From Chloroflexota bacterium (GTDB lineage: Bacteria; Chloroflexota; Chloroflexia; Chloroflexales; Roseiflexaceae): a stretch of DNA of 64,000 nucleotides. The notes beneath the pieces are model-generated. The model saw only the letters and a list, made by a program, of their open reading frames with translations. It had not been told where the DNA came from and searched no databases. Location of the stretch: the NCBI GenBank assembly GCA_018969485.1, contig JAGWYG010000010.1, positions 1 to 64,000 of the forward strand, in the 5' to 3' direction. Position 1 is the first letter of the stretch; each line of letters starts with the position of its first letter. The translations under genes and the position numbers were made by a program. This document shows, piece by piece, positions 1-64,000 of this stretch.

Positions 1-1140
1 GGTGGCGTGGGCGCCGGCTTCACCATCGACAACGGCAACGCCGCCGACGGTCGCGCGATCGCGCCGGCCGGCACCAGCGGCGCTGCGATCATCGGCAACA
101 CCATCGTCAACGCCGTCCGTGGCGTGCAGGGTGACTTCTACGGCCGGCCGACCAACCTGACGATCACCGGCAACACCTTCGCCGGCACGGTGAGCTACGG
201 CATCGCCGGCACCGAGGACATGTCGATCGCGTCGATCTCGGGCAACGTGTTCAACACCACGGTCGAGGGCATCGGCCTCGGCGCGGGCGTCAGCCTGGCC
301 GGCACCACGCTGGATCGCGCCCGCATCTTCACGATGCTGGACGGCCAGTCGTTCAGCCTGGCCGGCGGCTACGCGCTCAAGGACTATCGCGACGCGACGG
401 TCTACGTGACGGCGACGACGTCCATCCAGGACGCGATCGACGGCGCGGCGGCACTCGACACGGTGCTGGTGGGCCCGGGCAGCTACGCCGAGCCGCTGAC
501 CATCGGCAGCGACCTGACGCTGATCTCGCACGCCGGTGCCGGCTCCACCACGATCCGTGGCGCGGCGCCGACCGGCGAGACCGTCCGCTTCGCGGCCGAT
601 GGTGTGACGCTGGGTGGCGCGGGCGCCGGCTTCACCATCGACAACGGCAACGCCGCCGACGGTCGCGCGATCGCGCCGGCCGGCACCGGCGGCGCTGCGA
701 TCATCGGCAACACCATCGTCAACGCCGTCCGCGGCGTGCAGGGCGACTTCTACGGCCGGCCGACCAACCTGACGATCACCGGCAACACGTTCTCGAGCTC
801 GGTGAGCTACGGCATCGCCGGCACCGAGGGCATGACGCTGGCGGCGCTGGGTGGCAACACCTTCGCCACCACGGTCGAGGGCATCGGCCTCGGCGCGGGC
901 GTCAGCCTGGCCGGCAGCGTGCTGGACCGCGCCGGCATCTTCAGCCTGCTGGGCGCCCAGACGCTGACGCTCGGCAACGGCTACGCGCTCAAGGACTACC
1001 GCGACGCGACGGTGTACGTGACGGCGGCGACGTCCATCCAGGGCGCGCTCGACGGCGCGACCGCCGGCGACACGGTGCTGGTGGGCCCGGGCCGCTACGC
1101 CCAGGCGATGACCATCGGCAAGGCGTTGACGATCACCGGC
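1..1140 (+). repeat. 612-bp in-gene tandem repeat
   Basis: The segment beginning ggcgccggcttcaccatcga at base 11 recurs with a 612-bp period (ttcacc at 19 and again at 631). Unit 1 is about 1-612 and unit 2 is about 613-1140, after which similarity fades. Long stretches are almost identical in DNA, including synonymous positions, so the duplication is recent or kept homogeneous by gene conversion. The period is 204 codons, so the frame is preserved. Confidence 0.9.
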
Positions 1141-4100
1141 GCCGTCGACGGACTGGGTGAGGCGACGACCGTGCTGTCGCTCGCCTCGGGCCAGACCGGC
1201 ATCACCATCGGCGCATCGAACATCGCGCTGGCCAACCTGCGACTGCAGCAGGCCGTGCCGGGCACCCGATACGAGCGCGGCATCAACGCCGCTGCGAGCG
1301 TCGGCGGCCTGACGCTCACCAACTTCACCGTGGATGGCGCCAACGAAGGCCTGCGTGTCGCAAGCAACGCCAACCTCGACGGCCTGGTCGTCGCGAACAG
1401 CCACTTCGACAACAACGTCCGGGGCTGGTACCTCGCCGCCGACAGCGCCGCCGCGACTGGCAGCACGAGCGTCAGGAACGTCACGGTGACCGGAACGACC
1501 TTCAACGGCAACCGGCGCAGCGGCATCTACGCCGAGAAGCTCGACAACGCCGTGTTCGACGGCATCGCCGTGACGAACAGCGGCACCGACTCCAGCTTCG
1601 GTCTCAACCACGGCATCGAGCTGAATCTGAAGTGGAAGGCGTACAGCAACATCACCATCCGCAACGCGACGGTCAGCGGCAGCGGCGTCTACGGCACGGC
1701 GACCAACGCGCGCACGCCGGCAGCGATCGTCATCGCCGCACGACGCGACGGTACATTCGCCACGCCCGCCGCATCGCTGGCGAACCTGACCATCGAGAAC
1801 ACGGTGATCAGCGGCCCGGAGAACGCGCTGCGCTTCGGCCAGCCGGGCACCGGCGGCGCCGGCCTGACCAACGCGGTGGTCCGCAATACATCGCTGATCG
1901 GTGGCAATGTGCGCGGCACCACCGGATTTGGTCTGATCAACGAGGGCAGTACGGTCATCGGCGCATCCGGCAACTGGTGGGGCAGCAACGCGCAAGCGAC
2001 AATCGCCGGCCGCATCAGCGGCCTGACGAACGTCGATGCCAGCAGCTACCTCGGCAGCGGCGCCAACGCCGCCAGCGGCCTCGGGTTCCAGGGGAACTTC
2101 GGCAACCTGTGGGTCACGGCACTCGGCGCCCAGACCGGCACCGTCGGCCGCGTGCAGGAAGCGCTCAATCTCGTCACCACCGGTGGCGCGGTCAACCTGA
2201 ATCCCGGCGCGTACACCGACGGCACCGTCAGCATCGCGTCGAGCCTGCAGGACCTGACCATCACCGTCCCCAGCGGCGCGACCGGCTTCTCGCTCGCGCT
2301 CGCCGGTACGACGGCAAACGGCCTGGTGGTCCTGGGCACGGGTGCGGTGAATGTCACCGGCAACGCGGCGGCGAACCTGCTGGCCGGCAACACGGGCAAC
2401 AACGTGCTGGCCGGTCTGGCAGGCGTCGACACGCTCGTCGGCAACGCAGGCAATGACACGCTTGATGGCGGAGCCGGCGATGACACGCTTGATGGCGGCA
2501 TCGGCAACGACACGCTGACTGGTGGTGCCGGTAACGACACCCTGGTGCCAGGCCCGGGCGCTGACACCGTCAACGCCGGTGACGGCAATGACCGCGTGAT
2601 CATCGCGCTGCCCGGCGACATCACCGGCGATATCCTCGACGGTGGTGCCGGTAGCGACACCATCCTGTTCACCAGCAGTGTCGCCGGACAGACTCTCACG
2701 ATCCCGGCGGTGAGCGCCATCGAGAACGTGACGATCGGCGATGCGACTGGCTCCTCGGCCGCCACGACTTCGCTCAATCTCGACGCTGCCGCAGCCACGG
2801 GCGCGCTGGTGCTGACCGGCAACAACGGCGCCAACGCCATCACCGGCGGCGCCGGCAACGACACGCTCGTCGGCAATGCCGGCAACGACGTGCTCAACGG
2901 TGGCCCGGGCAACGACACGCTCAACGGCGGCCCGGGCACCAACACCCTCACCGGTGGTGACGGCAACGACACCGCCGTATTCGCCCTGGCCCGCGCTGCC
3001 TACACCATCGTCTTCAGCGGCGTGAACCCGGTGGTCACCGGGCCGACGAGCAGCGATACGCTGATCGGCATGGAGATCATGGTCTTCGCCGACCAGACCG
3101 TCGACGCGCCCGTAGCGACGGCGACGCCGACCAACACCGCGACGCCGACCAACACCGCGACGCCGACCAGCACCGCGACGCCGACCAACACCGCGACGGC
3201 AACGCCGCTGTCGACAGCGACGCCGACCAGCACGCCGACGCCGCTGCCCACCGTGGCCGTGACGGCGGCACCACTGCCGGCGCCAGTCGTCACCGGCATG
3301 AATCCGGCGACCGGTGACGATGCCACGGTCACGACGGTGCAGATCAGCGGCTCGAACTTCCGCGACAACCTGACAATCAGCCTCAGCGACGCGAGCGGCA
3401 CGCGCACAGGCCTGAACGCCATCAGCGTCGTGAGCAACACCCAGCTGAGCGCCCAGGTGCCGGCCGGCCTTGCCAGTGGCGAGTACACCCTCGAGGTGTG
3501 CAACCCCGACGGGCAGTGTGGTCTGTTGCCGCGTGGCTTCACCGTCACCGGCGCCGGCCCGAGCCTGCAGCGTATCGCACCAGCCCAGGGCTCGACCACC
3601 GCTCCGGTGCTGGTAACGCTGTACGGCTTCAACTTCCGCGACGGCATGACCGCGCAGGTCGGTACGACGGCGCTGACCTCGGTCACGCGCATCAGCGACC
3701 GATTGGCGACCGGTTTCCTGCCGGCAGGCGTGGCAGCCGACACCTACGACATCACCGTCCGCAATACTGCTACCGGGCCGGCGAGCACGCTGGCGGACGC
3801 CTACACGACCTTCGACCTGGCGACCGATGACATCGCGATCGGCGACGATGACCTGACGACCAACCCGTCGACGGTGCGCAGCGGCGCGACCGCGCTGCTC
3901 CAGCTCAACGTCGCGCGACGCGGCAATGGAACGGCCCCGGTGAGCGTGCCGGTCGCGTTCTACCGCCGCGAGTCGAACGGCACGCTGGTCGAGATCGGCC
4001 GCGCCACCTCGGCGCCGATCGATCCCGGCGCCATCACGCCGGCGGTGGTCAGCATCGCCTGGGACACCACCAGTCTCGTGGGTGACGTGGCCATCGTCGC

Positions 4101-4950
4101 AGTCGCCGATCCTGATGGCACCCTGGACGAGGCGGTGACGACCAACAACACGGCACAGCGGACGATCACCGTGATGCCGGTCACGGCCGTCGACCAGATC
4201 GCGCCGGTGGTACTCGACGTCAACCTGAATGACGGGGTGACGGAAGTCATCGACGGTGTCGCCTCGGTGGTGGTGACCGCCAACGACAATGCGGGTGGCA
4301 GCGGCCTGGCGGGTATGTACATCGTCGAACGCGTCTTCGATGCCGGTTCGCTCACCTGGTCAGTCACCCAGGAGACGGGCTGGATCCCGTTCAGCCCACG
4401 GTACCCGCTGGCGCTGGCGGGCGGCGCCGGCCTGCGCTACATCCAGGTCTGGGTGAGCGATGTCGAAGGCAACATCTCGGAACGGCCAGCGCGTGCGACC
4501 GTCAACTTCACGCCCGACAGCGCACCGCTGCTGCAGGGACAGGTCAAGCTGTTCCGCCGGACGCTCAACCCGGGCGAGCAGCTCAGCGTGTCGCTCAGCG
4601 CGCTCACCGGCGACGCCGACCTGTACATCTGGGGACCGGACGGCAGCCTGGTCGGTTCGAGCGATCTGGTGGGCGCAGTGACTGATGCGGTGAGCTTCAC
4701 GGCGACGGGCTTCGGTGTGTATCAGATCGAGGTGGTCGGCTTTGCCGAGAGCACGTATCGCCTGACGATCACCGATGGCCCGGGCAGCAGTGCGGCGGCC
4801 CGCTCGGCGCCGGCGATCCTGAGCGGCAAGCCGGTCCGGAGCACGCCGTCGGTGGCGGCGTCGGCGGCACCGGCCACCACCACGGCGGTGACTGTAGCGC
4901 CGCGGTTCAACTACACGATCTACTTCCCCTACCTGGCATGGCCGCGCTGA
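1..4950 (+). CDS. Giant secreted beta-helix / RTX / TIG repeat protein (5' end outside window)
   Basis: The frame is open from base 1, and the first codons match the inside of a repeat, so the true N-terminus lies upstream. Counting from the GTG at 7, residues 1-700 form right-handed beta-helix repeats with two near-identical ~204-aa units. RTX-type nonapeptides (GGAGNDTL, GGPGNDTL) lie at about 810-850 and 940-990, followed by a TPTNTATPT linker at about 1032-1095. Two IPT/TIG Ig-like folds span about 1097-1265, a CARDB-like domain about 1275-1390, another Ig-like region to about 1500, and a pre-peptidase C-terminal domain about 1518-1595. The protein ends in FNYTIYFPYLAWPR, similar to the short hydrophobic-aromatic tail of many Chloroflexota secreted proteins. 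Likely role: a calcium-binding extracellular or cell-surface adhesin or polysaccharide-binding protein. No catalytic residues can be assigned. Confidence 0.85.
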   Translation, partial: GGVGAGFTIDNGNAADGRAIAPAGTSGAAIIGNTIVNAVRGVQGDFYGRPTNLTITGNTFAGTVSYGIAGTEDMSIASISGNVFNTTVEGIGLGAGVSLAGTTLDRARIFTMLDGQSFSLAGGYALKDYRDATVYVTATTSIQDAIDGAAALDTVLVGPGSYAEPLTIGSDLTLISHAGAGSTTIRGAAPTGETVRFAADGVTLGGAGAGFTIDNGNAADGRAIAPAGTGGAAIIGNTIVNAVRGVQGDFYGRPTNLTITGNTFSSSVSYGIAGTEGMTLAALGGNTFATTVEGIGLGAGVSLAGSVLDRAGIFSLLGAQTLTLGNGYALKDYRDATVYVTAATSIQGALDGATAGDTVLVGPGRYAQAMTIGKALTITGAVDGLGEATTVLSLASGQTGITIGASNIALANLRLQQAVPGTRYERGINAAASVGGLTLTNFTVDGANEGLRVASNANLDGLVVANSHFDNNVRGWYLAADSAAATGSTSVRNVTVTGTTFNGNRRSGIYAEKLDNAVFDGIAVTNSGTDSSFGLNHGIELNLKWKAYSNITIRNATVSGSGVYGTATNARTPAAIVIAARRDGTFATPAASLANLTIENTVISGPENALRFGQPGTGGAGLTNAVVRNTSLIGGNVRGTTGFGLINEGSTVIGASGNWWGSNAQATIAGRISGLTNVDASSYLGSGANAASGLGFQGNFGNLWVTALGAQTGTVGRVQEALNLVTTGGAVNLNPGAYTDGTVSIASSLQDLTITVPSGATGFSLALAGTTANGLVVLGTGAVNVTGNAAANLLAGNTGNNVLAGLAGVDTLVGNAGNDTLDGGAGDDTLDGGIGNDTLTGGAGNDTLVPGPGADTVNAGDGNDRVIIALPGDITGDILDGGAGSDTILFTSSVAGQTLTIPAVSAIENVTIGDATGSSAATTSLNLDAAAATGALVLTGNNGANAITGGAGNDTLVGNAGNDVLNGGPGNDTLNGGPGTNTLTGGDGNDTAVFALARAAYTIVFSGVNPVVTGPTSSDTLIGMEIMVFADQTVDAPVATATPTNTATPTNTATPTSTATPTNTATATPLSTATPTSTPTPLPTVAVTAAPLPAPVVTGMNPATGDDATVTTVQISGSNFRDNLTISLSDASGTRTGLNAISVVSNTQLSAQVPAGLASGEYTLEVCNPDGQCGLLPRGFTVTGAGPSLQRIAPAQGSTTAPVLVTLYGFNFRDGMTAQVGTTALTSVTRISDRLATGFLPAGVAADTYDITVRNTATGPASTLADAYTTFDLATDDIAIGDDDLTTNPSTVRSGATALLQLNVARRGNGTAPVSVPVAFYRRESNGTLVEIGRATSAPIDPGAITPAVVSIAWDTTSLVGDVAIVAVADPDGTLDEAVTTNNTAQRTITVMPVTAVDQIAPVVLDVNLNDGVTEVIDGVASVVVTANDNAGGSGLAGMYIVERVFDAGSLTWSVTQETGWIPFSPRYPLALAGGAGLRYIQVWVSDVEGNISERPARATVNFTPDSAPLLQGQVKLFRRTLNPGEQLSVSLSALTGDADLYIWGPDGSLVGSSDLVGAVTDAVSFTATGFGVYQIEVVGFAESTYRLTITDGPGSSAAARSAPAILSGKPVRSTPSVAASAAPATTTAVTVAPRFNYTIYFPYLAWPR

Positions 4951-4962
4951 GGGCCATGAGCG

Positions 4963-4988
4963 CCGTCGCCGCCGGCCGGCGGCGACGG
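4963..4988. terminator. Perfect 13-bp palindrome after the giant gene
   Basis: CCGTCGCCGCCGG is followed directly by its reverse complement, 13 bases after the stop codon. It has no T-tract. It is probably the transcription terminator or 3'-end stabiliser of the upstream gene. Confidence 0.6.
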
Positions 4989-5098
4989 ACCGACCGAACT
5001 ACGGCATGAACCTGCTGAGCCATCCAGCGATGCACCGCCTGCGGTGCCCGCCGGGGTGGCTCGGTGGTTCCTGGCTGATGCACAGCGAGGGGGCGGAC

Positions 5099-5476
5099 AT
5101 GCATCCGGCACAGACAGCCCTGGTGGCAGGCCCGTACGCATGCCAGGCTGCCGGCCAGCTTGGCATCTACCACACCGACCTGGTGGTGATGGATGTGCCG
5201 GGGCTTGCTGCAGCGGCGCTGCTCCTGACGCGACGCTCACCGGCATGGCTGGTCATCGCTCTGGCCGATCTCGCGCCCACGACGCTGCGGTTGTTTCGTC
5301 AGACACAGCACACCCGCCTCAGCGGCGTCATCGTCATCGCCGAGCACTGGCTGTGTGCATACCGCGGCCAGTGCTGCCGCCTCAGCCGGCGGGCGCCGCG
5401 AACGCCTGCGGGGTTGCAGCAGCTCCTCGCCTGGGGCGCGCCCGATCAGGCCGGTGCGCTCGCCTTCATCGACTGA
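5099..5476 (+). CDS. Small receiver-like protein, copy A (125 aa)
   Basis: The start at 5099 follows GAGGGGGCGG. The protein has alternating hydrophobic strands (DLVVMDV, WLVIALAD, GVIVIAE) and helices, as in a CheY-type receiver or flavodoxin-like alpha/beta fold. A clear acidic pocket plus phospho-acceptor Asp and conserved Lys are not evident. Its C-terminal half aligns with the 124-aa protein at 46589-46963: LRLFRQ/LRLYRQ, VIVIAE/VIVVDE, AYRG/AYRG, AGLQQLLAWG/AGMRTLLEWG, and endings AFID/GIHD. The two are diverged paralogues of a family I cannot name. It stands alone with no kinase or output domain next to it. An in-frame ATG at 5006 is possible but lacks homology. Confidence 0.6.
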   Translation: MHPAQTALVAGPYACQAAGQLGIYHTDLVVMDVPGLAAAALLLTRRSPAWLVIALADLAPTTLRLFRQTQHTRLSGVIVIAEHWLCAYRGQCCRLSRRAPRTPAGLQQLLAWGAPDQAGALAFID

Positions 5477-5546
5477 CGGCAGCCACATATGCCACCGGCG
5501 CTGCTGGCTGGCCGTGGTGCGCGAGGCGCAGCGGTGTCCAGTATGC

Positions 5547-5552
5547 TATGAT
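5547..5552 (+). promoter_or_regulatory. Extended -10 promoter element (TGC-TATGAT)
   Basis: TATGAT preceded by TGC lies about 40 bases before the solute-binding protein start. No convincing -35 was found at 17 bp, so an extended -10 promoter is inferred. Confidence 0.45.
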
Positions 5553-5592
5553 GGTGCGACGGAAACGCGATCCGCCACAGGGAGAGATGCTC

Positions 5593-6873
5593 ATGGCTAC
5601 GTTCAGCCGGCGCCAGGCGTTGCGCCTCGCCGCAACCGGCGGCCTCGGTGGCCTGCTCGGCGCGTGCAGCCTGCCCACGCTGGCCACGCCGCCGACGCCG
5701 ACTGCCGCGACCCCGACGACGGTCGTCGTCTGGAACTGGCTTGATGATGCGCTGACGGGCCTGGTCGCCGAGTTCGAGCGATCGCATCCACTGGTGCGGG
5801 TGCGTCTCGAGCGCGTCGGGTACCAGCAGGCGTACCGCCAGTTTGTCAGCGCGCTTCAGGCCGGCACCGGCGCGCCCGATGTGTTCATCACCGACCGCAC
5901 GATGCTGGGCATGCTGCGCGAGCAGGCGGGGCTCGCCGATCTGGCGGCAGCACCGTTCGACGGCGCCGGGCTGCGCGAGTCGTTCGTGCCCTGGGCCTGG
6001 CAGGCGACCGGATTCGCCGGCCGCCAGGTGGCGCTGCCGTGGGCGATCGGTGTCGGCACCGCATGGTATCGTGCCGATGTCTTCGCGCGCGCGGGCCTAC
6101 CCGCTGACCCGGCGGAGCTCCAGGCACAGGTGCGCAGCTGGGATGACTGGCTGGCGCTGGATGAGGCGCTGCAGCGCGCGTTGCCCGACCACCGCCTGGT
6201 GGCCGAATCGCGCCGGCTGTTCGCGGTGGTGGCGGCACAGCAGGGCGGTGGCTGGCTCACCGGCGACCGACTCGATCTGGCGCGACGTGCGTTGCCGGCT
6301 GCCGAGTTCGTCGCCGGCCTGCAGCGCCGGGGCGTACCGGCCGAGTTGCGCCGCGACGAGATCGGCCCGTCGCTGGTGACAGGGACTGCTGCAGGGTTCG
6401 TCGATGCCGCCTGGAACCTGCTGCTGCTACAGCAGAATGTGCCGACGACGGCGGGCGCGTGGCGCATGATCCGGCCGCCGGGTGGCGATTTCAGCGTCTC
6501 CGCGCTGGCGTTGCTCATTCCAGAGCAGTCGCTGGTGCAAGACGCGGCGTGGTCGCTGGTGCGCGCGCTCTGCGCCACGGCCGAGCTACAGAACCTGGCG
6601 CTGCAGGGTGCGGGGGTGCTGCCGGCGTTCATGCCAGCATGGAGCGATCCGCTCTACGATCGCCCGGTGGGCTTCTTCGGCGACCAGCCGGCGTTCCGCC
6701 TGCTCAGCGAGGCGGCGCAGGCACAGCCGGAGGTGGTGCTGAGCCGCTATGATGCGGCGATCGAAGCGGCGCTCGACAACGTGGCCGGCAGCGTGGCGCG
6801 CGGCAGCGTCGAGCCGCTGCCGGCGATCGAAGCCGCGGAGCAGGCGCTGCGCCGCCAGTACCCCGAGCTGTAA
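5593..6873 (+). CDS. ABC transporter solute-binding lipoprotein (sugar type)
   Basis: Extracellular substrate-binding component of an ABC importer, 426 aa. It starts with SRRQALRLAATGG, a twin-arginine-like signal, then the lipobox LLGAC, so it should be lipid-anchored outside the membrane. A short TPTPTAATPTT spacer leads into a family-1 (MalE/UgpB-like) fold: VVVWNW near the mature N-terminus, then FERSHPLVRVRLERVGY, PDVFITDR and LPWAIGVGTAWYRADVF. The ATG at 5593 is preferred because GGGAGAG (5580-5586) is well spaced; an ATG six bases earlier is possible. No permease or ATPase gene is adjacent, so the partner transporter must be elsewhere. The ligand cannot be predicted from sequence, though the nearby catabolic operon makes a carbohydrate plausible. 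Confidence 0.85.
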   Translation: MATFSRRQALRLAATGGLGGLLGACSLPTLATPPTPTAATPTTVVVWNWLDDALTGLVAEFERSHPLVRVRLERVGYQQAYRQFVSALQAGTGAPDVFITDRTMLGMLREQAGLADLAAAPFDGAGLRESFVPWAWQATGFAGRQVALPWAIGVGTAWYRADVFARAGLPADPAELQAQVRSWDDWLALDEALQRALPDHRLVAESRRLFAVVAAQQGGGWLTGDRLDLARRALPAAEFVAGLQRRGVPAELRRDEIGPSLVTGTAAGFVDAAWNLLLLQQNVPTTAGAWRMIRPPGGDFSVSALALLIPEQSLVQDAAWSLVRALCATAELQNLALQGAGVLPAFMPAWSDPLYDRPVGFFGDQPAFRLLSEAAQAQPEVVLSRYDAAIEAALDNVAGSVARGSVEPLPAIEAAEQALRRQYPEL

Positions 6874-7127
6874 CGCGCCGCTGTGCCGGGCTTGGCGCCG
6901 GGCAGCATCGCCGCGAACCAACCGGCCGGTGCAGCGGCGTGCCTGCGAGCGCCGTCGCGCTGCAGCGCCGGCGTCCGTGCGCCAGCCCCTGCCGCCGCAG
7001 GCGAGGTGCACCCTGCCCGCAGCTACAGGCGGGCGCTGGCGCCGCGCCGGGTGCGCCGTGGCCCACGCCGCGCAACAACGTGCCCCAGCCGGTCGTTGTA
7101 TCACCAGGATGGCGCGAGGAGGTCGGG

Positions 7128-8339
7128 ATGCACAGGCGCTGGATACTCGGGTTGATCGTGGCAGGCGTGATCGCCGTCCCGGCGGCGCACGCCGCCTCCA
7201 GCCGCGGCGGCGAGCGGGTCATCATCGGTGCCGACGAGGTTGTCGCGGATGATCTGGTGATCGCGGCGAGCGAGCTGGTGATCGATGGCCGCATCGAGGG
7301 CGACCTGATCGCTGCGGCCGAGACGATCACCATCAATGGCGTGGTGACCGGTGATGTCATCGCGGCAGCGAACCGCATCACCATCGCCGGAGTGGTCGAG
7401 GATGACGTTCGCCTGGCGGCGGGCGATCTGACGTTGCAGGCCGAGGCCGGCGTCGGTGACGACATGATCGGCGCGGCCGGCACGGTGCTGATCGTGCCGG
7501 CGAGCCGGGTCGGTGGTGATCTGGCGGTCGCCGGCGGCACCGTGACGGTGCGCGGTGCCGTGGCGCGCCGCGCCGACGTGGCCAGCCAGCAACTGGTGCT
7601 CGGGGGCCCGGTCGGCGAGGCCGTCGCAGTCTACGCCGATGACATCGTGGTCGAAACAGCCGCCCGCATCGGCGGAATGCTGACGGCGCACTCGCCGGCC
7701 CCGCCATCGGTGGCTGACGGCGCACAGCTAGGCGGGCTGACGCACATCGTCACCGAGCGCGCAGACGCCGGGGAGCACGCGGCGCCGCCGGACGGCGGCG
7801 CGCTCGAGCCGCTGTTCGCATTGCTGCGGCAACTGGTGACGCTCCTGCTGGTGGGTGCCGTGCTGGTGTGGCTGCTGCCGGTGCGGCTGGCACGACTGGC
7901 CGACGGCGTGGTGCAGCAGCCCGGCCCAACATTGCTGGCCGGTGCGCTGGCCAGTGCGGCGCTGGTGCTCGGCGGATCCATGCTGCTGCTCGTGACCATC
8001 ATCGGCGGCGTGGTATTTGGCATGCTGACGCTCGGCGATCTGGCAGGCGCGATTGTGGCTACCGGCAGCGTGGCGCTGGCCGGTGTGATCGTGGCCGGCA
8101 TCATCGGCGGCGGCCTGGTGGCGCCGGTGATCGTCGGCTATGGCATGGGGCGAAGCCTGCTCGCGCGCCTGCGACCGGCGTGGCTGGATCAGCGGCTGGC
8201 GCCGCTTGCGCTCGGCGTGCTGCTGGTCTCATCGCTGCTCGCCATCCCGTGGGTCGGCGGGCTGATCGCGCTGCTGGTGCTGGCGCTCGCCCTGGGCGTG
8301 CTGTGGCGCGAATGGCGCGGCGAGTCGCCGGCTGCGTAG
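7128..8339 (+). CDS. Secreted/membrane-anchored polymer-forming (bactofilin-like) protein
   Basis: 403-aa protein starting after GAGGAGGT. Residues 1-24 form a Sec signal (ILGLIVAGVIAVPAAHA). Residues 30-200 contain short hydrophobic beta-helix rungs typical of polymer-forming cytoskeletal domains (VIIGADEVVADDLVIAA, VIDGRIEGDLIAAAETI, ITINGVVTGDVIAAANRI). The C-terminal half (about 225-395) has a predicted membrane region of five or more helices rich in Leu, Val and Gly. Canonical bactofilins are short and cytosolic, so a signal peptide plus polytopic membrane domain suggests an envelope version with the rungs outside the membrane. It is monocistronic and convergent with the catabolic operon. 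The 254 bp upstream (6874-7127) hold nothing I can support. Confidence 0.75.
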   Translation: MHRRWILGLIVAGVIAVPAAHAASSRGGERVIIGADEVVADDLVIAASELVIDGRIEGDLIAAAETITINGVVTGDVIAAANRITIAGVVEDDVRLAAGDLTLQAEAGVGDDMIGAAGTVLIVPASRVGGDLAVAGGTVTVRGAVARRADVASQQLVLGGPVGEAVAVYADDIVVETAARIGGMLTAHSPAPPSVADGAQLGGLTHIVTERADAGEHAAPPDGGALEPLFALLRQLVTLLLVGAVLVWLLPVRLARLADGVVQQPGPTLLAGALASAALVLGGSMLLLVTIIGGVVFGMLTLGDLAGAIVATGSVALAGVIVAGIIGGGLVAPVIVGYGMGRSLLARLRPAWLDQRLAPLALGVLLVSSLLAIPWVGGLIALLVLALALGVLWREWRGESPAA

Positions 8340-8359
8340 CTCTGGCGCCACGCGCAGCC

Positions 8360-8380
8360 GGGGCACGCTGTGCGTACCCC
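8360..8380. terminator. Hairpin between convergent genes
   Basis: GGGGCACGC-TGT-GCGTACCCC, nine-base arms with one mismatch and a three-base loop. It is placed between convergent stop codons at 8339 and 8405, so it may end transcription from both sides. No T-tract. Confidence 0.5.
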
Positions 8381-8404
8381 GACGGGTCGCGGTGACGCGC
8401 GGCC

Positions 8405-9898
8405 TCAGACGAACTGCAGCGCGTAGACGTCGGCATCGTGCAGCACCAGCCGCAGCCGCAGCGGCTGGCCCGCCAGGGCATCGAGGCGCGCGCCGCCGTG
8501 CCACTGCACCGTGCGGGCGATGTCGTCGCCGAACAGCGGCGGGCAGTCCTCCAGCCGATACCCGGGCAGCGGCGTACCGTCGGGCTGCTGCAGTTCGACC
8601 TGCACGCCGCCCGCCGCCGACGTGGCCAGGTTCAGCTGCAGATGCGCCCCGGCGAACACCAGCGGATGGCTCACCAGTTCGCCGCCCGCCGCGCCGGCAT
8701 AGGCCGACACGAAGCCATCGGTGCGCAGCGTGTAGCGCCGCAGGTGCGCCCCCGGATGCCGATAGTGCTCGATCGCATAGAACGACAGTTCGTGTGGCGC
8801 CGTCGGCAGCATGCCACTGCCCAGATACATGTTGCGGTCGGTCCAGTTCTCGGGATCGCTGCCCGGCCGCAGGAACGCCTCGTGAAAGCGGCGCTGCCAC
8901 TGCACGCCGTCGCGGCTGCTCATGAACACCGTGTCGGAGATGCCGTTGCCCTCCCATTCGGCGAACCGCCGCCGGCTCGAGACGAAGCGCTTGGGAAACA
9001 TCAGGCGGATGTGGGGGGCCCGGAAGTAGGGGATCGCCCCGTTCTTGTAGAGATGCTCCGTCGGCGCATCGCCCATGTCGATGAAGGCAAACTCCGACCA
9101 GTGGCGGAAATCGGGCGAGGTGCAGCGGCGGATGGCGCGGACGCCCGGCGGCGTCCAGCCGCGGGCGTAGACGACGTACTCACCGAGCTCACTGTCCCAG
9201 AACGCCAGGTTGTGGCTATCAAACATCGCCATCGGGTCCGGCGGCGCGACGATCAGCGGGTCAGGGTCCATCGCACGCCAGCGCAGGCCATCGGGCGACA
9301 CGAAGCCGCGCAGCTCGGCGCGATGCGGCCAGGGCAGCCGATCGAGCAGCGATGTCAGGTCACCGTCGCCGAGCTCGGCCGGCAGCGGCTGGCCCCAGGC
9401 CGGCAGATCCTCCGGCCGCAGGGCGGTCAGCCCCGGCGTGCGTCGCGGGCCGACGCCGATCGCCTTGTAGCGTTCGGCCGGGTCGACGGCCGGATTGTCG
9501 TCGCGGAACACGCTCACCGCACGGGCATCGCTGCCGGTGAGCACAATGTTGTTGGCGCGCGAGCCAGCATGCTCGACCAGCCCCAACTCGGGGCGGTGCC
9601 ACGCGATGCCGTCGTCGCTCTCGGCGTAGCAGGTATAGATGCGCGCATACAGCTCGGCGCCGCTCAGCCCGTCGGTGGATTCGTGCCAGCCGCGGTACCA
9701 CAGCCGGAAGCGGCCGGCGTCGTTCATCACGACCTGATCATAGCTGTACTGCCCTTCCCAGGGCTGGTCGAAGCGTAGCGCCACCTCGCGCCGGACGGGA
9801 TGGTGCAGGCGTAGCTGCGCGCCGGCGAACCTGTCGATCAGCCAGTCATCGAGCAGCGGCTCGAGGCGCGAACCGATCGTGCGGACAGGAGCGGTCAC
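8405..9898 (-). CDS. GH32/GH43-like beta-propeller glycosidase-like protein, paralogue 1 (497 aa)
   Basis: Last gene of the seven-gene operon. It starts with GTG, overlapping the upstream amidohydrolase stop (GTGA). The repeated propeller blades show SxDGxxWxxP-type turns: ESDDGIAWHRPELGL, SPDGLRWRAMDPDP and SRDGVQWQRRF. The GSRANNIVL motif is shared with the paralogue at 10701. A C-terminal beta-sandwich-like segment carries TPLPGYRLEDC and VQWHGGARLDALAGQPLRLR, known to me from GH32-like proteins of Planctomycetes and similar bacteria. There is no signal peptide, so it is probably cytosolic. Catalytic residues are not assigned with confidence, so it may bind sugars or act on small glycosides. 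Confidence 0.75.
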   Translation of the reverse strand: MTAPVRTIGSRLEPLLDDWLIDRFAGAQLRLHHPVRREVALRFDQPWEGQYSYDQVVMNDAGRFRLWYRGWHESTDGLSGAELYARIYTCYAESDDGIAWHRPELGLVEHAGSRANNIVLTGSDARAVSVFRDDNPAVDPAERYKAIGVGPRRTPGLTALRPEDLPAWGQPLPAELGDGDLTSLLDRLPWPHRAELRGFVSPDGLRWRAMDPDPLIVAPPDPMAMFDSHNLAFWDSELGEYVVYARGWTPPGVRAIRRCTSPDFRHWSEFAFIDMGDAPTEHLYKNGAIPYFRAPHIRLMFPKRFVSSRRRFAEWEGNGISDTVFMSSRDGVQWQRRFHEAFLRPGSDPENWTDRNMYLGSGMLPTAPHELSFYAIEHYRHPGAHLRRYTLRTDGFVSAYAGAAGGELVSHPLVFAGAHLQLNLATSAAGGVQVELQQPDGTPLPGYRLEDCPPLFGDDIARTVQWHGGARLDALAGQPLRLRLVLHDADVYALQFV

Positions 9899-10701
9899 GA
9901 CAGACCTCCCTCATCGATACGGGCGTGCTGTCGCAGCAGCGCCTCGGCGGTGCCATGCAGGATCTGGCGGCGGGCCACATCGTCGATCTCGGCGCCATCG
10001 ATCCGGCTGCGCTGCGCCGATGTGGCGTAGAGCGGCGTGTCGGTGCCGAACAGCATGCGCGCCGCACCGATCTGGCCCACCGCCCATTCGATCAGGCCGG
10101 AATACATCGATGACGCGGAGGAGGTGTCGACGTACAGGTTGCCGGCGCCGGCGCGCTGGATCGCATAGACCTGGCGCGTCGGATTGCCGTCGGCGCTGTT
10201 GCCGAGGTGCGCCAGGATCAACGACATCGCCGGATACTGGTCGGCGAATGCGACGAAATCCTCGGGGTAGCTCCCCGGATCGCCGCTGTGGGTCAGCACC
10301 AGCGCGCGGCGCGCGGCGGCGAAGGCGAAGATCGCCGCACCGTGCTGGCTGATCTCGTACTCGTGGGCATGCGGGTGGATCTTGATGCCGACGCAGCGCG
10401 GATGCGCCAGCATGGCATCGGCCTGGGCGAAGCTCGCCGGCACACGTGGGTCGATGACGACCCAGAACCGCACCTCATCGTGATCCTCCGCGGCGCGACA
10501 TGCGTCCTCATTGCCGCGCAGCACGTCGCCGCGGTACGGGATCAGCGCACGGATCGCCGACACCAGCGTCAGCGTGACGCCCGCGGCCCGGGCGCGGCTG
10601 ATGACCGTATCGATCCCGCCGGTGAAGAACCGGTCCCGCAGGCTGAGGCCGCCGCGGTCGTAGTGGCCAAAATGGCCGTGAACGTCGATGGCGTGGATCA
10701 T
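9895..10701 (-). CDS. Amidohydrolase-2 family metal-dependent hydrolase
   Basis: 268-aa TIM-barrel hydrolase of the ACMSD/LigI-like amidohydrolase-2 group. The start at 10701 gives MIHAIDVHGHFGHYD, where HGH provides the first two metal ligands. Later ligands are in VLTHSGDPG, ILAHLGN and LFGTDTPLY (the final Asp). The family hydrolyses lactones or decarboxylates ring-cleavage products. Its start shares one base with the stop of the upstream propeller gene, and its stop overlaps the downstream GTG, so it is translationally coupled on both sides. Placement between two propeller paralogues suggests a later step, such as lactone opening, of the same substrate. Confidence 0.8.
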   Translation of the reverse strand: MIHAIDVHGHFGHYDRGGLSLRDRFFTGGIDTVISRARAAGVTLTLVSAIRALIPYRGDVLRGNEDACRAAEDHDEVRFWVVIDPRVPASFAQADAMLAHPRCVGIKIHPHAHEYEISQHGAAIFAFAAARRALVLTHSGDPGSYPEDFVAFADQYPAMSLILAHLGNSADGNPTRQVYAIQRAGAGNLYVDTSSASSMYSGLIEWAVGQIGAARMLFGTDTPLYATSAQRSRIDGAEIDDVARRQILHGTAEALLRQHARIDEGGLS

Positions 10702-12194
10702 CAGACAGACTCCCAGCTGTAGAGCGTACTCTGGCGCAATTCGAACCGGATGCCAACCGGGCGGCCGGCGAGCGCTGCCGGCGTGGCATCGCCGTGCCAG
10801 CGCACCAGCGTGTCCAATCCGTCGCACCCGATCGGCTGGCAGTCAGCGAGGTCGTAGCCAGGCAAGGGTTGCCCGGCGGCGTCGAGCAGCGCCACGCGCG
10901 TCGCACCACGGCTGGCGTCGAGATTCAGCCGCAGCGTCGCGCCGTGCCAGGGCTGCGGCGCGATCTCGAGCACGCCGGGCGTCGCGCCCGCCTGCCAGCC
11001 GACATAGCGCCCGCGCGGCAGATGCGCCACGCCGATGCCCGTCAGCATGTTCGGGCTGTTGATCGGCTCGGCGAAGCCGTGCGTATAGCTGCAGCCGTGG
11101 TAGTGGAACAGCAGATCGTCGCCGATGGTGATCGGGCGGTCACCGCTGTAGATGGTACCAGCCTCGAAGCTGCCGGCTGGCCCCAGCGGGATGAATGGCT
11201 CGCGCACCGGCAGGCGCTCCCAGCGCACGCCATCGTGGCTGAAGACCAGTTGCGGCGCGATCGGCCCGTCGTCCCAGCCACGCCCCAGCGGCGGTGCGCC
11301 GGTGCGGGTCACCATGAACATCCACAGCAGGCCGAGGTAATAGCCATCGTGGGGCCAGACGTGCATGCCGTAGAACTCGGCGCGCACGCCGCCGTGCTCG
11401 CGCGCCCAGGCATCGTCGGCATCGTCGGGATCAAGGACCGAGCGCGACTGGTCGAAGTGGACGCCATCCTCGCTGAAGGCCAACCCGAGGCAGCGGCGCG
11501 ACAGATCCCAGCCCGGTCGGCGCTTGTCGAGCTTGTGGTAGCTCACGTAGCAGCCGCGCTGGTCGTCCCAGAACACGGTATTGAAATCGCCGATCGCGAG
11601 CTGCTCGGCACCATCCTGCCACTGCCCCGCCAGCACCGGCGCGTCCTGGTGCGGCGTCCAGTTCAGGCCATCCGGCGAGTACGCCACATACCACCCGTTG
11701 CGCGGGTAATCCCTGACGCGGAAACCGACGGCGGCGAGCACCGGGTTATCGGCGCTCCAGTACTCGGGACCGACCCAGTAGTACAGCCGATAGCGTCGCG
11801 CCGGGTCGTGATCCGCCGGCGCACGCACCACCGATGCCTGATGCGCGTCCCAGTAGCCGGTCTGTAGCACGATGTTGTTGGCCCGGCTGCCCTGCCAGGT
11901 CTCGATCCCCAGCTCGGGCCGGGACCAGCGGATGGCGTCGTCGGAGAAGGCGGTACACAGCAGGACTTCGGCGGGATGTCCTTCGTACCACATCTGCCAG
12001 CGCGTGTCCGACGGATCGCGGCCGATGGCAGTGAACAGCTGCAGCAGCTGCCCCTCCCATGGCCGGTCGGCGACGAGCACCGGATTGGCCGGGTGTTTCG
12101 TCGGCTGCCGCTGCAGGATGTGCAGCAGGTGCTGCCGGGTGATGTGAGGCCGGGCATTGAACCACGACCAGCGGCGCGGCGGATGGGTCGTCAT
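10701..12194 (-). CDS. GH32/GH43-like beta-propeller glycosidase-like protein, paralogue 2 (497 aa)
   Basis: The ATG at 12194 overlaps the Rieske gene stop (ATGA). The mature length is exactly that of the paralogue at 8405, and both share the order of motifs: WEGQ, SDDAIRWSRPELGIE, GSRANNIVL, SPDGLNW, SEDGVHF, SHDGVRWERLP, and the C-terminal QPLPGYDLADC and VRWHGDATPAALAGRPVGIR. Identity outside the motifs is low, so the duplication is old and the specificities have probably diverged. No secretion signal is visible. A longer upstream open frame exists but lacks homology. Confidence 0.75.
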   Translation of the reverse strand: MTTHPPRRWSWFNARPHITRQHLLHILQRQPTKHPANPVLVADRPWEGQLLQLFTAIGRDPSDTRWQMWYEGHPAEVLLCTAFSDDAIRWSRPELGIETWQGSRANNIVLQTGYWDAHQASVVRAPADHDPARRYRLYYWVGPEYWSADNPVLAAVGFRVRDYPRNGWYVAYSPDGLNWTPHQDAPVLAGQWQDGAEQLAIGDFNTVFWDDQRGCYVSYHKLDKRRPGWDLSRRCLGLAFSEDGVHFDQSRSVLDPDDADDAWAREHGGVRAEFYGMHVWPHDGYYLGLLWMFMVTRTGAPPLGRGWDDGPIAPQLVFSHDGVRWERLPVREPFIPLGPAGSFEAGTIYSGDRPITIGDDLLFHYHGCSYTHGFAEPINSPNMLTGIGVAHLPRGRYVGWQAGATPGVLEIAPQPWHGATLRLNLDASRGATRVALLDAAGQPLPGYDLADCQPIGCDGLDTLVRWHGDATPAALAGRPVGIRFELRQSTLYSWESV

Positions 12195-13456
12195 CGCGGC
12201 TCCCGTATGCCGCTCGGCGCATCGGCGTCCGATTGTGCGGCCTGTCCGGCAGGCGCTGCCGGTGCGATCTGGCGCAGATACCAGGCGATCAGGTGCTCGA
12301 CCGAGGACTCGCTGCTGGCATAGGGGCCGGGCACGTACCGTCGCGAGGTCACGCCGCGCTGATTGTCCTCGCAGATCGTCGCGTCCTCGATGGCGGTGAC
12401 GCGCCACAGCCAGCTCACCGCCAGCGGGTCGTAGTCGTGCCCCGGGCGGGCATCGCGCTGCACCAGCCAGGTGAGCATCAGCTCGGTGTGGGTCGGATCC
12501 CGCGGCGTGAAGCGTGCGAGCATGGCGTGATCGCTGCAGGCCAGCAGCCAGTTGACCGGATAGCACTGCACGGCGGTGACCGCACCATCGTACCCGGTGA
12601 GCCGGCCGAGCAGCGGCGCGACCGGGCCGCCGCCCTCGCTCTGGGTCAGGTAGCCTGGCCGGATCGGCGTCCGCGCCAGGGTGTGAATGCTGTCCTCGGT
12701 CATGTCGACGCCGCCGGTCGGCCATCCGCTGGCCTGCGCCTGCGCATGCCACTCGGCGACGAACGCGGCGCGCTCACGGCTGGCGCGCGGGCTGTCGGGC
12801 GCGCGGCCGTACGACATCACCGAGCAGAACTCGGGGTGCGTGTGGCTGCAGTGGTAGCACTCGAAGAAGTTCTCGGCGACGACCTTCCAGTTGGCGGCGA
12901 CCAGATGGCGCTCGACGTGGGCCACGCGGGTCTCGGCGAGCTGATAGGGACCGAAGAAGCGCGCAATATCGCCGGCGATCTGCCCGAATGGCGGCGGATC
13001 GGCGGCAGCACATACGAAGATCAGCCCTTCGACGACCTGGACCTGCACCGGCTGCAGGCCGTACGCGCCGCGCTCGAACCCTTCGGGCATGTGGCGCGCC
13101 TGAATCAATGCACCGGTGTCGTCGTAGACCCAGGCGTGGTATGGGCAGACGAGGCGATGCGCCTGGCCGGCTTCGTCGCGGCAGATGCGCGAACCGCGGT
13201 GCCGGCAGACGTTGAAGAAGGCGCGGATGACGCCGTCGCTGCCGTGCAGCAGGATCAGCGACTCGTCGGCGAGTTGGTACAGCCGGTAGTCGCCCGGCTG
13301 GGCGATCTGGCTGATGTGGCCAGCGAACAGCCATTGCCGCATGAAGATGTGCTCGAGATCGCGCTCGAAGATCGCGGGATCCGTATAGAACGCACGCGGC
13401 AGGGTGAACCCGGTGCGGCGCTGTCCGATCAGCGCGGCGAGCGTGGCATCATCCAT
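12191..13456 (-). CDS. Rieske non-heme iron oxygenase, alpha subunit
   Basis: 421 aa, started from the ATG at 13456 behind GGGAGGT. The Rieske [2Fe-2S] ligands are C84 and H86 (NVCRHRGSRIC) and C104 and H107 (VCPYHAWVY). The mononuclear iron site is ENFFECYHCSHTHPEF (H202, H207), with a late acidic ligand probably in EDNQRGV. Such enzymes hydroxylate aromatic rings or oxidatively cleave C-N or O-methyl bonds, and this one resembles the CntA/GbcA-like and phthalate-type size class. No ferredoxin or reductase is encoded in the operon, so electrons must come from elsewhere. In a gene set of glycosidase-like and amidohydrolase proteins, oxidative demethylation or deamination of a decorated sugar is a reasonable inference. 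Confidence 0.9.
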   Translation of the reverse strand: MDDATLAALIGQRRTGFTLPRAFYTDPAIFERDLEHIFMRQWLFAGHISQIAQPGDYRLYQLADESLILLHGSDGVIRAFFNVCRHRGSRICRDEAGQAHRLVCPYHAWVYDDTGALIQARHMPEGFERGAYGLQPVQVQVVEGLIFVCAAADPPPFGQIAGDIARFFGPYQLAETRVAHVERHLVAANWKVVAENFFECYHCSHTHPEFCSVMSYGRAPDSPRASRERAAFVAEWHAQAQASGWPTGGVDMTEDSIHTLARTPIRPGYLTQSEGGGPVAPLLGRLTGYDGAVTAVQCYPVNWLLACSDHAMLARFTPRDPTHTELMLTWLVQRDARPGHDYDPLAVSWLWRVTAIEDATICEDNQRGVTSRRYVPGPYASSESSVEHLIAWYLRQIAPAAPAGQAAQSDADAPSGIREPR

Positions 13457-13603
13457 CAGGAACCTCCCTGGGCGTTCGTGAGTCGCGTCTGTCGTGTGGC
13501 ATCGCGTATTGCTCCCCATGGCGCTGGCGTCGCGGGCTGGCCGAAGATGGGCGCCGCGCCGCGCATCGGCCGTGCCGGCCAGCCCCCGCAGCACATGACG
13601 CGC

Positions 13604-14974
13604 TCAGGCATCGCGCCACAGCCCGGCCGCCTGGCCGCGCCACCAGGTGATCAGGTAGTGGCACGGCGCCTCGCTCGACAGCATGCATCCCATCCAGCGC
13701 ACCATCGGCCGCAGTTGCTGGCCGTCGAGGTCGATCATCCAGCGCAGCCGGCGACCGTCGGTGAGCTGCATGATGCGCTGCGCCCAGGCCAGCGCGGCGG
13801 CGCGGCGTTCCGGCAGCCGCGCGATCACCGGCAGCGCGGCGGTGAGCGTCCGGTAGAGCGAGTCGCTCCAGCGAACGTCGGAGTACCAGCCGAAGAACTC
13901 GCCCGGAAACGGCGGCGCATCGTTGCGGCGCAGACCAGTGGGGCGCCAGGTGCGCTGCACGACATCAATGTCGATCCAGTAATGCTGGTACCCAGCGTCG
14001 TCCATTCCCAACTGGGCGAACTCCCACCAGACCGTGAGCGTGTGCCGGAGGGCGGTCGCCTGCTCGTCGGCCGTGGCGCCGAAGAGCTCCGGCAGGATGC
14101 GGGCCAGCACGTCGGCGGCCTCGATCACGAATGCGGCGAGGCACACCCGCTCGAACTCCAGCACCTGCGTCCGGCCGGCGTCGTGCCAGTCGCCGAGGTA
14201 GGATCGATCGCGCCAGCGGCTCAGCGCGGCCAGGCGCAGCGCCTCGGCGCGATGCCGCTCGGCGCCGCTCACGCTCCAGGCCAGCGCCTGCGCCAGCACG
14301 TAGGTGGCATTGCAGTAGCTGTTGCTCAGGTTCCACGGTTTGCTGTCGACCGGATGGTGCAGATTCCAGATCTGGTAGTTGCGCTGCTGCAGGAAGTCGG
14401 CGATGTCGCACACCATCGCATCGATGACCTGGCGTGCGGACGGGCTGGCGAACGGCCGGTAGTGGTACAGGCCGAGCAAGGCGGCGTGGTACTGGTCGGG
14501 CGTCGAATGATCCTTCGGCACCTGGCCGTACGGCTTGCCGAGCCAGCCGGCACGGCCGCGCGCGACGCCATCATCGTACACCAGCCGCAATGCCGCCAGT
14601 GCGCGGGCGGCTTCCGTCAGCGCCTCGGGCGCGGCGGTGGCCGCGTACCGCGCCGCCTGGGCCTGCAGGTACAGCCCGGCCGAGTAGATCGAGTTCTCGA
14701 AGGTCATGCCTTCGTCGCGGGCAGCCGCGCTGGTGGCGCCACCGTCATCATACACGCCCTCGACGCTGTGGTCGCTGATGCCATGCGTGTCCGCCGGCCC
14801 CATTGGCCGCACGTGTTCCGGGCCGGTGATCAGCACCATCGAGTAGCACAGACCGTTCGGCGCGAACCATGCCCGCTGCAACAGGTGCTGCAGCCGCTGC
14901 GCCCGCTCCTCCGGCGGCAGCCCGGCCAGCCCGGGCAGGAACTCGAGCGCTGCTAGCGCGACATAATCAACCAC
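13604..14974 (-). CDS. Uncharacterised alpha-helical protein (alpha/alpha-barrel type)
   Basis: 456 aa with a GTG start at 14974 behind CGGGGGTGG. It is rich in Trp, Tyr and His, with aromatic-acidic motifs expected of an (alpha/alpha)n toroid active cleft: DTHGISDHSVEGVYDDG, FENSIYSAGLYLQ, KDHSTPDQYHAALLGLYHY, NLHHPVDSKPWNLSN and DIDVVQRTWRPTG. I do not recognise the family. Fold and context suggest a carbohydrate lyase, glycosidase or epimerase. It lies in the operon between an amidohydrolase (186-bp gap upstream) and the Rieske gene (147-bp gap). No signal peptide. Confidence 0.6.
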   Translation of the reverse strand: MVDYVALAALEFLPGLAGLPPEERAQRLQHLLQRAWFAPNGLCYSMVLITGPEHVRPMGPADTHGISDHSVEGVYDDGGATSAAARDEGMTFENSIYSAGLYLQAQAARYAATAAPEALTEAARALAALRLVYDDGVARGRAGWLGKPYGQVPKDHSTPDQYHAALLGLYHYRPFASPSARQVIDAMVCDIADFLQQRNYQIWNLHHPVDSKPWNLSNSYCNATYVLAQALAWSVSGAERHRAEALRLAALSRWRDRSYLGDWHDAGRTQVLEFERVCLAAFVIEAADVLARILPELFGATADEQATALRHTLTVWWEFAQLGMDDAGYQHYWIDIDVVQRTWRPTGLRRNDAPPFPGEFFGWYSDVRWSDSLYRTLTAALPVIARLPERRAAALAWAQRIMQLTDGRRLRWMIDLDGQQLRPMVRWMGCMLSSEAPCHYLITWWRGQAAGLWRDA

Positions 14975-15160
14975 GATCCACCCCCGAGTGTGCCAGGCAC
15001 GCCAGGCCGATCCCGTCGTGCGTGGCCGCGACCATCAATCGGAGCCGCCGTGCGTCAGCGATCAGCCGAAGCGGGCGAGCGTCGGTGCTCTACCGGCAGC
15101 GCTGACGCGGCCACAGCGACGGCCACGCCGGCAGCACGCACCGCCCGCCGGGCCACGCGG

Positions 15161-16465
15161 TCAGTACCACTCCCCGATGCGCCGTGCGCCGTGGCGCACC
15201 GGCTGCCGGGCATGGTGTGCCGCCTCCGCGAGCAGTTCGGCGGGATCGAGCCACACGCCGCCGCGCATCACCGCCAGGACCGCGCGGGTGGCGCGGATGT
15301 CGGCCAGCGGATCGCCACGCACCACCACCAGATCGGCCAACAACCCCGGCGCGATCGTCCCCACCCGCTGCCCCCAGCCGAGCGCATCAGCCGCCCGGTT
15401 GGTCGCCGCCGCCAATGCCTCGGCCGGCGTCATGCCACACTCCACGAGTTGCTCAAGTTCGTCGTGCAGACTGAACCCGGGCATCACCTGAACGAACGGC
15501 GTGTCGGTGCCGGCGACGATGCGCGCACCACGCTCGATCAGCAGCGAGCTCATGATCTGCAGGCCTGCCAGCGCCCGCACCCAGGTGTGGCGCCGTGCGG
15601 CCGGCATGCCGTACGGGTACTGCTCCTGCCACCAGCGCGCCACATCGGGCGGCACGAACGGTTGGTGCGGCCGGCAGCGCTGTGTCGGCTGGTCGTTCCG
15701 GCCAATCGCATGCCACACCACCCGGGTCAGCGTCAGCCAGGTGCCATGCTCGACGGCCAGGTGCACCAGCGGCGTCACGCGTTCCGGCGCCAGATCAGGC
15801 CACAGGTCGAGCCAGTGCACGCCGGCGGCACGCCGCTCGGGCCACAACGCCTCGGCAAAACCCGACAGATGCTCGATCTCATCGAGCCCGGCGCTGATCG
15901 CCTCGCGGGCATCAGCGTGGTTCTGCAGGTGTGCCAGCGTGAAGCGGCCATGGCGCTGCGCCTGATCCAGCGCCGCGAAGAAGCACGCCCGATCGAGACT
16001 GGCGTAGAGCTTGATCTGGTCGACGCCGGCGTCGACCAGCCGGTCCACGCAGTCGCGCGCTGCGGCCGGCGTGCGCACGATCTCGGCCATCGGCGTCCAG
16101 GAGAACGGCACACCCGGGCCATCGATGAGCGGCCCGCAGCAGCACAGCCGCGGGGCGCGCGCCAGCGGCGCGTTCCAGCGCGCGCGGCGCGCGAGCACCT
16201 CGTCGAGGGCACAGCCCGTGTCGCGGACGGTCGTCACGCCGTGGGCCAGAAAGAGCGGCGCCTGCCAGTCGTCGCTGTGGACGTGCGCATCGATCAGGCC
16301 AGGGATGATGGTGGCCCCATCAAACTCGCGACGCGCCAGCCCGGCGGGCAGGGTGGCTGCCGGACAGATCCCGACGATGCGGTCGTCGGCGACGGTCACG
16401 GCGTGCTGATGACGCACACCATCGGCAGTCAGGACGCTGCCGCACAGCGCTGTGGGCTCGCTCAC
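15161..16465 (-). CDS. Imidazolonepropionase-like amidohydrolase
   Basis: 434-aa metal-dependent amidohydrolase of the imidazolonepropionase/prolidase-like type. The HxH pair is in IPGLIDAHVHSDD. Further ligands are in FTLAHLQNHAD and DEIEHL, and the final Asp is in VAGTDTPFV. A GVTTVRDTG signature is present. The flanking small beta-sandwich is formed by the N-terminus and the C-terminal GTIAPGLLADLVVVRGDPL. It starts with GTG overlapping the stop of the alpha/beta hydrolase gene (GTGA). Family members cleave C-N bonds in cyclic amides, hydantoins or peptides; the exact substrate is unknown. Confidence 0.85.
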   Translation of the reverse strand: MSEPTALCGSVLTADGVRHQHAVTVADDRIVGICPAATLPAGLARREFDGATIIPGLIDAHVHSDDWQAPLFLAHGVTTVRDTGCALDEVLARRARWNAPLARAPRLCCCGPLIDGPGVPFSWTPMAEIVRTPAAARDCVDRLVDAGVDQIKLYASLDRACFFAALDQAQRHGRFTLAHLQNHADAREAISAGLDEIEHLSGFAEALWPERRAAGVHWLDLWPDLAPERVTPLVHLAVEHGTWLTLTRVVWHAIGRNDQPTQRCRPHQPFVPPDVARWWQEQYPYGMPAARRHTWVRALAGLQIMSSLLIERGARIVAGTDTPFVQVMPGFSLHDELEQLVECGMTPAEALAAATNRAADALGWGQRVGTIAPGLLADLVVVRGDPLADIRATRAVLAVMRGGVWLDPAELLAEAAHHARQPVRHGARRIGEWY

Positions 16466-17223
16466 GCGCTCCCTCCCGCGTCGATGTGCCCGATCAGGAA
16501 CCGTGCTCCGGCATGCCGCCAGCCGTCAGGCAATGCGTGATCAAACCCTTCGACCACATGGAGCCGCGCTGCGCTGTGCGCGAGACCGAGCGCCGCCTCG
16601 GCCTGCCAGAGCGCAGCGGCAAACGCCAGGCAGCGCTCCGTGCCAACGCGTCGGTCGGCAGCGCCGATGGCGATGAACACCGCCCGCCCCGCCAGTGCGG
16701 CCGCCTGTGGCACCAGATCGAGCGCGGCGGCGGCAGGCTGCTCCCTGATCGCCTCAAACTCGCGCAGGACGCGCCAGTCGATCACCGGCGCCAGCGCCGC
16801 GACGGCATCGATCGACGGCTCGCGCAGCGCCAGGCGCAGCCCGGCGTACGCGCCGCGCGACACACCACACAGGACCAGCGGTCCCGGCGGGAGCAGGCTC
16901 CGGCCATGCCCGATGCGCGCCAGCGCCCAGTCGCTCCAGGCGGCGAACGGGTCGTCGCCCCGTGCGACACGCCGCGCCAGCCCATCGATGCCGCTCGGGC
17001 CGCCGTCACACCAGTCACCATGACACGGCAGATCCAGGCTCATCACCGCCAGCCCCGCCGCTCGCGCGTGGTCGGCGGCGATGCGGTGTGGCCAGCCCGT
17101 CAGCGCGTCGGCCCGACTGCCGGCGAGCGTCACCAGCAGGCCACGGGCGGGTCCTCCGTCCGGCAGCAGCAGCGTCACCCCGCGATCTTCATCCGCTGCC
17201 GCCACTTCGTCACGCAGAGCCAT
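16462..17223 (-). CDS. Alpha/beta-hydrolase
   Basis: 253 aa from the second of two adjacent ATGs (17226 and 17223) behind GGAG. It is the first gene of the operon. The nucleophile elbow is LCGVSRGAYAG (Ser), and the catalytic His is in GFDHALPDGW near the C-terminus. An oxyanion-side motif is VTLAGSRAD, with SLDLPCHGDW before the nucleophile. It resembles dienelactone-hydrolase/prolyl-oligopeptidase-like esterases. A likely role is removal of an ester group from the operon substrate. Confidence 0.8.
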   Translation of the reverse strand: MALRDEVAAADEDRGVTLLLPDGGPARGLLVTLAGSRADALTGWPHRIAADHARAAGLAVMSLDLPCHGDWCDGGPSGIDGLARRVARGDDPFAAWSDWALARIGHGRSLLPPGPLVLCGVSRGAYAGLRLALREPSIDAVAALAPVIDWRVLREFEAIREQPAAAALDLVPQAAALAGRAVFIAIGAADRRVGTERCLAFAAALWQAEAALGLAHSAARLHVVEGFDHALPDGWRHAGARFLIGHIDAGGSA

Positions 17224-17250
17224 CATTACCACTCCGACGTCATCGTCGAT

Positions 17251-17261
17251 TGGTCTGACCA
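17251..17261. promoter_or_regulatory. Possible operator TGGTC-T-GACCA
   Basis: Perfect 5-bp inverted repeat just downstream of the predicted transcription start of the seven-gene operon, so it would lie in the 5' leader DNA. It is short enough to occur by chance. Confidence 0.25.
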
Positions 17262-17274
17262 CCCGACCACCACG

Positions 17275-17303
17275 ACTATAGCGAGAGCGAGACGATCTGT
17301 CAA
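17275..17303 (-). promoter_or_regulatory. Sigma-70-type promoter of the Rieske operon
   Basis: On the minus strand TTGACA (17303-17298), a 17-bp spacer and TATAGT (17280-17275). The predicted start is near 17268, about 45 bases before the first gene. Confidence 0.85.
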
Positions 17304-17914
17304 GAGAGGCGCCGGCCCACGCGGGCTACGTCAACATCACCTCCGGCGGGGGCCTGTCGGGGGTAGGTTTGTTGAATGACGCAGCGGGCCTGGCCAACTT
17401 CGGCGCCTGACGCCCGAGCCCCGGCCAGGCATCCCGCAACGCCAGGGCGCGTGCTTGCCGCATCAGAAGGCCGTATCCTGTGCCTCTCCGGACAAATTCA
17501 CCTACAGATGGAGATCATCGTGGGCGCCCCGTGCGGGATTGCCCGCACGCCGGGTCGACCCCTGCGGTCGCCCCCGACCATCGTGGGCAGCCGCACGGGA
17601 TTGCCCGCACGCCGGGGCGACCCCTGCGGTCGCCCGCGACGCCTGCCGCCCGAAGCCTGGCCGCGCATCCCGCAGCGTCTGAAACAGCGCTTCAAGCACG
17701 CTGACGGCGCCCTCCCAGCCCACGCAGGCGCACGTCAGCCGGCTGGCGGGAAGCGCCTGTCAGATGCACCGGATCGTGGCAGCGCGCCACGGCGTCCTCC
17801 TGCAGCGTGCGATGAGACGCTGTCACGCCGGCGCCGCATCCCACGGGCACAGGCGGTCGTCACGCTTCGCGCCACATCCGTGCGGTCTGGCAGGTGCGCG
17901 GGCGCGGGCGGGCA
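17304..17914. other. Non-coding spacer with repeats
   Basis: About 610 bp between two divergent promoters. The open frames here are GC-driven and have no recognisable protein character. It carries the 62-bp tandem repeat listed separately and imperfect copies of cgcctgacgcccgag / cgcctgccgcccgaag at about 17404 and 17641. No tRNA or known RNA was seen. Confidence 0.6.
17517..17640. repeat. Two tandem copies of a 62-bp GC-rich element
   Basis: Copies at 17517-17578 and 17579-17640 share gggattgcccgcacgccggg and cgacccctgcggtcgccc. Internal inverted repeats (gcggg..cccgc, cgacc..ggtcg) make them able to fold. They look like a REP/MITE-type dispersed element of the kind that litters large Chloroflexota genomes. 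Confidence 0.65.
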
Positions 17915-17943
17915 TTGACGAGCCCCGGTGCGGCTGGTACACT
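17915..17943 (+). promoter_or_regulatory. Sigma-70-type promoter of the YbjN-like gene
   Basis: TTGACG (17915-17920), a 17-bp spacer and TACACT (17938-17943) preceded by TGG. The start site would be near 17950, leaving a leader of about 205 nt. Confidence 0.75.
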
Positions 17944-18156
17944 GAATCGCACGATCAGGAGCGATCGTGTGCGCCTCCGGCACAGTCGGGGCGGGGTGGC
18001 GTCCATGCAGCGCGCAGGGTCCGTCATCCGCCCACGAAGCAGTTTGCCCCGGGCGACACCCAGCCGAGCGGCCGGCACGTTCTGCAGCCGGACTGCGGCC
18101 ACGCGGCTGGCCGATGGCCTTCGCCGTCATAGGCTGCGATGCACAGTGGAGGGGAT
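17944..18156 (+). other. Long 5' leader with hairpin
   Basis: Untranslated stretch between a strong promoter and the YbjN-like gene. It begins with cgcacgatc-agga-gcgatcgtgtgcg, which can form a near-perfect stem right at the 5' end. No known riboswitch consensus was recognised. Confidence 0.35.
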
Positions 18157-18585
18157 ATGGGCCTGGGATCGCTGTTCGGTGGGTACAACTTCCAGTCCAC
18201 CATTCGTGAGTACTGCCGCGCTGCCAGTTGGGAGATCGCCGATCTCGAGGACCAGAGCGCGCGCCTTGAGTTCCACATGGATTCGGGTCGGCAGCAAGTG
18301 GTGTTCATCACCCAGCGCGAGAAGCTGATCGAGTTTGCCGTGCCGAGCGTCATCAGCTTCGAGTCGGCCGACGACATCGACGCCGATATCGCCATTGAGC
18401 TGCTCGAGCGCAACTCCCGGCTCAACATCGGGTTCTGGTGTCTCGCGACGGTCGACGACGAATACACGTTCACCGCGATGTACAACATTGATCGCGATCA
18501 ACTCAACGACGAAGCATTCGCTCACATCGTCAACACGCTGATCAACGAGTGCGACCAGGTTGAGGGTGAGTACGACGAAGAGTAG
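18157..18585 (+). CDS. YbjN-like small acidic protein
   Basis: 142 aa from the ATG at 18157 behind GTGGAGGGG; an in-frame ATG at 18139 has no Shine-Dalgarno sequence. It has an alpha-beta-alpha pattern with acidic helices: SARLEFHMDSGRQQVVFIT, SADDIDADIAIELLERN, IGFWCLATVDDEYTF and DEAFAHIVNTLINECDQVE. This layout fits the YbjN / type-III-secretion-chaperone-like fold, found in many bacteria with no defined biochemical role. It is monocistronic, with its own promoter, a long leader and a terminator hairpin. Domain assignment is by pattern only. Confidence 0.55.
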   Translation: MGLGSLFGGYNFQSTIREYCRAASWEIADLEDQSARLEFHMDSGRQQVVFITQREKLIEFAVPSVISFESADDIDADIAIELLERNSRLNIGFWCLATVDDEYTFTAMYNIDRDQLNDEAFAHIVNTLINECDQVEGEYDEE

Positions 18586-18595
18586 CCCGCGGCAT

Positions 18596-18626
18596 GCCGG
18601 CCGTCCGAGCCATTCGGACAGCCGGC
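18596..18626 (+). terminator. 13-bp stem hairpin after the YbjN-like gene
   Basis: GCCGGCCGTCCGA, a five-base loop and TCGGACAGCCGGC with one mismatch, 10 bases after the stop codon. No T-tract. Confidence 0.6.
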
Positions 18627-18823
18627 GCCCCAGACGCTCCAGCCGGTGCGTGCCGGCTGCCTGCGTGGCGGCGATGCCGTGATCGGCGCCTCAGCCGACG
18701 CCCGCGCTGTTCCGACGACGGGTGTGGGGCGCCCAGCGCGCCAGGCCGGCGGCAGCATACCCCCCAGGCGGCGATCCGACGCCGCAGCGGGCGACATGCC
18801 GCATGTCCATGGGCGATCTGCGC

Positions 18824-18829
18824 TACAAT
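18824..18829 (+). promoter_or_regulatory. Candidate -10 (TACAAT) for the RidA gene
   Basis: TACAAT lies 31 bases before the ridA-like ATG. No clear -35 partner. Confidence 0.35.
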
Positions 18830-18860
18830 AGGGGCGGACTGGTTGGATGAAAGGACCATC

Positions 18861-19241
18861 ATGGAGCGCACCATCATCACCACCGACGCCGCGCCTGCCG
18901 CCATCGGGCCGTACTCCCAGGCTGTCGCGGTCGGTGATCTGATCTTCTGTTCCGGGCAGATCCCCCTGACGCCTGCCGGCGTGATGATCGACGATGACAT
19001 CGTCGCCCAGACCCACCAGGTGCTGCAGAACGTCCGTGGCCTGCTGGAAGCCGCCGGGAGCTCGCTGGGGCTGGTGATCAAGGCGACCGTCTTTCTCGCC
19101 GACATGGGGGACTTTGCGGCGATGAACTCGGTATACACCAACTACTTCCCGCAGTCGCCACCCGCGCGCTCGACCGTCCAGGTCGCCCGCCTGCCCCGCG
19201 ATGCCCGGGTCGAGATCGAAGTTGTCGCACTGCGCGGCTGA
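18861..19241 (+). CDS. ridA: RidA family enamine/imine deaminase
   Basis: 126 aa, the full family length. Hydrolyses reactive 2-aminoacrylate-type enamines/imines formed by PLP enzymes, as a trimer with active sites between subunits. Family signatures seen: AAPAAIGPYSQAV near the N-terminus, FCSGQIPLTPAG, the middle QVLQNVRGLLEAAG, and the substrate-carboxylate Arg in PPARSTVQVARLPRDARVEIEVVAL. The ATG at 18861 follows AAAGGA. A sugar isomerase-like gene starts 17 bp downstream, probably in the same transcript. Confidence 0.93.
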   Translation: MERTIITTDAAPAAIGPYSQAVAVGDLIFCSGQIPLTPAGVMIDDDIVAQTHQVLQNVRGLLEAAGSSLGLVIKATVFLADMGDFAAMNSVYTNYFPQSPPARSTVQVARLPRDARVEIEVVALRG

Positions 19242-19258
19242 GTGAGGCGGAGGTCGCG

Positions 19259-20107
19259 ATGTTTCGAAATCTGGCTCCCGGAGCGCTCGGCATCCATGCC
19301 GATCTCGCCGGCACGCTGGCGCTGGCGCGCGATGCCGGCTGGCAAGGCATCGATGTGCCGATCGACGAGGCGCTGACGCTGGCAGCGGCAGCATCGGCCG
19401 AGGATGTCGCCGCCCAGTTCGCCGAGGCGGGCATCCGAGCCGGTGGCTGGGGGCTGCCGCTCGACTGGCGCCAGCCCTACGATGCCGCCGCGCTCGACCG
19501 TCTCGCGGCGCAGGCGGCACTGGCTGCACGGCTCGGCAGCACGCGCGTCGCGACCTGGCTGCTGCCATACTCCGACGAGCGTCCGTTCCGGGCCAACGTC
19601 GCGTTCCACGTCGCGCAACTCCAGCCGATCGCCCGCACGCTGGAAGCCCATGGCTGCCGCCTGGCCCTCGAGTTCATCGGGCCCCGGACGATGCGCCAGA
19701 ATCAGCGCTACGGGTTCATCTACAGCCTCGAAGGGATGATGTGCCTGGCGCAGGCCATCGGGCCGAACGTCGGGCTGCTGCTCGATTGCTGGCACTGGTA
19801 CACATCGCTGGGCACGCTGGCCGATATCCGGGCGCTGGATGCAGCGGACATCGTGTATGTGCACGTCAACGACGCGCCGGCCGGAATCCCGGTCGAGGCA
19901 CAGCACGATCTGACGCGCCGCCTGCCGGGCGCGACCGGGGTGATCGATCTGACCGGGTTTCTCACCACGCTGACAGCGATTGGCTACGATGGCCCGGTGA
20001 CCCCCGAGCCGTTCGAGCGGCGGCTGCACGACCTTGACCCCGAGGCCGCGAGCCGCGAGGCCCACGCGGCGCTGCTGGGAGCCTGGCGCGCCGCCGGGCT
20101 GGACTGA
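19259..20107 (+). CDS. Sugar-phosphate isomerase/epimerase family protein (TIM barrel)
   Basis: 282 aa of the xylose-isomerase-like AP-endonuclease-2 superfamily. Metal ligands fit the classic order: Glu in LALEFIGPRT, Asp in LLLDCWHWYT, His in VYVHVNDAPAG and Glu in VTPEPFERR. Members are sugar epimerases, isomerases or myo-inosose dehydratases. Starts at 19259 behind GGCGGAGGT and follows ridA by 17 bp. A cytosolic role in sugar or inositol metabolism is likely; substrate not predicted. Confidence 0.82.
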   Translation: MFRNLAPGALGIHADLAGTLALARDAGWQGIDVPIDEALTLAAAASAEDVAAQFAEAGIRAGGWGLPLDWRQPYDAAALDRLAAQAALAARLGSTRVATWLLPYSDERPFRANVAFHVAQLQPIARTLEAHGCRLALEFIGPRTMRQNQRYGFIYSLEGMMCLAQAIGPNVGLLLDCWHWYTSLGTLADIRALDAADIVYVHVNDAPAGIPVEAQHDLTRRLPGATGVIDLTGFLTTLTAIGYDGPVTPEPFERRLHDLDPEAASREAHAALLGAWRAAGLD

Positions 20108-20155
20108 CTCCATGATGGCAGGCGGGCCGACCTGCACAGGAATGGTGGCCCGCCG

Positions 20156-20986
20156 ATGGCTGCTTCGCCCGCAACGGCGCCGACGCCGACCCGACAGTTC
20201 TGGCATCGCCTCGTCATCGGCGCGCTGGCGCTGGCGGCGGTGGCGTGGTGGCAGTACCCCGACGGCACGCTCCAGGTGATCTTTCCGGCATTGCCGGGCG
20301 ATGCGGTGATCATCCGTACGCCCGGCGGCGCTGCGCTGGTGATCGACGGCGGCGGCGATCCTGCCGCGCTCACGGCAGCGCTCGGGCGCGCCCTGCCGTT
20401 CTGGCAGCGCGAGGTGGCCGCGCTGATCCTGACCACCGACGACGCGCGCGATCTGGTGAGCCACATCGCGCTGCTCGAACGCTATCAGGTGCGGCAGATC
20501 TATGTCGCTACACCGCCAGCCGATTCGGCGACTGCCACAGCCTGGTGGACCCGCATCCGCGAACAACGCCGTGAGCCACAGCAGCTTCGCGATAATTGCC
20601 GCCTGATCCTCGATGGCGTCACGCTCACCTGCGCCCGGCGCGGCGCCGCATTGGTCATTGCGCTCGCCTATGGCGACACGGGGGTCGTCCTGGCACATCG
20701 GGTGGCGGCCGATGCGGCGCCGCTGGCGCAGGGAACGCCGGCGACCCTGCTCAGCTATCCATGGGTCCACGACCCGCGCAATGCATTCGTCGCGCGGCTC
20801 GCGCCACAGGTGCTGGTCTTCAGCGATGGCCTGCGAACCAGGCCGGTGGCCCGCCTGAGCTATGCCGCGCGCGGCATGGCCGAGCGCGTCCTGTGCCACG
20901 AACGCATCGATGGATCGATCCACTGGTCGAGCGACGGCCGGCGCTGGCGGCTGCTGCGTACCGGACCTGATCGCGATGCGTCCTGA
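20156..20986 (+). CDS. ComEC-type metallo-beta-lactamase-like protein lacking the metal site
   Basis: 276 aa. One N-terminal transmembrane helix (about 19-34, LVIGALALAAVAWW) is followed by a ComEC/Rec2-type MBL domain start, GTLQVIFPALPGDAVIIRTPGGAALVIDGGGD. This matches the usual LxVxFLDVGQGDA...DGG pattern except that VGQ is altered. Where the HxHxDH zinc motif should be, the sequence reads LILTTDDARDLVSHIALLE, so the metal ligands are missing. Later conserved parts (TLTCARRG, LAYGDTGVVLAH, LLSYPWVHD) follow the fold. It is probably a non-catalytic, membrane-anchored derivative facing outward. It precedes a flippase gene that has its own promoter. No strong Shine-Dalgarno sequence. Confidence 0.65.
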   Translation: MAASPATAPTPTRQFWHRLVIGALALAAVAWWQYPDGTLQVIFPALPGDAVIIRTPGGAALVIDGGGDPAALTAALGRALPFWQREVAALILTTDDARDLVSHIALLERYQVRQIYVATPPADSATATAWWTRIREQRREPQQLRDNCRLILDGVTLTCARRGAALVIALAYGDTGVVLAHRVAADAAPLAQGTPATLLSYPWVHDPRNAFVARLAPQVLVFSDGLRTRPVARLSYAARGMAERVLCHERIDGSIHWSSDGRRWRLLRTGPDRDAS

Positions 20987-21184
20987 CGGTGGTGTCCCGC
21001 GGCTGGCGTGTGATCCGGCGGTGTGCATGCCACCAGCCGCTGCATGGCGGGTGCGTGGCAGGCCGGCCGGATCACGCCACCCGGCCCCGACAGCGCTGGC
21101 GCGCGCCCGCATTGCCAGACAGACAGCCGGCCGAGCCGCAGCCACGGCCGGGGCGACTGCCCGAGAGGGCCAGGCGCGAACTGG

Positions 21185-21190
21185 TATAAT
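21185..21190 (+). promoter_or_regulatory. Extended -10 (TGG-TATAAT), probably leaderless
   Basis: A perfect TATAAT preceded by TGG ends six bases before the flippase ATG, so transcription would start at or next to the start codon. The 20987-21184 spacer shows no other signal. Confidence 0.65.
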
Positions 21191-21196
21191 GCCGCC

Positions 21197-22765
21197 ATGG
21201 GCGCATACATCATTCCGGCGTTTCTCGTCGCCGTTGCCGGCCTCATTCCGCTGTCGCTGCTCGTGGCAGTCGCCTGGCGGCGGGTCTACCGCGAGGATCC
21301 CGGCAACACCGCACGGACCATCGCCAAGAACAGCGCGATTCCGATCGCCGCCAACCTGCTCAACAAACTCATCGATGTCGGGTTTGCCGCAATCGTGCTG
21401 CGCGCGCTCGGGCCAGAGGGAAACGGGGCATATGCGTTCGTCGCGCTGATCGTCGGACTCTACTTCCTCACCATCAGCAACTGGGGCCTGAACGACCTCA
21501 CCGTCCGCGAGGCCGCTGCCGATCCGCAGCGTGCGCCGCAGCTGTTCAGCGTAGCCGTCACGGTGCGTTGCCTGATCGCCCTGGCGCTGATTCCGGCCGG
21601 CGCACTCCTCGCGGGCAGCTTCACGCTCGCCGGCGATCCGTTGCATCCCGGTGCGCTGATCGCGTTCGCCCTGCTCGGGCTGCATCTGTTCCCGGCGGCC
21701 GTCGCAGCCGGATGCTCCGCATCATTTCAGGCCGCACAGCGCATGGAAGTTCCCGCGCTGCTCAGCGTCCTCACCGCCGCCATCCGCACGCTGATCGGCG
21801 TAGCCGCGCTGACGTGGGCGGCCGACATCACCAGCCGCATCGCCGGGCTGGCCGGTGCAGCGCTGGTGGCAACCAGCATCAACGCCGGGCTGTTTCTGGT
21901 CGCCCAGCGGCAGCTATTGTTTCGTGCCGGCTGGTACTGGGACGCATCGCTGGCGCGCTGGCTGGTGCGCGAGTCGTTTCCGCTGCTGCTCAACAGCCTG
22001 CTGATCGCCGTCTTCTTCCGTTTCGACATCGTCATCCTGCGTGCCATCCACGGCGACGCGGCCGTCGGGCTGTACGACGCCGCCTACAAACTGGTGAGCA
22101 TGACGCAGATCATCCCGCCATATGTCGTGGCGGCGCTGTTCCCGATCCTGGCGCGTGCCGCGATCGACGATCCGGCACGGCTGGTGCGCATGGTCCAGCG
22201 GGCGGTCGGCGCGCTGCAACTGATTGCCTGGCCGATGGCCGTCGCGATGACGCTGCTGGCGCCACAGCTGATCGGCGTACTCGGCGGCACCGCGTTCGTC
22301 GGCGACGCGACGATCCTGCTGCAGGTGGCCATCTGGTATCTGCCGCTATCGTACCTGAACGGCGTGGTGCAGTACGCGCTGATCGCCGTGCGCCAGCAGC
22401 GCCGCATCACCGTGGCGTTCATCAGCGGCACGCTCGTGAATCTCGGGCTGAACCTGGCGCTGATCCCGCACTACGGCGCCCTGGCCGCCGCCGCCGTCAC
22501 CATCGTCACCGAATGCGCGCTGCTCGTACCGCTGATGCTCGCGCTGCGTCGCGCCGGAGTCGCCCCGGCGTTCGGCGCGTTGATCTGGCGACCCGCGCTC
22601 GCCAGCGCCGCCGCCGGCTCCGGCGCGTGGGCGGCGATGCACGCGATCGGCTGGCCGGGCGCGGGCGCCATCGCCATCATCTACCCGCTGGTCCTGTGGC
22701 TCATCGGCGGGATCGGCGACGACGAGCGCGCGTTCCTGCGGCGGATCCTGGGGCGTGTCGGCTGA
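21197..22765 (+). CDS. Polysaccharide biosynthesis flippase (MOP/Wzx type)
   Basis: 522 aa with about 12-14 predicted membrane helices. The MOP-superfamily N-terminal signature is present: IAKNSAIPIAANLLNKLIDVGFAAIVLRALGPEGNGAYAF. The central motif LLLNSLLIAVFFRFDIVILRAI, then GLYDAAYKLVSM, and LGLNLALIPHYGALAAA match Wzx/RfbX-like translocases, which flip lipid-linked oligosaccharides to the outer face. Followed 16 bp later by a family-4 glycosyltransferase, so both probably serve one exopolysaccharide or glycan pathway. A leaderless start is inferred from the promoter position. Confidence 0.9.
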   Translation: MGAYIIPAFLVAVAGLIPLSLLVAVAWRRVYREDPGNTARTIAKNSAIPIAANLLNKLIDVGFAAIVLRALGPEGNGAYAFVALIVGLYFLTISNWGLNDLTVREAAADPQRAPQLFSVAVTVRCLIALALIPAGALLAGSFTLAGDPLHPGALIAFALLGLHLFPAAVAAGCSASFQAAQRMEVPALLSVLTAAIRTLIGVAALTWAADITSRIAGLAGAALVATSINAGLFLVAQRQLLFRAGWYWDASLARWLVRESFPLLLNSLLIAVFFRFDIVILRAIHGDAAVGLYDAAYKLVSMTQIIPPYVVAALFPILARAAIDDPARLVRMVQRAVGALQLIAWPMAVAMTLLAPQLIGVLGGTAFVGDATILLQVAIWYLPLSYLNGVVQYALIAVRQQRRITVAFISGTLVNLGLNLALIPHYGALAAAAVTIVTECALLVPLMLALRRAGVAPAFGALIWRPALASAAAGSGAWAAMHAIGWPGAGAIAIIYPLVLWLIGGIGDDERAFLRRILGRVG

Positions 22766-22781
22766 ACCACGAGGAGCTGCG

Positions 22782-24020
22782 ATGGAATCGCGCGAGCTAC
22801 GCGTCGCCATGCTGGCGCGGGCGGTCTATCCCCTACACGGATATGGTGGCATCGAGCGGCATGTGTTTCACCTCTGCAGCCACCTGGCGCGACGCGGCGT
22901 CGCGGTCACGCTGTACGTGCAGCCGCCCACCGACGGCCCGGCTGCGCTCCCCGGCATCGCCCGCATCGAGACGCTGCGCTACGATCGCACCTCACCGCTG
23001 ATTCGGCCCAATTCAATCATTGGCCGGCAGCTGAACTACCCATGGTACAGCTGGCAGCTAGGGCGGCGCGTCGCCCGGGCGGTCCACGCCGGCCAGTTCG
23101 ACGTGGTCCATGCCCAGGGATTATGCGCCTTCGGCTATGCGGCGCTGCATCAGCATGACGCGCGATTGCGCCAGGTCCCGTTCATCGCCAACCCGCATGG
23201 ACTCGAAGAGTACCGCACGCCGGACTGGCGCAAGTGGCTGGCGTATGCGCCGTTCCGCGCGTTGTACTCCTATGGCACGCGTGGTGCCGATCGCGCGATC
23301 GCGACCGACGAGTGTACCCGTGACGACCTGCCACGCTATCTGGGCGTCGCCCCCGCCCGCGTGGTCGTCATTCCCAGCGCGATCGACGCCGATGAGTGCC
23401 TCGCGCCAGTCAGCGCCACCGCGCGGCGCAGCCTGCGGGAGCGCCTGCAGCTCGGCGAAGCATCGCTGACCTTCCTGAGCGTCGGTCGGCTCGAGCGCAA
23501 CAAAGGGTATCACGTCGCCATCGACGCCCTGGCGCGGCTGGCTGCACATCTCCCGGCAGACTGGCGCTGGCTGCTCGTCGGCAGCGGTCACGAGCGAACC
23601 AGCCTCGAAGCGCAGGCGCGCGCCGCCGGCATCGGCGCACATGTCCGCTTCATCGGCCGCCTCGACGACGACCGGCTCCACAATCTCTACGAGGAGGTCG
23701 ATCTCGTCATCCACCCGACGCTCTACGAGGGATCATCGCTCGTCACGCTCGAGGGCATGATTCACCGGCGACCGATCGTGGCATCGGCCGCCGGCGGCAT
23801 CCCCGACAAGGTCATCCCCGACGTGAACGGCATTCTGGTGCCGCCCGGCGACCCTGCCGCACTGGCTGCGGGGATCCGGCGCGCACTCGCGGCACGCACG
23901 GCCTGGCCGGCCTGGGGCGCGGCCAGCGTCGCCATCGTCCGCGCGACATTTGATTGGCCAGTTGTCGCGCAGCGCACGATCGACGTCTATCACGCACTGC
24001 GGCGCTCAATGGTATACTGA
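22782..24020 (+). CDS. Glycosyltransferase family 4
   Basis: 412 aa, GT-B fold, starting at 22782 behind GAGGAG. The N-terminal domain has RVAMLARAVYPLHGYGGIERHVFHL (nucleotide-sugar glycosyltransferase opening). The C-terminal donor-binding domain has LTFLSVGRLERNKGYHVAIDAL, VGSGHE, VRFIGRLDDDRLHNLYEEVDLVIHPTLYEGSSLVTLEGM, with the E-x7-E motif. This retaining transferase likely extends a cell-surface glycan moved by the adjacent flippase. Its stop codon overlaps the promoter of the next gene. Confidence 0.92.
   Translation: MESRELRVAMLARAVYPLHGYGGIERHVFHLCSHLARRGVAVTLYVQPPTDGPAALPGIARIETLRYDRTSPLIRPNSIIGRQLNYPWYSWQLGRRVARAVHAGQFDVVHAQGLCAFGYAALHQHDARLRQVPFIANPHGLEEYRTPDWRKWLAYAPFRALYSYGTRGADRAIATDECTRDDLPRYLGVAPARVVVIPSAIDADECLAPVSATARRSLRERLQLGEASLTFLSVGRLERNKGYHVAIDALARLAAHLPADWRWLLVGSGHERTSLEAQARAAGIGAHVRFIGRLDDDRLHNLYEEVDLVIHPTLYEGSSLVTLEGMIHRRPIVASAAGGIPDKVIPDVNGILVPPGDPAALAAGIRRALAARTAWPAWGAASVAIVRATFDWPVVAQRTIDVYHALRRSMVY
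24013..24018 (+). promoter_or_regulatory. Extended -10 (TGG-TATACT) overlapping a stop codon
   Basis: TATACT ends on the first base of the glycosyltransferase stop codon. It would start transcription near 24025, 26 bases before the CHAT-like gene. Confidence 0.5.
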
Positions 24021-24050
24021 GCCGGACAGCGGCCGACGCGGGGGCCTCCG

Positions 24051-25235
24051 ATGAGTCGCAGCATCGAACCATTTCACATCACCATCGGCCCGGCGCTCAA
24101 CGACGGCGGGTTCACCGTGAGATGTGTCTCGCGCAGCGGCACGAGCGAGACGCGGCTGCTCCTGCCGGCCGACATCGAGGCGCTGTCGATGCGTGCCCTG
24201 CGCGGCGACAGTGCCGCGGCCCATCTCGATGACGGCGCCGGGCTGGGGCGGGTGCTCGGGCGCGCGCTGATCACCGGCGCCACGCGCGAGCTCCTGTTCC
24301 AGAGCGCACGCGCCGCAGCGCAGGCATCCTGCCGGTTGCAAATCCAGCTTCAGCTCGGCGATCCATCGCTCACGCCATTGCCATGGGAATGGCTGTCGAT
24401 CGGCGCCGAGCGCGCATGGATCCCCGCGCTCCGCGACCACTTCCCGCTCGTCCGGGTCGCGCGCCTCAGCGCACCGATCATGCCGCGGCCGGTCGACGGT
24501 CCGATCGGCATTCTCGCCATCGGCGCCGCGACCGAGCGCGAGCAACTCGAACTGCTGGAGGCAGCGCTGCGCGGCCCGGTCCAGGCCGGCAGCATCGTGC
24601 TACGCCGGCTGGTCGCGCCGACGATCGATGACCTCCGTGCCGCGCTCGCAGACGACCTGATCCACATCATCCACTGTGCCACGCCCGTCGAGCTCGACGG
24701 CGACGCCACGATCTGCCTCGTCGCCGGCGAGCGCATCGAGTCCGACGCATTGCTGGAGTGCTTCGACCAGCATCCCGACATCCGTCTGGTGACCATCACC
24801 GGCCAGTCGGGTGCCATCGAGCGCCTCGACGCCGGCCCTGTGCTGCTCGCGGCGCTCACCATCGGCCTCACGCGCCCGGCCGCGATCAGCATGAGCGGCC
24901 CCATTCCCGCCGACGCCAGCGCCCGATTCGCCGGCGCCTGCTACGCAGCGCTCGCCGAGGGCCAGCCAGTCGATCTGGCGGTCACCGAGGGCCGCAGGCA
25001 ACTCGAGCGCGCCCAGCCCTGCTGGGGCATGGTGCAACTGCGGATCGCCGCCGACACCGTCGCGCTCTTCGCCATCGCCCCGTCCGCCGACGCCACGACG
25101 CGTCGCTCGCTGGTCGTGCCGATCATCGCGCTGGCGATCTTCCTCGGCGCCGCGATCGTGATCTGGCGCCTGCTGGCGGCGAGCATCACCCTGGGTCCCA
25201 TGGGAGCGCCGCCCTTCGGCGCAGGCTGGTGGTGA
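24051..25235 (+). CDS. Membrane-anchored CHAT-like protein with altered catalytic site
   Basis: 394 aa. LPWEWL (110-115) matches the LPWE signature of CHAT (caspase-like) domains. DLIHIIHCATP (His208) fits the catalytic His strand, but where a Cys normally sits (NACxSG-like) the sequence reads TITGQSGA (about 248-255). A hydrophobic segment at about 350-372 (VVPIIALAIFLGAAIVIWRLL) is a C-terminal membrane anchor, leaving the CHAT domain in the cytosol. Likely a proteolytically inactive scaffold or sensor; a remote alternative is an active enzyme with a shifted Cys. No effector gene such as gasdermin is next to it. The family call rests on motifs only. Confidence 0.55.
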   Translation: MSRSIEPFHITIGPALNDGGFTVRCVSRSGTSETRLLLPADIEALSMRALRGDSAAAHLDDGAGLGRVLGRALITGATRELLFQSARAAAQASCRLQIQLQLGDPSLTPLPWEWLSIGAERAWIPALRDHFPLVRVARLSAPIMPRPVDGPIGILAIGAATEREQLELLEAALRGPVQAGSIVLRRLVAPTIDDLRAALADDLIHIIHCATPVELDGDATICLVAGERIESDALLECFDQHPDIRLVTITGQSGAIERLDAGPVLLAALTIGLTRPAAISMSGPIPADASARFAGACYAALAEGQPVDLAVTEGRRQLERAQPCWGMVQLRIAADTVALFAIAPSADATTRRSLVVPIIALAIFLGAAIVIWRLLAASITLGPMGAPPFGAGWW

Positions 25236-25261
25236 TTGACCACCTGGCAGGACGGGGAACC

Positions 25262-25879
25262 GTGGCAGTGACAGACGCGGCGCTGTGCGCCCCTTTCGCC
25301 CCGCTGGTCGTGCGGATCATCGCCGAGGCGCAGGTGATCGACGACCGCATCATCAAGATCGACCACTTTCTGAATCACCGGATTGACGCGGTGCTGATGC
25401 AGGCGATCGGCGCCGAGCTGGCACGACGCGTGGCGCCGTTCATGCCCGATCTGGTGCTGACTGCCGAGGCCAGCGGCATTCCGCCGGCGCTCACGACGGC
25501 CCTGGCGCTGGGCGTGCCGCTGGTCTATGCCAAGAAGTACGCCCCGCTCACCGAATTGCCGGCATATTCGCGGATCGTGCCGTCGCCGACGCGCGGCGGC
25601 GACTACCGGCTCGCGGTGGCGCGCGCAGTGCTGCCGGCGGATGCGCGGGTTGTGCTCATCGACGACTTTCTGGCGAACGGCGGGACGGCGGCGGCGCTGG
25701 CCGAGATCATCGCCGAGGCCGGCGCCCGGCTGGTCGCCGCCGGGTTCGTCGTCGAGAAGACCTTCCAGCGCGGCCGGGAGCGGCTGGCGATCCATGGGCC
25801 GCCGCCGGTGGCGGTGCTCGCCCAGGTGGCCCGGCTGGCAGGGGGCCGCGTGGTGATGGCAGCGACGGCGCAGCGATGA
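25262..25879 (+). CDS. xpt: Xanthine phosphoribosyltransferase
   Basis: 205 aa; GTG start at 25262 after AGGACGGGG. Converts xanthine and PRPP to XMP in purine salvage. Family features seen: IDDRIIKIDHFLNHRID near the N-terminus, LVLTAEASGIPPALTTAL, VYAKKYAP, and the PRPP-binding loop VVLIDDFLANGGTAAAL. Then the C-terminal FVVEKTFQRGRERL. Length is slightly over the ~190-aa norm. The stop overlaps the selA ATG (ATGA), so the two are co-translated, though no functional link is known. Confidence 0.9.
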   Translation: MAVTDAALCAPFAPLVVRIIAEAQVIDDRIIKIDHFLNHRIDAVLMQAIGAELARRVAPFMPDLVLTAEASGIPPALTTALALGVPLVYAKKYAPLTELPAYSRIVPSPTRGGDYRLAVARAVLPADARVVLIDDFLANGGTAAALAEIIAEAGARLVAAGFVVEKTFQRGRERLAIHGPPPVAVLAQVARLAGGRVVMAATAQR

Positions 25880-27213
25880 CTGATCCGCGCCGCAGCCTGC
25901 CGTCGGTGGCACAACTGGCGCGCGAGCTCGTCGCCAGCGGTGCGGCGCCGGAGTCGTTGTGCACCGTGGTCGCCCGCGCGGTGCTCACGAATGCCCGTCA
26001 GCGCATCGCGGCGGGCGATGCGCCCATCGAGCGCGCCGCGCTCAGCGCAGACGCGCAGCAGGCGCTCGTGGCGCTGCTCCGCCCGGGCCTGCGGTCGGTG
26101 ATCAACGCCAGCGGCGTGATCATCCAGACCAACCTGGGGCGGGCGCCGCTCAGCGCCGCCGCACTACAGGCGATGGCCGACGTCGGCGGCGGGTACAGCA
26201 ATCTCGAGTACGACCTCGAGGCCGGCGTGCGCGGCACACGTGGCGGGCGGGTGCGCGAGCTGTTTCAGCAGCTCACCGGCGCCGAGGATGCGCTGGTCGT
26301 CAACAACAACGCCGCCGCGATCTATCTGACGCTCGGCGCCCTCGCCAACGGTCGCGCCGTGATCGTGTCGCGCGGGCAGGCCGTTGAGATCGGCGGCGGG
26401 TTCCGCATTCCCGACGTGCTACGGCAGAGCGGCGCCCGGCTGGTCGAGGTCGGAACGACCAATCGCACCTACGCGCGCGACTACGCCGAGGCCATCGATG
26501 CGCAGACCGCGCTCATCATGCGCGTCCACGCCAGCAACTTCCGGCTGGTCGGCTTCGTCCACGAGGCGACGCTGGCCGAACTGGTTGCGGTGGCACGGGC
26601 GCACCGCGTCCTGCTGCTCGACGATCTGGGCAGCGGCACCTTGCTTCCCACGGCACCATACGGCCTGCCCGCCGAGCCGACGGTCGGCGCCTGCGTCGCC
26701 GCAGGTGCCGATCTGGTGGCATTCAGCGGCGACAAACTGCTGGGAGGGCCGCAGGCCGGCGTGATCGTCGGCAGCGCGGCATCGGTCGGGATCCTGCGCC
26801 GCCACCCGTTGATGCGAGCGTTGCGCGTCGACAAGACGACGCTCGCGGCGCTCGAGGCGACGCTGCTGACGTATGTCCGCGGCCGTGCCATCGAAGAACT
26901 GCCGGTGTGGCGCATGCTCGCCGCACCGGCGGCGCTGCTGCAGCAGCGCGCCACCGCGATCGCCGCCGCCATCGGCCCACCGGCCTGCGTCGTGCCGAGC
27001 GAGGGCGCCGTCGGTGGTGGCGCCCTGCCCGGCGCCACGCTGCCCGGCTATGCCGTCGCCCTGCCCGGCGGCTCGGCGCGCGCTGCCAGGCTGCGCCACA
27101 GCACGCCGCCGGTCGTCGCGCGCATCGTCGACGGCCGCCTGCTGCTGGATATGCGCAGCGTCCTGCCCGAGCACGATGCGGCGCTCATCGACGTGCTGCG
27201 CGCCGACGCCTGA
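25876..27213 (+). CDS. selA: L-seryl-tRNA(Sec) selenium transferase
   Basis: 445 aa, near the family norm of about 460. PLP enzyme converting Ser-tRNA(Sec) to Sec-tRNA(Sec) using selenophosphate. The N-terminal domain starts RRSLPSVAQLARELVA. The core has INASGVIIQTNLGRAPLS, GGYSNLEYDLEAGVRGTR, EDALVVNNNAAAIYL, DLGSGTLL, and the PLP lysine in LVAFSGDKLLGGPQAG. The C-terminal segment LPVWRMLA follows. No selB, selD or selC (tRNA-Sec) is visible in the window, so the rest of the pathway must be elsewhere if selenocysteine is made. Start overlaps xpt. Confidence 0.93.
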   Translation: MTDPRRSLPSVAQLARELVASGAAPESLCTVVARAVLTNARQRIAAGDAPIERAALSADAQQALVALLRPGLRSVINASGVIIQTNLGRAPLSAAALQAMADVGGGYSNLEYDLEAGVRGTRGGRVRELFQQLTGAEDALVVNNNAAAIYLTLGALANGRAVIVSRGQAVEIGGGFRIPDVLRQSGARLVEVGTTNRTYARDYAEAIDAQTALIMRVHASNFRLVGFVHEATLAELVAVARAHRVLLLDDLGSGTLLPTAPYGLPAEPTVGACVAAGADLVAFSGDKLLGGPQAGVIVGSAASVGILRRHPLMRALRVDKTTLAALEATLLTYVRGRAIEELPVWRMLAAPAALLQQRATAIAAAIGPPACVVPSEGAVGGGALPGATLPGYAVALPGGSARAARLRHSTPPVVARIVDGRLLLDMRSVLPEHDAALIDVLRADA

Positions 27214-27270
27214 ACCGCACCGCCATCCCGCCCGGCCGGCAACCCGCCTCCCGCCCCGGCCCGGCTGTGC

Positions 27271-27276
27271 TATAAT
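27271..27276 (+). promoter_or_regulatory. Extended -10 (TGC-TATAAT) for cvpA-mutS2
   Basis: A perfect TATAAT with upstream TGC, 35 bases before the CvpA-like ATG. No canonical -35 at 17 bp. Confidence 0.65.
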
Positions 27277-27310
27277 CCGGGTGACTGAGCGACGACGTCA
27301 AGGCTGGTTT

Positions 27311-27871
27311 ATGATCAACATCATCGATGTGCTCTTCGTCGCGCTGTTACTGATCGGCATGACCGCCGGGTTCCTGCAGGGAGTGGTCCGGCTGGGCATC
27401 GCGATCGTCTCACTGTACGTCGGCATCATCCTGTCGAGCCTGTACTTCCAGCTCATCGGCGAATGGGTGCGCACACAATTCGCGATGAATCTCGATGTGG
27501 CCCAGATCGTCACCTTCGGGCTGCTGGTCGTCGCGGCGACCGTCGTGCTGGTCGCGGCGATGAGCTACACGTTCCACTACTACGCCCACATTCCCGAATC
27601 GGCCGTCATCATCGACCGAGGCGGCGGAGCGCTGCTGGGATTCGTCTGGAGCTGCATGGCTCTCGCGCTGCTCGCCGCGGTGCTGTCGGCGCTCTTCGTC
27701 TATCGCAATCCGGCGATCGTCGCCGAGATCCAGCTCGCCCGGGCGTTGCAGACACAGATCCGCGAGTCCGGCCTGGTCGATTACTTCGTCCAGAACGTCT
27801 TGCCGTTGCTGCATCAGTCGGTGCGGCCGCTGCTGCCCGAGGCGGCAGGGCTGATCTTTCAAGGGCAATGA
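27311..27871 (+). CDS. CvpA family membrane protein
   Basis: 186 aa with four predicted membrane segments. The N-terminal INIIDVLFVALLLIGMTAGFLQGVVRLG fits the CvpA opening, and DRGGGALLGFVWSCMALALLAAVL fits the conserved GGALLGL-like region. Members influence envelope integrity or secretion. Five bases separate it from mutS2, a pairing seen in several bacteria, so both come from the promoter at 27271. Confidence 0.85.
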   Translation: MINIIDVLFVALLLIGMTAGFLQGVVRLGIAIVSLYVGIILSSLYFQLIGEWVRTQFAMNLDVAQIVTFGLLVVAATVVLVAAMSYTFHYYAHIPESAVIIDRGGGALLGFVWSCMALALLAAVLSALFVYRNPAIVAEIQLARALQTQIRESGLVDYFVQNVLPLLHQSVRPLLPEAAGLIFQGQ

Positions 27872-27875
27872 ATCG

Positions 27876-30434
27876 ATGCCGATCGCATCTCAGACGCTCG
27901 AAACCCTCGAATATCCTGCGATCCTGGCCCAGTTGGCGCGCCACACCGCGTTTTCGGTATCGCGCGAGCTCGCCCTCGCGCTCACGCCGAGCAGCGACGT
28001 CATCGAGATCCGTCGGCGGCTGCGGCTGACCCGCGAAGCGCGGCGCTTGCTCGACGACCACAACGATGCGACCATCGGCGGCGCGCGCGACATTCGCGCC
28101 GCGCTGGGCCGGGCACGCCTGGGCGGCAGCCTCGACGCGCCGGTCTTTCTCGACATCGCGGCGACCCTCTCGAGCGGGCGGCGGCTGCGGAGCATCGTGC
28201 TCCGCGGGGATCCGCTGATCTATCCGGCGCTGCGCGAACTCGCCGGAGACCTGCCCGTCCTCCCCGAGCTCGAGGATCGGATCGCACGCACCGTCGGCGA
28301 CGATGGCGCAGTCCTCGACAGCGCCAGTCCGGCGCTGGGGCGCATCCGCGCCGAAGTGCGCATCGCCTACAACCGGCTGCACGAGCGGCTGCAGGGCATG
28401 CTTGCATCCCAGCTCGCCGAGGCATTGCAGGAGCCGATCATCACCGTCCGCAACGGGCGCTACGTCGTACCCGTCAAGGCGGCGCAGCGGCGGCTCATCC
28501 GTGGCCTGGTCCACGACCAGTCGGCGAGCGGTGCGACGCTGTACATCGAGCCGCTGGCGACGGTCGAGCTGAACAACCGCTGGCGCGAGCTGCAGCTCGC
28601 CGAGGAGCAGGAAGTCGCCCGGGTGCTCGCCGAGCTTTCCGACGTCATCGGCAGCCAGGCGGTGCCGCTGGCGCGCGGGCTCGAGGCGCTCGGCCAGCTG
28701 GATCTGGCGTTCGCACAGGCGCGATATGCAGCCGTGCTCGATGCCGTCGAGCCCGAGATCGTCACCGCCGACGAGCTCGCCGCCGAGGCAGCCGCCGGCG
28801 CGACCCCACGCCCGCCGCTCCAGTTCACGCGCGCGCGCCACCCGCTCATCCCCCGCGGCGCGGTCGTCCCGATCGACCTGCGCCTGGGCGGCGCGGTGCG
28901 CCTGCTGCTGATCACCGGCCCAAACACGGGCGGCAAGACGGTCGCGCTGAAGACCACCGGGCTGCTGGTGCTGATGGCCCAGAGCGGGCTGTATGTCCCG
29001 GCATCGGAGCCGTCGCGGTCGCCGGTGTTCGGCCAGGTCTTCGCCGACATTGGCGACGAGCAGAGCATCGAGCAGAGCCTGTCGACGTTCTCGTCGCACA
29101 TGACCAACATCATCCGCATCCTGCGGTCGCTCGACGCGCCACCGGCCGATGATGCCGCGGCAACCGCATCGCCGCCGGAGCCAGCGCCCGGCCACGACCA
29201 GCTCGAGCAACTGGCCAACTGGCGGCGCGTCGCGCCGGGCGAGTGGGCGCCACTGGCGCCAGTCCACGCCGAGCCGTTGCCGGCGCTGGTGCTGCTCGAC
29301 GAACTGGGAGCCGGCACCGATCCGCTCGAGGGTGCAGCGCTGGCGCGGGCGATCATCGAACGGCTGCTCCAGCGCGACGTCCTGGGCGTCGCCACCACGC
29401 ACTACGCCGAGCTGAAAGCCTTCGCGTACGCGACCGACGGCGTCATCAACGGATCGGTCGAGTTTGATCTGGAGACGCTGCGGCCGACGTACCGGCTGAC
29501 CATCGGCCTGCCCGGCCGCTCAAACGCGCTGGCCATCGCCGAGCGCCTCGGTCTCGATGCCGCGCTGGTCGCCCGGGCGCGCAGCACCATGGCTCGCGAT
29601 GATGCCCAGGTCGAGGATCTGCTCGCCGGCATTCACGCGGAGCGTGTGGCTGCTGCCGCCGAGCGCGCCGCTGCCGGGCACGAGCGCGCCGCTGCCGAGC
29701 ACGAGCGCGCCGCGCTGCGCGCCGAGCGTGATGCGTTCGCCGCCGAGCGCGACGCAGCCTGGCGTGCGGCACAGGCCGAGATCGAGGCACAGTTGGGCGA
29801 AGCGCGCCAGCAGGTGCGCCGCCTGCGCGACGACCTCCGCAGCGTCACGGTGTCGCGCCAGTGGCTCGAGGAAGCCGAGCAGCGCCTGCAGCAGACGCGC
29901 GAGCGCACCGAGCAGCTGCGGCCGGCACGCACCGCACCTGCACCGGTCAGCGGTCCGCCTCGTCCGCGGCCGCTGCAGGCTGGCGATCGGGTGCATGTGG
30001 CCTCGGTTGGGCTCACCGGCGAGGTGCTCGCCATCGACGACGCGGACGCCACGGCTGATGTGCAGGTCGGCGGTTTTCGCATGCGGATCGCCGTACACGA
30101 GCTACAGCGTGAACGTGGCGGCGACGCGGCGGTCGAGCGCCGCGAAGGGCCGCGCGTGGCGGCCGTGAGCTTGCCGCCGGTACCGGACGCCCCGCTGACG
30201 CTGGACATGCGCGGCTGGCGCGCGGCCGACGTCCCGACCCGTCTTGAGCAGTATCTCAACGATGCGTATCTGGCGAGTCTGCCGTTCGTACGCATCATTC
30301 ATGGTAAAGGCACCGGTGCCTTGCGCCAGATTGTCCGCGAGCACTTGCGGCGGCATCCGCTCGTCGCCAGCGCGACAGGTGGCGGTGCTGACGGTGGCGA
30401 GGGTGTCACAGTCGCACATCTCGTCAACCGCTGA
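27876..30434 (+). CDS. mutS2: MutS2 ATPase/endonuclease
   Basis: 852 aa. Acts on recombination intermediates and, in some bacteria, on stalled ribosomes. The MutS core starts TLETLEYPAILAQLARHT. Walker A is LLLITGPNTGGKTVAL (about 345). Walker B is LVLLDELGAGTDPLEGAALA. A coiled-coil follows, made of AERAAAGHERAAAEHERAA-type repeats. The C-terminal Smr domain (about 770-852) has LTLDMRGWR and VRIIHGKGTGALR. Odd: about 45 residues rich in Ala, Pro and Glu (about 415-465) are inserted between Walker A and Walker B, in the region that normally holds the signature loop. The first Smr motif reads DMRG rather than the usual DLRG/DLHG. Confidence 0.95.
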   Translation: MPIASQTLETLEYPAILAQLARHTAFSVSRELALALTPSSDVIEIRRRLRLTREARRLLDDHNDATIGGARDIRAALGRARLGGSLDAPVFLDIAATLSSGRRLRSIVLRGDPLIYPALRELAGDLPVLPELEDRIARTVGDDGAVLDSASPALGRIRAEVRIAYNRLHERLQGMLASQLAEALQEPIITVRNGRYVVPVKAAQRRLIRGLVHDQSASGATLYIEPLATVELNNRWRELQLAEEQEVARVLAELSDVIGSQAVPLARGLEALGQLDLAFAQARYAAVLDAVEPEIVTADELAAEAAAGATPRPPLQFTRARHPLIPRGAVVPIDLRLGGAVRLLLITGPNTGGKTVALKTTGLLVLMAQSGLYVPASEPSRSPVFGQVFADIGDEQSIEQSLSTFSSHMTNIIRILRSLDAPPADDAAATASPPEPAPGHDQLEQLANWRRVAPGEWAPLAPVHAEPLPALVLLDELGAGTDPLEGAALARAIIERLLQRDVLGVATTHYAELKAFAYATDGVINGSVEFDLETLRPTYRLTIGLPGRSNALAIAERLGLDAALVARARSTMARDDAQVEDLLAGIHAERVAAAAERAAAGHERAAAEHERAALRAERDAFAAERDAAWRAAQAEIEAQLGEARQQVRRLRDDLRSVTVSRQWLEEAEQRLQQTRERTEQLRPARTAPAPVSGPPRPRPLQAGDRVHVASVGLTGEVLAIDDADATADVQVGGFRMRIAVHELQRERGGDAAVERREGPRVAAVSLPPVPDAPLTLDMRGWRAADVPTRLEQYLNDAYLASLPFVRIIHGKGTGALRQIVREHLRRHPLVASATGGGADGGEGVTVAHLVNR

Positions 30435-30441
30435 GCGGTGG

Positions 30442-30463
30442 GGCGGCACATCGGCGTGCCGCC
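30442..30463 (+). terminator. Hairpin after mutS2
   Basis: GGCGGCAC, a six-base loop and GTGCCGCC, eight bases after the stop codon. No T-tract. Confidence 0.55.
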
Positions 30464-30525
30464 GTGTGACATGAGCGGCGGCGCATGGTGCCGGCCCGCT
30501 CGCCCTATGCGGAGGTGTGTCGGCT

Positions 30526-31164
30526 ATGTCACAGACCCTCGTCCTGACGCTCCTGGTTCTGGCGCTCGTCGTGCCATTCGTCGGCGCGACGATCCTGCGC
30601 CTGCTCGCCGGGCGGATCGCTTCGCGCACGCTGATCATCAGTGCCACGCTGGTCTTCTCGCTGGCGATCGGCAGCGCGATCGCGCTGGCACGGGCTCCGG
30701 TGACGAGCCTGACGATCGCCGGGTTCACCGTCCTGCTGCCCTACTCGGCGCCGGCGCGCGCGCCGCTGCCACCACAGCCACCGACGCAGGTGCCGACGGC
30801 GACGGCACCACGCACCGCCGAGACGACCGTGCCGGCCACGGCGGCGCCGACCGCGCGGCCGACGATGACGCCGACGCCGCCGCCGACGATTGCGCCGGTG
30901 GTGCCGACGGCCTTGCCGACGGCGACCCCCGAGGTGTCACCGACGCCGACGGTCGCGCCAGAGGCGACGGCGGCACCGACGGTCGTGCCTACCGCCGCTC
31001 CGGCGACCGGTGAGACGCGCCGGTATGTGGTACAGGAGGGCGATACCCTGGGCGGGATCGCGACGTCGAATGGCACGACGGTGGCGCTGCTGCTCGCAGC
31101 CAATAACCTGACGCCCGAGCAGGCCGAGCTGATCCGGCCGGGGCAGGAGCTGATCCTGCCATGA
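30526..31164 (+). CDS. Membrane-anchored LysM protein
   Basis: 212 aa. ATG at 30526 behind GGAGGTG. Two N-terminal hydrophobic segments (about 3-25 and 35-55) are followed by a long PT/AT-rich linker (about 85-160), then one LysM domain: RRYVVQEGDTLGGIATSNG, VALLLAANNL and ELIRPGQELILP at the very C-terminus. LysM binds N-acetylglucosamine in peptidoglycan, so the linker probably spans the envelope. The stop overlaps the next ATG (ATGA). Confidence 0.85.
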   Translation: MSQTLVLTLLVLALVVPFVGATILRLLAGRIASRTLIISATLVFSLAIGSAIALARAPVTSLTIAGFTVLLPYSAPARAPLPPQPPTQVPTATAPRTAETTVPATAAPTARPTMTPTPPPTIAPVVPTALPTATPEVSPTPTVAPEATAAPTVVPTAAPATGETRRYVVQEGDTLGGIATSNGTTVALLLAANNLTPEQAELIRPGQELILP

Positions 31165-31694
31165 GTGGTGCGACGACGCCCGGCGCAGCGCCATCGATCG
31201 GCGCGCTCACGCTGCACTATACCCAGCGCACCGATGAGATCCTGCATGCCTGTCGCATCTATCAGCGCACCACGCCCAAACACCGGCTGTTCCGCCTGCT
31301 CGGCGTCGGGCTGGTCGCGCTCGGCGGCTGGCTGATGTTCGTTCAGCAGACGCCGCTCGCCGCCGCCGGCTTCGTCGGCCTTGGCCTGCTGATGTTCGCC
31401 GACCTGGCGCCACTGCTGATGACCTGGCTCACCTTTCGTGCGGGCGTCGCATACCGCCAGCCCTACGAGACGACGATCGATGACGAGGGCGTCCGGTTCG
31501 TCATCGCCGGCCAGCGCGTGACGCGCCGCTGGTCGGAATACCGCGAGGTCATCGAGAGCGACCTGGTGTTCGTGCTGGTCGTGGCATCCTGGCAGTACAG
31601 CGTACTGCCCCGGCGGGCGATCGGCGATCCCCAGCGGGTGCAGCAGGTTCGCGAGGCGATTGCGACGCGTGTGGCGGTGCGCAGGCTGCGCTGA
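31161..31694 (+). CDS. YcxB-like membrane protein
   Basis: 177 aa, co-translated with the LysM gene. Two close hydrophobic segments (about 46-62 and 66-86) are followed by a soluble tail with AYRQPYETTIDDEGVRF, RRWSEYREVIESDLVFVLV and YSVLPRRAIGD. That tail matches the YcxB-like C-terminal domain: a beta-rich fold with a PKR/PRR motif before the last helix. Function of the family is unknown. Confidence 0.7.
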   Translation: MSGATTPGAAPSIGALTLHYTQRTDEILHACRIYQRTTPKHRLFRLLGVGLVALGGWLMFVQQTPLAAAGFVGLGLLMFADLAPLLMTWLTFRAGVAYRQPYETTIDDEGVRFVIAGQRVTRRWSEYREVIESDLVFVLVVASWQYSVLPRRAIGDPQRVQQVREAIATRVAVRRLR

Positions 31695-31739
31695 TGCGTG
31701 GCGGCGCAGCCGATGCTGGTCGCCGTGCCACCATCGGCC

Positions 31740-33583
31740 TCACTGCAGATCGACGTCGTAGGTCTCGTCGCCGTACTGCAGGCGGTAGATGGCGCTGCTG
31801 TACGCCGATGACGCGAATGATCCGGCCATGCGGGGATGCCCACCGACGGCGATCGGGCTGCCATCGAGCCGCAGGGGTGCATCCCAGCCCAGGCTGAGTT
31901 GGCCGACGCCGGGGGCTTCGTAGCAGATGCCGACGGCGTCATCCCAGGACAACCGGGCGGTGGCGATGCGTTCGCACCACGTGGCAAACGCGCCGTCGAC
32001 GGCGGCGCGACCCAACTGGCAGATCCAGCGATTGCGCCGCCCCGGTGCGATCAGTCCCTCGCCGCGCAAGGCACCGTCGCGTGTCCAGCGTGCCGGCTGG
32101 TGCGAGAACAGCGCCAGATAGCCGGCGCCGCGCCGGGCGAAGACCCATCCCGCCCGCTCGCGCACCTCATCGAATGCTGCGCGCCGTAGCACGGCGATCG
32201 TCCATGGCTGGAGTGCTTCCTGCGATGGCGCCGGAGAGGGCATGGCATTGCCGGCGGCTGCTGTTGGCACCACCGTCGGCGGGCCAGGCAGTGGCAGTTC
32301 GGGGATGTCGTACAGCGCGATCAGCACATTGCGGTACTGCACCGCCCGGGGAAACCGCCCGACCCAATACGTGCCGCTCTGGTCGTCGCCGGCACCACGA
32401 TGCATGCTGAAGACGACCGCCGATGGGCCGAGAGTCGCCTGCCAGATGTGCTGCTGAAATCCCGGCTTGCCCTTGCGGTAGTCCTGGGCACACGACAGCT
32501 GATAATCGGGCGTACGGAAGGTATAGGTGTCGGCCCGTGTCATCGAGGTGCGGTCGAGGTCACCATCATGCGGGATGCCGCGCCGGTCGAGTTCGGCGTA
32601 GGTTGCTGCGACCGCTTCGGCGTAGGGCCGGATGACGACGCTGAAGCGTTTCGACCGCAGCCGGTCGGCCAGCGCGATGGTCGCCGCCACCGTACGCCGT
32701 TCGGCGAACAGTCCCATGCCCCACAGCAGCATCATACCGTCAGGATCATCGGGATCAATGTGATGCACAGCGCGATCGTCGAGGCGCAGGCCATGGCACT
32801 CGCGATGCTCGAGTTCATCGGGGAACGCCTGGGCCATGCGTTCGACGATCATCGGCACGCGCCACCGCCGACTGGTCGCGAGGGCGCTTGCCGTCATGCT
32901 GTCAGGATCATGAAACACGCCCATCCCCCAGGCGATGTTCTGGGCCGCTGCCATGGGACTGGCGTGCCCATCGAGAATGTGGGCCGGGTATGATCGGCCG
33001 TGGGTCGTGCCGAAGGTGCCACGGAAGGAGTCGAGCGCCATACAGGCGAACATCACATCGAGCAACGCGGCAGCACGCCGCGCAACCTCGCCGTCGGCGG
33101 CGAAGTCGGCGAGGTTCAGCAGCGGCGTCATGTCTTCGTCGTAGTAAGTGTTCGAGTTCCACTCAGCGAAGCCGATGCGCGCCCGTAGGTCGATCCAGCG
33201 CAGGATGCGCCGTCGGGCGCGCTGCATGTGCTCGGCGCCCGTGAGTCCCGAATTGTCGAAGCGTCGCGTCGCAAACCGCTGGCCAGCGAGGTATTCGGCG
33301 CTGTGGAACATAATCTGGTGATGTTCCGACCAGTAACACATCATGTCGTCGTCGGGCTGGTCGATCCAGTACTTGAATCCAAGCAGCCCGGCGTCGACGG
33401 AATCGCGCACGGCGCGCGGTCGGGCGGTAGCCCGACGGCGAGCCGTGCGATCTGGGAGAAGAACCCGGTTCGGCCAGTGCCGGATGGTGCGGCGGCTGCC
33501 CACGCCAGAAATGCGGCGCGCCGCTCGGCATATGTCGAGCGTGGCAACTCCCAGTACTCATCAGCGGCGAATGTGTGATGCAT
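31740..33583 (-). pseudogene. Heparinase II/III-like protein, broken near the N-terminus
   Basis: The N-terminal part, MHHTFAADEYWELP through GFFSQIARLAVGLPPD, is read in one frame from the ATG at 33583. The rest, from AVRDSVDAGLLGFKYW to the stop at 31740, is in another, with the switch near 33395-33425. The family I recall has about 40 extra residues there, so a non-triplet deletion of roughly 100 bases rather than a single-base slip is likely. The remaining ~560 aa look intact: CYWSEHHQIMFHSAEYLAG, FDNSGLTGAEH, RIGFAEWNSNTYY, FRGTFGTTHGRSYPAH, and a beta-sandwich C-terminus. The (alpha/alpha) toroid plus beta-sandwich suggests a polysaccharide lyase or glycosidase. It could be a real pseudogene or an assembly error. 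Confidence 0.65.
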
Positions 33584-33738
33584 CGCTGATTGCTCTGCGT
33601 GCCAATCAGGTGATCGGGCGCCCGCCCGGACCGCCAGCCGTCGCGGCACGTGCGGCGGGGGCAGCGCCGTGCGATGCCGGCCCGGGGCGGCCGGGACATT
33701 CTCCTGCCGCCCGGGAACGTACCGCCGCCACGTAGCAC

Positions 33739-34056
33739 TCAGAAGAACCCGAGCTCCTCGCGTGCGTCCTCGCTCATCATCGAAGGGTTCCAGAATGGCG
33801 TCCAGACCAGGTTGATCCGCACATTCTCCAGCGACGGATGCACTGTCGCCAGGCTCAGCACCTCGCGACGCGCCTGCTCGAGGATCTGCGGGCCGGCCGG
33901 GCAGGCCGGCGTCGTCAACGTCATGTCGACGGTGATCGTTCGTCCGGCATCTTCGATGCCGACATCGTAAACCAGGCCGAGGCTCACGATGTCAAGCCCG
34001 ATCTCGGGATCGATGACGTTCTTCAGGGCGCTGCGTACCAGTGCGTCGTCGAGCAT
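33739..34056 (-). CDS. MIP18/DUF59 (PaaD/SufT-like) iron-sulfur assembly protein
   Basis: 105 aa, ATG at 34056 behind AGGAGG. Opens with VRSALKNVIDPEIGLDIVSLGLVYDVGIE (the DPE.G..IV.LGLV signature). Continues with ITVDMTLTTPACPAGPQILEQA, where the Cys is the conserved cluster-related residue, and VNLVWTPFWNPSMMSEDA near the end. Helps insert Fe-S clusters into client proteins. Possible clients nearby are the Rieske oxygenase and the FAD/Fe-S dehydrogenase (inference). No suf genes adjacent. Confidence 0.92.
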   Translation of the reverse strand: MLDDALVRSALKNVIDPEIGLDIVSLGLVYDVGIEDAGRTITVDMTLTTPACPAGPQILEQARREVLSLATVHPSLENVRINLVWTPFWNPSMMSEDAREELGFF

Positions 34057-34089
34057 GCATTCCTCCTGCACATCGCCTTCCTGCCATTT

Positions 34090-34095
34090 ATGATA
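34090..34095 (-). promoter_or_regulatory. Extended -10 (TGG-TATCAT) for the DUF59 gene
   Basis: Read on the minus strand, TATCAT is preceded by TGG and lies 33 bases upstream of the ATG. Confidence 0.5.
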
Positions 34096-34178
34096 CCATA
34101 GTCTTGCGAAATGAGCCGGCGTGGCGATGCGCTCGCCAGCCACAGCCGCCAGACGTGCGTGCCGGCTGGCGGCGCCAT

Positions 34179-35396
34179 TCACGGCCGATGATCCTCGATC
34201 TGCCGCACTGCCGGATCGGCCCAGCAATACACGGCCAGCGCCGCCGCCGCGCCGGCGCCCATCAGATACCACGACTGCACCCCGATGCGATCGGCGAGCG
34301 GACCAGCCAGCAACAGCGCCAGCGGTGCCATGCCCATCGTGACGCTTCCCAGCACCGTGAGCACCCGGCCCTGCAGCGCCGGTGCCACCACCGACTGGAT
34401 GATCGCCATGAACGGCGCATTCGTCAGCGCCGCCGCCATGCCCATCAGCAGCATCCCGACGAGCGCCAGCACCAGCCCGCCGCCCGGCGCCACGCCCACC
34501 AGCAGCGTCCCCAGCGCCAGCCCGGCCAGGCCGAGCAGCGCCGTGAAGATCTTGCGGCGAAATCCGCCCCAGACGCTCAGCACCAGGCCACCCAGCACAA
34601 TACCGGCGCCCTCGGCGGCCTGCAGCGCCGCCAGTTCGCCGCTGCCCCCGGCGAAATGGCCAGTCGCCAGGATCGGCAGCAGCGCAAACGCCGGCGTCAG
34701 CACCATGTTGAGCAATGTCGCGCACACCATCACCGCACGTAATCCGCGCCAGCGCCAGATGTACCCGAGGCCGGCGAGCATCTCGCCGAGCACCGATGGG
34801 CGCACCTCCTGCGGCGCCGCCGCCGGGCGCGGGATGCGCACCAACAGCAGCGTCGCCACCGCCAGCAGCGCGGTCGCGGCATCGATCAGCATCATCGCAC
34901 TGAGTGGCAGCAGCGTGATCAGCAACGCCGCCAGCGCCGGCGCCACGATCGCGCTGGCCCCCTGCAGCAGCGCGTTCAGCCCGCCGATGCGCGTCAACTG
35001 GTCATCCGGCACCAGCAGCGCCGTCGATGCCTGGAACGCCGGCACATGAAACGCGCCAGCCAGCGAACGCAGCACCATCGCCGCATAGATCTGCCACACC
35101 GCGACGTTGTCGAATGCAACGCTCAGCGCCAGCAGCAGCGCCACCAGTGCCCCGCCCGCATCGGCAAGCACCATGATCCACCGCCGGTCCCAGCGGTCCA
35201 CCAGCGTTCCCGCCAGCGGGCCGAGCACGATTCCGGGCACCATCGTCAGCAGCGTGCCGATCGCCAGAACCGTCGCCGATCCCGTCTCGCGCGTGATCCA
35301 CCACACCAGGGCAAATGATGCCAGGCTGCTGCCGAACAGCGAGGCCGCCTGGCCGAACCAGATCGTGAAGAATTGCCGTTGCCATGTCGTCGTCAC
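34179..35396 (-). CDS. MFS transporter (DHA-type exporter)
   Basis: 405 aa with 12 predicted helices. The family-3 (enterobactin exporter/macrolide efflux-like) signature is visible: WFGQAASLFGSSLASFALVWWITRETGSATVLA, then GIVLGPLAGTLVDRWDRRWIMVLADAGGALVA, the motif-A loop. The second half has LLMGMAAALTNAPFMAIIQSVVAPALQGRV. The GTG at 35396 behind GGGAG is preferred over the one at 35414. Probably a drug or small-molecule exporter. No regulator adjacent; divergent from the SPFH gene. Confidence 0.9.
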   Translation of the reverse strand: MTTTWQRQFFTIWFGQAASLFGSSLASFALVWWITRETGSATVLAIGTLLTMVPGIVLGPLAGTLVDRWDRRWIMVLADAGGALVALLLALSVAFDNVAVWQIYAAMVLRSLAGAFHVPAFQASTALLVPDDQLTRIGGLNALLQGASAIVAPALAALLITLLPLSAMMLIDAATALLAVATLLLVRIPRPAAAPQEVRPSVLGEMLAGLGYIWRWRGLRAVMVCATLLNMVLTPAFALLPILATGHFAGGSGELAALQAAEGAGIVLGGLVLSVWGGFRRKIFTALLGLAGLALGTLLVGVAPGGGLVLALVGMLLMGMAAALTNAPFMAIIQSVVAPALQGRVLTVLGSVTMGMAPLALLLAGPLADRIGVQSWYLMGAGAAAALAVYCWADPAVRQIEDHRP

Positions 35397-35479
35397 ACCG
35401 ACTCCCACAATCACGTCCTACTCACCCGAATCTCATAAATCCCCGCCGCGTCCGGTCCGCTCCCGCTGCCCAGGCGTGG

Positions 35480-35485
35480 TACGAT
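35480..35485 (+). promoter_or_regulatory. Extended -10 (TGG-TACGAT) for the SPFH gene
   Basis: TACGAT with TGG in front lies 75 bases before the SPFH ATG. No clear -35. Confidence 0.4.
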
Positions 35486-35560
35486 GAATGGTGACACATC
35501 GTTGCGTGTCGTGTGGCCGCTCGTGGCCGCACCCGATGCGATAGCACGAAGGAGCACCCG

Positions 35561-36616
35561 ATGTCGACTGGCAGATCCGCCGGCGGCGCACCGATGCGCG
35601 GCCTCGCGGGCGGCTCACTCGCATTTCTCGTCATCGTCATCATCATCATCGCGCTCGGCGCCTCGACCACGCGGTTCGCGCAGGTCGATGAGGGCCAGCG
35701 TGGCGTCATCATCACCCAGGGCGCCGTGGAGGGCGTGCAGGAACCAGGAATCTTCTTCCGCGCCTTCGCGCCCTTCACCCGCGTCGAGATCATCGAGGTA
35801 CGGCGCAAGACGCGCGAGGTGTCGCAGAACGTCGCCAGCAGCGACAAGCAACTCTACGACATCAAGATCCAGGTCGACTTCAGCCGGCTGACGACCCCGG
35901 CGGCGCTCAAGGGATCGTACGGTTCGATCGGCGTCCGCGACGAGAATCTGATCGCGTTTCTCGACGGGTTCGTCAACGATGCGCTGAAGAGCGCCAGCAC
36001 CCAGTACACCCTGGATGAGGTGCTCGCGGACCGTGGCGGGCTGAGCAATCGCATCACCCAGATCCTCACCAGCGGCACCGAGGATCGTCCCAGCCCGGCC
36101 GATCAGCTGTTCGTGCGCATCGACGCGGTGAAGGTGCTCGATATCGTGGTGAGCGAGGAGTACGCCCGCCTGCTGTCGGAGAAGTCGAACCTCGAGGTGC
36201 AGATCGAGACCGAGGAGCGCCGGCGGCAGCAGATCGAGGCGCAGCAGGCCAACAACCTGTTCCAGGCCGAGCAGGAGGCCAAGGTTGCCCTGACGACCGA
36301 GCAGGGACGCACGGCGGCGGCGCTCGAGGCGGCCGGCCGCGACGCCCAGGTGCGCGCGATCCAGGGCAAGTACTGGCGCGAGAACCCCGAGCTGTTCGAA
36401 CTGCGCCAGCGCGAGCTGATGGTCGAGATGCTGCAGGGCGGCAATCTGTGGTTCGTCGATCCCAACACCAACCTGACGCTGTTGCTCAACCAGATGGCTA
36501 CCGGGTCGATGGATATCGTTCCGGTGCCGCAGCCGGCCACACCAGCCGAACCGGGCACGCCAGCACAGCCGACGGCGCCGACCGATCCGAACGCGCCGGT
36601 TCAGCCCGCGCCCTAG
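35561..36616 (+). CDS. SPFH/prohibitin-family membrane protein
   Basis: 351 aa, ATG behind GAAGGAG. One N-terminal membrane helix (about 20-38, LAFLVIVIIIIALGA). The SPFH domain is at about 40-215: QVDEGQRGVIITQGAVEGVQEPGIFF, RRKTREVSQNVASSDKQLYDIKIQVDFS, EEYARLLSEKSNLEVQIETEE. A long coiled-coil follows (ERRRQQIEAQQANNLFQAEQEAKVAL), then a Pro-rich tail (about 320-351). Such proteins form membrane rings that organise microdomains or control proteases. No NfeD or FtsH partner nearby. It ends before a strong hairpin. Confidence 0.88.
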   Translation: MSTGRSAGGAPMRGLAGGSLAFLVIVIIIIALGASTTRFAQVDEGQRGVIITQGAVEGVQEPGIFFRAFAPFTRVEIIEVRRKTREVSQNVASSDKQLYDIKIQVDFSRLTTPAALKGSYGSIGVRDENLIAFLDGFVNDALKSASTQYTLDEVLADRGGLSNRITQILTSGTEDRPSPADQLFVRIDAVKVLDIVVSEEYARLLSEKSNLEVQIETEERRRQQIEAQQANNLFQAEQEAKVALTTEQGRTAAALEAAGRDAQVRAIQGKYWRENPELFELRQRELMVEMLQGGNLWFVDPNTNLTLLLNQMATGSMDIVPVPQPATPAEPGTPAQPTAPTDPNAPVQPAP

Positions 36617-36637
36617 CCCTGGTGCCTGCCATCCGTG

Positions 36638-36661
36638 CGGGGCGTGTGACCACGCCCCGCG
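36638..36661. terminator. Perfect 10-bp stem between convergent genes
   Basis: GCGGGGCGTG-TGAC-CACGCCCCGC, 22 bases after the SPFH stop and before the convergent dehydrogenase stop at 36772. No T-tract. Confidence 0.65.
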
Positions 36662-36771
36662 CCGCGCCCGCGGTTGGCCGTCGGGCAGCCCCGGCCGCAG
36701 GCGCGGCTGGCTCCCGGCGGCCATGCTCCCCTGATCGTGCGCGCTACCCTGTCGCTGCCACCGCAGCGGCA

Positions 36772-39699
36772 TCATTCGTCACCGAGCGCATCAGCCAGGA
36801 CCTCGACGAGGTGGCGCGCGGCGCGACCGGTGCCATCGGCGATCTGGTGGCGGCAGCTTGTGCCGACGGCGACCACCTCGGCGTCGCCGGCGGAGCGCAC
36901 CGCCGGAAACAGCACGCGCTCGCCGATCTTCTGGGAGATGGCGTAGTGCTCGGCCTCGTAGCCGAACGAGCCGGCCATGCCGCAGCAGCCACCATCGATC
37001 TCGCGGACCTCGGCGTGCGGGATGTGCCGCAGCAGCGCGAGCGTGGCCGCTGTACCCACCAGCGCCTTCTGGTGACAGTGCCCATGGACCACATAGTGGC
37101 GCACGCCGCGGTCGCGGAGCGGCAGCCGGATGTGCCCGGCCGCCAGTTCGCGGGCGAGGAACTCGTCGATCATGAAGCTGTGACGGGCCAGCGCCTCCAC
37201 CCGCGGGTCGTCGATCAGGTCGGGAAGTTCATCGCGGAACGTGAGGACGCAACTCGGCTCGAGGCCGACGATCGGGATGCCCGCGGCCAGGTAGATCTCG
37301 AGCGCGTCGAGTTGCCCGGCGAGCGCCTGACGCGCCTCGTCGAGCAGCCCACGCGACAGCAACGGCCGACCGCAGCAGCCGCGCTGCTCGGGGATGATCA
37401 CCGCATACCCCGCAGCCTCGAGCAGGCGTACCGCCGCCCGGGCGATGTGCGGCTCGTTGTAGTCGGCGAATGTATCGACGAACAGCACCACCGCCGGGCG
37501 GCGCTCGGCCGGCACATCCGCCGACCGACGGGCGAACCAGCGATGGAACGGCGTCGCGGCGAATGCCGGCAGGGTGCGCTGCCGTGCGATCCCCAGCACC
37601 CGTTCCTGGAACCAGGCGACCCCCGGCGCGCGCAACAGCCAGTTGGCGAGTGGTGCGATGGCACTGCCCACCCGGTTGATCTGGTGGACGTGGCCGAACA
37701 CGCGCGAGCGCAGCGGCACGCCGTGGACCTGATGGTACTGGGCCAGCCACTCGGCCTTGAGCCGCGTCATGTCGACGCGCGACGGACACTCGCCGGTACA
37801 TCCCTTGCAGGAGAGGCACAGGTCCATCACGGCTTTCATGCGCGCGCTGGTGAGCGCCTCGGGCGGCAGCGCCCCCGAGAACACCATGCGCAGCGCATTG
37901 GCACGTCCACGCGTCGAGTGCGCCTCATCACGGGTGACCATGTAGCTCGGGCACATCGTGCCGCTGCTGAGCTTGCGACACAGGCCGTTGCCATTGCACA
38001 GCTCGACCGCCGCCGCCATGCCGCCGGTGTCGCCAAACTTGAAGCGCGTCTCGAGGGTCAGCGCGATCGGTGCTGGCGGGCGCGCCCGCAACTGCTGATC
38101 CATCGGCGGCGCGTCGACGATCTTGCCCGGATTGAGCAGGCCGGCAGGATCGAACAGCTGCTTGACCTGGCGAAATGCGTCGTATAGCCGTGGACCGAAC
38201 ATCTGCGGATTGAACTCGCCCCGCAGCATGCCGTCGCCATGCTCTCCCGACAAGGCTCCACCATAGCGCAGCACCAGGTCGCGGATCGCCTCGGCGATGG
38301 CACGCATCGTGCGCACATCTTCGGGGCGCTTCAGGTTGAGCAGCGGACGCGCATGCATCAGCCCGACACTGGCATGCCCATAGAAGGCGACGCGCACATC
38401 GTGCGCCGCACAGATCGCGCGAAATTCGCGTACGTACTCGGCCAGCCGCTCCGGCGGCACCGCCGAGTCCTCGACGAAGGTCTCGGGGCGCAGATCGGGC
38501 GAGAGCGACTGGAGCAGTGGCAGCCCGGCCTTGCGTACCTGCAGCACGTTGCGCCGTTCGGCCGGGCTGACGGCCCGGCGCCGGGTACAGGCGATGCCCG
38601 CATGCGTCAGGTGCGCCTCGAGGGCCTCGATCTGTGCCACCGCGGCGGCGGCATCGGCGCCGACGAACTCGACTTGCAACAATGCAGCGGGTGTCCCGTC
38701 GACGAAACTCGCGAGATACGTGCTGTATTCCCGCGAACGACGCGTCGCATCGAGCAGGATGTCGTCCATCAGCTCGATGGCGGCCGGGCGGCACGCCAGG
38801 CACGGCACCACCGCCTGCAGCGCAGCATCCAGGCTCTCGAAGCCGAGAATGCTGATCGCATTCGCCGCCGGCCGCGGCACGAGCCGCAGCGTCGCCGAGA
38901 GCACGAGGGCCAGGGTGCCTTCGGAACCGACCAGCAGCGGCGTGAGATCGGCGGCGGCGTCCGGCTGCTGCGCCAGGGCGTCGAGGTTGTAACCGCCGAC
39001 GCGGCGCATCACACGCGGGTAGCGTGTGGCGATCTCGTCGGCATGCTCGCGCACGAGCGTCGCCAGCGACCGGTAGAGCTGCCCCTCGAGTGTCGCCGCA
39101 GCACGCTTCGCCGCCAGCGTCGCCGCATCGAGTGCGCCGACGCTGATCCGACTGCCATCGCTCAGCAGCAGATCGAGCGCCACGACGTGATCGATCGTCT
39201 TGCCGTACATCAGCGAATACATGCCCGAGCTGTTGTTGCCGATCATGCCACCGATCGTCGCCCGATTCGAGGGCGATACATCCGGCGCGAACATCAGCCC
39301 ATGGGGCGCCAGGGCGGCATTCAGCTCGTCGAGCACGATGCCCGGCTCGACGGTCACCGTCGATCGCTCCAGATCCAGCGACACGACCCGGTTCATATGC
39401 TGCGAGAGGTCGAGTTGGATGCCGCGCCCGACCGTCTGGCCAGCCAGGCTGGTGCCACCGCCGCGCGCCACCAGCGGCACACCGTGCTGCCGGGCCACCT
39501 GCAGCACCGCCGCCACGTCGTCGGCATCGCATGGCAGCACGACTGCCAGCGGGTCGATCTGATAGATGCTGGCGTCGGTCGCATACAGCGCACGATCCAC
39601 CGGATCGGCACGGACCTCGCCACGCACAGCGTGCTGGAGCGCAGCGATCACCGCTGGCGCCGCCACATCAGGCTCTCTCATCGTCTGCTCAGCATTCAT
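36772..39699 (-). CDS. Fused FAD-linked oxidase / Fe-S / CCG-domain dehydrogenase (GlcD-GlpC type)
   Basis: 975 aa; ATG at 39699. The PCMH FAD domain (about 45-230) has LVARGGGTSLAGQTVGRG and ATIGGMIGNNSSGMYSLMYGKT. The GlcD C-terminal domain has GALSGEHGDGMLRG. Fe-S regions follow: CNGNGLCRKL...CP (a variant cluster) and CLSCKGCTGECPSRVDM. Two cysteine-rich CCG motifs (GCCGRPLLSRG, GGCCGMAGSFGYE) end the protein. This order is that of quinone-linked D-2-hydroxyacid (D-lactate/glycolate type) dehydrogenases. It oxidises a 2-hydroxy acid and passes electrons to the membrane pool; exact substrate unknown. Monocistronic. Confidence 0.93.
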   Translation of the reverse strand: MNAEQTMREPDVAAPAVIAALQHAVRGEVRADPVDRALYATDASIYQIDPLAVVLPCDADDVAAVLQVARQHGVPLVARGGGTSLAGQTVGRGIQLDLSQHMNRVVSLDLERSTVTVEPGIVLDELNAALAPHGLMFAPDVSPSNRATIGGMIGNNSSGMYSLMYGKTIDHVVALDLLLSDGSRISVGALDAATLAAKRAAATLEGQLYRSLATLVREHADEIATRYPRVMRRVGGYNLDALAQQPDAAADLTPLLVGSEGTLALVLSATLRLVPRPAANAISILGFESLDAALQAVVPCLACRPAAIELMDDILLDATRRSREYSTYLASFVDGTPAALLQVEFVGADAAAAVAQIEALEAHLTHAGIACTRRRAVSPAERRNVLQVRKAGLPLLQSLSPDLRPETFVEDSAVPPERLAEYVREFRAICAAHDVRVAFYGHASVGLMHARPLLNLKRPEDVRTMRAIAEAIRDLVLRYGGALSGEHGDGMLRGEFNPQMFGPRLYDAFRQVKQLFDPAGLLNPGKIVDAPPMDQQLRARPPAPIALTLETRFKFGDTGGMAAAVELCNGNGLCRKLSSGTMCPSYMVTRDEAHSTRGRANALRMVFSGALPPEALTSARMKAVMDLCLSCKGCTGECPSRVDMTRLKAEWLAQYHQVHGVPLRSRVFGHVHQINRVGSAIAPLANWLLRAPGVAWFQERVLGIARQRTLPAFAATPFHRWFARRSADVPAERRPAVVLFVDTFADYNEPHIARAAVRLLEAAGYAVIIPEQRGCCGRPLLSRGLLDEARQALAGQLDALEIYLAAGIPIVGLEPSCVLTFRDELPDLIDDPRVEALARHSFMIDEFLARELAAGHIRLPLRDRGVRHYVVHGHCHQKALVGTAATLALLRHIPHAEVREIDGGCCGMAGSFGYEAEHYAISQKIGERVLFPAVRSAGDAEVVAVGTSCRHQIADGTGRAARHLVEVLADALGDE

Positions 39700-39873
39700 T
39701 GAGCGTCTTCTCATCCAGCATCCTGTCGCGTGCGCCGCCGACTCGCTATACTGCAAGCAACGAGAGCACGTGATGCGGCGATCACCTGCAGGCCACCAGA
39801 GGCACTCGTCCCCAGCCGCAGCGTATCCCCCTGCTTCCCCCCGCGCCGATCGCGAGACGCGATCGGCGCTTCT

Positions 39874-40311
39874 TCATCGCTGGCGCTCATCGCGGACGAT
39901 CACCCGTGCCGCCGGTTCACCGGCGAGCAGTCCCAGCACCAGCGAGACCAGCGAAATGACCAGGCCGCCGAAGAACGCCGGCCAGAAGCCGTCGATGATG
40001 AACCGGACGCCGGCTGCGGCAGCGATCTGCGCGGTGAGCCACAGGAGCAGCGCGTTGATCACCAGGCCGAACAGGCCGAGCGACAACACCACCAGCGGGC
40101 AGGTGAGCAGCGTGAGGATTGGCCTGAGCAAGGCGTTGACCAGGCCGAAGAGTATGGCGATCATGCCGATCTGCCAGCCAGGGCCGGTGAACGAGATGCC
40201 CGGCACGAGCGAGATCGCGGCAAAGATCGCCAGCGAGCTGATCAGCCAGCGCAGGGTGATCGAGCGCAGGTGCGCCAGCCGGTTTGTCGATGATGGCATC
40301 AGCGGTTCCAT
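39874..40311 (-). CDS. Phage holin family-4-like membrane protein
   Basis: 145 aa, ATG at 40311 behind GGGGAGGTGATGCG. Four predicted helices. It matches the mvL family: LRWLISSLAIFAAISLVPGISFTG, then FGLVNALLRPILTLLTCPLVVLSLGLFGLVINALLLWLTA, and GFWPAFFGGLVISLVSLVLG. Despite the family name these are chromosomal envelope proteins of unknown role, not lysis genes. Own promoter at 40386. Confidence 0.88.
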   Translation of the reverse strand: MEPLMPSSTNRLAHLRSITLRWLISSLAIFAAISLVPGISFTGPGWQIGMIAILFGLVNALLRPILTLLTCPLVVLSLGLFGLVINALLLWLTAQIAAAAGVRFIIDGFWPAFFGGLVISLVSLVLGLLAGEPAARVIVRDERQR

Positions 40312-40385
40312 CGCATCACCTCCCCGTGCGACATACGATGCGGCACATGTCCCGCGCCGCACCCGATCGGCACCCCGACAGCGCC

Positions 40386-40391
40386 ATTATA
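40386..40391 (-). promoter_or_regulatory. Extended -10 (TGG-TATAAT) for the holin-4-like gene
   Basis: On the minus strand a perfect TATAAT follows TGG, 75 bases before the ATG at 40311. Confidence 0.65.
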
Positions 40392-40470
40392 CCAAGGCGC
40401 ATCGCTGGCGCGGCACGCGCCGGTCCGGGGAGTCGCACGGTATCGGCCGGCATGCGCGTCGGCTGCATGC

Positions 40471-40476
40471 TATACT
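40471..40476 (+). promoter_or_regulatory. Extended -10 (TGC-TATACT) for the PolX-PHP gene
   Basis: TATACT preceded by TGC; start site near 40483. An ATG at 40487 would be nearly leaderless, while the ATG at 40517 has a GGAGACGGG site. Confidence 0.6.
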
Positions 40477-40516
40477 CAATGGCATCATGGCCGACGTGGC
40501 ACTGGAGACGGGATTC

Positions 40517-42259
40517 ATGCCCCCGAGCAATCACGAGATCGCCGATGTGCTGGGCGTGATCGCCGATCTCCTGGAGATCCTGGGCGGCAGCCGTTTCAGG
40601 ATCCAGGAGTATCGCGACGCCGCCAGTTCGATCGAACGCCTGGCGGTGCCGGCGTCGGCATACCGCGACCGTAGCATGCTCGGCGCCGATGCCGGGCTGC
40701 GCCCCGACCTGCTCAAGCAGGTCGGCCGGCTGCTCGGCGGTGACTCCATCTCGGAATACATGCGCCAGCTCACATCGCGCGCTCCGGCCGATGAACGCGT
40801 GCTGCTGCGGCCGGCGTCGCTCCGCCCGCCGATCGGCAGACGGTTCGCTGCGCTGGGCATCCGCGACGTGGCGGATCTGATCGCGGCGGCCGAGGAGGGG
40901 CGGCTCGCCACCATCGTGGGGCTGAGTGCCGGAACGGTCAGGCGCATCAGCGGCGCCGGCCGGCAACTGCAGCAGGTTCCGGTGCGCAGCCTGCTGCGCG
41001 ACGCCCGGCAGCATGCCGCGGAAGTGATCGAAGCGATCGTGCTGCGGATGCCGCAGGCCCGGCTCGTCGTCGTCGGCAGCGTGCGCCGGGCCGAGCCGCT
41101 GATCGAGGTGATCGAACTGCTGGCGATTGGAGCCGACATCGATGCGCTGCGCGCGGCGCTCGCGGGATCACCGCTGGTCACGCGGATCATCGGATCGACG
41201 ACCGGGCGGATCGATGTCCAGCTGTGCAACCGACAACGGGCCGTCGTATTCATCACGCCAGCCGATGCATACGGCGGCGCAGCGCACCTGCGCACCGGCA
41301 GCCATGCGTATGGCCAGCGGCTGATCCGGCACGCCACGCACTGCGGATATCGGCTGCACGACGACGGCCGCCTCATGCGCAACGATGTGCTCGTCCCCTG
41401 CCCCGACGAAGCGACGTTCGACGCGTGCCTCGGCCTGCCGCCGATCGCCGACGAACTGCGCGAGGATGCCGGCATCATCGACCAGGTTCTGGCAGGAACG
41501 ATGCCGCCGCTGGTCAGCGACGCGGCGATGTGCGCCGATCTGCATCTGCACACCACCTGGAGCGATGGCCGCAACAGCATCGCCGCGATGGCCGTCGCGC
41601 GCGCCCGGGGCGATCAACTGATGGCAGTCACCGACCATAGCGCGTCCGCAACATACCCCGGCAGCAACGGGCTCGATGCGGCGCGGCTACGGCAGCAGGC
41701 CGCCGAGATTGCCACGCTCAACGAGCACTACGCCGCAGCCGGCGACCCCTTCCGCATCCTGCACGGCGTCGAGGTCGACATCCTCGCCGACGGCGCGCTG
41801 GCGCTCGATGATGCGACGCTGGCGCAGCTCGACATCGTGGTCGCCTCGCCCCACAGCGACCTGGACCAGCCGGCTGATGACGCGACGGCGCGCCTGCTGC
41901 GCGCCATCAGACATCCCCACGTCGACATCATCGGCCATCCGACCGGCCGGCTGCTCGGTGCACGGCGCGGCCTCGAGCCCGACATCGACGTCCTCGCCGC
42001 TGCGGCAGCGCACCACGATACGCTGCTCGAGATCAACAGCAGCCCGGATCGGCTCGACCTCGATGCCCGGCTTGTGCGGCGGGCGGCGCAGCACGGCGCA
42101 CGCTTCGCCGTCGACAGCGATGCCCACGACGTCGCCAGCCTGTCGCTGCGATGCCTGGGCGTCGCCACCGCGCGCCGCGCCGGCGTGCCGGCCGATGCCG
42201 TCGCCAACACCTGGGATTCCGCCCGGATCCGCGCGTGGCTCGCCGCGCGCGGCCGCTGA
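40517..42259 (+). CDS. polX: PolX-type protein with intact PHP domain and altered polymerase site
   Basis: 580 aa, the usual PolX length. Bacterial PolX combines a family-X polymerase with a C-terminal PHP exonuclease/phosphoesterase used in base-excision repair. The N-terminal helical region starts NHEIADVLGVIADLLEI. The palm begins VVVGSVRRAEPLIEVIELL (about 185-203), where GDIDIL with two metal-binding Asps is expected but VIE is found. The third Asp remains (GRIDVQL), as does TGSHAYGQRLIRHA. The PHP ligands look complete: CADLHLHTTWSDGR, VTDHS, GVEVDI, SPHSD, GHPTGRLLG, SDAHD. So nuclease activity is likely kept and nucleotide addition lost. The start at 40517 is preferred on its ribosome site; 40487 also possible. 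Confidence 0.88.
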   Translation: MPPSNHEIADVLGVIADLLEILGGSRFRIQEYRDAASSIERLAVPASAYRDRSMLGADAGLRPDLLKQVGRLLGGDSISEYMRQLTSRAPADERVLLRPASLRPPIGRRFAALGIRDVADLIAAAEEGRLATIVGLSAGTVRRISGAGRQLQQVPVRSLLRDARQHAAEVIEAIVLRMPQARLVVVGSVRRAEPLIEVIELLAIGADIDALRAALAGSPLVTRIIGSTTGRIDVQLCNRQRAVVFITPADAYGGAAHLRTGSHAYGQRLIRHATHCGYRLHDDGRLMRNDVLVPCPDEATFDACLGLPPIADELREDAGIIDQVLAGTMPPLVSDAAMCADLHLHTTWSDGRNSIAAMAVARARGDQLMAVTDHSASATYPGSNGLDAARLRQQAAEIATLNEHYAAAGDPFRILHGVEVDILADGALALDDATLAQLDIVVASPHSDLDQPADDATARLLRAIRHPHVDIIGHPTGRLLGARRGLEPDIDVLAAAAAHHDTLLEINSSPDRLDLDARLVRRAAQHGARFAVDSDAHDVASLSLRCLGVATARRAGVPADAVANTWDSARIRAWLAARGR

Positions 42260-42279
42260 ACCCGATGAAGGAGGACCAA

Positions 42280-42696
42280 TTGTCCACGATCTTCAGCCGG
42301 ATCGCCGCACGCGAGATCCCCGCCGTCATCGTCGCCGAGGATGACGCAGCCGTGGCATTCATGGACATCGCGCCGGCGAGCCGTGGCCACGTGCTGGTCA
42401 TCGCCAGGGAAGCATATCCGGACATCTTCAGCATTCCTCCGGCGACCTGGTTGCGGGTGATGGCGCTGGCCCAGCGCGTCGCACAGGCCATCGGGCGCAG
42501 CCTGGCCCCCGATGGCATCAATATCGTCCAGAACAACGGCGCTGCCGCAGGCCAGACGGTGTTTCACCTGCACGTCCACCTCATCCCGCGCTGGTCGGGC
42601 GATGGCGCGCTGGCGCTGTGGCATCCTGGCGCGACGGCACCCGAGCAGCTGGATGGCGTAGCGCGCCAGATCCGCGCCGCCCTGGGCGACGACTGA
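42280..42696 (+). CDS. HIT family nucleotide-binding protein
   Basis: 138 aa using TTG at 42280 behind AAGGAGGA; the ATG at 42265 lies within the ribosome site region and would add KEDQ-type residues not seen in homologues. Signatures: STIFSRIAAREIPA, VAEDDAAVAFMDIAPASRGHVLVI, GINIVQNNGAAAGQTVFHLHVHLIPRW, with the His triad HxHxH. Hydrolyses or transfers nucleoside phosphoramidates or dinucleotides. The usual N-terminal Cys pair (zinc) is absent. 20 bp after the PolX gene. Confidence 0.92.
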   Translation: MSTIFSRIAAREIPAVIVAEDDAAVAFMDIAPASRGHVLVIAREAYPDIFSIPPATWLRVMALAQRVAQAIGRSLAPDGINIVQNNGAAAGQTVFHLHVHLIPRWSGDGALALWHPGATAPEQLDGVARQIRAALGDD

Positions 42697-42735
42697 GCAT
42701 GGCTGGCGGCGCTGGCGCGTCGCAGGAGGCACGAG

Positions 42736-44130
42736 ATGGAACAGCGCGTGGTGACGTTCATCGAAGCGCTCCGGCATGCCGGCGTGCGTGTGTCGGTCGC
42801 CGAGAGCGTCGAGGCCGTCCAGGCAATCGCGGCGGCAGGCGTGGCCCAGCGCGACTGGTTCCGCGTCGCGCTGCGCGCGACGCTGATCAAGGAGGTGCGC
42901 GACCACGCGACGTTCGATGAGCTGTTTCCCCAGTACTTCGGCGGCGTGCCGCCGACCTTGCAACGCCCCGGCGACCAGCTCACACCCGAGGAGCGCGAAC
43001 GGCTGGAAGCCTTGCTGCAACAGCTGCTGGACCAGATGTCGCCGGCGCAGCTCGCCCAACTGTTCGCGGCGATGATGCGCGGTGATGCGCCAGGTGATGC
43101 CCAGATCCGTGAGCTGCTCGAACAGGGGACGTCGCTGGGGCAGCTGCGTGGCAGTATGCCGGGATCGTGGGCGGCGCGGCGCGCGCTGCGCGAGCTCGAG
43201 GTCGAACGCCTCGAAGCGCTGCTGCAGCAGCTGCTGGAGCGCCTGCGCGAGGCGGGTGTGGGCGAGGAGGCGCTGCAGCAGATTGCCGACGACGCACGGG
43301 CTAATCGCGATGCGCTGCAGCAGCAGATCGCCGACGAGGCCGCCGCGATGGCGCGACGGCGCGCGCTGGATGATGCTCGGCGGCGCGCGCCGTCGGTCGA
43401 CGAATGGCTCGACCAGCCGCTCGAATCGCTGAGCGCGCTCGATCCGCGCGATCTGCGACAGATCGTCGCGCGGCTGGCGGCACAGCTCCGCACGCGTGCG
43501 GCGTTGCGGCAGCGCCGCGCATCGCGCGGGCAGCTCGATACGCGCCGTACCATTCGCACCAACCTGCGCTATGGTGCTGTGCCGGTGATCGTGCAGCATC
43601 GCCAGCGTCAGCGCAAGCCACGCCTGACGATCGTCTGTGATGTGTCGGGCTCGATGCGGCCAGTCGCCGCCTTCATGCTGCAGCTGGTCTATGCGCTGCA
43701 GGATCAGATCAGCCGCACCCGCCCGTTCGTGTACTATCGCACGATCGCCGACGTCACCAGCGATTTCGCCGGATTGCGCGCCGAGGCGGCCGTCGAGATC
43801 GCGCCGACGCGCGTCCGCGGCGGACCATACCAGACCAGCCTGGGGAGCTGTCTGGCGACCTTCGTGCGCGATCATCTCGGCGCGGTCGATCGCCGTACGA
43901 CCGTGATCTTCCTCGGCGATGGCGATGATCATCTGGGGCCGCCAAACCCGCGCGATTTCGCCGAGATTCGGCGGCGCGCCCGGACGGTGCTGTGGCTGAA
44001 TCCCGAGCATCCATCCCGCTGGGGCCATGAGGATAACCATATGGACGTGTATGGGCCGCTGTGCCATGCGGTACACCATGTGGCGAACGTGCGACAGCTG
44101 GCTACAGCAGTGGAGCGACTGTTCGACTGA
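42736..44130 (+). CDS. VWA-domain protein (CoxE-like)
   Basis: 464 aa, ATG behind AGGAGG. The N-terminal half is helical, with FIEALRHAGVRVSVAESVEAVQAI and a Gln/Leu-rich stretch. The C-terminal VWA domain starts PRLTIVCDVSGSMRPVAAFML, with the MIDAS DxSxS, followed by TSLGSCLATFV and TTVIFLGDGDDHLGPPN. CoxE-type proteins work with a MoxR AAA+ ATPase to insert metals or remodel complexes. No such ATPase is adjacent here. Confidence 0.88.
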   Translation: MEQRVVTFIEALRHAGVRVSVAESVEAVQAIAAAGVAQRDWFRVALRATLIKEVRDHATFDELFPQYFGGVPPTLQRPGDQLTPEERERLEALLQQLLDQMSPAQLAQLFAAMMRGDAPGDAQIRELLEQGTSLGQLRGSMPGSWAARRALRELEVERLEALLQQLLERLREAGVGEEALQQIADDARANRDALQQQIADEAAAMARRRALDDARRRAPSVDEWLDQPLESLSALDPRDLRQIVARLAAQLRTRAALRQRRASRGQLDTRRTIRTNLRYGAVPVIVQHRQRQRKPRLTIVCDVSGSMRPVAAFMLQLVYALQDQISRTRPFVYYRTIADVTSDFAGLRAEAAVEIAPTRVRGGPYQTSLGSCLATFVRDHLGAVDRRTTVIFLGDGDDHLGPPNPRDFAEIRRRARTVLWLNPEHPSRWGHEDNHMDVYGPLCHAVHHVANVRQLATAVERLFD

Positions 44131-44174
44131 AGGGCGCGCGGCGCAACGGCGCCGGATCCAGACGGAGGGAAATG

Positions 44175-44549
44175 ATGCTGCATGGGTTGTTTGGTGGGAA
44201 CGCGTCGGAATTTGATGTGCGCGAGGTTCAGCGCGAACTTGATGCCTTGCTGGTCGAAGGCGAGCAGCTGCGGCGCGGTTTTCGTATCGTCCGCGATCTG
44301 TTTCTGTTCACCGACCGGCGGCTGATCCTCGTCGATCGCCAGGGTATGTCGGGCCGCAAGACCGAGTATCATTCGATCCCGTATCGCTCGATCACGCACT
44401 TCTCGATCGAGACGGCCGGACTGCTCGATGGCGATGCCGAGCTGGTGATCTATCTGTCGGGTGCGCTCGAGCCAGTGCGCCGCGAGTTCAAGCGCGGCAG
44501 CGATATCCTCGGGGTCTCTCGCCTGCTGGCTCAGGGCGTCCTGCGCTGA
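44175..44549 (+). CDS. Bacterial PH-domain protein
   Basis: 124 aa from the ATG at 44175 behind GGAGGGA (an adjacent ATG at 44172 is possible). Fits the PF08000-type bacterial pleckstrin-homology fold: FRIVRDLFLFTDRRLILVDRQGMSGRKTEYHSIPYRSITHFSIETAGLLDGDAELVIYLSG. Cytosolic and of unknown biochemical role. Preceded by the VWA gene and followed by DinB in one run. Confidence 0.88.
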   Translation: MLHGLFGGNASEFDVREVQRELDALLVEGEQLRRGFRIVRDLFLFTDRRLILVDRQGMSGRKTEYHSIPYRSITHFSIETAGLLDGDAELVIYLSGALEPVRREFKRGSDILGVSRLLAQGVLR

Positions 44550-44564
44550 ACAACGGAGTCGATG

Positions 44565-45041
44565 ATGTCTGATGGGACCCGCGCGGCACAGATCGCCGCG
44601 ATCGCTGCACTACCCGACCAGCTCCGTGAGCTGGTGGCCGGCCTCGATGATGCCACGCTGACGACGGTGCTCGTCCCGGGCGAATGGACGGTGGCCCAGA
44701 ATGTCCACCATCTGGCCGACTCCCACGCTCAGGCGTTCAATCGGGCGCGCCTGATCCTGACCGAGGCACATCCGACGATCACGCCGTACGATCAGGATGC
44801 CTGGGCGCGCCTGCCGGAGGCCATGGCTGCCGATCTCGAACCATCGCTACTGATCCTCGCCGGGCTACACCAGCGCTGGGCCGCGTTCTGGCGGGCACTG
44901 CCGGAGCCGGCATGGGAGCGCTCGGGCTGGCATCCGGAACGCGGCGAACTGCGGCTCGATGATCTGCTGCAGTACTATGCGGCGCATGGCGTGGCACACC
45001 TCGATCAGATCCGTCGCACGCTCGCGGCACGCGCTGCCTGA
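44565..45041 (+). CDS. DinB-family protein
   Basis: 158 aa, four-helix bundle. The metal-ligand His residues are at VAQNVHHLADSHAQAF and YYAAHGVAHLDQI, the classic DinB/YfiT spacing. DinB-like proteins are thiol-S-transferases or damage-induced hydrolases; the substrate is unknown. GGAG sits just before two adjacent ATGs (44562, 44565). Confidence 0.85.
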   Translation: MSDGTRAAQIAAIAALPDQLRELVAGLDDATLTTVLVPGEWTVAQNVHHLADSHAQAFNRARLILTEAHPTITPYDQDAWARLPEAMAADLEPSLLILAGLHQRWAAFWRALPEPAWERSGWHPERGELRLDDLLQYYAAHGVAHLDQIRRTLAARAA

Positions 45042-45549
45042 TATGGCCGGCGGCGTGGCGTGGCCACCGCGGCAGCCTGCCCGTGGTGCGCGAGCGGGAC
45101 CTCCGGCCACCGCCATGGCGCGTCGCGCGCATGCCGGGCATCGGTCACGACCACGCGGCACTCGTGCGCGGGCCTCCACGCGGCGGCGGGGCGGCCATCA
45201 CGCCTGATCCTGCTCCCGCGCCGCGCGGGAGCGCAGAACCTACGGGCAGACGCACCTGTCCCGCCGGTGCAGGCCGTGGGAGTGGGAACGCGGATCGCCG
45301 TGCCACGCGCCCGTGGCATCGATCCGTTGCCGGGCGGCAATCGGCGATGGGCATGCCCCGCCGCTGCAGGCCGCCGCCAATCGCGCGCTGCCGGAGAGCC
45401 GCCGGAATGGCGACGCTGGCAGCGTCTGCGCGCTGATGATCACCGCGCGGGCAGCGCTGGACGCCACTGGCGCTGGGCGCCGCGTTCGATGCTGCTGCTC
45501 ATGCGCCCTGAACATCGCACCGACGCTGCACCCCATGCCACCACCGATC
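45042..45549. other. Non-coding spacer
   Basis: About 510 bp of GC-rich sequence before the HU promoter. Open frames are spurious and no repeat, tRNA or known RNA motif was seen. Confidence 0.6.
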
Positions 45550-45578
45550 TTGACAGTCATACCGTCTTGCGTTACGAT
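45550..45578 (+). promoter_or_regulatory. Sigma-70-type promoter of the HU gene
   Basis: Perfect TTGACA (45550-45555), a 17-bp spacer and TACGAT (45573-45578). The predicted start near 45585 is about 55 bases before the ATG. Confidence 0.85.
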
Positions 45579-45640
45579 ACCGTGACATCAGAGGTGGCCT
45601 GGCCCTGTGTAGCTGCATGTCGTGTAGAGGAACCGTAGCC

Positions 45641-45943
45641 ATGCAAAAGACCGAATTCGTCAAGGTGGTTGCAGAACGAGCAAACACGTCCCAAAAAGAC
45701 GCACGGCACATCATCGACACTGCGCTCGCAGTGATTGTCGAGGCGCTCGCCAGCGACAATCGGGTAACCCTGACAGGCTTCGGCACGTTTGAGGTGCGAA
45801 CTCGCCGCTCGCGCGAAGGGGTCAATCCGCGTTCGGCCGAGAAGATCACGATTCCGGCGACGCGAACGCCTGGTTTCAGCGCGAGCAGCACGATGAAAGC
45901 TGCGGTGAGGCGTGCTGCGGGCGAGGGCGGTACGGAGCAGTGA
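45641..45943 (+). CDS. hup: HU-family DNA-binding protein
   Basis: 100 aa, full length. Starts MQKTEFVKVVAERANTSQKDA and continues VTLTGFGTFEVRTRRSREGVNPRSAEKITIPATRTPGF, containing the intercalating Pro region (NP) of the beta-arm. A nucleoid protein that bends DNA as a dimer. Lower GC in its wobble positions than its neighbours and a strong promoter fit a highly expressed gene. Confidence 0.95.
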   Translation: MQKTEFVKVVAERANTSQKDARHIIDTALAVIVEALASDNRVTLTGFGTFEVRTRRSREGVNPRSAEKITIPATRTPGFSASSTMKAAVRRAAGEGGTEQ

Positions 45944-45956
45944 CGTCCCGGTGCAT

Positions 45957-45976
45957 GGCATGAGGCGTCTCATGCC
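45957..45976 (+). terminator. Hairpin after HU
   Basis: GGCATGAG-GCGT-CTCATGCC, a perfect 8-bp stem 13 bases after the stop. No T-tract. Confidence 0.6.
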
Positions 45977-46588
45977 GCGCATGTTGCGGGTACCGTCGTG
46001 CTGGCCGATCGCCGGCAGCCTGCGACCGGGCGTGCGGGAGCGGCATGACCAGCACCCGTACGTCCGGTTCGGACGGGTGACGCCGATGCTGCTGGCACGC
46101 CTGATGTGCTCCTGCGGTGCGCGCTTGTACGACCGTCGGCCGGGCTGGGGTGTACGTGGGGCGTTGTCGTGTGCCGATGCATCGGGAGCCTGCACGGCAG
46201 ACGGCGCAAGGTGCGCCGTTGCTTCCGGCGATGGGCCTGGCGCGTCAGCCGGATCGCCCGGCGCGGCATCTGCGGGCGGTGCGCCACCCGGCTCGTCGTG
46301 GATCGCGCATCACCGAATGCATGGGTCCGGAGGCAGAGCGCTGATGCCATGGCGCGGGATCGACGGTGCAGGTTGCGTGCGCGGCCGCACGACGCCATGC
46401 CAAGGAGACGCGCCCGGCAACGATCATCGGCCGGGGGTTCGGCCTGAGCGCTGCTCAGTCAGGCGCAGGCCAGCCCGGCGGCGGTACGGGCGCCGGGACG
46501 CAAGGAAGAATGCCAGACCGGGCCTGCCGCTGAACGCGCGCGGCGAGCATCATGCGGCAGCGCAGCGCGCTACGCCCGGCCAGCCCCA
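45977..46588. other. Non-coding spacer
   Basis: About 610 bp between HU and the convergent receiver-like gene. Nothing with coding character, repeat structure or a tRNA fold was recognised. Confidence 0.55.
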
Positions 46589-46963
46589 TCAGTCATGGAT
46601 GCCGATGAACCCGCGCGAACGCAGCCCCCACTCCAGCAATGTGCGCATGCCAGCCGCGCTCTTTGCGGCACTCATGCTCCAGCGATACCCTTTGCCACGA
46701 TACGCGGTCATGTCGGCCTCGTCGACGACGATCACGCAGACCCGGCCAACCCGGGCAAGCTGCCGATAGAGGCGCAAAATCCCGGTCTCGGCTCCATCGG
46801 CCGAGAATATCACGAAATCCGGCATCAGTGACGGGAGCCGCTGGTAGACACCCTGCGGGCTCAGGAAGACCGTCAGTTGCATCTCGCTGCGCACACAGCT
46901 CAGCAACTCACTTTCTTCAGCAATCTGCAAGCCGACGCCAAATGCCATGACATCTTGCCGCAT
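46589..46963 (-). CDS. Small receiver-like protein, copy B (124 aa)
   Basis: The ATG at 46963 is preceded by GGAGGGAGTTGAG; the open frame runs on to 47110, but without homology. Alpha/beta pattern: MQLTVFLSP, PDFVIFSADG, RVCVIVVDEAD, SRGFIGIHD. This fits a CheY-like pseudo-receiver. The C-terminal ~65 aa align with the protein at 5099-5476 (LRLYRQ, VIVVDE, AYRG, AGMRTLLEWG), with the same length and ending. An acidic DE pair (VVDEAD) stands where copy A has AEHW, so only this copy could bind a metal or be phosphorylated, if either can. No sensor kinase nearby. Confidence 0.65.
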   Translation of the reverse strand: MRQDVMAFGVGLQIAEESELLSCVRSEMQLTVFLSPQGVYQRLPSLMPDFVIFSADGAETGILRLYRQLARVGRVCVIVVDEADMTAYRGKGYRWSMSAAKSAAGMRTLLEWGLRSRGFIGIHD

Positions 46964-47139
46964 CTCAACTCCCTCCAGCCCGCTGAGAGGCAAGGGACCG
47001 CCGCCACGACCACGGGCGGCGCCGTCGGGCAGAACCATCACCGCGAACATCGCACGACCCACCGGACAGCACGCCCATGCGCCTCGCGTGACGTCGCGCA
47101 TCTGAGGCATCCAGCGATGCTACCGAACAGTCCGCAATA

Positions 47140-47145
47140 GTATAC
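47140..47145 (-). promoter_or_regulatory. Extended -10 (TGG-TATACT) upstream of receiver-like copy B
   Basis: On the minus strand TATACT follows TGG. It would give a leader of about 170 nt before the ATG at 46963. Confidence 0.45.
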
Positions 47146-47542
47146 CAGAGTCAATGCGGTCGTGATGCAGAACGCATTGGCGCGCCGGGCACGGATGCCC
47201 TCTGGGATGCCATCGGGCCACCGGCGCATGGATCACCGGCGCGCCGCCCGGAAGGCGGACAGCGCTGCGCTGCCGGCGTGAGCGCCGGCGACCCCGGCAC
47301 GGCGCCACAGGCTCCGTTCCGTACGCGTCAGGGGGCACATGCGTCCGTAGCGGCTCACGGCCGCCAAGCCCCCGCGAGCCGGCGCGACGAAGGCAGGAAC
47401 GGGCATTCTGGTGCAGCAGGCGCACGCCCGCGTGCCCCTGCTGCATCTACGCTCCCGGCACCGGCGCATCATCCATCTCGCCGCGATCGCGTGGCTCCGC
47501 GTGCCACGCCCTCCGCCGGCCGCAGACCGTCGTGCGGGGCCA
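47146..47542. other. Non-coding spacer downstream of ileS
   Basis: About 400 bp. It holds a small hairpin GCCGGCG-TGAG-CGCCGGC at 47272-47289 that could end the ileS transcript, 250 bases after its stop. Nothing else recognised. Confidence 0.5.
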
Positions 47543-50500
47543 TCAGCGCCGCACGATCGCCAGCGGGATAGGGCCGCCGTCGAGCTCGATGGCGAACTGA
47601 TGCGCCGCCGGCGGCGCATCGCCCACCACAATCGCATCAGCCAGCGTCTCGTCGCGCACATACTCGGCCCAGTGCGCCAGCGCAGCATCGAGCAGCGGAT
47701 CGCTTCCGCCGACCAGGATCGTGATCCGGTCGCTGATAGCGTACCCGGCGGCCTTGCGCGCATCCTGCACATTGCGCACCAGTTCGCGCGCCGCCCCCTC
47801 ATACCGCAATGCGTCGGTGATGGTCGTATCGAGGGCGCACAGCACGCCCCCATCCTCGGCGACCACAAACCCCTCCGGCGACGAGCTCTCCAGCAAGACC
47901 TCCTCGGCCAGCAGCGAGACCGTCCCATCGGCCAGTGGCAGATCGATGGCTGCGCCGCGCTCGACAGCCGCGGCAACTGCGCGTGCCGCATCACCCGTCA
48001 GCGCGCGCAGCGCGGCGGTGATCGCCGGCACCTGCTTGCCATGTTTGCGCCCGACCAGGCGCAGATTTGGCCGGAAGCGATACTCGACGAACGCCGAGGA
48101 GCTATCCAGATAGCCGATCTCCTTGACATTCAGCTCATCGCGCAGCTCAGCCGCGAAGCGCCGCAGTCCGTCGGTGTCGGCGGCAGTCGCAGCGCGCACC
48201 CACAATCGCTGCAACGGTTGGCGCACCTTGAGGCCGGCGCTCTTGCGCGCGGCACGTCCCAGGCTCACCGCGCGCAGCAGCACGCTGGTATCCGCCACCA
48301 GGCGCTCATCGAGCGCACCGGCATCCACCGTGGGCCACCGCGCCAGATGGACGCTCTCGGCAGCATCGGGACGGTGTGTGCGTACCAGGTTCTGGTAGAT
48401 CTCCTCGCTGATGAACGGGATGTACGGTGCAGCCAGTTTCACCACCGTCACGAGGCAGGTGTAGAGCGTGGCATATGCGGCCTGCTTGTCGGCATCAGCC
48501 TCCGAACGCCAGAACCGTCGCCGGTTCCGCCGCACATACCAGTTCGACAGCTCGTCGACGAACACCTCGATCTCGCGGGCGCCACTGGTGACATCATACG
48601 CCTCGAATGCGGCGGTCACATCACGCACCAGCGCGTTCAGCCGGGCGAGCGCCCAGCGGTCGATCGGCGTGAGCTCCGCCGGCGCAGGCTCGGTCGGCTG
48701 CCAGCCATCGAGCGTCGCGTACGTGACGAAGAACGCGTAGGTATTCCACAGCGTCAGGATGTACTTGCGCAGCGTCTCATTCACCAGGGCGCCCGAGAAT
48801 CGCCGCGGACTGCCGGGCGGGCTGGCGGTGAACAGATACCAGCGCAAGGCGTCGCTGCCCTGCTCGCCGATCACCTGCCAGGGATCGACGACATTGCCTT
48901 TCGACTTGCTCATCTTCTGCCCCTCGCCATCAAGGATGTGGCCGAGGCAGATGACATTATGAAACGCCGGGCGACCGAACAGCATCGTCGACAGCGCGTG
49001 CAGCGTGTAGAACCAGCCACGTGTCTGGTCGACTGCCTCGCAGATGTAATCGGCCTGCTGCGACGCCTCGTACAGCGCCTGGTTCTCCATCGGGTAGTGC
49101 CACTGGGCGACAGGCATCGCGCCGCTGTCAAACCAGCAGTCCGCGACATCGGGGATGCGGCGCATCGTCCCGTGTACCGGATCATCCCACGTGATCTCGT
49201 CGACATACGGCCGATGCAGATCGAGTTCGGCCAGGCTGCGGCCGACGCGCTGCTCGAGCTCGGCCAGCGAGCCGATGCACTCGGTATACCCATCCTCGGC
49301 GACCCAGATCGGCAGTGGCGTCCCCCAGTACCGCTCACGCGAGATCGCCCAGTCGATGTTGTTCTCCAGCCAGTTGCCGAACCGGCCGTCACGGATGTGT
49401 TCGGGAACCCAGCGAATCTGCTGGTTATTCTGCACCAGCAGATCTTTGCGGGCGGTCGTGCGGATGTACCAGCTGCGCTTGGCGTAGTACAGCAGCGGCG
49501 TGCCGCAGCGCCAGCAGAACGGATAGGCATGGCGCACCCGGCCACTACGGAACAACAAGCCACGATCGCGCAGATCGCGCGTGATGTCCGGGTCGGCTGC
49601 CTTGAAGAACTTGCCGACGAATGGCAGATCGCCGAGCTCGGTGAGCACCAGACCGGACAGATCGACCGAGAACAGCGTCGGCAGACCGTGCCGCCGGCCA
49701 ATCTCAAGGTCGCCGTACGCCGGCGCGATGTGCACGATGCCGGTGCCATCGTCAAGCGAGACATACTCATCGGCGATGACGCGATAGAGGCGCTCGGAAT
49801 CCACCTCATCGCCCGGCGCCGCGGCGCCATCGTAGAGGTGCTCATAGCGCACGCCGACCAGATCAGCGCCACGGATGCGTGCTTCGACGACGGCGTCGGA
49901 ACCACACACCGATTCCAGCAGTGCCTCGGCGAGCAGGACCCGCTCGCCATCATGGCGTGCCACGACGTATGTCGCCTCGGGCTTGACCGCCAGCGCGACA
50001 TTGGCCGGCAGCGTCCAGGGCGTCGTCGTCCACGCCAGCAGCGCCACGCCGGCGAGCGGCGAGTCGGCCGCGACATCGCGCACCCGGAAGCGCAACCACA
50101 CCGACGGGTCGTCGACATCGTCCTGGAACCCCAGGTTGACTTCGTGATCCGACAGCGAGGTGCCACACCGTGGGCAGTGCATCGTGACCTTGTAGTCGCG
50201 GAACAGCATGCCGTCGTCGAACAGACGCCGCAGGATCCACCACAGGGACTCGATGTAGTGGTTGTCGTAGGTGATGTAGGCGTCTTCGCTCACCCAGTAC
50301 GCGATCCGCCGGGTGAATGCCCGCCAGTCCTGGATGTAGTTCCAGACGCTCTCGCGGCACTGTGCGTTGAACGCCGCGATGCCGTAGCGCTCGATGTCGG
50401 GCTTGCCGCTGAAGCCGAGGCGCTTCTCGACCTCGATCTCGACCGGCAGCCCATGCGTATCCCAGCCTTCGCGCCGACCGATGATACGGTATCCCTGCAT

Positions 50501-50716
50501 CGACCGGTACCGGCAGATCACATCCTTGAAGATACGGCTGATCGCGTGGTGCAGCCCGGGCCGACCATTGGCCGTCGGCGGCCCCTCGTAGAAGACGAAC
50601 GGACGCTCGCCGGATGCGAGGTTCTTGGCCACGATCTGGTGCGCCGACCAGTAGGCCAGGATGCGCTCTTCGAGCTGGGGGATGCTGGTCTTCGGATCAA
50701 CGGGTGCGAATGTCAT
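47543..50716 (-). CDS. ileS: Isoleucyl-tRNA synthetase, clade-2 type with GXHH signature
   Basis: 1057 aa, the length of clade-2 (eukaryote-like) IleRS. Joins Ile to tRNA(Ile). The class-I first signature reads PPTANGRPGLHHAIS: residues 54-57 are GLHH, i.e. GXHH instead of HXGH. The second signature KMSKS is at about 600-604 (GQKMSKSKGNVVDPW). The CP1 editing domain lies between (TTPWTLPANVALAV, GTGIVHIAPAYGDLE), followed by the anticodon-binding domain (RWALARLNALVRDV). Clade-2 enzymes resist mupirocin, and the swapped motif has been linked to very high resistance. The start ATG follows GGAGGAGGGC, and a T-box leader controls it. Confidence 0.96.
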   Translation of the reverse strand: MTFAPVDPKTSIPQLEERILAYWSAHQIVAKNLASGERPFVFYEGPPTANGRPGLHHAISRIFKDVICRYRSMQGYRIIGRREGWDTHGLPVEIEVEKRLGFSGKPDIERYGIAAFNAQCRESVWNYIQDWRAFTRRIAYWVSEDAYITYDNHYIESLWWILRRLFDDGMLFRDYKVTMHCPRCGTSLSDHEVNLGFQDDVDDPSVWLRFRVRDVAADSPLAGVALLAWTTTPWTLPANVALAVKPEATYVVARHDGERVLLAEALLESVCGSDAVVEARIRGADLVGVRYEHLYDGAAAPGDEVDSERLYRVIADEYVSLDDGTGIVHIAPAYGDLEIGRRHGLPTLFSVDLSGLVLTELGDLPFVGKFFKAADPDITRDLRDRGLLFRSGRVRHAYPFCWRCGTPLLYYAKRSWYIRTTARKDLLVQNNQQIRWVPEHIRDGRFGNWLENNIDWAISRERYWGTPLPIWVAEDGYTECIGSLAELEQRVGRSLAELDLHRPYVDEITWDDPVHGTMRRIPDVADCWFDSGAMPVAQWHYPMENQALYEASQQADYICEAVDQTRGWFYTLHALSTMLFGRPAFHNVICLGHILDGEGQKMSKSKGNVVDPWQVIGEQGSDALRWYLFTASPPGSPRRFSGALVNETLRKYILTLWNTYAFFVTYATLDGWQPTEPAPAELTPIDRWALARLNALVRDVTAAFEAYDVTSGAREIEVFVDELSNWYVRRNRRRFWRSEADADKQAAYATLYTCLVTVVKLAAPYIPFISEEIYQNLVRTHRPDAAESVHLARWPTVDAGALDERLVADTSVLLRAVSLGRAARKSAGLKVRQPLQRLWVRAATAADTDGLRRFAAELRDELNVKEIGYLDSSSAFVEYRFRPNLRLVGRKHGKQVPAITAALRALTGDAARAVAAAVERGAAIDLPLADGTVSLLAEEVLLESSSPEGFVVAEDGGVLCALDTTITDALRYEGAARELVRNVQDARKAAGYAISDRITILVGGSDPLLDAALAHWAEYVRDETLADAIVVGDAPPAAHQFAIELDGGPIPLAIVRR

Positions 50717-50740
50717 GCCCTCCTCCGATCGATCATCGAT

Positions 50741-51018
50741 GGGCGGACATAATCATGCCCCGCCCCTACGCCAGGGACGAGGCCATGCGACCCCGCGGTA
50801 CCACCCTGCTTGCCGCCTGTCGGCGACCGCTCGACGAGGTGCGATCACACCTCCGCCCATGCTAACGGTGGGCGAATCCGGGCCGGGCTACTACGCGGTG
50901 CGGTTCGCTGGCCAGCTCGGGAGGGATGTTCTGCCGGGGATTCGGGCGCGCCTCACACCATCCGCACGCTCGCTGTCCGCATCGATCCGGCATACTCGTC
51001 TCCGTCAACGCTTATGTG
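50741..51018 (-). promoter_or_regulatory. T-box riboswitch of ileS
   Basis: On the minus strand the T-box sequence GGGTGGTACCGCGG (core TGGTACCGCG at 50803-50794) is followed by CTCGTCCCT-loop-AGGGGCG, the competing stem. Upstream are GACGAGTA and AGCGAGCGTGCGGATGGTGTGAGGC, as in Stem I and the inter-stem region of T-boxes. A candidate Ile specifier ATC is at 50986-50984 (tentative). Uncharged tRNA(Ile) would favour the antiterminator. No T-run follows the competing stem, so control could be at termination or at ribosome access. Confidence 0.88.
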
Positions 51019-51024
51019 TCTGGC

Positions 51025-51053
51025 ATTGTAGCTGGTTCCCGAGTGATCGTCAA
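51025..51053 (-). promoter_or_regulatory. Sigma-70-type promoter of ileS
   Basis: TTGACG (51053-51048), a 17-bp spacer and TACAAT (51030-51025) on the minus strand. Start near 51018. Confidence 0.85.
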
Positions 51054-51099
51054 TGCACCCCCCGCCGGGGGGCAGGCATGAATTGACAGAGCGTTGAGC

Positions 51100-51363
51100 A
51101 CTCCGCCAGGAGAAGGTACGATTCGTTTCCCACCACAGCCCGGTACCACCCGCGCCCGCGGGTTGCCGGCGGGCAGCGGCATGGTGAAGTGCGCCTGAAA
51201 GCACCTGGTGAGCGCACGGCTCACGCTCGCCGGCATGATCTGGGACGTGCCAGGAGCCGAGGCAGCGGCCGTCGTCCGCGCCTGGCAGAAACGCGACCGC
51301 TGGGACGGCGCGCTGCACCTGCGCATCTGCCGGCGCCAGGCGGCAGCAGCCACGGCAGCCTGA
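51100..51363 (+). pseudogene. Transposase C-terminal relic (ISKra4-like)
   Basis: From about 51160 the plus strand reads GLPAGSGMVKCA-stop-KHLVSARLTLAGMIWDVPGAEAAAVVRAWQKRDRW to a stop at 51361. It matches the pattern GxPIGSGxVEGACKHLVxxRLKxAGMRW of ISKra4-like transposases. TGA at 51196-51198 stands where a Cys or Asn is usual. Only the last ~65 codons remain; the left boundary is unclear, and no inverted repeats were found. It abuts the ileS promoter. Confidence 0.65.
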
Positions 51364-51600
51364 CAACTCATGCTTGGATCCTCCGTCGGCAGCACGCGCC
51401 GCACTGGTGGGCTCCGGCCTGCCGCCCCGCACTGCGTTCGCCCGCGGCCCGCCGCGCAGGCTGCGCGCCGCGCAGCATCAGAGAGCGTGGTGCCGCTGGA
51501 CGGTAGCGACCGACGCCGCCGGACGGCACACCATCATGCCGGGTGCATCAGATCATCGCCGATACGGGCGATTCCTTACAGGTTCTTCACACCATCCGGC
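51364..51600. other. Non-coding spacer
   Basis: About 240 bp between the transposase relic and the small membrane protein promoter. No coding or RNA signal recognised. Confidence 0.5.
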
Positions 51601-51637
51601 TATGCTCGGTGATGACGGCACACCACTGCTGTGCCGT
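51601..51637 (+). promoter_or_regulatory. -10-like element and 5' hairpin
   Basis: TATGCT (51601-51606) would start transcription near 51613. Directly after it ACGGCACA-CCACTGC-TGTGCCGT (51615-51637) forms a perfect 8-bp stem just before the AAGGAGA ribosome site. It may stabilise the mRNA end or regulate translation. Confidence 0.4.
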
Positions 51638-51658
51638 GAGTAACGCAAGGAGACGATC

Positions 51659-52054
51659 ATGCGAACGATGACACGACGGGTTCTGATCACCCTGTTGCTC
51701 TGCATCGTCGGCGCCGCCGCGCTGGCGCTGGCGTTCGGCAGCGGCATGCGCTATGGCGCGGGCATGGCGGGCGGCGCCGCCCCGGGATGGGCGCAGCCGG
51801 CACCCGATGACGGGCCGCCACCAGATCGTGGCTGGCGCGATGAGCGCGGCCCCGGGCCAGACGCGATGATGCGCGGATGGCGTGGCCACGGCATGCCGCC
51901 GGGAATTCTGCCGCTGATGTTCGGCGGCCGGCTGCTCGGCGGTCTGCTCCAGCTTGGCATCCTGGTCCTGGCCGTGGTCGGCGCGGTACACCTGGCGCGC
52001 CGCTGGCGCCAGCCATCCCCGCCGACAGCGCCGCCAGCCACCGTCGGCGAATGA
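51659..52054 (+). CDS. Small two-helix membrane protein with Gly/Met/Pro-rich loop
   Basis: 131 aa, ATG behind AAGGAGA. Helix 1 at about 7-27 (RVLITLLLCIVGAAALALAFG). A loop of about 50 residues is rich in Gly, Met, Pro, Trp and Arg (PAPDDGPPPDRGWRDERGPG and later GWRGHGMPPG). Helix 2 at about 93-112 (LLGGLLQLGILVLAVVGAVHL). A short basic tail follows (ARRWRQPSPPT). I do not recognise the family; small membrane proteins with a similar loop sit next to stress or metal genes in other bacteria. Followed by a long perfect inverted repeat. Confidence 0.6.
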   Translation: MRTMTRRVLITLLLCIVGAAALALAFGSGMRYGAGMAGGAAPGWAQPAPDDGPPPDRGWRDERGPGPDAMMRGWRGHGMPPGILPLMFGGRLLGGLLQLGILVLAVVGAVHLARRWRQPSPPTAPPATVGE

Positions 52055-52065
52055 TCCGCCTCGCC

Positions 52066-52102
52066 CGGATACCACTGGATGTTCGTGATCCAGTGGTATC
52101 CG
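52066..52102. terminator. Perfect 15-bp inverted repeat
   Basis: cggataccactggat-gttcgtg-atccagtggtatccg, 12 bases after the small membrane protein stop. It is the longest AT-containing perfect stem in the window. It lacks a T-tract. Either a terminator or a binding or integration site. Confidence 0.6.
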
Positions 52103-52202
52103 CCCACCGCCAATCCTGGTGCAATGTGCTGGTCAGGGCGTGCAGCCGGCGGCAGACACCGCGCGGCCGATGCGCACAACTGCCTCCGGCAGACGGCGTC
52201 CG

Positions 52203-53303
52203 ATGGATCCAGTCAGCTACTATGTCGCATTCAACGAAGTCGGCGGCATCGGTCCAGCGCGCATCGAGCGGCTGATCGCGGCCTGCGGCTCGATCGAGGC
52301 GGCCTGGCGCGCCAGGCCCGCCCAGTGGCGGGCTGCCGGCCTCGATGATGGGCTGATCCGCGCGTTGCAGGCGGCGCAGGCGCGTGATCCCGGCGCTGCG
52401 CTGGCGCGGGTCGTGCGTGCCGGCATCCTGGCGCTCTGTCGCGAGGATGCGCGCTTCCCCGCAGCGCTGACCACCTTCGACCACGCACCGGCGCTGATCT
52501 ACGTCCGCGGCATGCTGATCGCCGACGACGACCGGGCCGTCGCGATCGTCGGCACGCGCAATCCCAGCGAGTACGGCCGCGAGGTCGCGCGTCAGCTCGC
52601 CGGTGCGCTGGCCGGCGCTGGCGTGACCATCGTCAGCGGGCTGGCGCTGGGCATCGATGCCATCGCCCACCAGGCGGCGCTCGATGCCGGTGGCCGCACC
52701 ATCGCGGTGCTGGCCTGTGGCGCCGACCAGGTCTACCCACTGCGGCATCGGGCGCTGGCGGAGCACATCGCCACCTCTGGCGCGCTGGTGAGCGAATTCC
52801 CAGTCGGGCAACGCCCGCTGCCGGCGTTGTTTCCGGCACGCAACCGGCTGATCAGCGGGCTAGCCCAGGCGGTCATCGTCATCGAAGCCGATCTCGGCAG
52901 TGGCGCGCTGATCACCGTGGACTGCGCGCTCGACCAGGGACGCGAGGTCGGCGCGGTGCCGGGGTCGATCTTCTCGGAGCGCAGCCGTGGAACCCACCGC
53001 ATGCTCCGCGACGGCGCCCATCTGATCACGACTGCCGATGATGTCCTGGCGCTGATCGGCATGCCACCGACGGCCCAGCCGGCCGCGGCGGCACAGGATG
53101 TGCCGGATGATCCGCTGGAGCGGGCGGTGCTGGCGCAATGTGGCAGCACGGCGCTCGACATCGATACGCTCGCCGAGCTCGTCGGCGCTACACCGGCGGT
53201 GCTGGGGGTGACGCTCAGCAGCCTCGAGATCGCCGGCCTGGTCCGGCGCACCGCCAACGGCGCGTTCGTGCGCAGCACGCGTCAGGCGCCGCGCGGTGTA
53301 TGA
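52203..53303 (+). CDS. dprA: DNA-processing protein DprA
   Basis: 366 aa. Loads RecA on incoming single-stranded DNA in natural transformation. An N-terminal SAM/HhH-like region (VGGIGPARIERLIAACGS) leads to the Rossmann core: RAVAIVGTRNPSEYGREVARQLA, TIVSGLALGIDAIAHQAAL, IAVLACGADQVYP, LFPARNRLISGLAQAVIVIEA and SGALITVDCALDQGREVGAVPG. A C-terminal winged helix follows (DIDTLAELVGATPAVLGVTLSSLEIAGLVRR). No strong Shine-Dalgarno sequence before the ATG. With the ComEC-like relic 32 kb away, DprA is the only transformation gene here that looks intact. Confidence 0.95.
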   Translation: MDPVSYYVAFNEVGGIGPARIERLIAACGSIEAAWRARPAQWRAAGLDDGLIRALQAAQARDPGAALARVVRAGILALCREDARFPAALTTFDHAPALIYVRGMLIADDDRAVAIVGTRNPSEYGREVARQLAGALAGAGVTIVSGLALGIDAIAHQAALDAGGRTIAVLACGADQVYPLRHRALAEHIATSGALVSEFPVGQRPLPALFPARNRLISGLAQAVIVIEADLGSGALITVDCALDQGREVGAVPGSIFSERSRGTHRMLRDGAHLITTADDVLALIGMPPTAQPAAAAQDVPDDPLERAVLAQCGSTALDIDTLAELVGATPAVLGVTLSSLEIAGLVRRTANGAFVRSTRQAPRGV

Positions 53304-53361
53304 TGGCGGCGACACGGACGACGCGCAGCCGGCGCTGACGTCGGCGCGAGAGGAGTCAACG

Positions 53362-54327
53362 ATGATCAGGATCGCGGAATTTCTGCCGGCCCAACCGGCG
53401 CCACTCTGGCGTCTGATGCGTCAGGTCGGCGTCAGCGATGCTGTCGTACCGCTGCCGGTGCCGCAGGCTGGCGAGCGCCCATGGGATTTCGCCCCCATGC
53501 TGCGCATGCGCAGTGCGCTGCACGACGCCGGGTTCACCGTCGCAGTGATCGAGAGCAGCCCGCCGCTGGATCGCGCGCGGCTCGGCGTCGATGGCCGCGA
53601 CGAGGAGATCGCGCACCTCTGCGCGATGATCGACCACATGGGAGCGCTGGGCATTCCGGTGCTGTGCTATAACTTCATGGCCGTACTCGGCTGGACGCGC
53701 ACCTCCTTCACGGTGCCGGCGCGCGGCGGCGCACTGGTCAGCGGCTACGACCACCGGCTGATGGAGCGGGCGCCGCTCACCGATGCGGGAGTGGTGAGCG
53801 AAGACACCCTCTGGCAGAACCTGCACTACGTCCTGCAGCGCGTCCTGCCGGTCGCCGAGCGCGCCGGCGTGCGGCTGGCGATGCATCCCGACGATCCGCC
53901 GCGGTCACCGCTGCGTGGCATCGGGCGCATCATGCGCTCGGTCGAGAACTTCCAGCGGCTGATCGATCTGGCGCCGAGCCCGATGAACGGTATTACGCTC
54001 TGCCAGGGCAATTTCGGTCTGATGACCGACGACCTGCCGGGGGTGATCCGGCACTTCGGCCACCAGGGCAAGATCTTCTTCGTCCACATGCGCGATGTCC
54101 GCGGCCATGCCGATGCATTCGTCGAGACGTTTCACGACGACGGGCCGACCGATCTTCTGGCGTGCCTGCGCGCCTACCGCGCGATCGGGTTCGATGGAGT
54201 CCTGCGCCCGGATCATGTGCCGACGCTGGCCGGCGAGGAGAATGGCGCGCCAGGGTACGAGACGCTCGGCCGGCTGTTCGCGGTGGGATACCTGACGGGG
54301 CTGCGCGAAGCAGCATACGCGCCATGA
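53362..54327 (+). CDS. uxuA: Mannonate dehydratase-like (UxuA family) protein
   Basis: 321 aa, ATG behind GAGAGGAG. TIM-barrel lyase that dehydrates D-mannonate to 2-keto-3-deoxygluconate in hexuronate breakdown. Key sites: AGVRLAMHPDDPP (metal His), ITLCQGNFGLM (metal Cys), IFFVHMRDVRG (metal His), RPDHVPTL. Shorter than the ~390-aa E. coli enzyme but similar to other bacterial members. The stop overlaps the next ATG (ATGA). Confidence 0.88.
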   Translation: MIRIAEFLPAQPAPLWRLMRQVGVSDAVVPLPVPQAGERPWDFAPMLRMRSALHDAGFTVAVIESSPPLDRARLGVDGRDEEIAHLCAMIDHMGALGIPVLCYNFMAVLGWTRTSFTVPARGGALVSGYDHRLMERAPLTDAGVVSEDTLWQNLHYVLQRVLPVAERAGVRLAMHPDDPPRSPLRGIGRIMRSVENFQRLIDLAPSPMNGITLCQGNFGLMTDDLPGVIRHFGHQGKIFFVHMRDVRGHADAFVETFHDDGPTDLLACLRAYRAIGFDGVLRPDHVPTLAGEENGAPGYETLGRLFAVGYLTGLREAAYAP

Positions 54328-54692
54328 GCGCCGGCGGCGACGGCACGCTGCAGGTGGAGTTGGTGGCGCTGCCGTGGTGGCTGATGCTGGTGCTCGGCGT
54401 GCTGAGCGCCGGCGTGGCGCCGCTGGCAATCTGGCTGGCCGAACGGCGCTGGCCGCGGGTGATCGACGCCGATGGCATCACCACGCGGTCGGGGGCGCGC
54501 GTGCGCTGGCACGAGATCACCCGCGTCGAGCATGTGGTGACCGTCGTCAACCGAACGCGCACCGAGCGCTGGGATGTCCACGCACCAGGCACCACCATCG
54601 CGGTCGTGGTCTATCGGCTGCGCGCCGGGCGCGACGTCCTCGACGCGATCATGCGGCGCGTCCCGCCCCACGTGCGGCCGGCCGGCTGGTGA
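54324..54692 (+). CDS. Single-pass PH-like membrane protein
   Basis: 122 aa, co-translated with uxuA. One hydrophobic segment (about 17-41, WWLMLVLGVLSAGVAPLAIWLAERRW) is followed by a small beta-rich domain (RVIDADGITTRSGARVRWHEITRVE, GTTIAVVVYRLRAG) resembling bacterial PH/YcxB-type folds. Its link to hexuronate metabolism is unclear; the pairing may be only positional. Confidence 0.6.
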   Translation: MSAGGDGTLQVELVALPWWLMLVLGVLSAGVAPLAIWLAERRWPRVIDADGITTRSGARVRWHEITRVEHVVTVVNRTRTERWDVHAPGTTIAVVVYRLRAGRDVLDAIMRRVPPHVRPAGW

Positions 54693-54789
54693 CCGCGGGC
54701 AGCAGGATTCCCGGGCGTCCTGATCTCGCACGTCCGGCGGAGGCGCCGGGCTGCGGTGGTGGTCGGCGCAGCCGGCATCCAGGCCAGGC

Positions 54790-55917
54790 TCAGTCGTCCA
54801 GCGCTGCCACGACCGCATTCGAGAATCGTGCCCAGTGCGGCGCGAACCAGCCGTTATACAGCATCTGGTTGGCCAGCATCACGCACACCAGGTCGCGCGT
54901 CGGATCGGCCCAGGCGAACGTGCCAGCCACGCCCGTGTGACCAAACGTCGCCGCAGCGGTGAAATCACCCGAGAAATGCGGCCGCTTGTGGCCGCGCAGA
55001 TCAAATCCCAACCCCCAGGCGCAGTCGGGCCAGGTCGTGAAGCCCTCGATACCACCGCGCAGCCCGGCCGTCTGATTCTCCAGCATGCCCTGCACCGTCG
55101 CCGGTGCCAGCAACCGCCCGCCATGCGGCAGTCGGCCACGATCGAGGAACAGTTGGAAGAACCGGGCCGTATCGAGGGCGGTGCCGACAGCGACCCCGGC
55201 CGGATGCGTGAGCGTGCGCGCATACGATGAGTTGAACCGCTCGAACGGATCGCCCGGATCGCGCGTACCCGCAACGTGAACGATGCGCGTCGTGAGCGAT
55301 CCCTCGGGCGCGATCAGCATGCTGCGCATCCCCAACGGCGTGAACACCCGGGTGCGCATGAAGTCGGCGAAGCTGAAGCCACTCACCGCCTGGATGATGA
55401 TTCCCAGCAGACCATAGCCCACATTGCTGTACTCGACCTTGCTGCCAGTCGGAACGATCGGCACCGCCTTGCGATACGTTTCGATCTCGGCGGCAGTCGC
55501 GATGCCGCGCGGCAGCCCCTTCAGGTCAGGGTCCTGCGCCAACCCCGAGGTGTGGCTCAGGATGTGACGCACCGTGATCCCGGCGCATTCGGGGCGGCGG
55601 AACTCCTCGATCCAGGTGGCGACCGGCTCGTCGAGCGAGAGCCGGCCTTCCTCAACCAGGATCATCACGGCACATGCCGCCATCGGCTTGCCGATCGATG
55701 CCAGGTGAAACAGGCTGTTGCTGTCGATATTCAGCCCGCTGTTGCCCGGGCCGTAATGACCGCGCGCATAGGTGCGCACCACAAAGCCGCGGCGCATGAT
55801 CACCGCCGACACCGCGCCGACGATGCCGGCATCGATCCATCCGTCGAGGACCGCCACCGCGCGCAGCAGGCGCGGCAGACTCACGCCGAGCCGTCCCAGA
55901 TCCGCATCAATCGTCAT
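54790..55917 (-). CDS. Serine hydrolase (class-C beta-lactamase family)
   Basis: 375 aa, ATG at 55917 behind GGGAG. Active-site Ser-x-x-Lys is in LFHLASIGKPMAACAV, Tyr-x-Asn in VEYSNVGYGLLG, and the third motif is HTG in TFGHTGVAGTFAW. SHTSGLAQD is also typical. Family members are esterases, D-amino peptidases or beta-lactamases; no signal peptide is visible, which argues against periplasmic drug resistance. Separate from its neighbours by short gaps. Confidence 0.9.
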   Translation of the reverse strand: MTIDADLGRLGVSLPRLLRAVAVLDGWIDAGIVGAVSAVIMRRGFVVRTYARGHYGPGNSGLNIDSNSLFHLASIGKPMAACAVMILVEEGRLSLDEPVATWIEEFRRPECAGITVRHILSHTSGLAQDPDLKGLPRGIATAAEIETYRKAVPIVPTGSKVEYSNVGYGLLGIIIQAVSGFSFADFMRTRVFTPLGMRSMLIAPEGSLTTRIVHVAGTRDPGDPFERFNSSYARTLTHPAGVAVGTALDTARFFQLFLDRGRLPHGGRLLAPATVQGMLENQTAGLRGGIEGFTTWPDCAWGLGFDLRGHKRPHFSGDFTAAATFGHTGVAGTFAWADPTRDLVCVMLANQMLYNGWFAPHWARFSNAVVAALDD

Positions 55918-55978
55918 GCGACACTCCCTGCCGACGGCTGGAGCCACCGCTGGCTCATTGCGCCATCACCACACCGCA

Positions 55979-57124
55979 TCAACTGGCCCAGCGCTCGCGC
56001 GCAGCAAAGACCGCGCCGAAGGTCAGCGATACCCCGGCGACCAGGATGCCGGCGGCCAGGCCCACGAGGATCGCGGCCGCCGTCACCGGCACGGCGTCGC
56101 CGCCGATCATGGCGAACCCGACGCGCCCGCCGCGCCCACCGAGGTGCTGCACCTCGAGCCGATACTGCCCGCTGGCGAGCGCATCGACCGGCAGCACGCT
56201 GCGATCGAAGCGCACGGCTGAGTCGACGAATGCGACGTCGACCGGACCGCCGACGACGGCGCCGCTGGCGTCGCGGAGCAGCGCCTGAACCCGTCCTTCG
56301 CCATACGTGTTCTCGACCATCAGCAACCGTCGCGTACCATCGATGGGAATGGTGGCGGCGCTGAGTGGCTTTTCGGGCGTCGCCCACAGCTCGCCGCTCG
56401 TCACGCGGGCGCGCATCACATCGAACCCGGCGACGCTCAGCACCAGCGCGCCGGCGCCGGCGACGCTCAGCGCGACCAGGTACTGGCGCCAGCGCGCAGC
56501 AGCCTGGCGCCGCTCAAACCATGCGGCCGAGCCGGCGTCGAGCGCCTCGGCGTGCGCCTGGTCGGCCGGCGCGCCCAGCCAGCCGCGCCATCGGCGTTCC
56601 CACCAGATCCAGTACGCCCAGATACCACCAGACGTGCCGAAGATCACCGGCAGCATGATCAGCACCAGGTTCCAGGTGGCCGGCCGCCGCGACGCCAACG
56701 ACGGCAGCGTCTCGCCAGCCGCCTCGCTGCGGTACAGCGCGGCGTCGGCGTTGCCGAGGATCAGACCCAGCGCCGCGACGGCGATGACCAGCGTCAGGCT
56801 GACCGGCGCCAGTTGCGCGCCCCAGGGTGCAGGCAGTCGGGCGCCGACGCGCTGGAGTCCGGCGAGCGCCGTGCCGAGCGCGATCAGCCCGATGACGACC
56901 GGCGTCCAGCTCAGCAGAAACGACGGCAGGCGCGCCAGGTCTGCTTCGATCGCCAGCCAGGCGAAGTCGCCGAGCACCGGAATCCGGCTGGTGAACGCGT
57001 ATTGCCAGGCGATGCCGACGCCCAGCATCAGCACGAGTGCGGCGATGAAACTCAGCGCGACGCACAACCCGGCGAGGACGCCGGCGCTGATGATGCGCCG
57101 CGCGGTCACGGCAGGAGTACTCAT
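55979..57124 (-). CDS. Polytopic membrane protein, unknown family (DUF5671-like)
   Basis: 381 aa, ATG at 57124. About six hydrophobic segments: 14-40, 73-95, 107-126, 152-173, 215-235 and 343-372. A hydrophilic region (about 240-335) that includes IDGTRRLLMVENTYGEGRVQALLRD and LDALASGQYRLEVQHLGG-like beta strands sits between the last two, so one soluble beta domain faces one side of the membrane. WWERRWRGWL is a basic-aromatic cytosolic loop. It resembles DUF5671-type proteins in layout only. Function unknown. Confidence 0.6.
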   Translation of the reverse strand: MSTPAVTARRIISAGVLAGLCVALSFIAALVLMLGVGIAWQYAFTSRIPVLGDFAWLAIEADLARLPSFLLSWTPVVIGLIALGTALAGLQRVGARLPAPWGAQLAPVSLTLVIAVAALGLILGNADAALYRSEAAGETLPSLASRRPATWNLVLIMLPVIFGTSGGIWAYWIWWERRWRGWLGAPADQAHAEALDAGSAAWFERRQAAARWRQYLVALSVAGAGALVLSVAGFDVMRARVTSGELWATPEKPLSAATIPIDGTRRLLMVENTYGEGRVQALLRDASGAVVGGPVDVAFVDSAVRFDRSVLPVDALASGQYRLEVQHLGGRGGRVGFAMIGGDAVPVTAAAILVGLAAGILVAGVSLTFGAVFAARERWAS

Positions 57125-57220
57125 GGCAGGAGGATCCCCTTCCTGGTGATTGGAGTCGGGCGAGGTGCCATGCCATCATACCGCGTCGGCACCATCGCAT
57201 GCAACCGGGTACGCGGCATC

Positions 57221-58117
57221 TCAGCGCTGCTCGGGCGCGCCGAACTGCGCATCGACCGGCACCAGCAGCACCGAGCCATCGAGCGCCCCGATCGCCAGCA
57301 GCGCACCATCAGGTGAGAACATGACACACGGCACCGTCTCGGCAGCCACGCTCAGTTCCCTGATGCGACGGCCATCGGCGACGCGCCAGATCAGCACGCG
57401 GCCGTCGCCGCCAGCCGATGCCAGCAGGGCGCTGTCCGGCGAGAAGCTGACGCCCATCACGGCGCGCTGGTGGCCCTGGAGCAGCCGTGGCCCGCCGCCG
57501 TCGTGCAACTGCCAGAGCCGCACCAGCCCATCGGCCGAGGCCGAGGCCAGCAGCGCACCATCGGCACTGAACGCCAGCCCCCATACGGTGCCGCGATGGC
57601 CGGCCAGCGTGCGAGCCAGAAATCCCTCGGGCATGCGCCACAGCTTGACGCTGCCATCGCCCGATGCGGTGGCCAGCAGTTCGCCATCGGGCGCAAAGCG
57701 TGCGCCGAACACGCCCGCCGTGTGCCCGGCCAGGATGCGCAACGGACTACCGTCGGCCAACTGCCAGATGCGAACCTGGTGATCGGCACCGGCCGAGGCG
57801 AGATGCTCGCCATCGGGCGAGAAGGCGACGCCGCCGATGTAGTCGGTGTGGCGCTGCAACATCAGCAGCGGCCGACTATCGCTGACGCGCCAGATGGTGA
57901 TGTCGTTGTCCCAGCCGCCGGTGGCGAGCTGGGAACCATCGGGCGAAAAGGTGACGCACGTCACCGCCTGGCGTGCCGTCTGACTCCAGATCAGCCGACC
58001 ATCGCCGACATCCCACACTTTGATCATGCGGTCGCCGGCGACGGTGGCCAGCATCGCGCCGTCGGGCGAGAACGCGATCGCAGTGACCCAGTTGGTGTGG
58101 CCGCGCAGAACCCTCAC
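57221..58117 (-). CDS. Seven-repeat WD40 protein
   Basis: 298 aa, GTG at 58117 behind AAGGAG. Seven blades of about 40 aa can be read: RGHTNWVTAIAFSPDG..IKVWD; QAVTCVTFSPDG..ITIWR; RHTDYIGGVAFSPDG..VRIWQ; GHTAGVFGARFAPDG..VKLWR; GHRGTVWGLAFSADG..VRLWQ; GHQRAVMGVSFSPDS..VLIWR; AETVPCVMFSPDG..VLLVP. So it forms one complete propeller with no extra domain. WD40 proteins are scaffolds; a free-standing bacterial one may organise the membrane protein encoded just downstream. The blades are similar enough to suggest recent expansion. Confidence 0.92.
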   Translation of the reverse strand: MRVLRGHTNWVTAIAFSPDGAMLATVAGDRMIKVWDVGDGRLIWSQTARQAVTCVTFSPDGSQLATGGWDNDITIWRVSDSRPLLMLQRHTDYIGGVAFSPDGEHLASAGADHQVRIWQLADGSPLRILAGHTAGVFGARFAPDGELLATASGDGSVKLWRMPEGFLARTLAGHRGTVWGLAFSADGALLASASADGLVRLWQLHDGGGPRLLQGHQRAVMGVSFSPDSALLASAGGDGRVLIWRVADGRRIRELSVAAETVPCVMFSPDGALLAIGALDGSVLLVPVDAQFGAPEQR

Positions 58118-58177
58118 GATGCGTGCTCCTTCGCTGGCTGTGACCGCGGTGGTTCGTGCGTCCAGCGCACCGCGCCA

Positions 58178-59494
58178 TTATACCGTGAACGCGTGATCGG
58201 ACGGCGGCGGCCGGGTGGCGCAGGCCCACAGGCAGGCGATGGCGGCCTGCTGGTAGAGGTAGGGCCACAGGACGGGATTGAACGCCATGAACAGGAGGAG
58301 CGCGGCGGCGAGCGCGGCGATGAGCGCGGCGTCGCTGGGACGCCGCCACCACGCGTGGCCACCGATCAGCAGCAGCATCCCGGCCTGGATGGGCTTGAGC
58401 CAGCCCTCGAGCCCGCGACGCCAGAAGCTGCCGCTGAAGCCGAGCTGTGACGCCCAGGTGTGGTCGAGCTCCCAGCGCAGTCGCGGATAGCGCGCGAGGT
58501 CGTTGAACCACAGCCAGACGCCATACTGCACCATGGCGGCGTCCCAGATGAGGAATGGTGCCAGCCACGCGGTGCCGACGAGCAGGGCGGTGGCGCAGCC
58601 GCGGATGAGCTTGCGCCAGCCATCAGCGCGGCGCGCGATGGCGACAAACGGCGCGACGATGATGGCGAACGGCGAGGTGGCGCCGGCGAGGCCCAGCCAG
58701 ATCCAGACGCTGTGCCGGCGTTCGGCCAGCGCGGTGAGCACGGCCGCGAGCACCGCCCACCAGATCGGCGCAGTGGTGGTGAGCGACCAGTTGAGTACCG
58801 AGGGCTGCAGGAACATCCAGCTCCACAGGCCGGCGGCGGCGGGGCTGCGCCGCCAGAGCATGGCACCGACGCACGTCTCGGCGATGAGGTTGCTGAGGCG
58901 GATGTCGAGACCGAGCAGCGCCGGTGGCAGGTAGGCCAGCCAGCTGATCGGGAGATAGGTGAGGGGTACCGGCCACGGCATGGCGTAGATGGCGTACGGG
59001 CTCTGGCCGGCGAGCAGGCGCTGCAGTGCACCGCGCACCAGCGGCAGCATGTCGCCATGCTCGGGGATGATCGGCAATGCGGCGGCGCCGATCAGCCGCG
59101 CGGCACCGCCGAGCACCAGCGCTGTGGCGAAGAGCGCCGCCGGGCGGGGCCAGCGCCAGGCGATCACGAGCAGCGCCAGCAGGCCAGCCGCCAGCGCCAG
59201 CCACAATCCCGGCGTCGGTGCGGCCACGAGAAACCCGGCCAGGTTGTGCGCAGTCGCCACCCAGGCACAGGCGGCCAGCAGCGCGGCGGCGCGCGTGCCG
59301 GGCAAGCGCGACGGCGCTCGCGCGATCAGCAGCATCAGTGCGATCAGGCTGACCACCAGCGCTCCACCGAGCGCAGTCCACGAGCCCATGACGGACTGTA
59401 GCCGATACACGTGCAGTGCGCCGAGCACGTCGAGCATCGCGAGGAGTGCCAGCGCAGCCGGCAACCAGCCACCCGGCACGCGTCGCGCGATCAT
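58178..59494 (-). CDS. Polytopic membrane protein (glycosyltransferase-87/DUF2029-like)
   Basis: 438 aa, last gene of the three-gene glycosidase operon, start overlapping the upstream stop (ATGA). About 10-11 helices. A hydrophilic segment after the fifth helix (PIIPEHGDMLPLVRGALQRLLAGQSPYAIY) fits the first loop of GT-C or DUF2029 mannosyltransferases, where an acidic residue is catalytic. PLTYLPISWLAYLPPALLG and LQPSVLNWSLTTTAPIWWAVLA follow. It would use lipid-linked sugars on the outer face. Assignment is by topology and loop pattern. Confidence 0.6.
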   Translation of the reverse strand: MIARRVPGGWLPAALALLAMLDVLGALHVYRLQSVMGSWTALGGALVVSLIALMLLIARAPSRLPGTRAAALLAACAWVATAHNLAGFLVAAPTPGLWLALAAGLLALLVIAWRWPRPAALFATALVLGGAARLIGAAALPIIPEHGDMLPLVRGALQRLLAGQSPYAIYAMPWPVPLTYLPISWLAYLPPALLGLDIRLSNLIAETCVGAMLWRRSPAAAGLWSWMFLQPSVLNWSLTTTAPIWWAVLAAVLTALAERRHSVWIWLGLAGATSPFAIIVAPFVAIARRADGWRKLIRGCATALLVGTAWLAPFLIWDAAMVQYGVWLWFNDLARYPRLRWELDHTWASQLGFSGSFWRRGLEGWLKPIQAGMLLLIGGHAWWRRPSDAALIAALAAALLLFMAFNPVLWPYLYQQAAIACLWACATRPPPSDHAFTV

Positions 59495-61299
59495 GGCACG
59501 CTCGCCACCACATAGTCGCGCGCTGGTGCAAGGATGCGGGTGACGCTCGGCCGCGCCGGCCCATCGTCGACGCGCACCTGGCCGCCGTCGACCAGCGGTC
59601 GCAGCTCGACGATCACCGGCTGGTCGCTGCGGATGATGTAGCGCGCCCGCGCCGCGTCGAGCAGCAGGTCGATCCGCGCACCCTGGTAGCTGAAACCGGT
59701 GATGCCGTCGCCGGGGATGGTGCGAAACGGCCGCGGTGCGACGATCAGGCGTGCCGGTGTCGGCTGCAGCCCGTAGTGTCCGCCGTAGATTGCCAGAAAC
59801 CACGCGGCGCTGTCCCAGGTGCGCCCGCGGTCGCCGCTCTCGCCCGGGCCATAGCGGGCAGTGTCACCGGCGATGAACTCGAGCACCGGTGGGTCCGTGT
59901 CGGCGACCATCGCGCGGTAGGCTCCCATGATCTGCTCGGCTTCGGCTGCCAACCCTGCCGCAGCATAGGCCGGCGCCGCGAGCCCGACGATCCACGGCGC
60001 GCTGGCATCGAGCATCCACAGCGGCACCGGCGGATCGACGACGCGGCGCATCTCGGGCTCGTAGCCGCCCAGCGTCAGGCGGAATGGCGCAGGATCGGCG
60101 AGAAAGTCCGGCAGGTGGCGCTGCAGTGCGGCGACCAGGCCGGCATACTGCGGGTCGTCGCGGTCAATCAGGCCGCTGCGCAGCGCGGCGAACACGCCGA
60201 ATGTCTCGAGGATCGGGACGATCCGGCCATCGCCGCGGCGCCAGGCGATCGGCCATGGTTGGGACGTCAGCCAGTAGCCGCCGGCATCGACCGGGCGGTG
60301 ATAGCCGCTGCGCAGCGCTGCGGCATGCTCGCGCCAGCGTGCGCCGTCGTGGCCGGCCCACGCCTCGAGCTCCGCGAGCTCGAGGAATGCGCCGTAGAAC
60401 CGCGCCAGCGCGTAGGTATGCAGCGGGCCGTTCTCGATCGAGTCATAGTATCCGTACGGAAAGATATCCTGGTCGGGCATGCCATCGCCGTCGCTGTCAA
60501 GGCGCACGATCCAGGCACCAATCGTCAGCAACGTACCACGGTACTGCTCATAGAACGAGCGGTCGCCGGTCTTGGCGACATAGACGTATGCTGCATGGAT
60601 CAGGTTGGGCATGCTGTCCCAGCTGGTGCGATTCTCGGCATCGAGCCGGTCGCCGCGCAGGTAGACCGTCTCGGGGGCGACGCCGTCGGCGGCGACATAC
60701 TCCATGAACAGGGCGATGTTGTCGGCGAACACCGAGAGATCGCCCAGCGCCAGCCCATACCCGCTGATCGCATAGTCCAGATCGCGCGTCCAGACGCTAT
60801 TGCTGTAATTGCGCTGGCTGGCGCGCAGCCCGCGCAGACCGGCGACATCGATGATGTTCGCACGGTAGCCATGCTCCAGCAGCAGCGCATCGATCGCGGG
60901 CGCATAGCGCGCCGCGGCCACCGGCAGCACGGCCTGCACGGTCGGTGCCAGTGGCGCGATGGCCGTCAGCGTGACACGCAGCCCGGCGTCGGCCTGCTCC
61001 TGGGCCACGATCGTCGCAGCAGCCTGGCGAGTCGCCGCGAGGGTGTCACTCGTCGGGCGTGGTTGCGGCCGGGCGGTGGGCGTCGGCGTCACGTCCCGGC
61101 GCTCGAGCGCCCGCACCGGCGTCGCGGCGGGCGGCGCCGTCTCGGCTGGCGCCACGGCGGGTGGCGCCACCGCACGCACCAGCGCCAGCGCCAGCACACC
61201 GAGCGCCAGCAGCGCGATGCCCCCCGCCAGCACCAGCGCCGGACTGCCGCCGGCAGACTGGGCGACGCGGCGCTGCGCAGCGCGCGAACGGCGCCTCAC
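59491..61299 (-). CDS. Membrane-anchored GH15-like (alpha/alpha)6 glycosidase
   Basis: 602 aa; GTG at 61299 overlaps the upstream stop (GTGA). An N-terminal membrane anchor (about 18-40, PALVLAGGIALLALGVLALALVRAV) and a Pro/Ala/Thr spacer put the catalytic part outside. The (alpha/alpha)6 region begins about residue 105. NSVWTRDLDYAISGY, DSDGDGMPDQDIFPYGYYDSIENGP and SPYGYYDS-type acidic sites are typical of glucoamylase-like toroids; WTRDLDY is the best active-site mark. DSDGDGMPDQD looks like a calcium-binding loop. Acts with the upstream GH39-like enzyme on an extracellular polysaccharide (inference). Confidence 0.75.
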   Translation of the reverse strand: MRRRSRAAQRRVAQSAGGSPALVLAGGIALLALGVLALALVRAVAPPAVAPAETAPPAATPVRALERRDVTPTPTARPQPRPTSDTLAATRQAAATIVAQEQADAGLRVTLTAIAPLAPTVQAVLPVAAARYAPAIDALLLEHGYRANIIDVAGLRGLRASQRNYSNSVWTRDLDYAISGYGLALGDLSVFADNIALFMEYVAADGVAPETVYLRGDRLDAENRTSWDSMPNLIHAAYVYVAKTGDRSFYEQYRGTLLTIGAWIVRLDSDGDGMPDQDIFPYGYYDSIENGPLHTYALARFYGAFLELAELEAWAGHDGARWREHAAALRSGYHRPVDAGGYWLTSQPWPIAWRRGDGRIVPILETFGVFAALRSGLIDRDDPQYAGLVAALQRHLPDFLADPAPFRLTLGGYEPEMRRVVDPPVPLWMLDASAPWIVGLAAPAYAAAGLAAEAEQIMGAYRAMVADTDPPVLEFIAGDTARYGPGESGDRGRTWDSAAWFLAIYGGHYGLQPTPARLIVAPRPFRTIPGDGITGFSYQGARIDLLLDAARARYIIRSDQPVIVELRPLVDGGQVRVDDGPARPSVTRILAPARDYVVASVP

Positions 61300-63692
61300 C
61301 GCGGTCGCGTCTCGTTGCCGAGCAGCCCGAGCAGCACGTCGTACGGCGCCGCATTCTCGGGGTGCAGCTCGAGGCGAGCGCGCTCGAACCACTGAACCGT
61401 GCGGCTGCGGCCATCCGACAGGACCTCGCTCTGCGGCGATGACAGCGGCAGACCGAACAGCGCCAGATTCTCCTCGACCGTCTTCCCCGGTCTGCCATCG
61501 ATCTCGAGACCCGAGGCGCGCCACGCCTGCAGGAGCCGGCCACAGATGCTGTGCCCGGTCTGGCTGAAGGTCAGGCAGTCGCCGCCGGGCGCCGCCACGG
61601 CGAACGCGCGCCAGTCACGCCCCTGGAGCCGCAGCAGGTCGTCGCCGACGCGGCCGAGCAGCACGTCGTAGGGCCGCGGATTGGCCGGGTGCAGCTCGAG
61701 GCGCGTCCGCTCGAACCACTGCACTTGCAGCGTGGCACCTTCGATCGTCTCGGCACGCTGCGGTGATGTCGGGAAACCAAACACGGGCAGGCCACCATTC
61801 TGCTCCCAGAACTCGCGGATCCGCCCACCGATGCACTGGCCCGTCTCGCTGAAGCAGCGCTGGTTGCTGGTGCCCGGATCGGGTGCGGGTGCTGCGGGTG
61901 CGGGTGCGGGTGCGGGTAACGCCGGGCGATGGATGAGGTAGAGCGGGCTGGGGCCAACGCTGAGGGTGAATCGGCCGCCAGCGGCATCGACGGTGGCCGT
62001 GCCGCCCTGGCGATCGATCAGCGCACCTTGGGGCGAAGCGCTGACGACGGTAATCTGGCCCGGTGCGATCGACCAGTAGACATCGATCACCTCGCCGCCG
62101 CCGCGGTCGAAGCGGGCGCCATAGGCCTCGGGGCCAGCCAGCGCGGTGATGTCATCGAGGAAGATTGTCCCGCTGCGCACACGTGCCTCGCTGTTGTCGA
62201 GCACAATCGCCGCCAGCGTGGCGGGGAAACTCAGCGTGCTGGCCGTGCCACTGATGCGGTTGTACGATTCGACCGGCCCGGTGATCGCGCTGGAGAGGAA
62301 CTGCCAGCCGGCGGCGCCGACGTAGCCGAGACGATACTGCAGCACCTCGCCACCAGCGCCACGCAGCCAGACCTTGATCGCGCTGCCGCCGCCGTCACCA
62401 TAGACCCAGATGCCGAACTGGCTGGTGCCGGGCGCCAGCGCCGGCTGCCCCGACGTGGTGAAGACGACAAATTTCTGTGCCGCGTCCTCAGGAATGCCAT
62501 AGGTCAGCTGTCCGGCGGCGGTGCCGCTGCGCACCTGGGCGCCGCTCTGGGTGAATGTACCGTACGGCTGATCGCCACGCCGCCACGCGCCGAAGCGTTC
62601 GAAGTCGGCGATCGCCTGTGGTTGCGCCGGGCTGAGCGCACCGAGGCTGGCGCTGCCGCCGACGTACTGGTTGAGCGTGCTGAACGCGGCGAACGACGGC
62701 CGGGGTGACCCGAAATCGAGCGGGTTGCCACCGCGAAATACCCCATAATCCTGGCCGCCGGCGGCATCCTTCAGGCTGTACCACAGCACCTTCTCGGCCC
62801 CCGCGGCACGCAGTAGCACCATCGAGCGCACCAGGTAGCTGGCCTGGTCTTCCTCGCTGAAGGCCACGCCACCGCGCCCGCCGGCGCCGGTCGAGTAGCC
62901 GGACTCGGTGGCCCAGATCGGCTTGCGCCCCAGGCGATCGACCAGCGACCGAATGCTGCCGAAGCCGGCACTGTCGATCTGGCCGCGCTCGGGTGGCAAT
63001 GGGTCGGTGTATGGATGGATTGAGACGATATCGAACGACGACCATGCGCCCTGATCGGCGAGCGCAGCCAGCCAGCTGGCCGCCGGTTCGGGAGATACGA
63101 TGCCCGCCACCATGATCTGCGCTGTGGGGTCGACGGCACGGATCGCGGCGGAGGTGGTCTTGAGCAATGTGGCGTACTGGCCGATGTCAGGTGCCGGCTG
63201 CCAGTAGAGCGCGTTATCCGGTTCGTTCCAGATCTCCCAGACGCGCACGCGGTCGCGGTAGCGCGCCACGGCTGCTGCGGCGAAGCTGGCGAATGCCGCC
63301 GGATCTGGCGGGGCAAAGGTGTCGCCGGCCCGCCCCTGCGCGGCCCAGCCCGGGGTCGGGCCGTTGAGCAGCCCGATGACGTTGATGCCACGGCCGGCCA
63401 GCGCGTCAATCGCGGCGTCGGCGTAGCGCCACTCGTAGCGCCCGGGTGCGGGGGCGATGCGATGGAACTGGAGATCCTCGCGCGCCCATCCGGTACCGGC
63501 CTGTGCCAGCAGGCTGGCCGGCGTGGCCATGCTGCCCGGCTGGGCATGCCGCGAGGCGATGTGGCTGTTGATGCCGAAGGCCGAACTGCCCGGTGCCGAG
63601 CGCGCGATGTGTGGTGCGGGCCACGCGAGCGTCAGCAACAGCACGATCATCATGCCGAACCGCCATCCCATCCTGATCCGCCGCTCGGCCAT
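61296..63692 (-). CDS. Secreted GH39/GH5-like glycoside hydrolase with duplicated C-terminal module
   Basis: 798 aa, ATG at 63692. Signal peptide 1-32. The catalytic TIM barrel (about 38-360) has acid/base Glu157 in VWEIWNEPDN and nucleophile Glu263 in IWATESGYSTG, the clan-A pattern. A beta-sandwich CBM-like region is at about 380-590. After a PAPAPA linker two copies of a C-terminal module follow (about 620-705 and 710-798): CFSETGQCIGGRIREFW / CLTFSQTGHSICGRLLQAW, then VQWFERTRLELHP / VQWFERARLELHP, then PYDVLLGRVGDDL / PYDVLLGLLGNET. That module is common in Chloroflexota secreted enzymes and probably mediates cell-surface retention. First gene of the operon. Confidence 0.88.
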   Translation of the reverse strand: MAERRIRMGWRFGMMIVLLLTLAWPAPHIARSAPGSSAFGINSHIASRHAQPGSMATPASLLAQAGTGWAREDLQFHRIAPAPGRYEWRYADAAIDALAGRGINVIGLLNGPTPGWAAQGRAGDTFAPPDPAAFASFAAAAVARYRDRVRVWEIWNEPDNALYWQPAPDIGQYATLLKTTSAAIRAVDPTAQIMVAGIVSPEPAASWLAALADQGAWSSFDIVSIHPYTDPLPPERGQIDSAGFGSIRSLVDRLGRKPIWATESGYSTGAGGRGGVAFSEEDQASYLVRSMVLLRAAGAEKVLWYSLKDAAGGQDYGVFRGGNPLDFGSPRPSFAAFSTLNQYVGGSASLGALSPAQPQAIADFERFGAWRRGDQPYGTFTQSGAQVRSGTAAGQLTYGIPEDAAQKFVVFTTSGQPALAPGTSQFGIWVYGDGGGSAIKVWLRGAGGEVLQYRLGYVGAAGWQFLSSAITGPVESYNRISGTASTLSFPATLAAIVLDNSEARVRSGTIFLDDITALAGPEAYGARFDRGGGEVIDVYWSIAPGQITVVSASPQGALIDRQGGTATVDAAGGRFTLSVGPSPLYLIHRPALPAPAPAPAAPAPDPGTSNQRCFSETGQCIGGRIREFWEQNGGLPVFGFPTSPQRAETIEGATLQVQWFERTRLELHPANPRPYDVLLGRVGDDLLRLQGRDWRAFAVAAPGGDCLTFSQTGHSICGRLLQAWRASGLEIDGRPGKTVEENLALFGLPLSSPQSEVLSDGRSRTVQWFERARLELHPENAAPYDVLLGLLGNETRPR

Positions 63693-63760
63693 CGCGTGCC
63701 TCACTCCCCTGCGCACCACGCCAGCGCGACATCGCCACACAGTGACAGCGCCGCCATCCG

Positions 63761-63789
63761 AGTCTAGCAGAGCGCACCGTCATGGTCAA
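63761..63789 (-). promoter_or_regulatory. Sigma-70-type promoter of the glycosidase operon
   Basis: TTGACC (63789-63784), a 17-bp spacer and TAGACT (63766-63761) preceded by TGC, on the minus strand. The start near 63754 lies about 60 bases before the ATG at 63692. Confidence 0.8.
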
Positions 63790-64000
63790 GTCAGGCGCTG
63801 GTATCGGACGCGGCACAGTGGCTTGCGATGCGCCCGGGCTGCCGGCACCGCGCGCGCCGGGGGCTGCACCATCACTTGCCTCGGGGGGCAACGTTGACCT
63901 ATGGTCGTGGTTCGATGGCTCTCGCGATGCCCGGGATGTCGCTGATCAACGGAGGCAGGCGGCATGCATCGCGTGCGCAGGACGGTGTGTACCGGCAGCG
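63790..64000. other. Non-coding end of window
   Basis: About 210 bases upstream of the glycosidase promoter with no gene or RNA signal that I can support. Confidence 0.5.

Follow-up and report, generated by a model that had tools for sequence, protein, structure and literature searches.

The window, the whole stretch of 64,000 nucleotides that was analysed, contains seven intact open reading frames on the minus strand, to which all feature coordinates below refer. They are read from 17226 to 8405 in the order abH, AH1, hel, the gene of a Rieske oxygenase, prop2, AH2 and prop1. Four of the six junctions overlap by 1 to 4 bases, as the preliminary description of this DNA had stated (abH/AH1, 4 bp; Rieske/prop2, 4 bp; prop2/AH2, 1 bp; AH2/prop1, 4 bp); the remaining two are gaps of 186 bp (AH1/hel) and 147 bp (hel/Rieske), which are weakly conserved. 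Upstream of abH lies a sigma-70-type promoter (TTGACA-N17-TATAGT, 17275..17303) agreeing with the consensus at 11 of 12 positions, with TTGACA at 17303-17298, a spacer of 17 bp and TATAGT at 17280-17275. In a consensus scan of the minus strand from 7500 to 18500 it was the sole promoter-like match and no internal promoters were detected, in line with the single promoter proposed before. Around positions +7 to +17, counted from the probable transcript start, lies an operator-like palindrome, TGGTCAGACCA (TGGTC-N-GACCA, 17251..17261), which is a putative GntR/FCD binding site.

Gene order within the operon and in both flanks is retained in a genome of the same genus (G301), with protein identities of 80-92%; prop2 falls in a contig gap there. 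Between CTTGACA and the operator the DNA has hardly changed, whereas that upstream has diverged. In five genes, substitutions between the two genomes fall mainly on third codon positions (39/34/144 by codon position in hel, for example, and 23/19/156 in prop1), the Rieske gene lying outside this set; this pattern indicates purifying selection on the five genes. Synteny and the operator shared with other loci (see below) rule out a chance cluster. As far as can be judged from sequence, the set is a real and conserved operon forming one transcription unit, as had been claimed, and at the same level its structure, its conservation, the shared operator and the enzyme families are established.

The Rieske protein (421 aa; 12191..13456) is an oxygenase alpha subunit of the group V type, matching PF00355 and PF00848 above cut-off. 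Its best relatives in the PDB are Stc2 (3vca/4qup) and 3n0q. The ligands of the [2Fe-2S] cluster (C84-R-H86 and C104-PY-H107) are those of group V, and the iron site H202/H207/D358 together with the bridging E199, which was compared with E205 of CntA, is invariant in the alignment. A cysteine pair beside the iron ligand (C200xxC203) is likewise present, a trait of some group V members (PMC10952381). The protein thus shares its Rieske and iron ligands, the bridging Glu and the Cys-x-x-Cys motif with the group V enzymes CntA, GbcA/BmoA and Stc2, and Stc2 and GbcA are its closest characterised relatives by score.

These relationships would fit an operon for quaternary ammonium compounds, with a small betaine as the compound that the Rieske enzyme demethylates and with a different role for the propellers and amidohydrolases; relatives with 36-42% identity also adjoin MttB-like, FAD-dependent amine-oxidase-like and betaine-type ABC transporter genes. 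We nevertheless consider this unlikely. The protein scored 317.7 bits with the model of GbcA glycine betaine monooxygenase (NF058607), whose curated cut-off is 670, and was not assigned to it. The Asn of group Vb (GbcA/Stc2) is replaced by Phe197, the clade having ENFFEC instead of the ENNREC of Stc2 (PMC7948474), and together with sequences from Acidobacteriota and Verrucomicrobia the protein forms a clade separate from Stc2/GbcA (97/94). Phe197 occupies the position of Y203 of CntA and provides the aromatic residue typical of group Va; E. coli YeaW, the sole group Va member in the tree, was placed far from the Rieske protein. In addition, a cluster with MttB-like, corrinoid and sarcosine-oxidase-like genes is encoded elsewhere in the genome (C200) and possesses no operator, and therefore glycine betaine need not be the substrate of the Rieske enzyme. 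Taken by its sequence features, the enzyme carries the signatures of group V (quaternary-amine) oxygenases and belongs to a clade distinct from Stc2/GbcA.

The lack of a Rieske reductase, noted before for the operon, extends to the assembled genome, in which neither PF00970 nor PF00175 gave a match. Matches to Fer2 belong mostly to other enzymes; a stand-alone ferredoxin encoded on C108 is a possible electron donor. The system differs from known group V systems in this absence of a partner reductase, nearby or in the genome, and also in the neighbours of the Rieske gene, which are sugar-type hydrolases and dehydrogenases.

The products of prop1 (8405..9898) and prop2 (10701..12194), each of 497 aa and 30% identical to each other, consist of a glycosidase-like five-bladed propeller and a C-terminal beta-sandwich. 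With the AlphaFold model of the prop1 product (pLDDT 85), which shows the five blades, Foldseek gave 209 PDB matches at E <= 0.001; the top matches were GH43, GH32 and GH130 enzymes (E down to 2.8e-12). The profile of the family that includes prop2 (A4) matched GH130 phosphorylases and GH32 enzymes. Neither protein scored over the cut-off of any Pfam family, those of GH32 and GH43 included, and 4 of 22 relatives matched GH32N weakly. Both are predicted to be GH43/GH32/GH130-like glycosidases.

The alpha/beta hydrolase abH (254 aa; 16462..17226) is below the Pfam cut-offs, yet GVSRG, a D and DH motifs are present. Its ATG at 17226, which is preceded by GGAG and is common to G301 (80% identity), is a likelier start than the GTG at 17262. 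AH1 (434 aa; 15161..16465; 88% identity in G301) is a prolidase/carboxypeptidase-like subtype-I amidohydrolase (Amidohydro_1, PF01979; 81 bits, cut-off 25) with HVH, IK and GTD motifs. AH2 (268 aa; 9895..10701; 94% identity across the portion seen in G301), a candidate lactonase, matches Amidohydro_2 (PF04909; 60 bits, cut-off 26) and has HGH, THSG and GTD motifs. By these Pfam scores and the HxH and GTD metal-ligand motifs, both belong to the amidohydrolase superfamily. The catalytic motifs of the Rieske enzyme, both amidohydrolases and the alpha/beta hydrolase are intact in the translated sequences. For the helical protein hel (456 aa; 13604..14974; 86% identity in G301), neither a Pfam family over cut-off nor a PDB sequence match was found. 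Its AlphaFold model, built from five sequences, is of low confidence (pLDDT 58), and the matches of this uncertain fold to epimerases, GH76 and GH9 are weak hints by which hel is tentatively regarded as an alpha/alpha-barrel carbohydrate enzyme. A paralogue of hel is present in cluster C170 of the same genome.

A search for co-occurrence of the families in other genomes, which had been suggested as a check, was positive in the Roseiflexus-like family only (G301, G305 and G317), and the complete seven-gene set was found nowhere outside the genus. Clusters of the C123/C170 type in G305 and G317 include the Rieske gene (64-67%). In G317 the next genes after it are those of an SBP_bac_5 importer; in G305 the importer genes come after the prop1 orthologue, which has a 4-bp overlap with the Rieske gene, and the Rieske cluster of G305 contains a gene with 50% identity to abH. 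The proximity of Rieske and propeller genes at two loci in Acidobacteriota (L080, L083) was also considered as independent support. It was withdrawn because the genomes concerned (G424, G426) carry 122-149 propellers each, so that such proximity is at about chance level, and because the neighbouring propellers rank only mid-list by similarity to prop1. The restriction to one genus, the recombination of components between clusters in G305 and G317 and the abundance of propellers in Acidobacteriota would all suit a loosely connected, lineage-specific array of broad-specificity enzymes without a single substrate. Against this, the tight gene overlaps, the conserved promoter and operator and the recurrence of this operator at C123, C170 and C141 make such an array very improbable.

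The pattern TGGTC-N-GACCA occurs once in the 64-kb window and in none of 100 shuffles. In the 4.02-Mb genome it was found at seven sites, four of which (C183, C123, C170 and C141) are at catabolic promoters. A reversed control pattern is commoner (11 sites), and the count alone is therefore no evidence; position and conservation count instead, and in G301 the operator is present at the corresponding four loci as well. C123 and C170 are paralogous clusters. Together with C141 they encode an ABC importer, dehydrogenases, a sugar-acid dehydratase, aldolases, aminotransferases and a sarcosine-oxidase-like enzyme; the families represented include SBP_bac_5, BPD_transp_1, aminotransferases III and V, 2-hydroxyacid and GFO/IDH dehydrogenases, and SDR. 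The MR/MLE protein is closest to galactonate/arabinonate dehydratases, HpcH to HpaI/GarL and DAO to N-methyltryptophan/sarcosine oxidases, the sugar-acid enzymes remaining below the equivalog cut-offs (galactonate dehydratase, 151 vs 311 bits; HpaI, 128 vs 369 bits).

G301, G305 and G317 each have a divergent GntR/FCD gene at their C170-type site, and this position suggests that its product is the putative regulator binding the operator. Its orthologue in the genome studied here (96%) is at a contig end (C21); GntR and FCD domains were found in this protein and in the L156 gene. The earlier statement that transporter and regulator are missing holds for the operon itself; genome-wide, both are encoded on other contigs and tied to it by the shared operator.

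In the relatives, an M19 dipeptidase gene is next after the GntR gene, and C141 additionally contains peptidase-like (M24) and hydroxyaspartate-aldolase-like (BhcC-like) genes, whose presence could mean that the substrate is conjugated to an amino acid and is not a plain sugar. With the SBP_bac_5 importer, DAO, aminotransferases III/V and several GFO/IDH proteins of the regulon, these genes could serve to degrade a sugar-amino-acid conjugate similar to opines or Amadori compounds, in which amidohydrolases and peptidases cut the amides, the flavin oxidase acts on the secondary amine and the Rieske enzyme on an N- or O-methyl group. Scans gave no equivalog-level match to opine enzymes, and we regard this route as improbable. 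To our knowledge, glycosidase-fold propellers are absent from known opine pathways, and we know of none in the moc gene set. A precedent for such a conjugate pathway is rhizopine (3-O-methyl-scyllo-inosamine) catabolism with mocDEF, in which a ferredoxin oxygenase has been proposed to remove the methyl group (PMC10107442, which cites Bahar 1998). The mocRABCDEF set also combines this oxygenase with GFO/IDH/MocA-type enzymes for a methylated amino-cyclitol and, as here, comprises several transcription units under one regulator, which is MocR instead of a GntR/FCD protein.

The reading we prefer, with about even confidence, places the operon as one transcription unit in a catabolic regulon that comprises at least four loci and is controlled by a GntR/FCD protein. 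This regulon would degrade a methylated and probably amine-bearing glycoside oxidatively, the Rieske enzyme acting as the demethylase. The substrate would enter through the SBP_bac_5-type ABC system of C123, and its glycosidic bond would be cut by the propellers, perhaps also by hel. The Rieske enzyme would carry out an oxidative demethylation that releases formaldehyde, and the methyl group would most probably be that of a tertiary or quaternary amine (or else of a methyl ether). Oxidation of the sugar could fall to GFO/IDH or SDR dehydrogenases, opening of the lactone to Amidohydro_2 or alpha/beta hydrolases, and cleavage of the sugar acid to the MR/MLE dehydratase together with the HpcH/GarL-like aldolase of C170, while nitrogen would be handled by the sarcosine-oxidase-like flavoenzyme and the aminotransferases. 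Repression by the regulator is probably lifted once a carboxylate or sugar-acid intermediate occupies its FCD domain. The logic proposed at the outset, in which a modified sugar loses a group by oxidation and hydrolysis follows, is consistent with the group V Rieske protein, the glycosidase-fold propellers, the two amidohydrolases and the dehydratase, HpcH aldolases and SDR of the regulon, the substrate being a presumed one; the seven genes are, however, not the whole pathway: a transporter, an amine oxidase, aminotransferases and a GntR regulator on other contigs belong to the regulon that the operator defines.

SDR, Amidohydro_2, MR/MLE dehydratase and HpcH aldolase also occur together in non-phosphorylative oxidative sugar pathways (L-rhamnose/pentose type), from which this regulon differs by its dehydratase and aldolase scoring below equivalog level and by the additional oxygenase, amine enzymes and propellers. 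In marine Flavobacteriia, 6-O-methyl-D-galactose is demethylated by a P450 with ferredoxin and ferredoxin reductase (PMC10033563). Under the preferred reading, an oxygenase would likewise demethylate inside a glycan-degrading gene set; here it is a Rieske enzyme without a recognised donor, and the substrate is a presumed one. No Rieske enzyme acting on methylated sugars was found in the literature searched. It is a tentative and rather doubtful proposal that a GntR regulon serves the full breakdown of a methylated (amino) sugar, with demethylation by a Rieske enzyme (not a P450 or corrinoid methyltransferase), a non-canonical electron donor and propellers of a family unnamed in Pfam. If right, it would add sugar catabolism to the small betaines and aromatics on which Rieske chemistry is known to act, point to a route for recycling methylated sugars, join four unlinked clusters of an uncultured Roseiflexus-like bacterium in one testable pathway and provide a short DNA site for tracing this regulon in other genomes. 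Plasmids were also searched, with no match to hel and one match to prop1, a gene on an Isosphaeraceae plasmid.

The seven genes reported in the preliminary description were found at the position claimed, all on the minus strand (17226 to 8405), in the order alpha/beta hydrolase (abH), amidohydrolase AH1, helical protein (hel), Rieske oxygenase, five-bladed propeller prop2, amidohydrolase AH2 and propeller prop1. The promoter TTGACA-17-TATAGT (17303 to 17275) was confirmed as the sole minus-strand consensus match in a scan of 7500-18500, and abH most likely starts with the ATG at 17226. Four of the six junctions indeed overlap by 1-4 bases; the other two are gaps of 186 (AH1/hel) and 147 bases (hel/Rieske). 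The genome assembly, in which the window belongs to contig C183, comprises 4.02 Mb (95.6% complete).

Co-occurrence of homologues had been named as a check against a chance cluster. Operon genes and flanks are kept in the same-genus genome G301, but co-occurrence outside the family was not established. In G301, abH-AH1-hel-Rieske (protein identity 80-88%) and the flank upstream of them are found on contig C33, and contig C216 holds AH2, prop1 (92%) with a tandem copy (74%; L132:1845-4869 for this duplication) and the downstream flank; the position of prop2 falls between these contigs. Differences are mainly in third codon positions (five comparable genes). From the promoter into the DNA just after it the two genomes are near-identical, whereas DNA further upstream has diverged. 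A Rieske orthologue is also carried by another genome of the family. Outside it, no prop1-family propeller adjoined the Rieske gene in the Verrucomicrobia and Planctomycetota loci, and propellers neighbouring Rieske genes in two Acidobacteriota genomes (G424, G426) are to be expected, because this family, which has no Pfam name, is extremely expanded there (122-149 members per genome).

The -10 box is shortly followed by TGGTCAGACCA (17251-17261). TGGTC-N-GACCA has a single occurrence in the window (0 in 100 shuffles), and the whole genome has seven. A control pattern, the reversed one, is found there at 11 places, so the number of sites alone shows no enrichment. The placement of the TGGTC-N-GACCA sites is more informative: the putative operator is also present at the promoters of clusters C123 and C170, where paralogues of prop1 and hel are located, and, counted separately, at C141. 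Seven sites in 4.02 Mb correspond to a chance of about 3.5e-4 for a given 200-bp promoter, and therefore, by simple arithmetic, to about 1e-7 for two further sites at named paralogue clusters. G301 carries the operator at the same four loci. A site before a PhyH-type dioxygenase gene (C30) is possibly a fifth regulon member; those on C51 and C94 look accidental. In G301 and the Roseiflexus-like genomes G305 and G317, the C170-type site lies between a GntR/FCD gene and an aldolase gene; the GntR orthologue of the window's genome (96%) is located at the end of a contig (C21).

The gene contents of C123, C170 and C141 were partly assigned via orthologues in these three genomes. C123 encodes propellers, a 2-hydroxyacid dehydrogenase, Amidohydro_2, GFO/IDH proteins, one MR/MLE and one BNR-like protein, and SBP_bac_5 with two permeases. 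C170 encodes an HpcH aldolase, SDR, MR/MLE dehydratase, hel paralogue, 2-hydroxyacid dehydrogenase, BNR protein, class V aminotransferase, propeller, FMN dehydrogenase, GFO/IDH, sarcosine-oxidase-like DAO and DUF455, and C141 GFO/IDH, 2-hydroxyacid dehydrogenase, HpcH aldolase, M24 peptidase-like and BhcC-like proteins. C123/C170-type clusters of G305 and G317 include the Rieske gene itself, shortly followed by importer genes.

The Rieske protein possesses the 2Fe-2S ligands C84, H86, C104 and H107, the iron ligands H202, H207 and D358, the bridging residue E199 and the cysteine pair C200-x-x-C203. Such a pair with a bridging Glu is described for group V enzymes, which use quaternary amines (PMC10952381, PMC7948474). 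Stc2-like proteins are its best PDB relatives, and it falls below the GbcA cut-off. At the position of CntA Y203 it has Phe, like OxyBAC and unlike Stc2 and GbcA (Asn). In a small 34-row tree, with rows picked by query similarity and a search pattern biased towards AENFFEC, it falls into a group (97/94) with proteins from Roseiflexus-like bacteria, Acidobacteriota and Verrucomicrobia, separate from Stc2 and GbcA-like proteins. Regarding the electron donor, PF00970 had no match in the window's genome and PF00175 none there (4-5% missing), in G301 or in G317; G305 has one PF00175 match. On a Mesorhizobium plasmid (L125), a related Rieske gene adjoins genes for a PDR/VanB reductase, an amidohydrolase and a mandelate-racemase-like protein.

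Neither propeller was assigned a Pfam family. The prop1 model (pLDDT 85) matches GH43, GH32 and GH130 propellers, and at the sequence level the family profile has matches among GH130 phosphorylases and among GH32 enzymes; as we read the modelled secondary structure, prop1 would have an additional C-terminal beta-sandwich. The hel family is rare (3/400 Chloroflexota genomes), and its model is too weak for the fold to be named. In Planctomycetota (L085:8583-14165), a group V-like Rieske gene (42%; tree position weakly supported) overlaps the gene for a GH4 glycosidase; pfkB, class II aldolase and SIS genes come next, which is an independent hint of sugar metabolism.

The regulon could provide uptake, glycosidic cleavage, oxidative demethylation and sugar oxidation, after which a lactone would be opened and the product dehydrated and split by an aldolase; amine oxidation and transamination would run in parallel to the sugar steps. 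We infer this order and the substrate.

Elsewhere in the genome, C200:1-15354 carries genes, assigned mostly by inspection of their sequences, for an IclR-type regulator, MttB-like methyltransferase, dimethylglycine-dehydrogenase-like and sarcosine-oxidase-like proteins, a corrinoid protein, a RamA-like activase and a homocysteine-methyltransferase-like protein; this is likely a betaine demethylation system without a Rieske enzyme. The window also holds a 556-aa ORF without Pfam match (31740-33410, minus strand). Upstream of the operon and directed away from it, genes for a RidA-type imine deaminase and a xylose-isomerase-like TIM barrel (18861-20107), at which the operator is absent, are kept in G301, as is, near the operon, a solitary SBP_bac_1 sugar-type binding protein without adjoining permeases (5587-6873).

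Follow-up and report, generated by a model that had tools for sequence, protein, structure and literature searches.

The C-terminal part of a GH39/GH5-like enzyme encoded in a 64,000-nucleotide stretch of DNA from a Chloroflexota bacterium (hereafter the window) consists of two homologous units, and this pair proved to be an old, widespread and recurrent dyad on exported Chloroflexota proteins. Profile comparisons and predicted models showed the module to be homologous to LGFP (PF08310), as a divergent Chloroflexota-type branch, and it is quite likely that the dyad, through its LGFP fold, holds proteins non-covalently on the cell wall.

The ORF list and translation gave the enzyme as an ORF of 814 aa (61296-63740, stop codon included) on the minus strand, as are all its features below, in which a signal-peptide-like start, a GH39/GH5-like domain, a beta-rich region, a Pro-rich linker and the two-unit module follow one another. 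The signal-peptide-like stretch covers residues 24-49 (63594-63671; read from the sequence by eye, cleavage site uncomputed), and the Pro/Ala-rich linker preceding the module covers residues 606-627 (61860-61925; from the sequence). Alignment, sequence and predicted fold delimit unit 1 as residues 629-703 (61632-61856), and alignment and sequence delimit unit 2 as residues 724-812 (61305-61571). An earlier reading of the window from the sequence alone (the sequence-only reading) had placed the duplicated module at 61296-62000; the two homologous units were confirmed, and positions 61857-62000 fell outside the module, covering the linker and the last part of the region before it. Unit 1 contains, in order, the hairpin C629...C636, a helix with FW, then GG, FGFP, VQWFERTRLELHP and PYDVLLG, whereas unit 2 has its first Cys at residue 722 (61575-61577) and its second at residue 733, and carries an insert before FGLP that is also present in some relatives. 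The motifs VQWFERxRLELHP and PYDVLLG attributed to both units are present in each, but the CFxxTG motif fits only unit 1, since unit 2 has TF, with the first Cys two residues earlier. The two units share 44% identity (38/87 columns, 14 gaps, E=1e-22), and all four cysteines of the mature protein lie within the module, one pair per unit. DNA comparison uncovered an 86-nt direct repeat with one copy in unit 1 (61639-61724) and another in unit 2 (61312-61397), 81% identical to each other.

The catalytic part reads, by eye, as a TIM-barrel-type glycosidase. The motif WEIWNEPD (63216-63239) holds a candidate acid/base Glu and IWATESGYS (62892-62918) a candidate nucleophile Glu, which, by analogy with the GH families, would be the acid/base and the nucleophile, respectively, of a clan GH-A enzyme. 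In Pfam, the catalytic part matched Cellulase (GH5) with an E-value of 5.6e-5 (23.2 bits, below the curated cut-off of 23.5) and Glyco_hydro_39 with an E-value of 6e-4 (19.2 bits, below the curated cut-off of 26). As both scores fall under the curated cut-offs, the enzyme is named GH39/GH5-like only; with the catalytic part placed by Pfam near GH5 and GH39, the earlier name "GH39-like" is fair but unproven. Directly downstream lies a 602-aa reading frame (59494-61299, minus strand) that gave no Pfam match at 0.01 and in which a hydrophobic stretch can be made out by eye close to the N-terminus; as a guess, it may encode another glycosidase belonging to the same operon. The window also contains a WD40 beta-propeller protein (57224-58117, minus strand, E 1.8e-73) and a T-box leader (50770-51017, minus strand) that, at 93.4 bits, just exceeds its gathering score of 93.

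An AlphaFold2 model of the window pair, built from an alignment of 31 pairs, reached a pLDDT of 91.8. VIA, run on the 593 PDB chains ranked highest by Foldseek (580 aligned), placed the LGFP of Corynebacterium glutamicum mycoloyltransferase A (MytA) first (6swz, Z 8.5, rmsd 1.8, 59 aligned), followed by 6sx4 at Z 7.9, with the next entry outside that protein at Z 3.1, a Z under 8 being one that may reflect merely a common arrangement. In plain Foldseek, mycoloyltransferase A was not among the best 50 of 101 rows for the window pair (best E 0.65). For another model, with a phage unit as its lead sequence (pLDDT 84.9), the top three Foldseek chains were mycoloyltransferase A (probability 1.00, E 0.015-0.025; next E 1.6), and VIA again gave that protein (Z 6.8, below the same level of caution, rmsd 4.4 over 80), with the next outside it at 2.8. 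Both predicted models have the helix and 3- to 4-stranded sheet of 6swz. Among the viral structures of BFVD, the best match was unnamed (4.5e-5), the second was the amidase of Gordonia phage Gsput1 (1.6e-3), and three of the top five carried names of amidases or lysins from Gordonia and Rhodococcus phages; the whole-model TM-scores of these five were low (0.23-0.32).

Profile comparisons were consistent with this relationship. Aligned by hhalign with an LGFP profile made from units of seven phage lysins and MytA, the module profile gave 94.6% and a score of 38.8, the motifs falling in register; the highest score among 300 column-shuffled controls was 20.5. The LGFP profile scored above 5 bits in 235/256 units, compared with 2/256 shuffled and 0/256 reversed ones, and in HMM searches the module and LGFP profiles each found the other above reversed controls. 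The Pfam LGFP cut-off of 22 bits was passed by four of ten relatives tested (28.5, 23.0, 22.7 and 22.1 bits), while three others matched below it and three had no LGFP match at E 0.1; the window module itself, at 20.1 bits, fell below. In alignment A1, 20 of the 31 members matched LGFP at E<=10, the best at 1.1e-6. A PF08310 search of the window's own genome returned nothing above the cut-off, a PDB sequence search with the unit profile had no LGFP entry among the matches listed (best E 0.23), and NCBIfam offered no relevant family for the module. The possibility of a family related to nothing known was rejected on the VIA fold match, the hhalign result and the passes of the Pfam LGFP cut-off. 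Typical LGFP occurs as tandem repeats of about 54 aa, often three to five, and the present module departs from this pattern; given its units of 75 and 89 aa and two units per ORF in 117/124 cases, it was filed as a divergent LGFP variant and not as a typical member. The earlier description of the module as lacking a named function was therefore only partly right, since the module is a divergent relative of LGFP, for which a cell-wall-binding role is reported; the branch itself, a large one, is unnamed.

A near-invariant feature of the branch is ERxRxE, in which the residues R, R and E are found in 98%, 97% and 96%, respectively, of 248 units from two-unit proteins. In the predicted model, these residues sit at and after the turn following the strand that ends in QWF. 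The ERxRxE hairpin is a candidate contact site for an acidic ligand.

Regarding the age of the pair, the best relative of a second unit elsewhere was another second unit in 104 of 124 deduplicated two-unit pairs, and that of a first unit was another first unit in 98 of the 124, indicating that the two units are inherited together. This set includes the two-unit proteins of the window's own genome and of viral contigs, and is separate from a set of 124 module ORFs (loci L013-L122, not deduplicated, units above 15 bits, some ORFs cut by the locus end), in which two units were counted in 117, one in six and three in one. A recent duplication private to the window gene was rejected, as the best-relative counts make the pair old; only the 86-nt stretch of the window units looks homogenised, to judge from the DNA comparison.

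The dyad is also recurrent within and between genomes. In the window's own genome (4.02 Mb, 247 contigs), the module was additionally found on a subtilase, VanW, an L,D-transpeptidase, an M14 peptidase, a thermonuclease with a lamin-tail domain, and a GH5-like enzyme and a beta-propeller-like protein, the last two both below the Pfam cut-off. The M14-type peptidase (L010, contig C84) has a first unit without the ERxR motif and, of the members of alignment A1, is the least similar to the window pair (29% identity). Module matches (E<=0.001) occurred in 70/151 sampled Chloroflexota genomes, with a few barely inside this limit, and at least 36 were counted in each of several Chloroflexales genomes. 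A scan of one genome per species across 84,980 species revealed at least 590 stretches encoding a module relative, and the titles of the 80 loci kept were all of Chloroflexota groups (in the wide sense, Thermomicrobia included) or of the bacteria HR26/HR28. Two of 72,556 plasmid records carried the module, namely those of Candidatus Chlorohelix and Thermomicrobium roseum (its megaplasmid); the 375-kb plasmid of Candidatus Chlorohelix allophototropha (NZ_CP128401.1) matched it at 27 places. T. roseum was placed in Chloroflexi in the part consulted of its genome paper (PMC2615216), and its database record now reads Thermomicrobiota.

The proteins carrying the dyad are largely exported. A hydrophobic 14-mer within the first 90 residues, a crude test for export, was present in 90/105 complete two-unit ORFs compared with 46/192 control ORFs from the same loci, and inspection by eye of 12 of the 15 ORFs without it found RRxFLK-like Tat signals in four. 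Together with the distribution above, this bears out the sequence-only reading that the module is widespread on Chloroflexota secreted proteins. In addition, the hairpin-strand cysteines of 259 units occurred together (both in 51, the first only in six, the second only in none, neither in 202), as expected of a disulfide outside the cytoplasm.

The partner domains and the distribution of murC bear on the function of the module. A total of 121 partner regions, which were drawn from the matches most like the query and are thus not a random sample, fell into 38 clusters, of which 37 were scanned in Pfam (a 62-aa cluster was left out; E limits 1e-4 to 0.01), 26 with and 11 without a match. Nine clusters were wall-directed (VanW, YkuD, SpoIID, Amidase_2, Amidase_3, two of M23 and two of polysaccharide deacetylase) and held 49/121 regions, named and counted by one representative per cluster, 17 of the 49 being VanW, many from near relatives. 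Other partners included two sortases, GH18, a CAP protein, beta-propellers, GSDH, a GDSL lipase and Big_1 repeats, and propellers, GSDH, subtilase and GH5/18/39 are among the many partners other than wall enzymes. Among the same 151 genomes, the module was found in 0/16 without a murC match better than 1e-15 and in 70/135 of the others (p=2.2e-5), with weak or partial murC matches in G001, G014, G049, G058, G099 and G139 counted as murC present. By family, the association was 0/8 versus 28/49 (p=0.0026), and among genomes of at most 2.3 Mb it was weak (0/16 versus 5/19, p=0.036), the murC-less genomes all being small; the counts by family and by size were tallied manually. These statistics ignore shared ancestry, and so support a wall ligand and do not prove it. 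The module went unseen, at the search sensitivity used, in 65/135 murC-bearing genomes, indicating that it is not needed for having peptidoglycan. By genomic association, the function of the module points to the cell wall.

Viral copies lead in the same direction. Fifteen loci on viral contigs encode a module relative, and in seven of these (L137, L138, L139, L141, L142, L143 and L144) the product is an amidase with one C-terminal unit, six being Amidase_2 above the Pfam cut-off and one Amidase_3 just below. A second one-unit protein at L142 had no Pfam match. PHROGs identified tail-fibre, minor-tail or virion neighbours in four of the seven amidase loci (L139, L141, L142 and L144), gave no match for the neighbours tried in L137 and L143, and returned for L138 a single match with no known function. 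As far as the sequences go, these viral proteins look like phage endolysins, combining, in a phage context, a peptidoglycan-cutting domain with a C-terminal one. At 1e-15, 16 of the 151 genomes matched the L139 endolysin, and only in Chloroflexota genome G126 did one place cover both domains, with 76% identity over the two; the DNA around that place is colinear with L139 in five main blocks at 84-96%. These two observations tie one phage type, and one of the seven viral endolysins, to a Chloroflexota host. The colinear region of G126 (G126:C4:3000-22000, L158), a relative of viral contig IMGVR_UViG_3300020567_000320, is probably a prophage.

The other eight viral loci (L130-L136 and L140) encode two-unit secreted proteins in place of an amidase. 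These may be host genes, and those of L130, L131, L134 and L135 may be prophage cargo or host genes; for the protein of L132, Pfam gave a doubtful repeat match only. Unit 1 of L134 is 75% identical to window unit 1. In GenBank phages, tblastn found the module in 0/50,697 records at E 0.01.

The sequence-only reading had offered surface retention or substrate binding as the role of the module, and the evidence favours the former. A carbohydrate-binding module that keeps the GH39/GH5-like enzyme attached to the polysaccharide it acts on would suit the glycoside hydrolases among the carriers (the window enzyme and several partner clusters, GH5/39/42/18) and the reported contact of LGFP itself with a glycan-bearing wall (PMC11299179, in part). 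This explanation is nevertheless improbable, as the dyad occurs on catalytic domains with unrelated substrates (in the same genome, L,D-transpeptidase, subtilase, nuclease, VanW, M14 and beta-propeller-like proteins, which have no common substrate) and single units sit on phage amidases. A signal for sorting or secretion, comparable to the C-terminal ones of other secretion systems, would agree with the C-terminal position of the module in 70/124 ORFs, but the module is N-terminal in 42 and central in 6 (and alone in 6), and it forms the C-terminal domain of phage endolysins; with both protein ends in use, this very improbable explanation was rejected.

Two further explanations concern what the folded units would touch. 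An anchor to exopolysaccharide, a sheath or an S-layer, in place of the peptidoglycan-linked wall, is rather unlikely, and shares its anchoring part with the preferred explanation, so that the odds of the two overlap. It would be consistent with the at least 36 matches in some Chloroflexales genomes, and T. roseum, with the module on its megaplasmid, is reported in the available part of PMC2615216 to have a protein-rich wall with little peptidoglycan, which counts against a wall ligand. On the other side stands the absence of the module from all 16 genomes without murC. Furthermore, the ligand of an endolysin has to lie on the envelope's peptidoglycan side, which also counts against such an anchor. 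The LGFP fold might instead be retained solely for structural spacing or dimerisation; no ligand is known for the module, and both window units have Leu in the EYHP motif, where Tyr is commonest (53% of units). Near-invariant charged residues at and after the predicted turn would hardly be needed by a spacer, though they could still be structural, and we regard this explanation as quite improbable.

According to the preferred explanation, that of a cell-wall anchor, the signal peptide would be cleaved after export and the two units would then fold LGFP-like into a helix and beta-sheet, each with an additional N-terminal hairpin that in the window protein would be stapled by one presumed disulfide. 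The folded units would bind a repeated cell-wall polymer, probably peptidoglycan or a polysaccharide attached to peptidoglycan, and this binding would keep the GH39/GH5-like enzyme attached to the cell that makes it, or to the filament of that cell. Probably, many exported proteins of these bacteria are held on the surface by this module. Chloroflexota have unusual walls: their peptidoglycan usually contains L-ornithine according to the part consulted of PMC3368417, in whose reference list one title mentions a peptidoglycan-polysaccharide complex of Herpetosiphon. We infer that the ligand may be a polymer of the L-ornithine peptidoglycan-polysaccharide type. More tentatively, and with somewhat less than an even chance, the dyad could be a general anchoring code of much of Chloroflexota that reads a polymer typical of the phylum, L-ornithine peptidoglycan-polysaccharide, via ERxRxE, much as arabinogalactan is read by LGFP in mycolata, and that phages copied to aim their endolysins. 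If true, LGFP-fold wall binding would span two phyla with very different walls. Should the anchor explanation be right, many unnamed proteins would gain a testable location and ligand class, a Pfam-type family could be drawn for the module, and the viral endolysins would serve as probes for the wall polymer and as tools to lyse hard-to-study Chloroflexota.

In the open-licence PMC literature, no description of the module and no account of how exported proteins stay on Chloroflexota cells were found, and a search for LGFP together with Chloroflexi returned LGFP only in a table of endolysin domains. In the consulted part of PMC10803476, a paper returned for cell-wall-binding domains and Chloroflexota, the endolysin has LysM. 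Like the non-covalent anchors LysM, SLH, SH3 and CW_1, the present module is a repeated element on unrelated exported enzymes with the same presumed role; these belong to different families, and the module had no Pfam match to any of them. In the parts seen of PMC8310338 and PMC3314691, LGFP figures among the binding domains of phage lysins, and the endolysins of Rhodococcus, Nocardia and Gordonia phages (e.g., Barnyard gp39) resemble the viral copies described here in bearing a domain of related fold C-terminal to an amidase or lysin, although theirs is mostly tandem LGFP and the viral copies have one Chloroflexota-type unit. In its consulted passage, PhaLP gives LGFP as exclusive to Corynebacteriales among lysins and suggests arabinogalactan as ligand (PMC8310338), whereas a lysin with an LGFP-related unit is here tied to a Chloroflexota genome.

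The closest known counterpart is the LGFP of C. glutamicum mycoloyltransferase A/PS1 (6swz, 6sx4), described in the available part of PMC11299179 as a 54-aa helix and 3- to 4-stranded sheet present in five copies in MytA, and reported there to bind the peptidoglycan-arabinogalactan wall. Compared with it, the window units are longer (75 and 89 aa, not 54), with unit starts mostly 90-100 aa apart across the module; an N-terminal beta-hairpin (consensus YFPETGH) is added, with two Cys in about a fifth of units; ERxRxE (FERxRxE) replaces the Gly-rich turn FExG; and the units are nearly always two, not five. Nevertheless, the module and the MytA LGFP have the same predicted fold (Z 8.5) and a common order of motifs, namely helix, G, (L/F)G(Y/F)P, QxF(E) and a hydrophobic strand, and both are carried by exported proteins.
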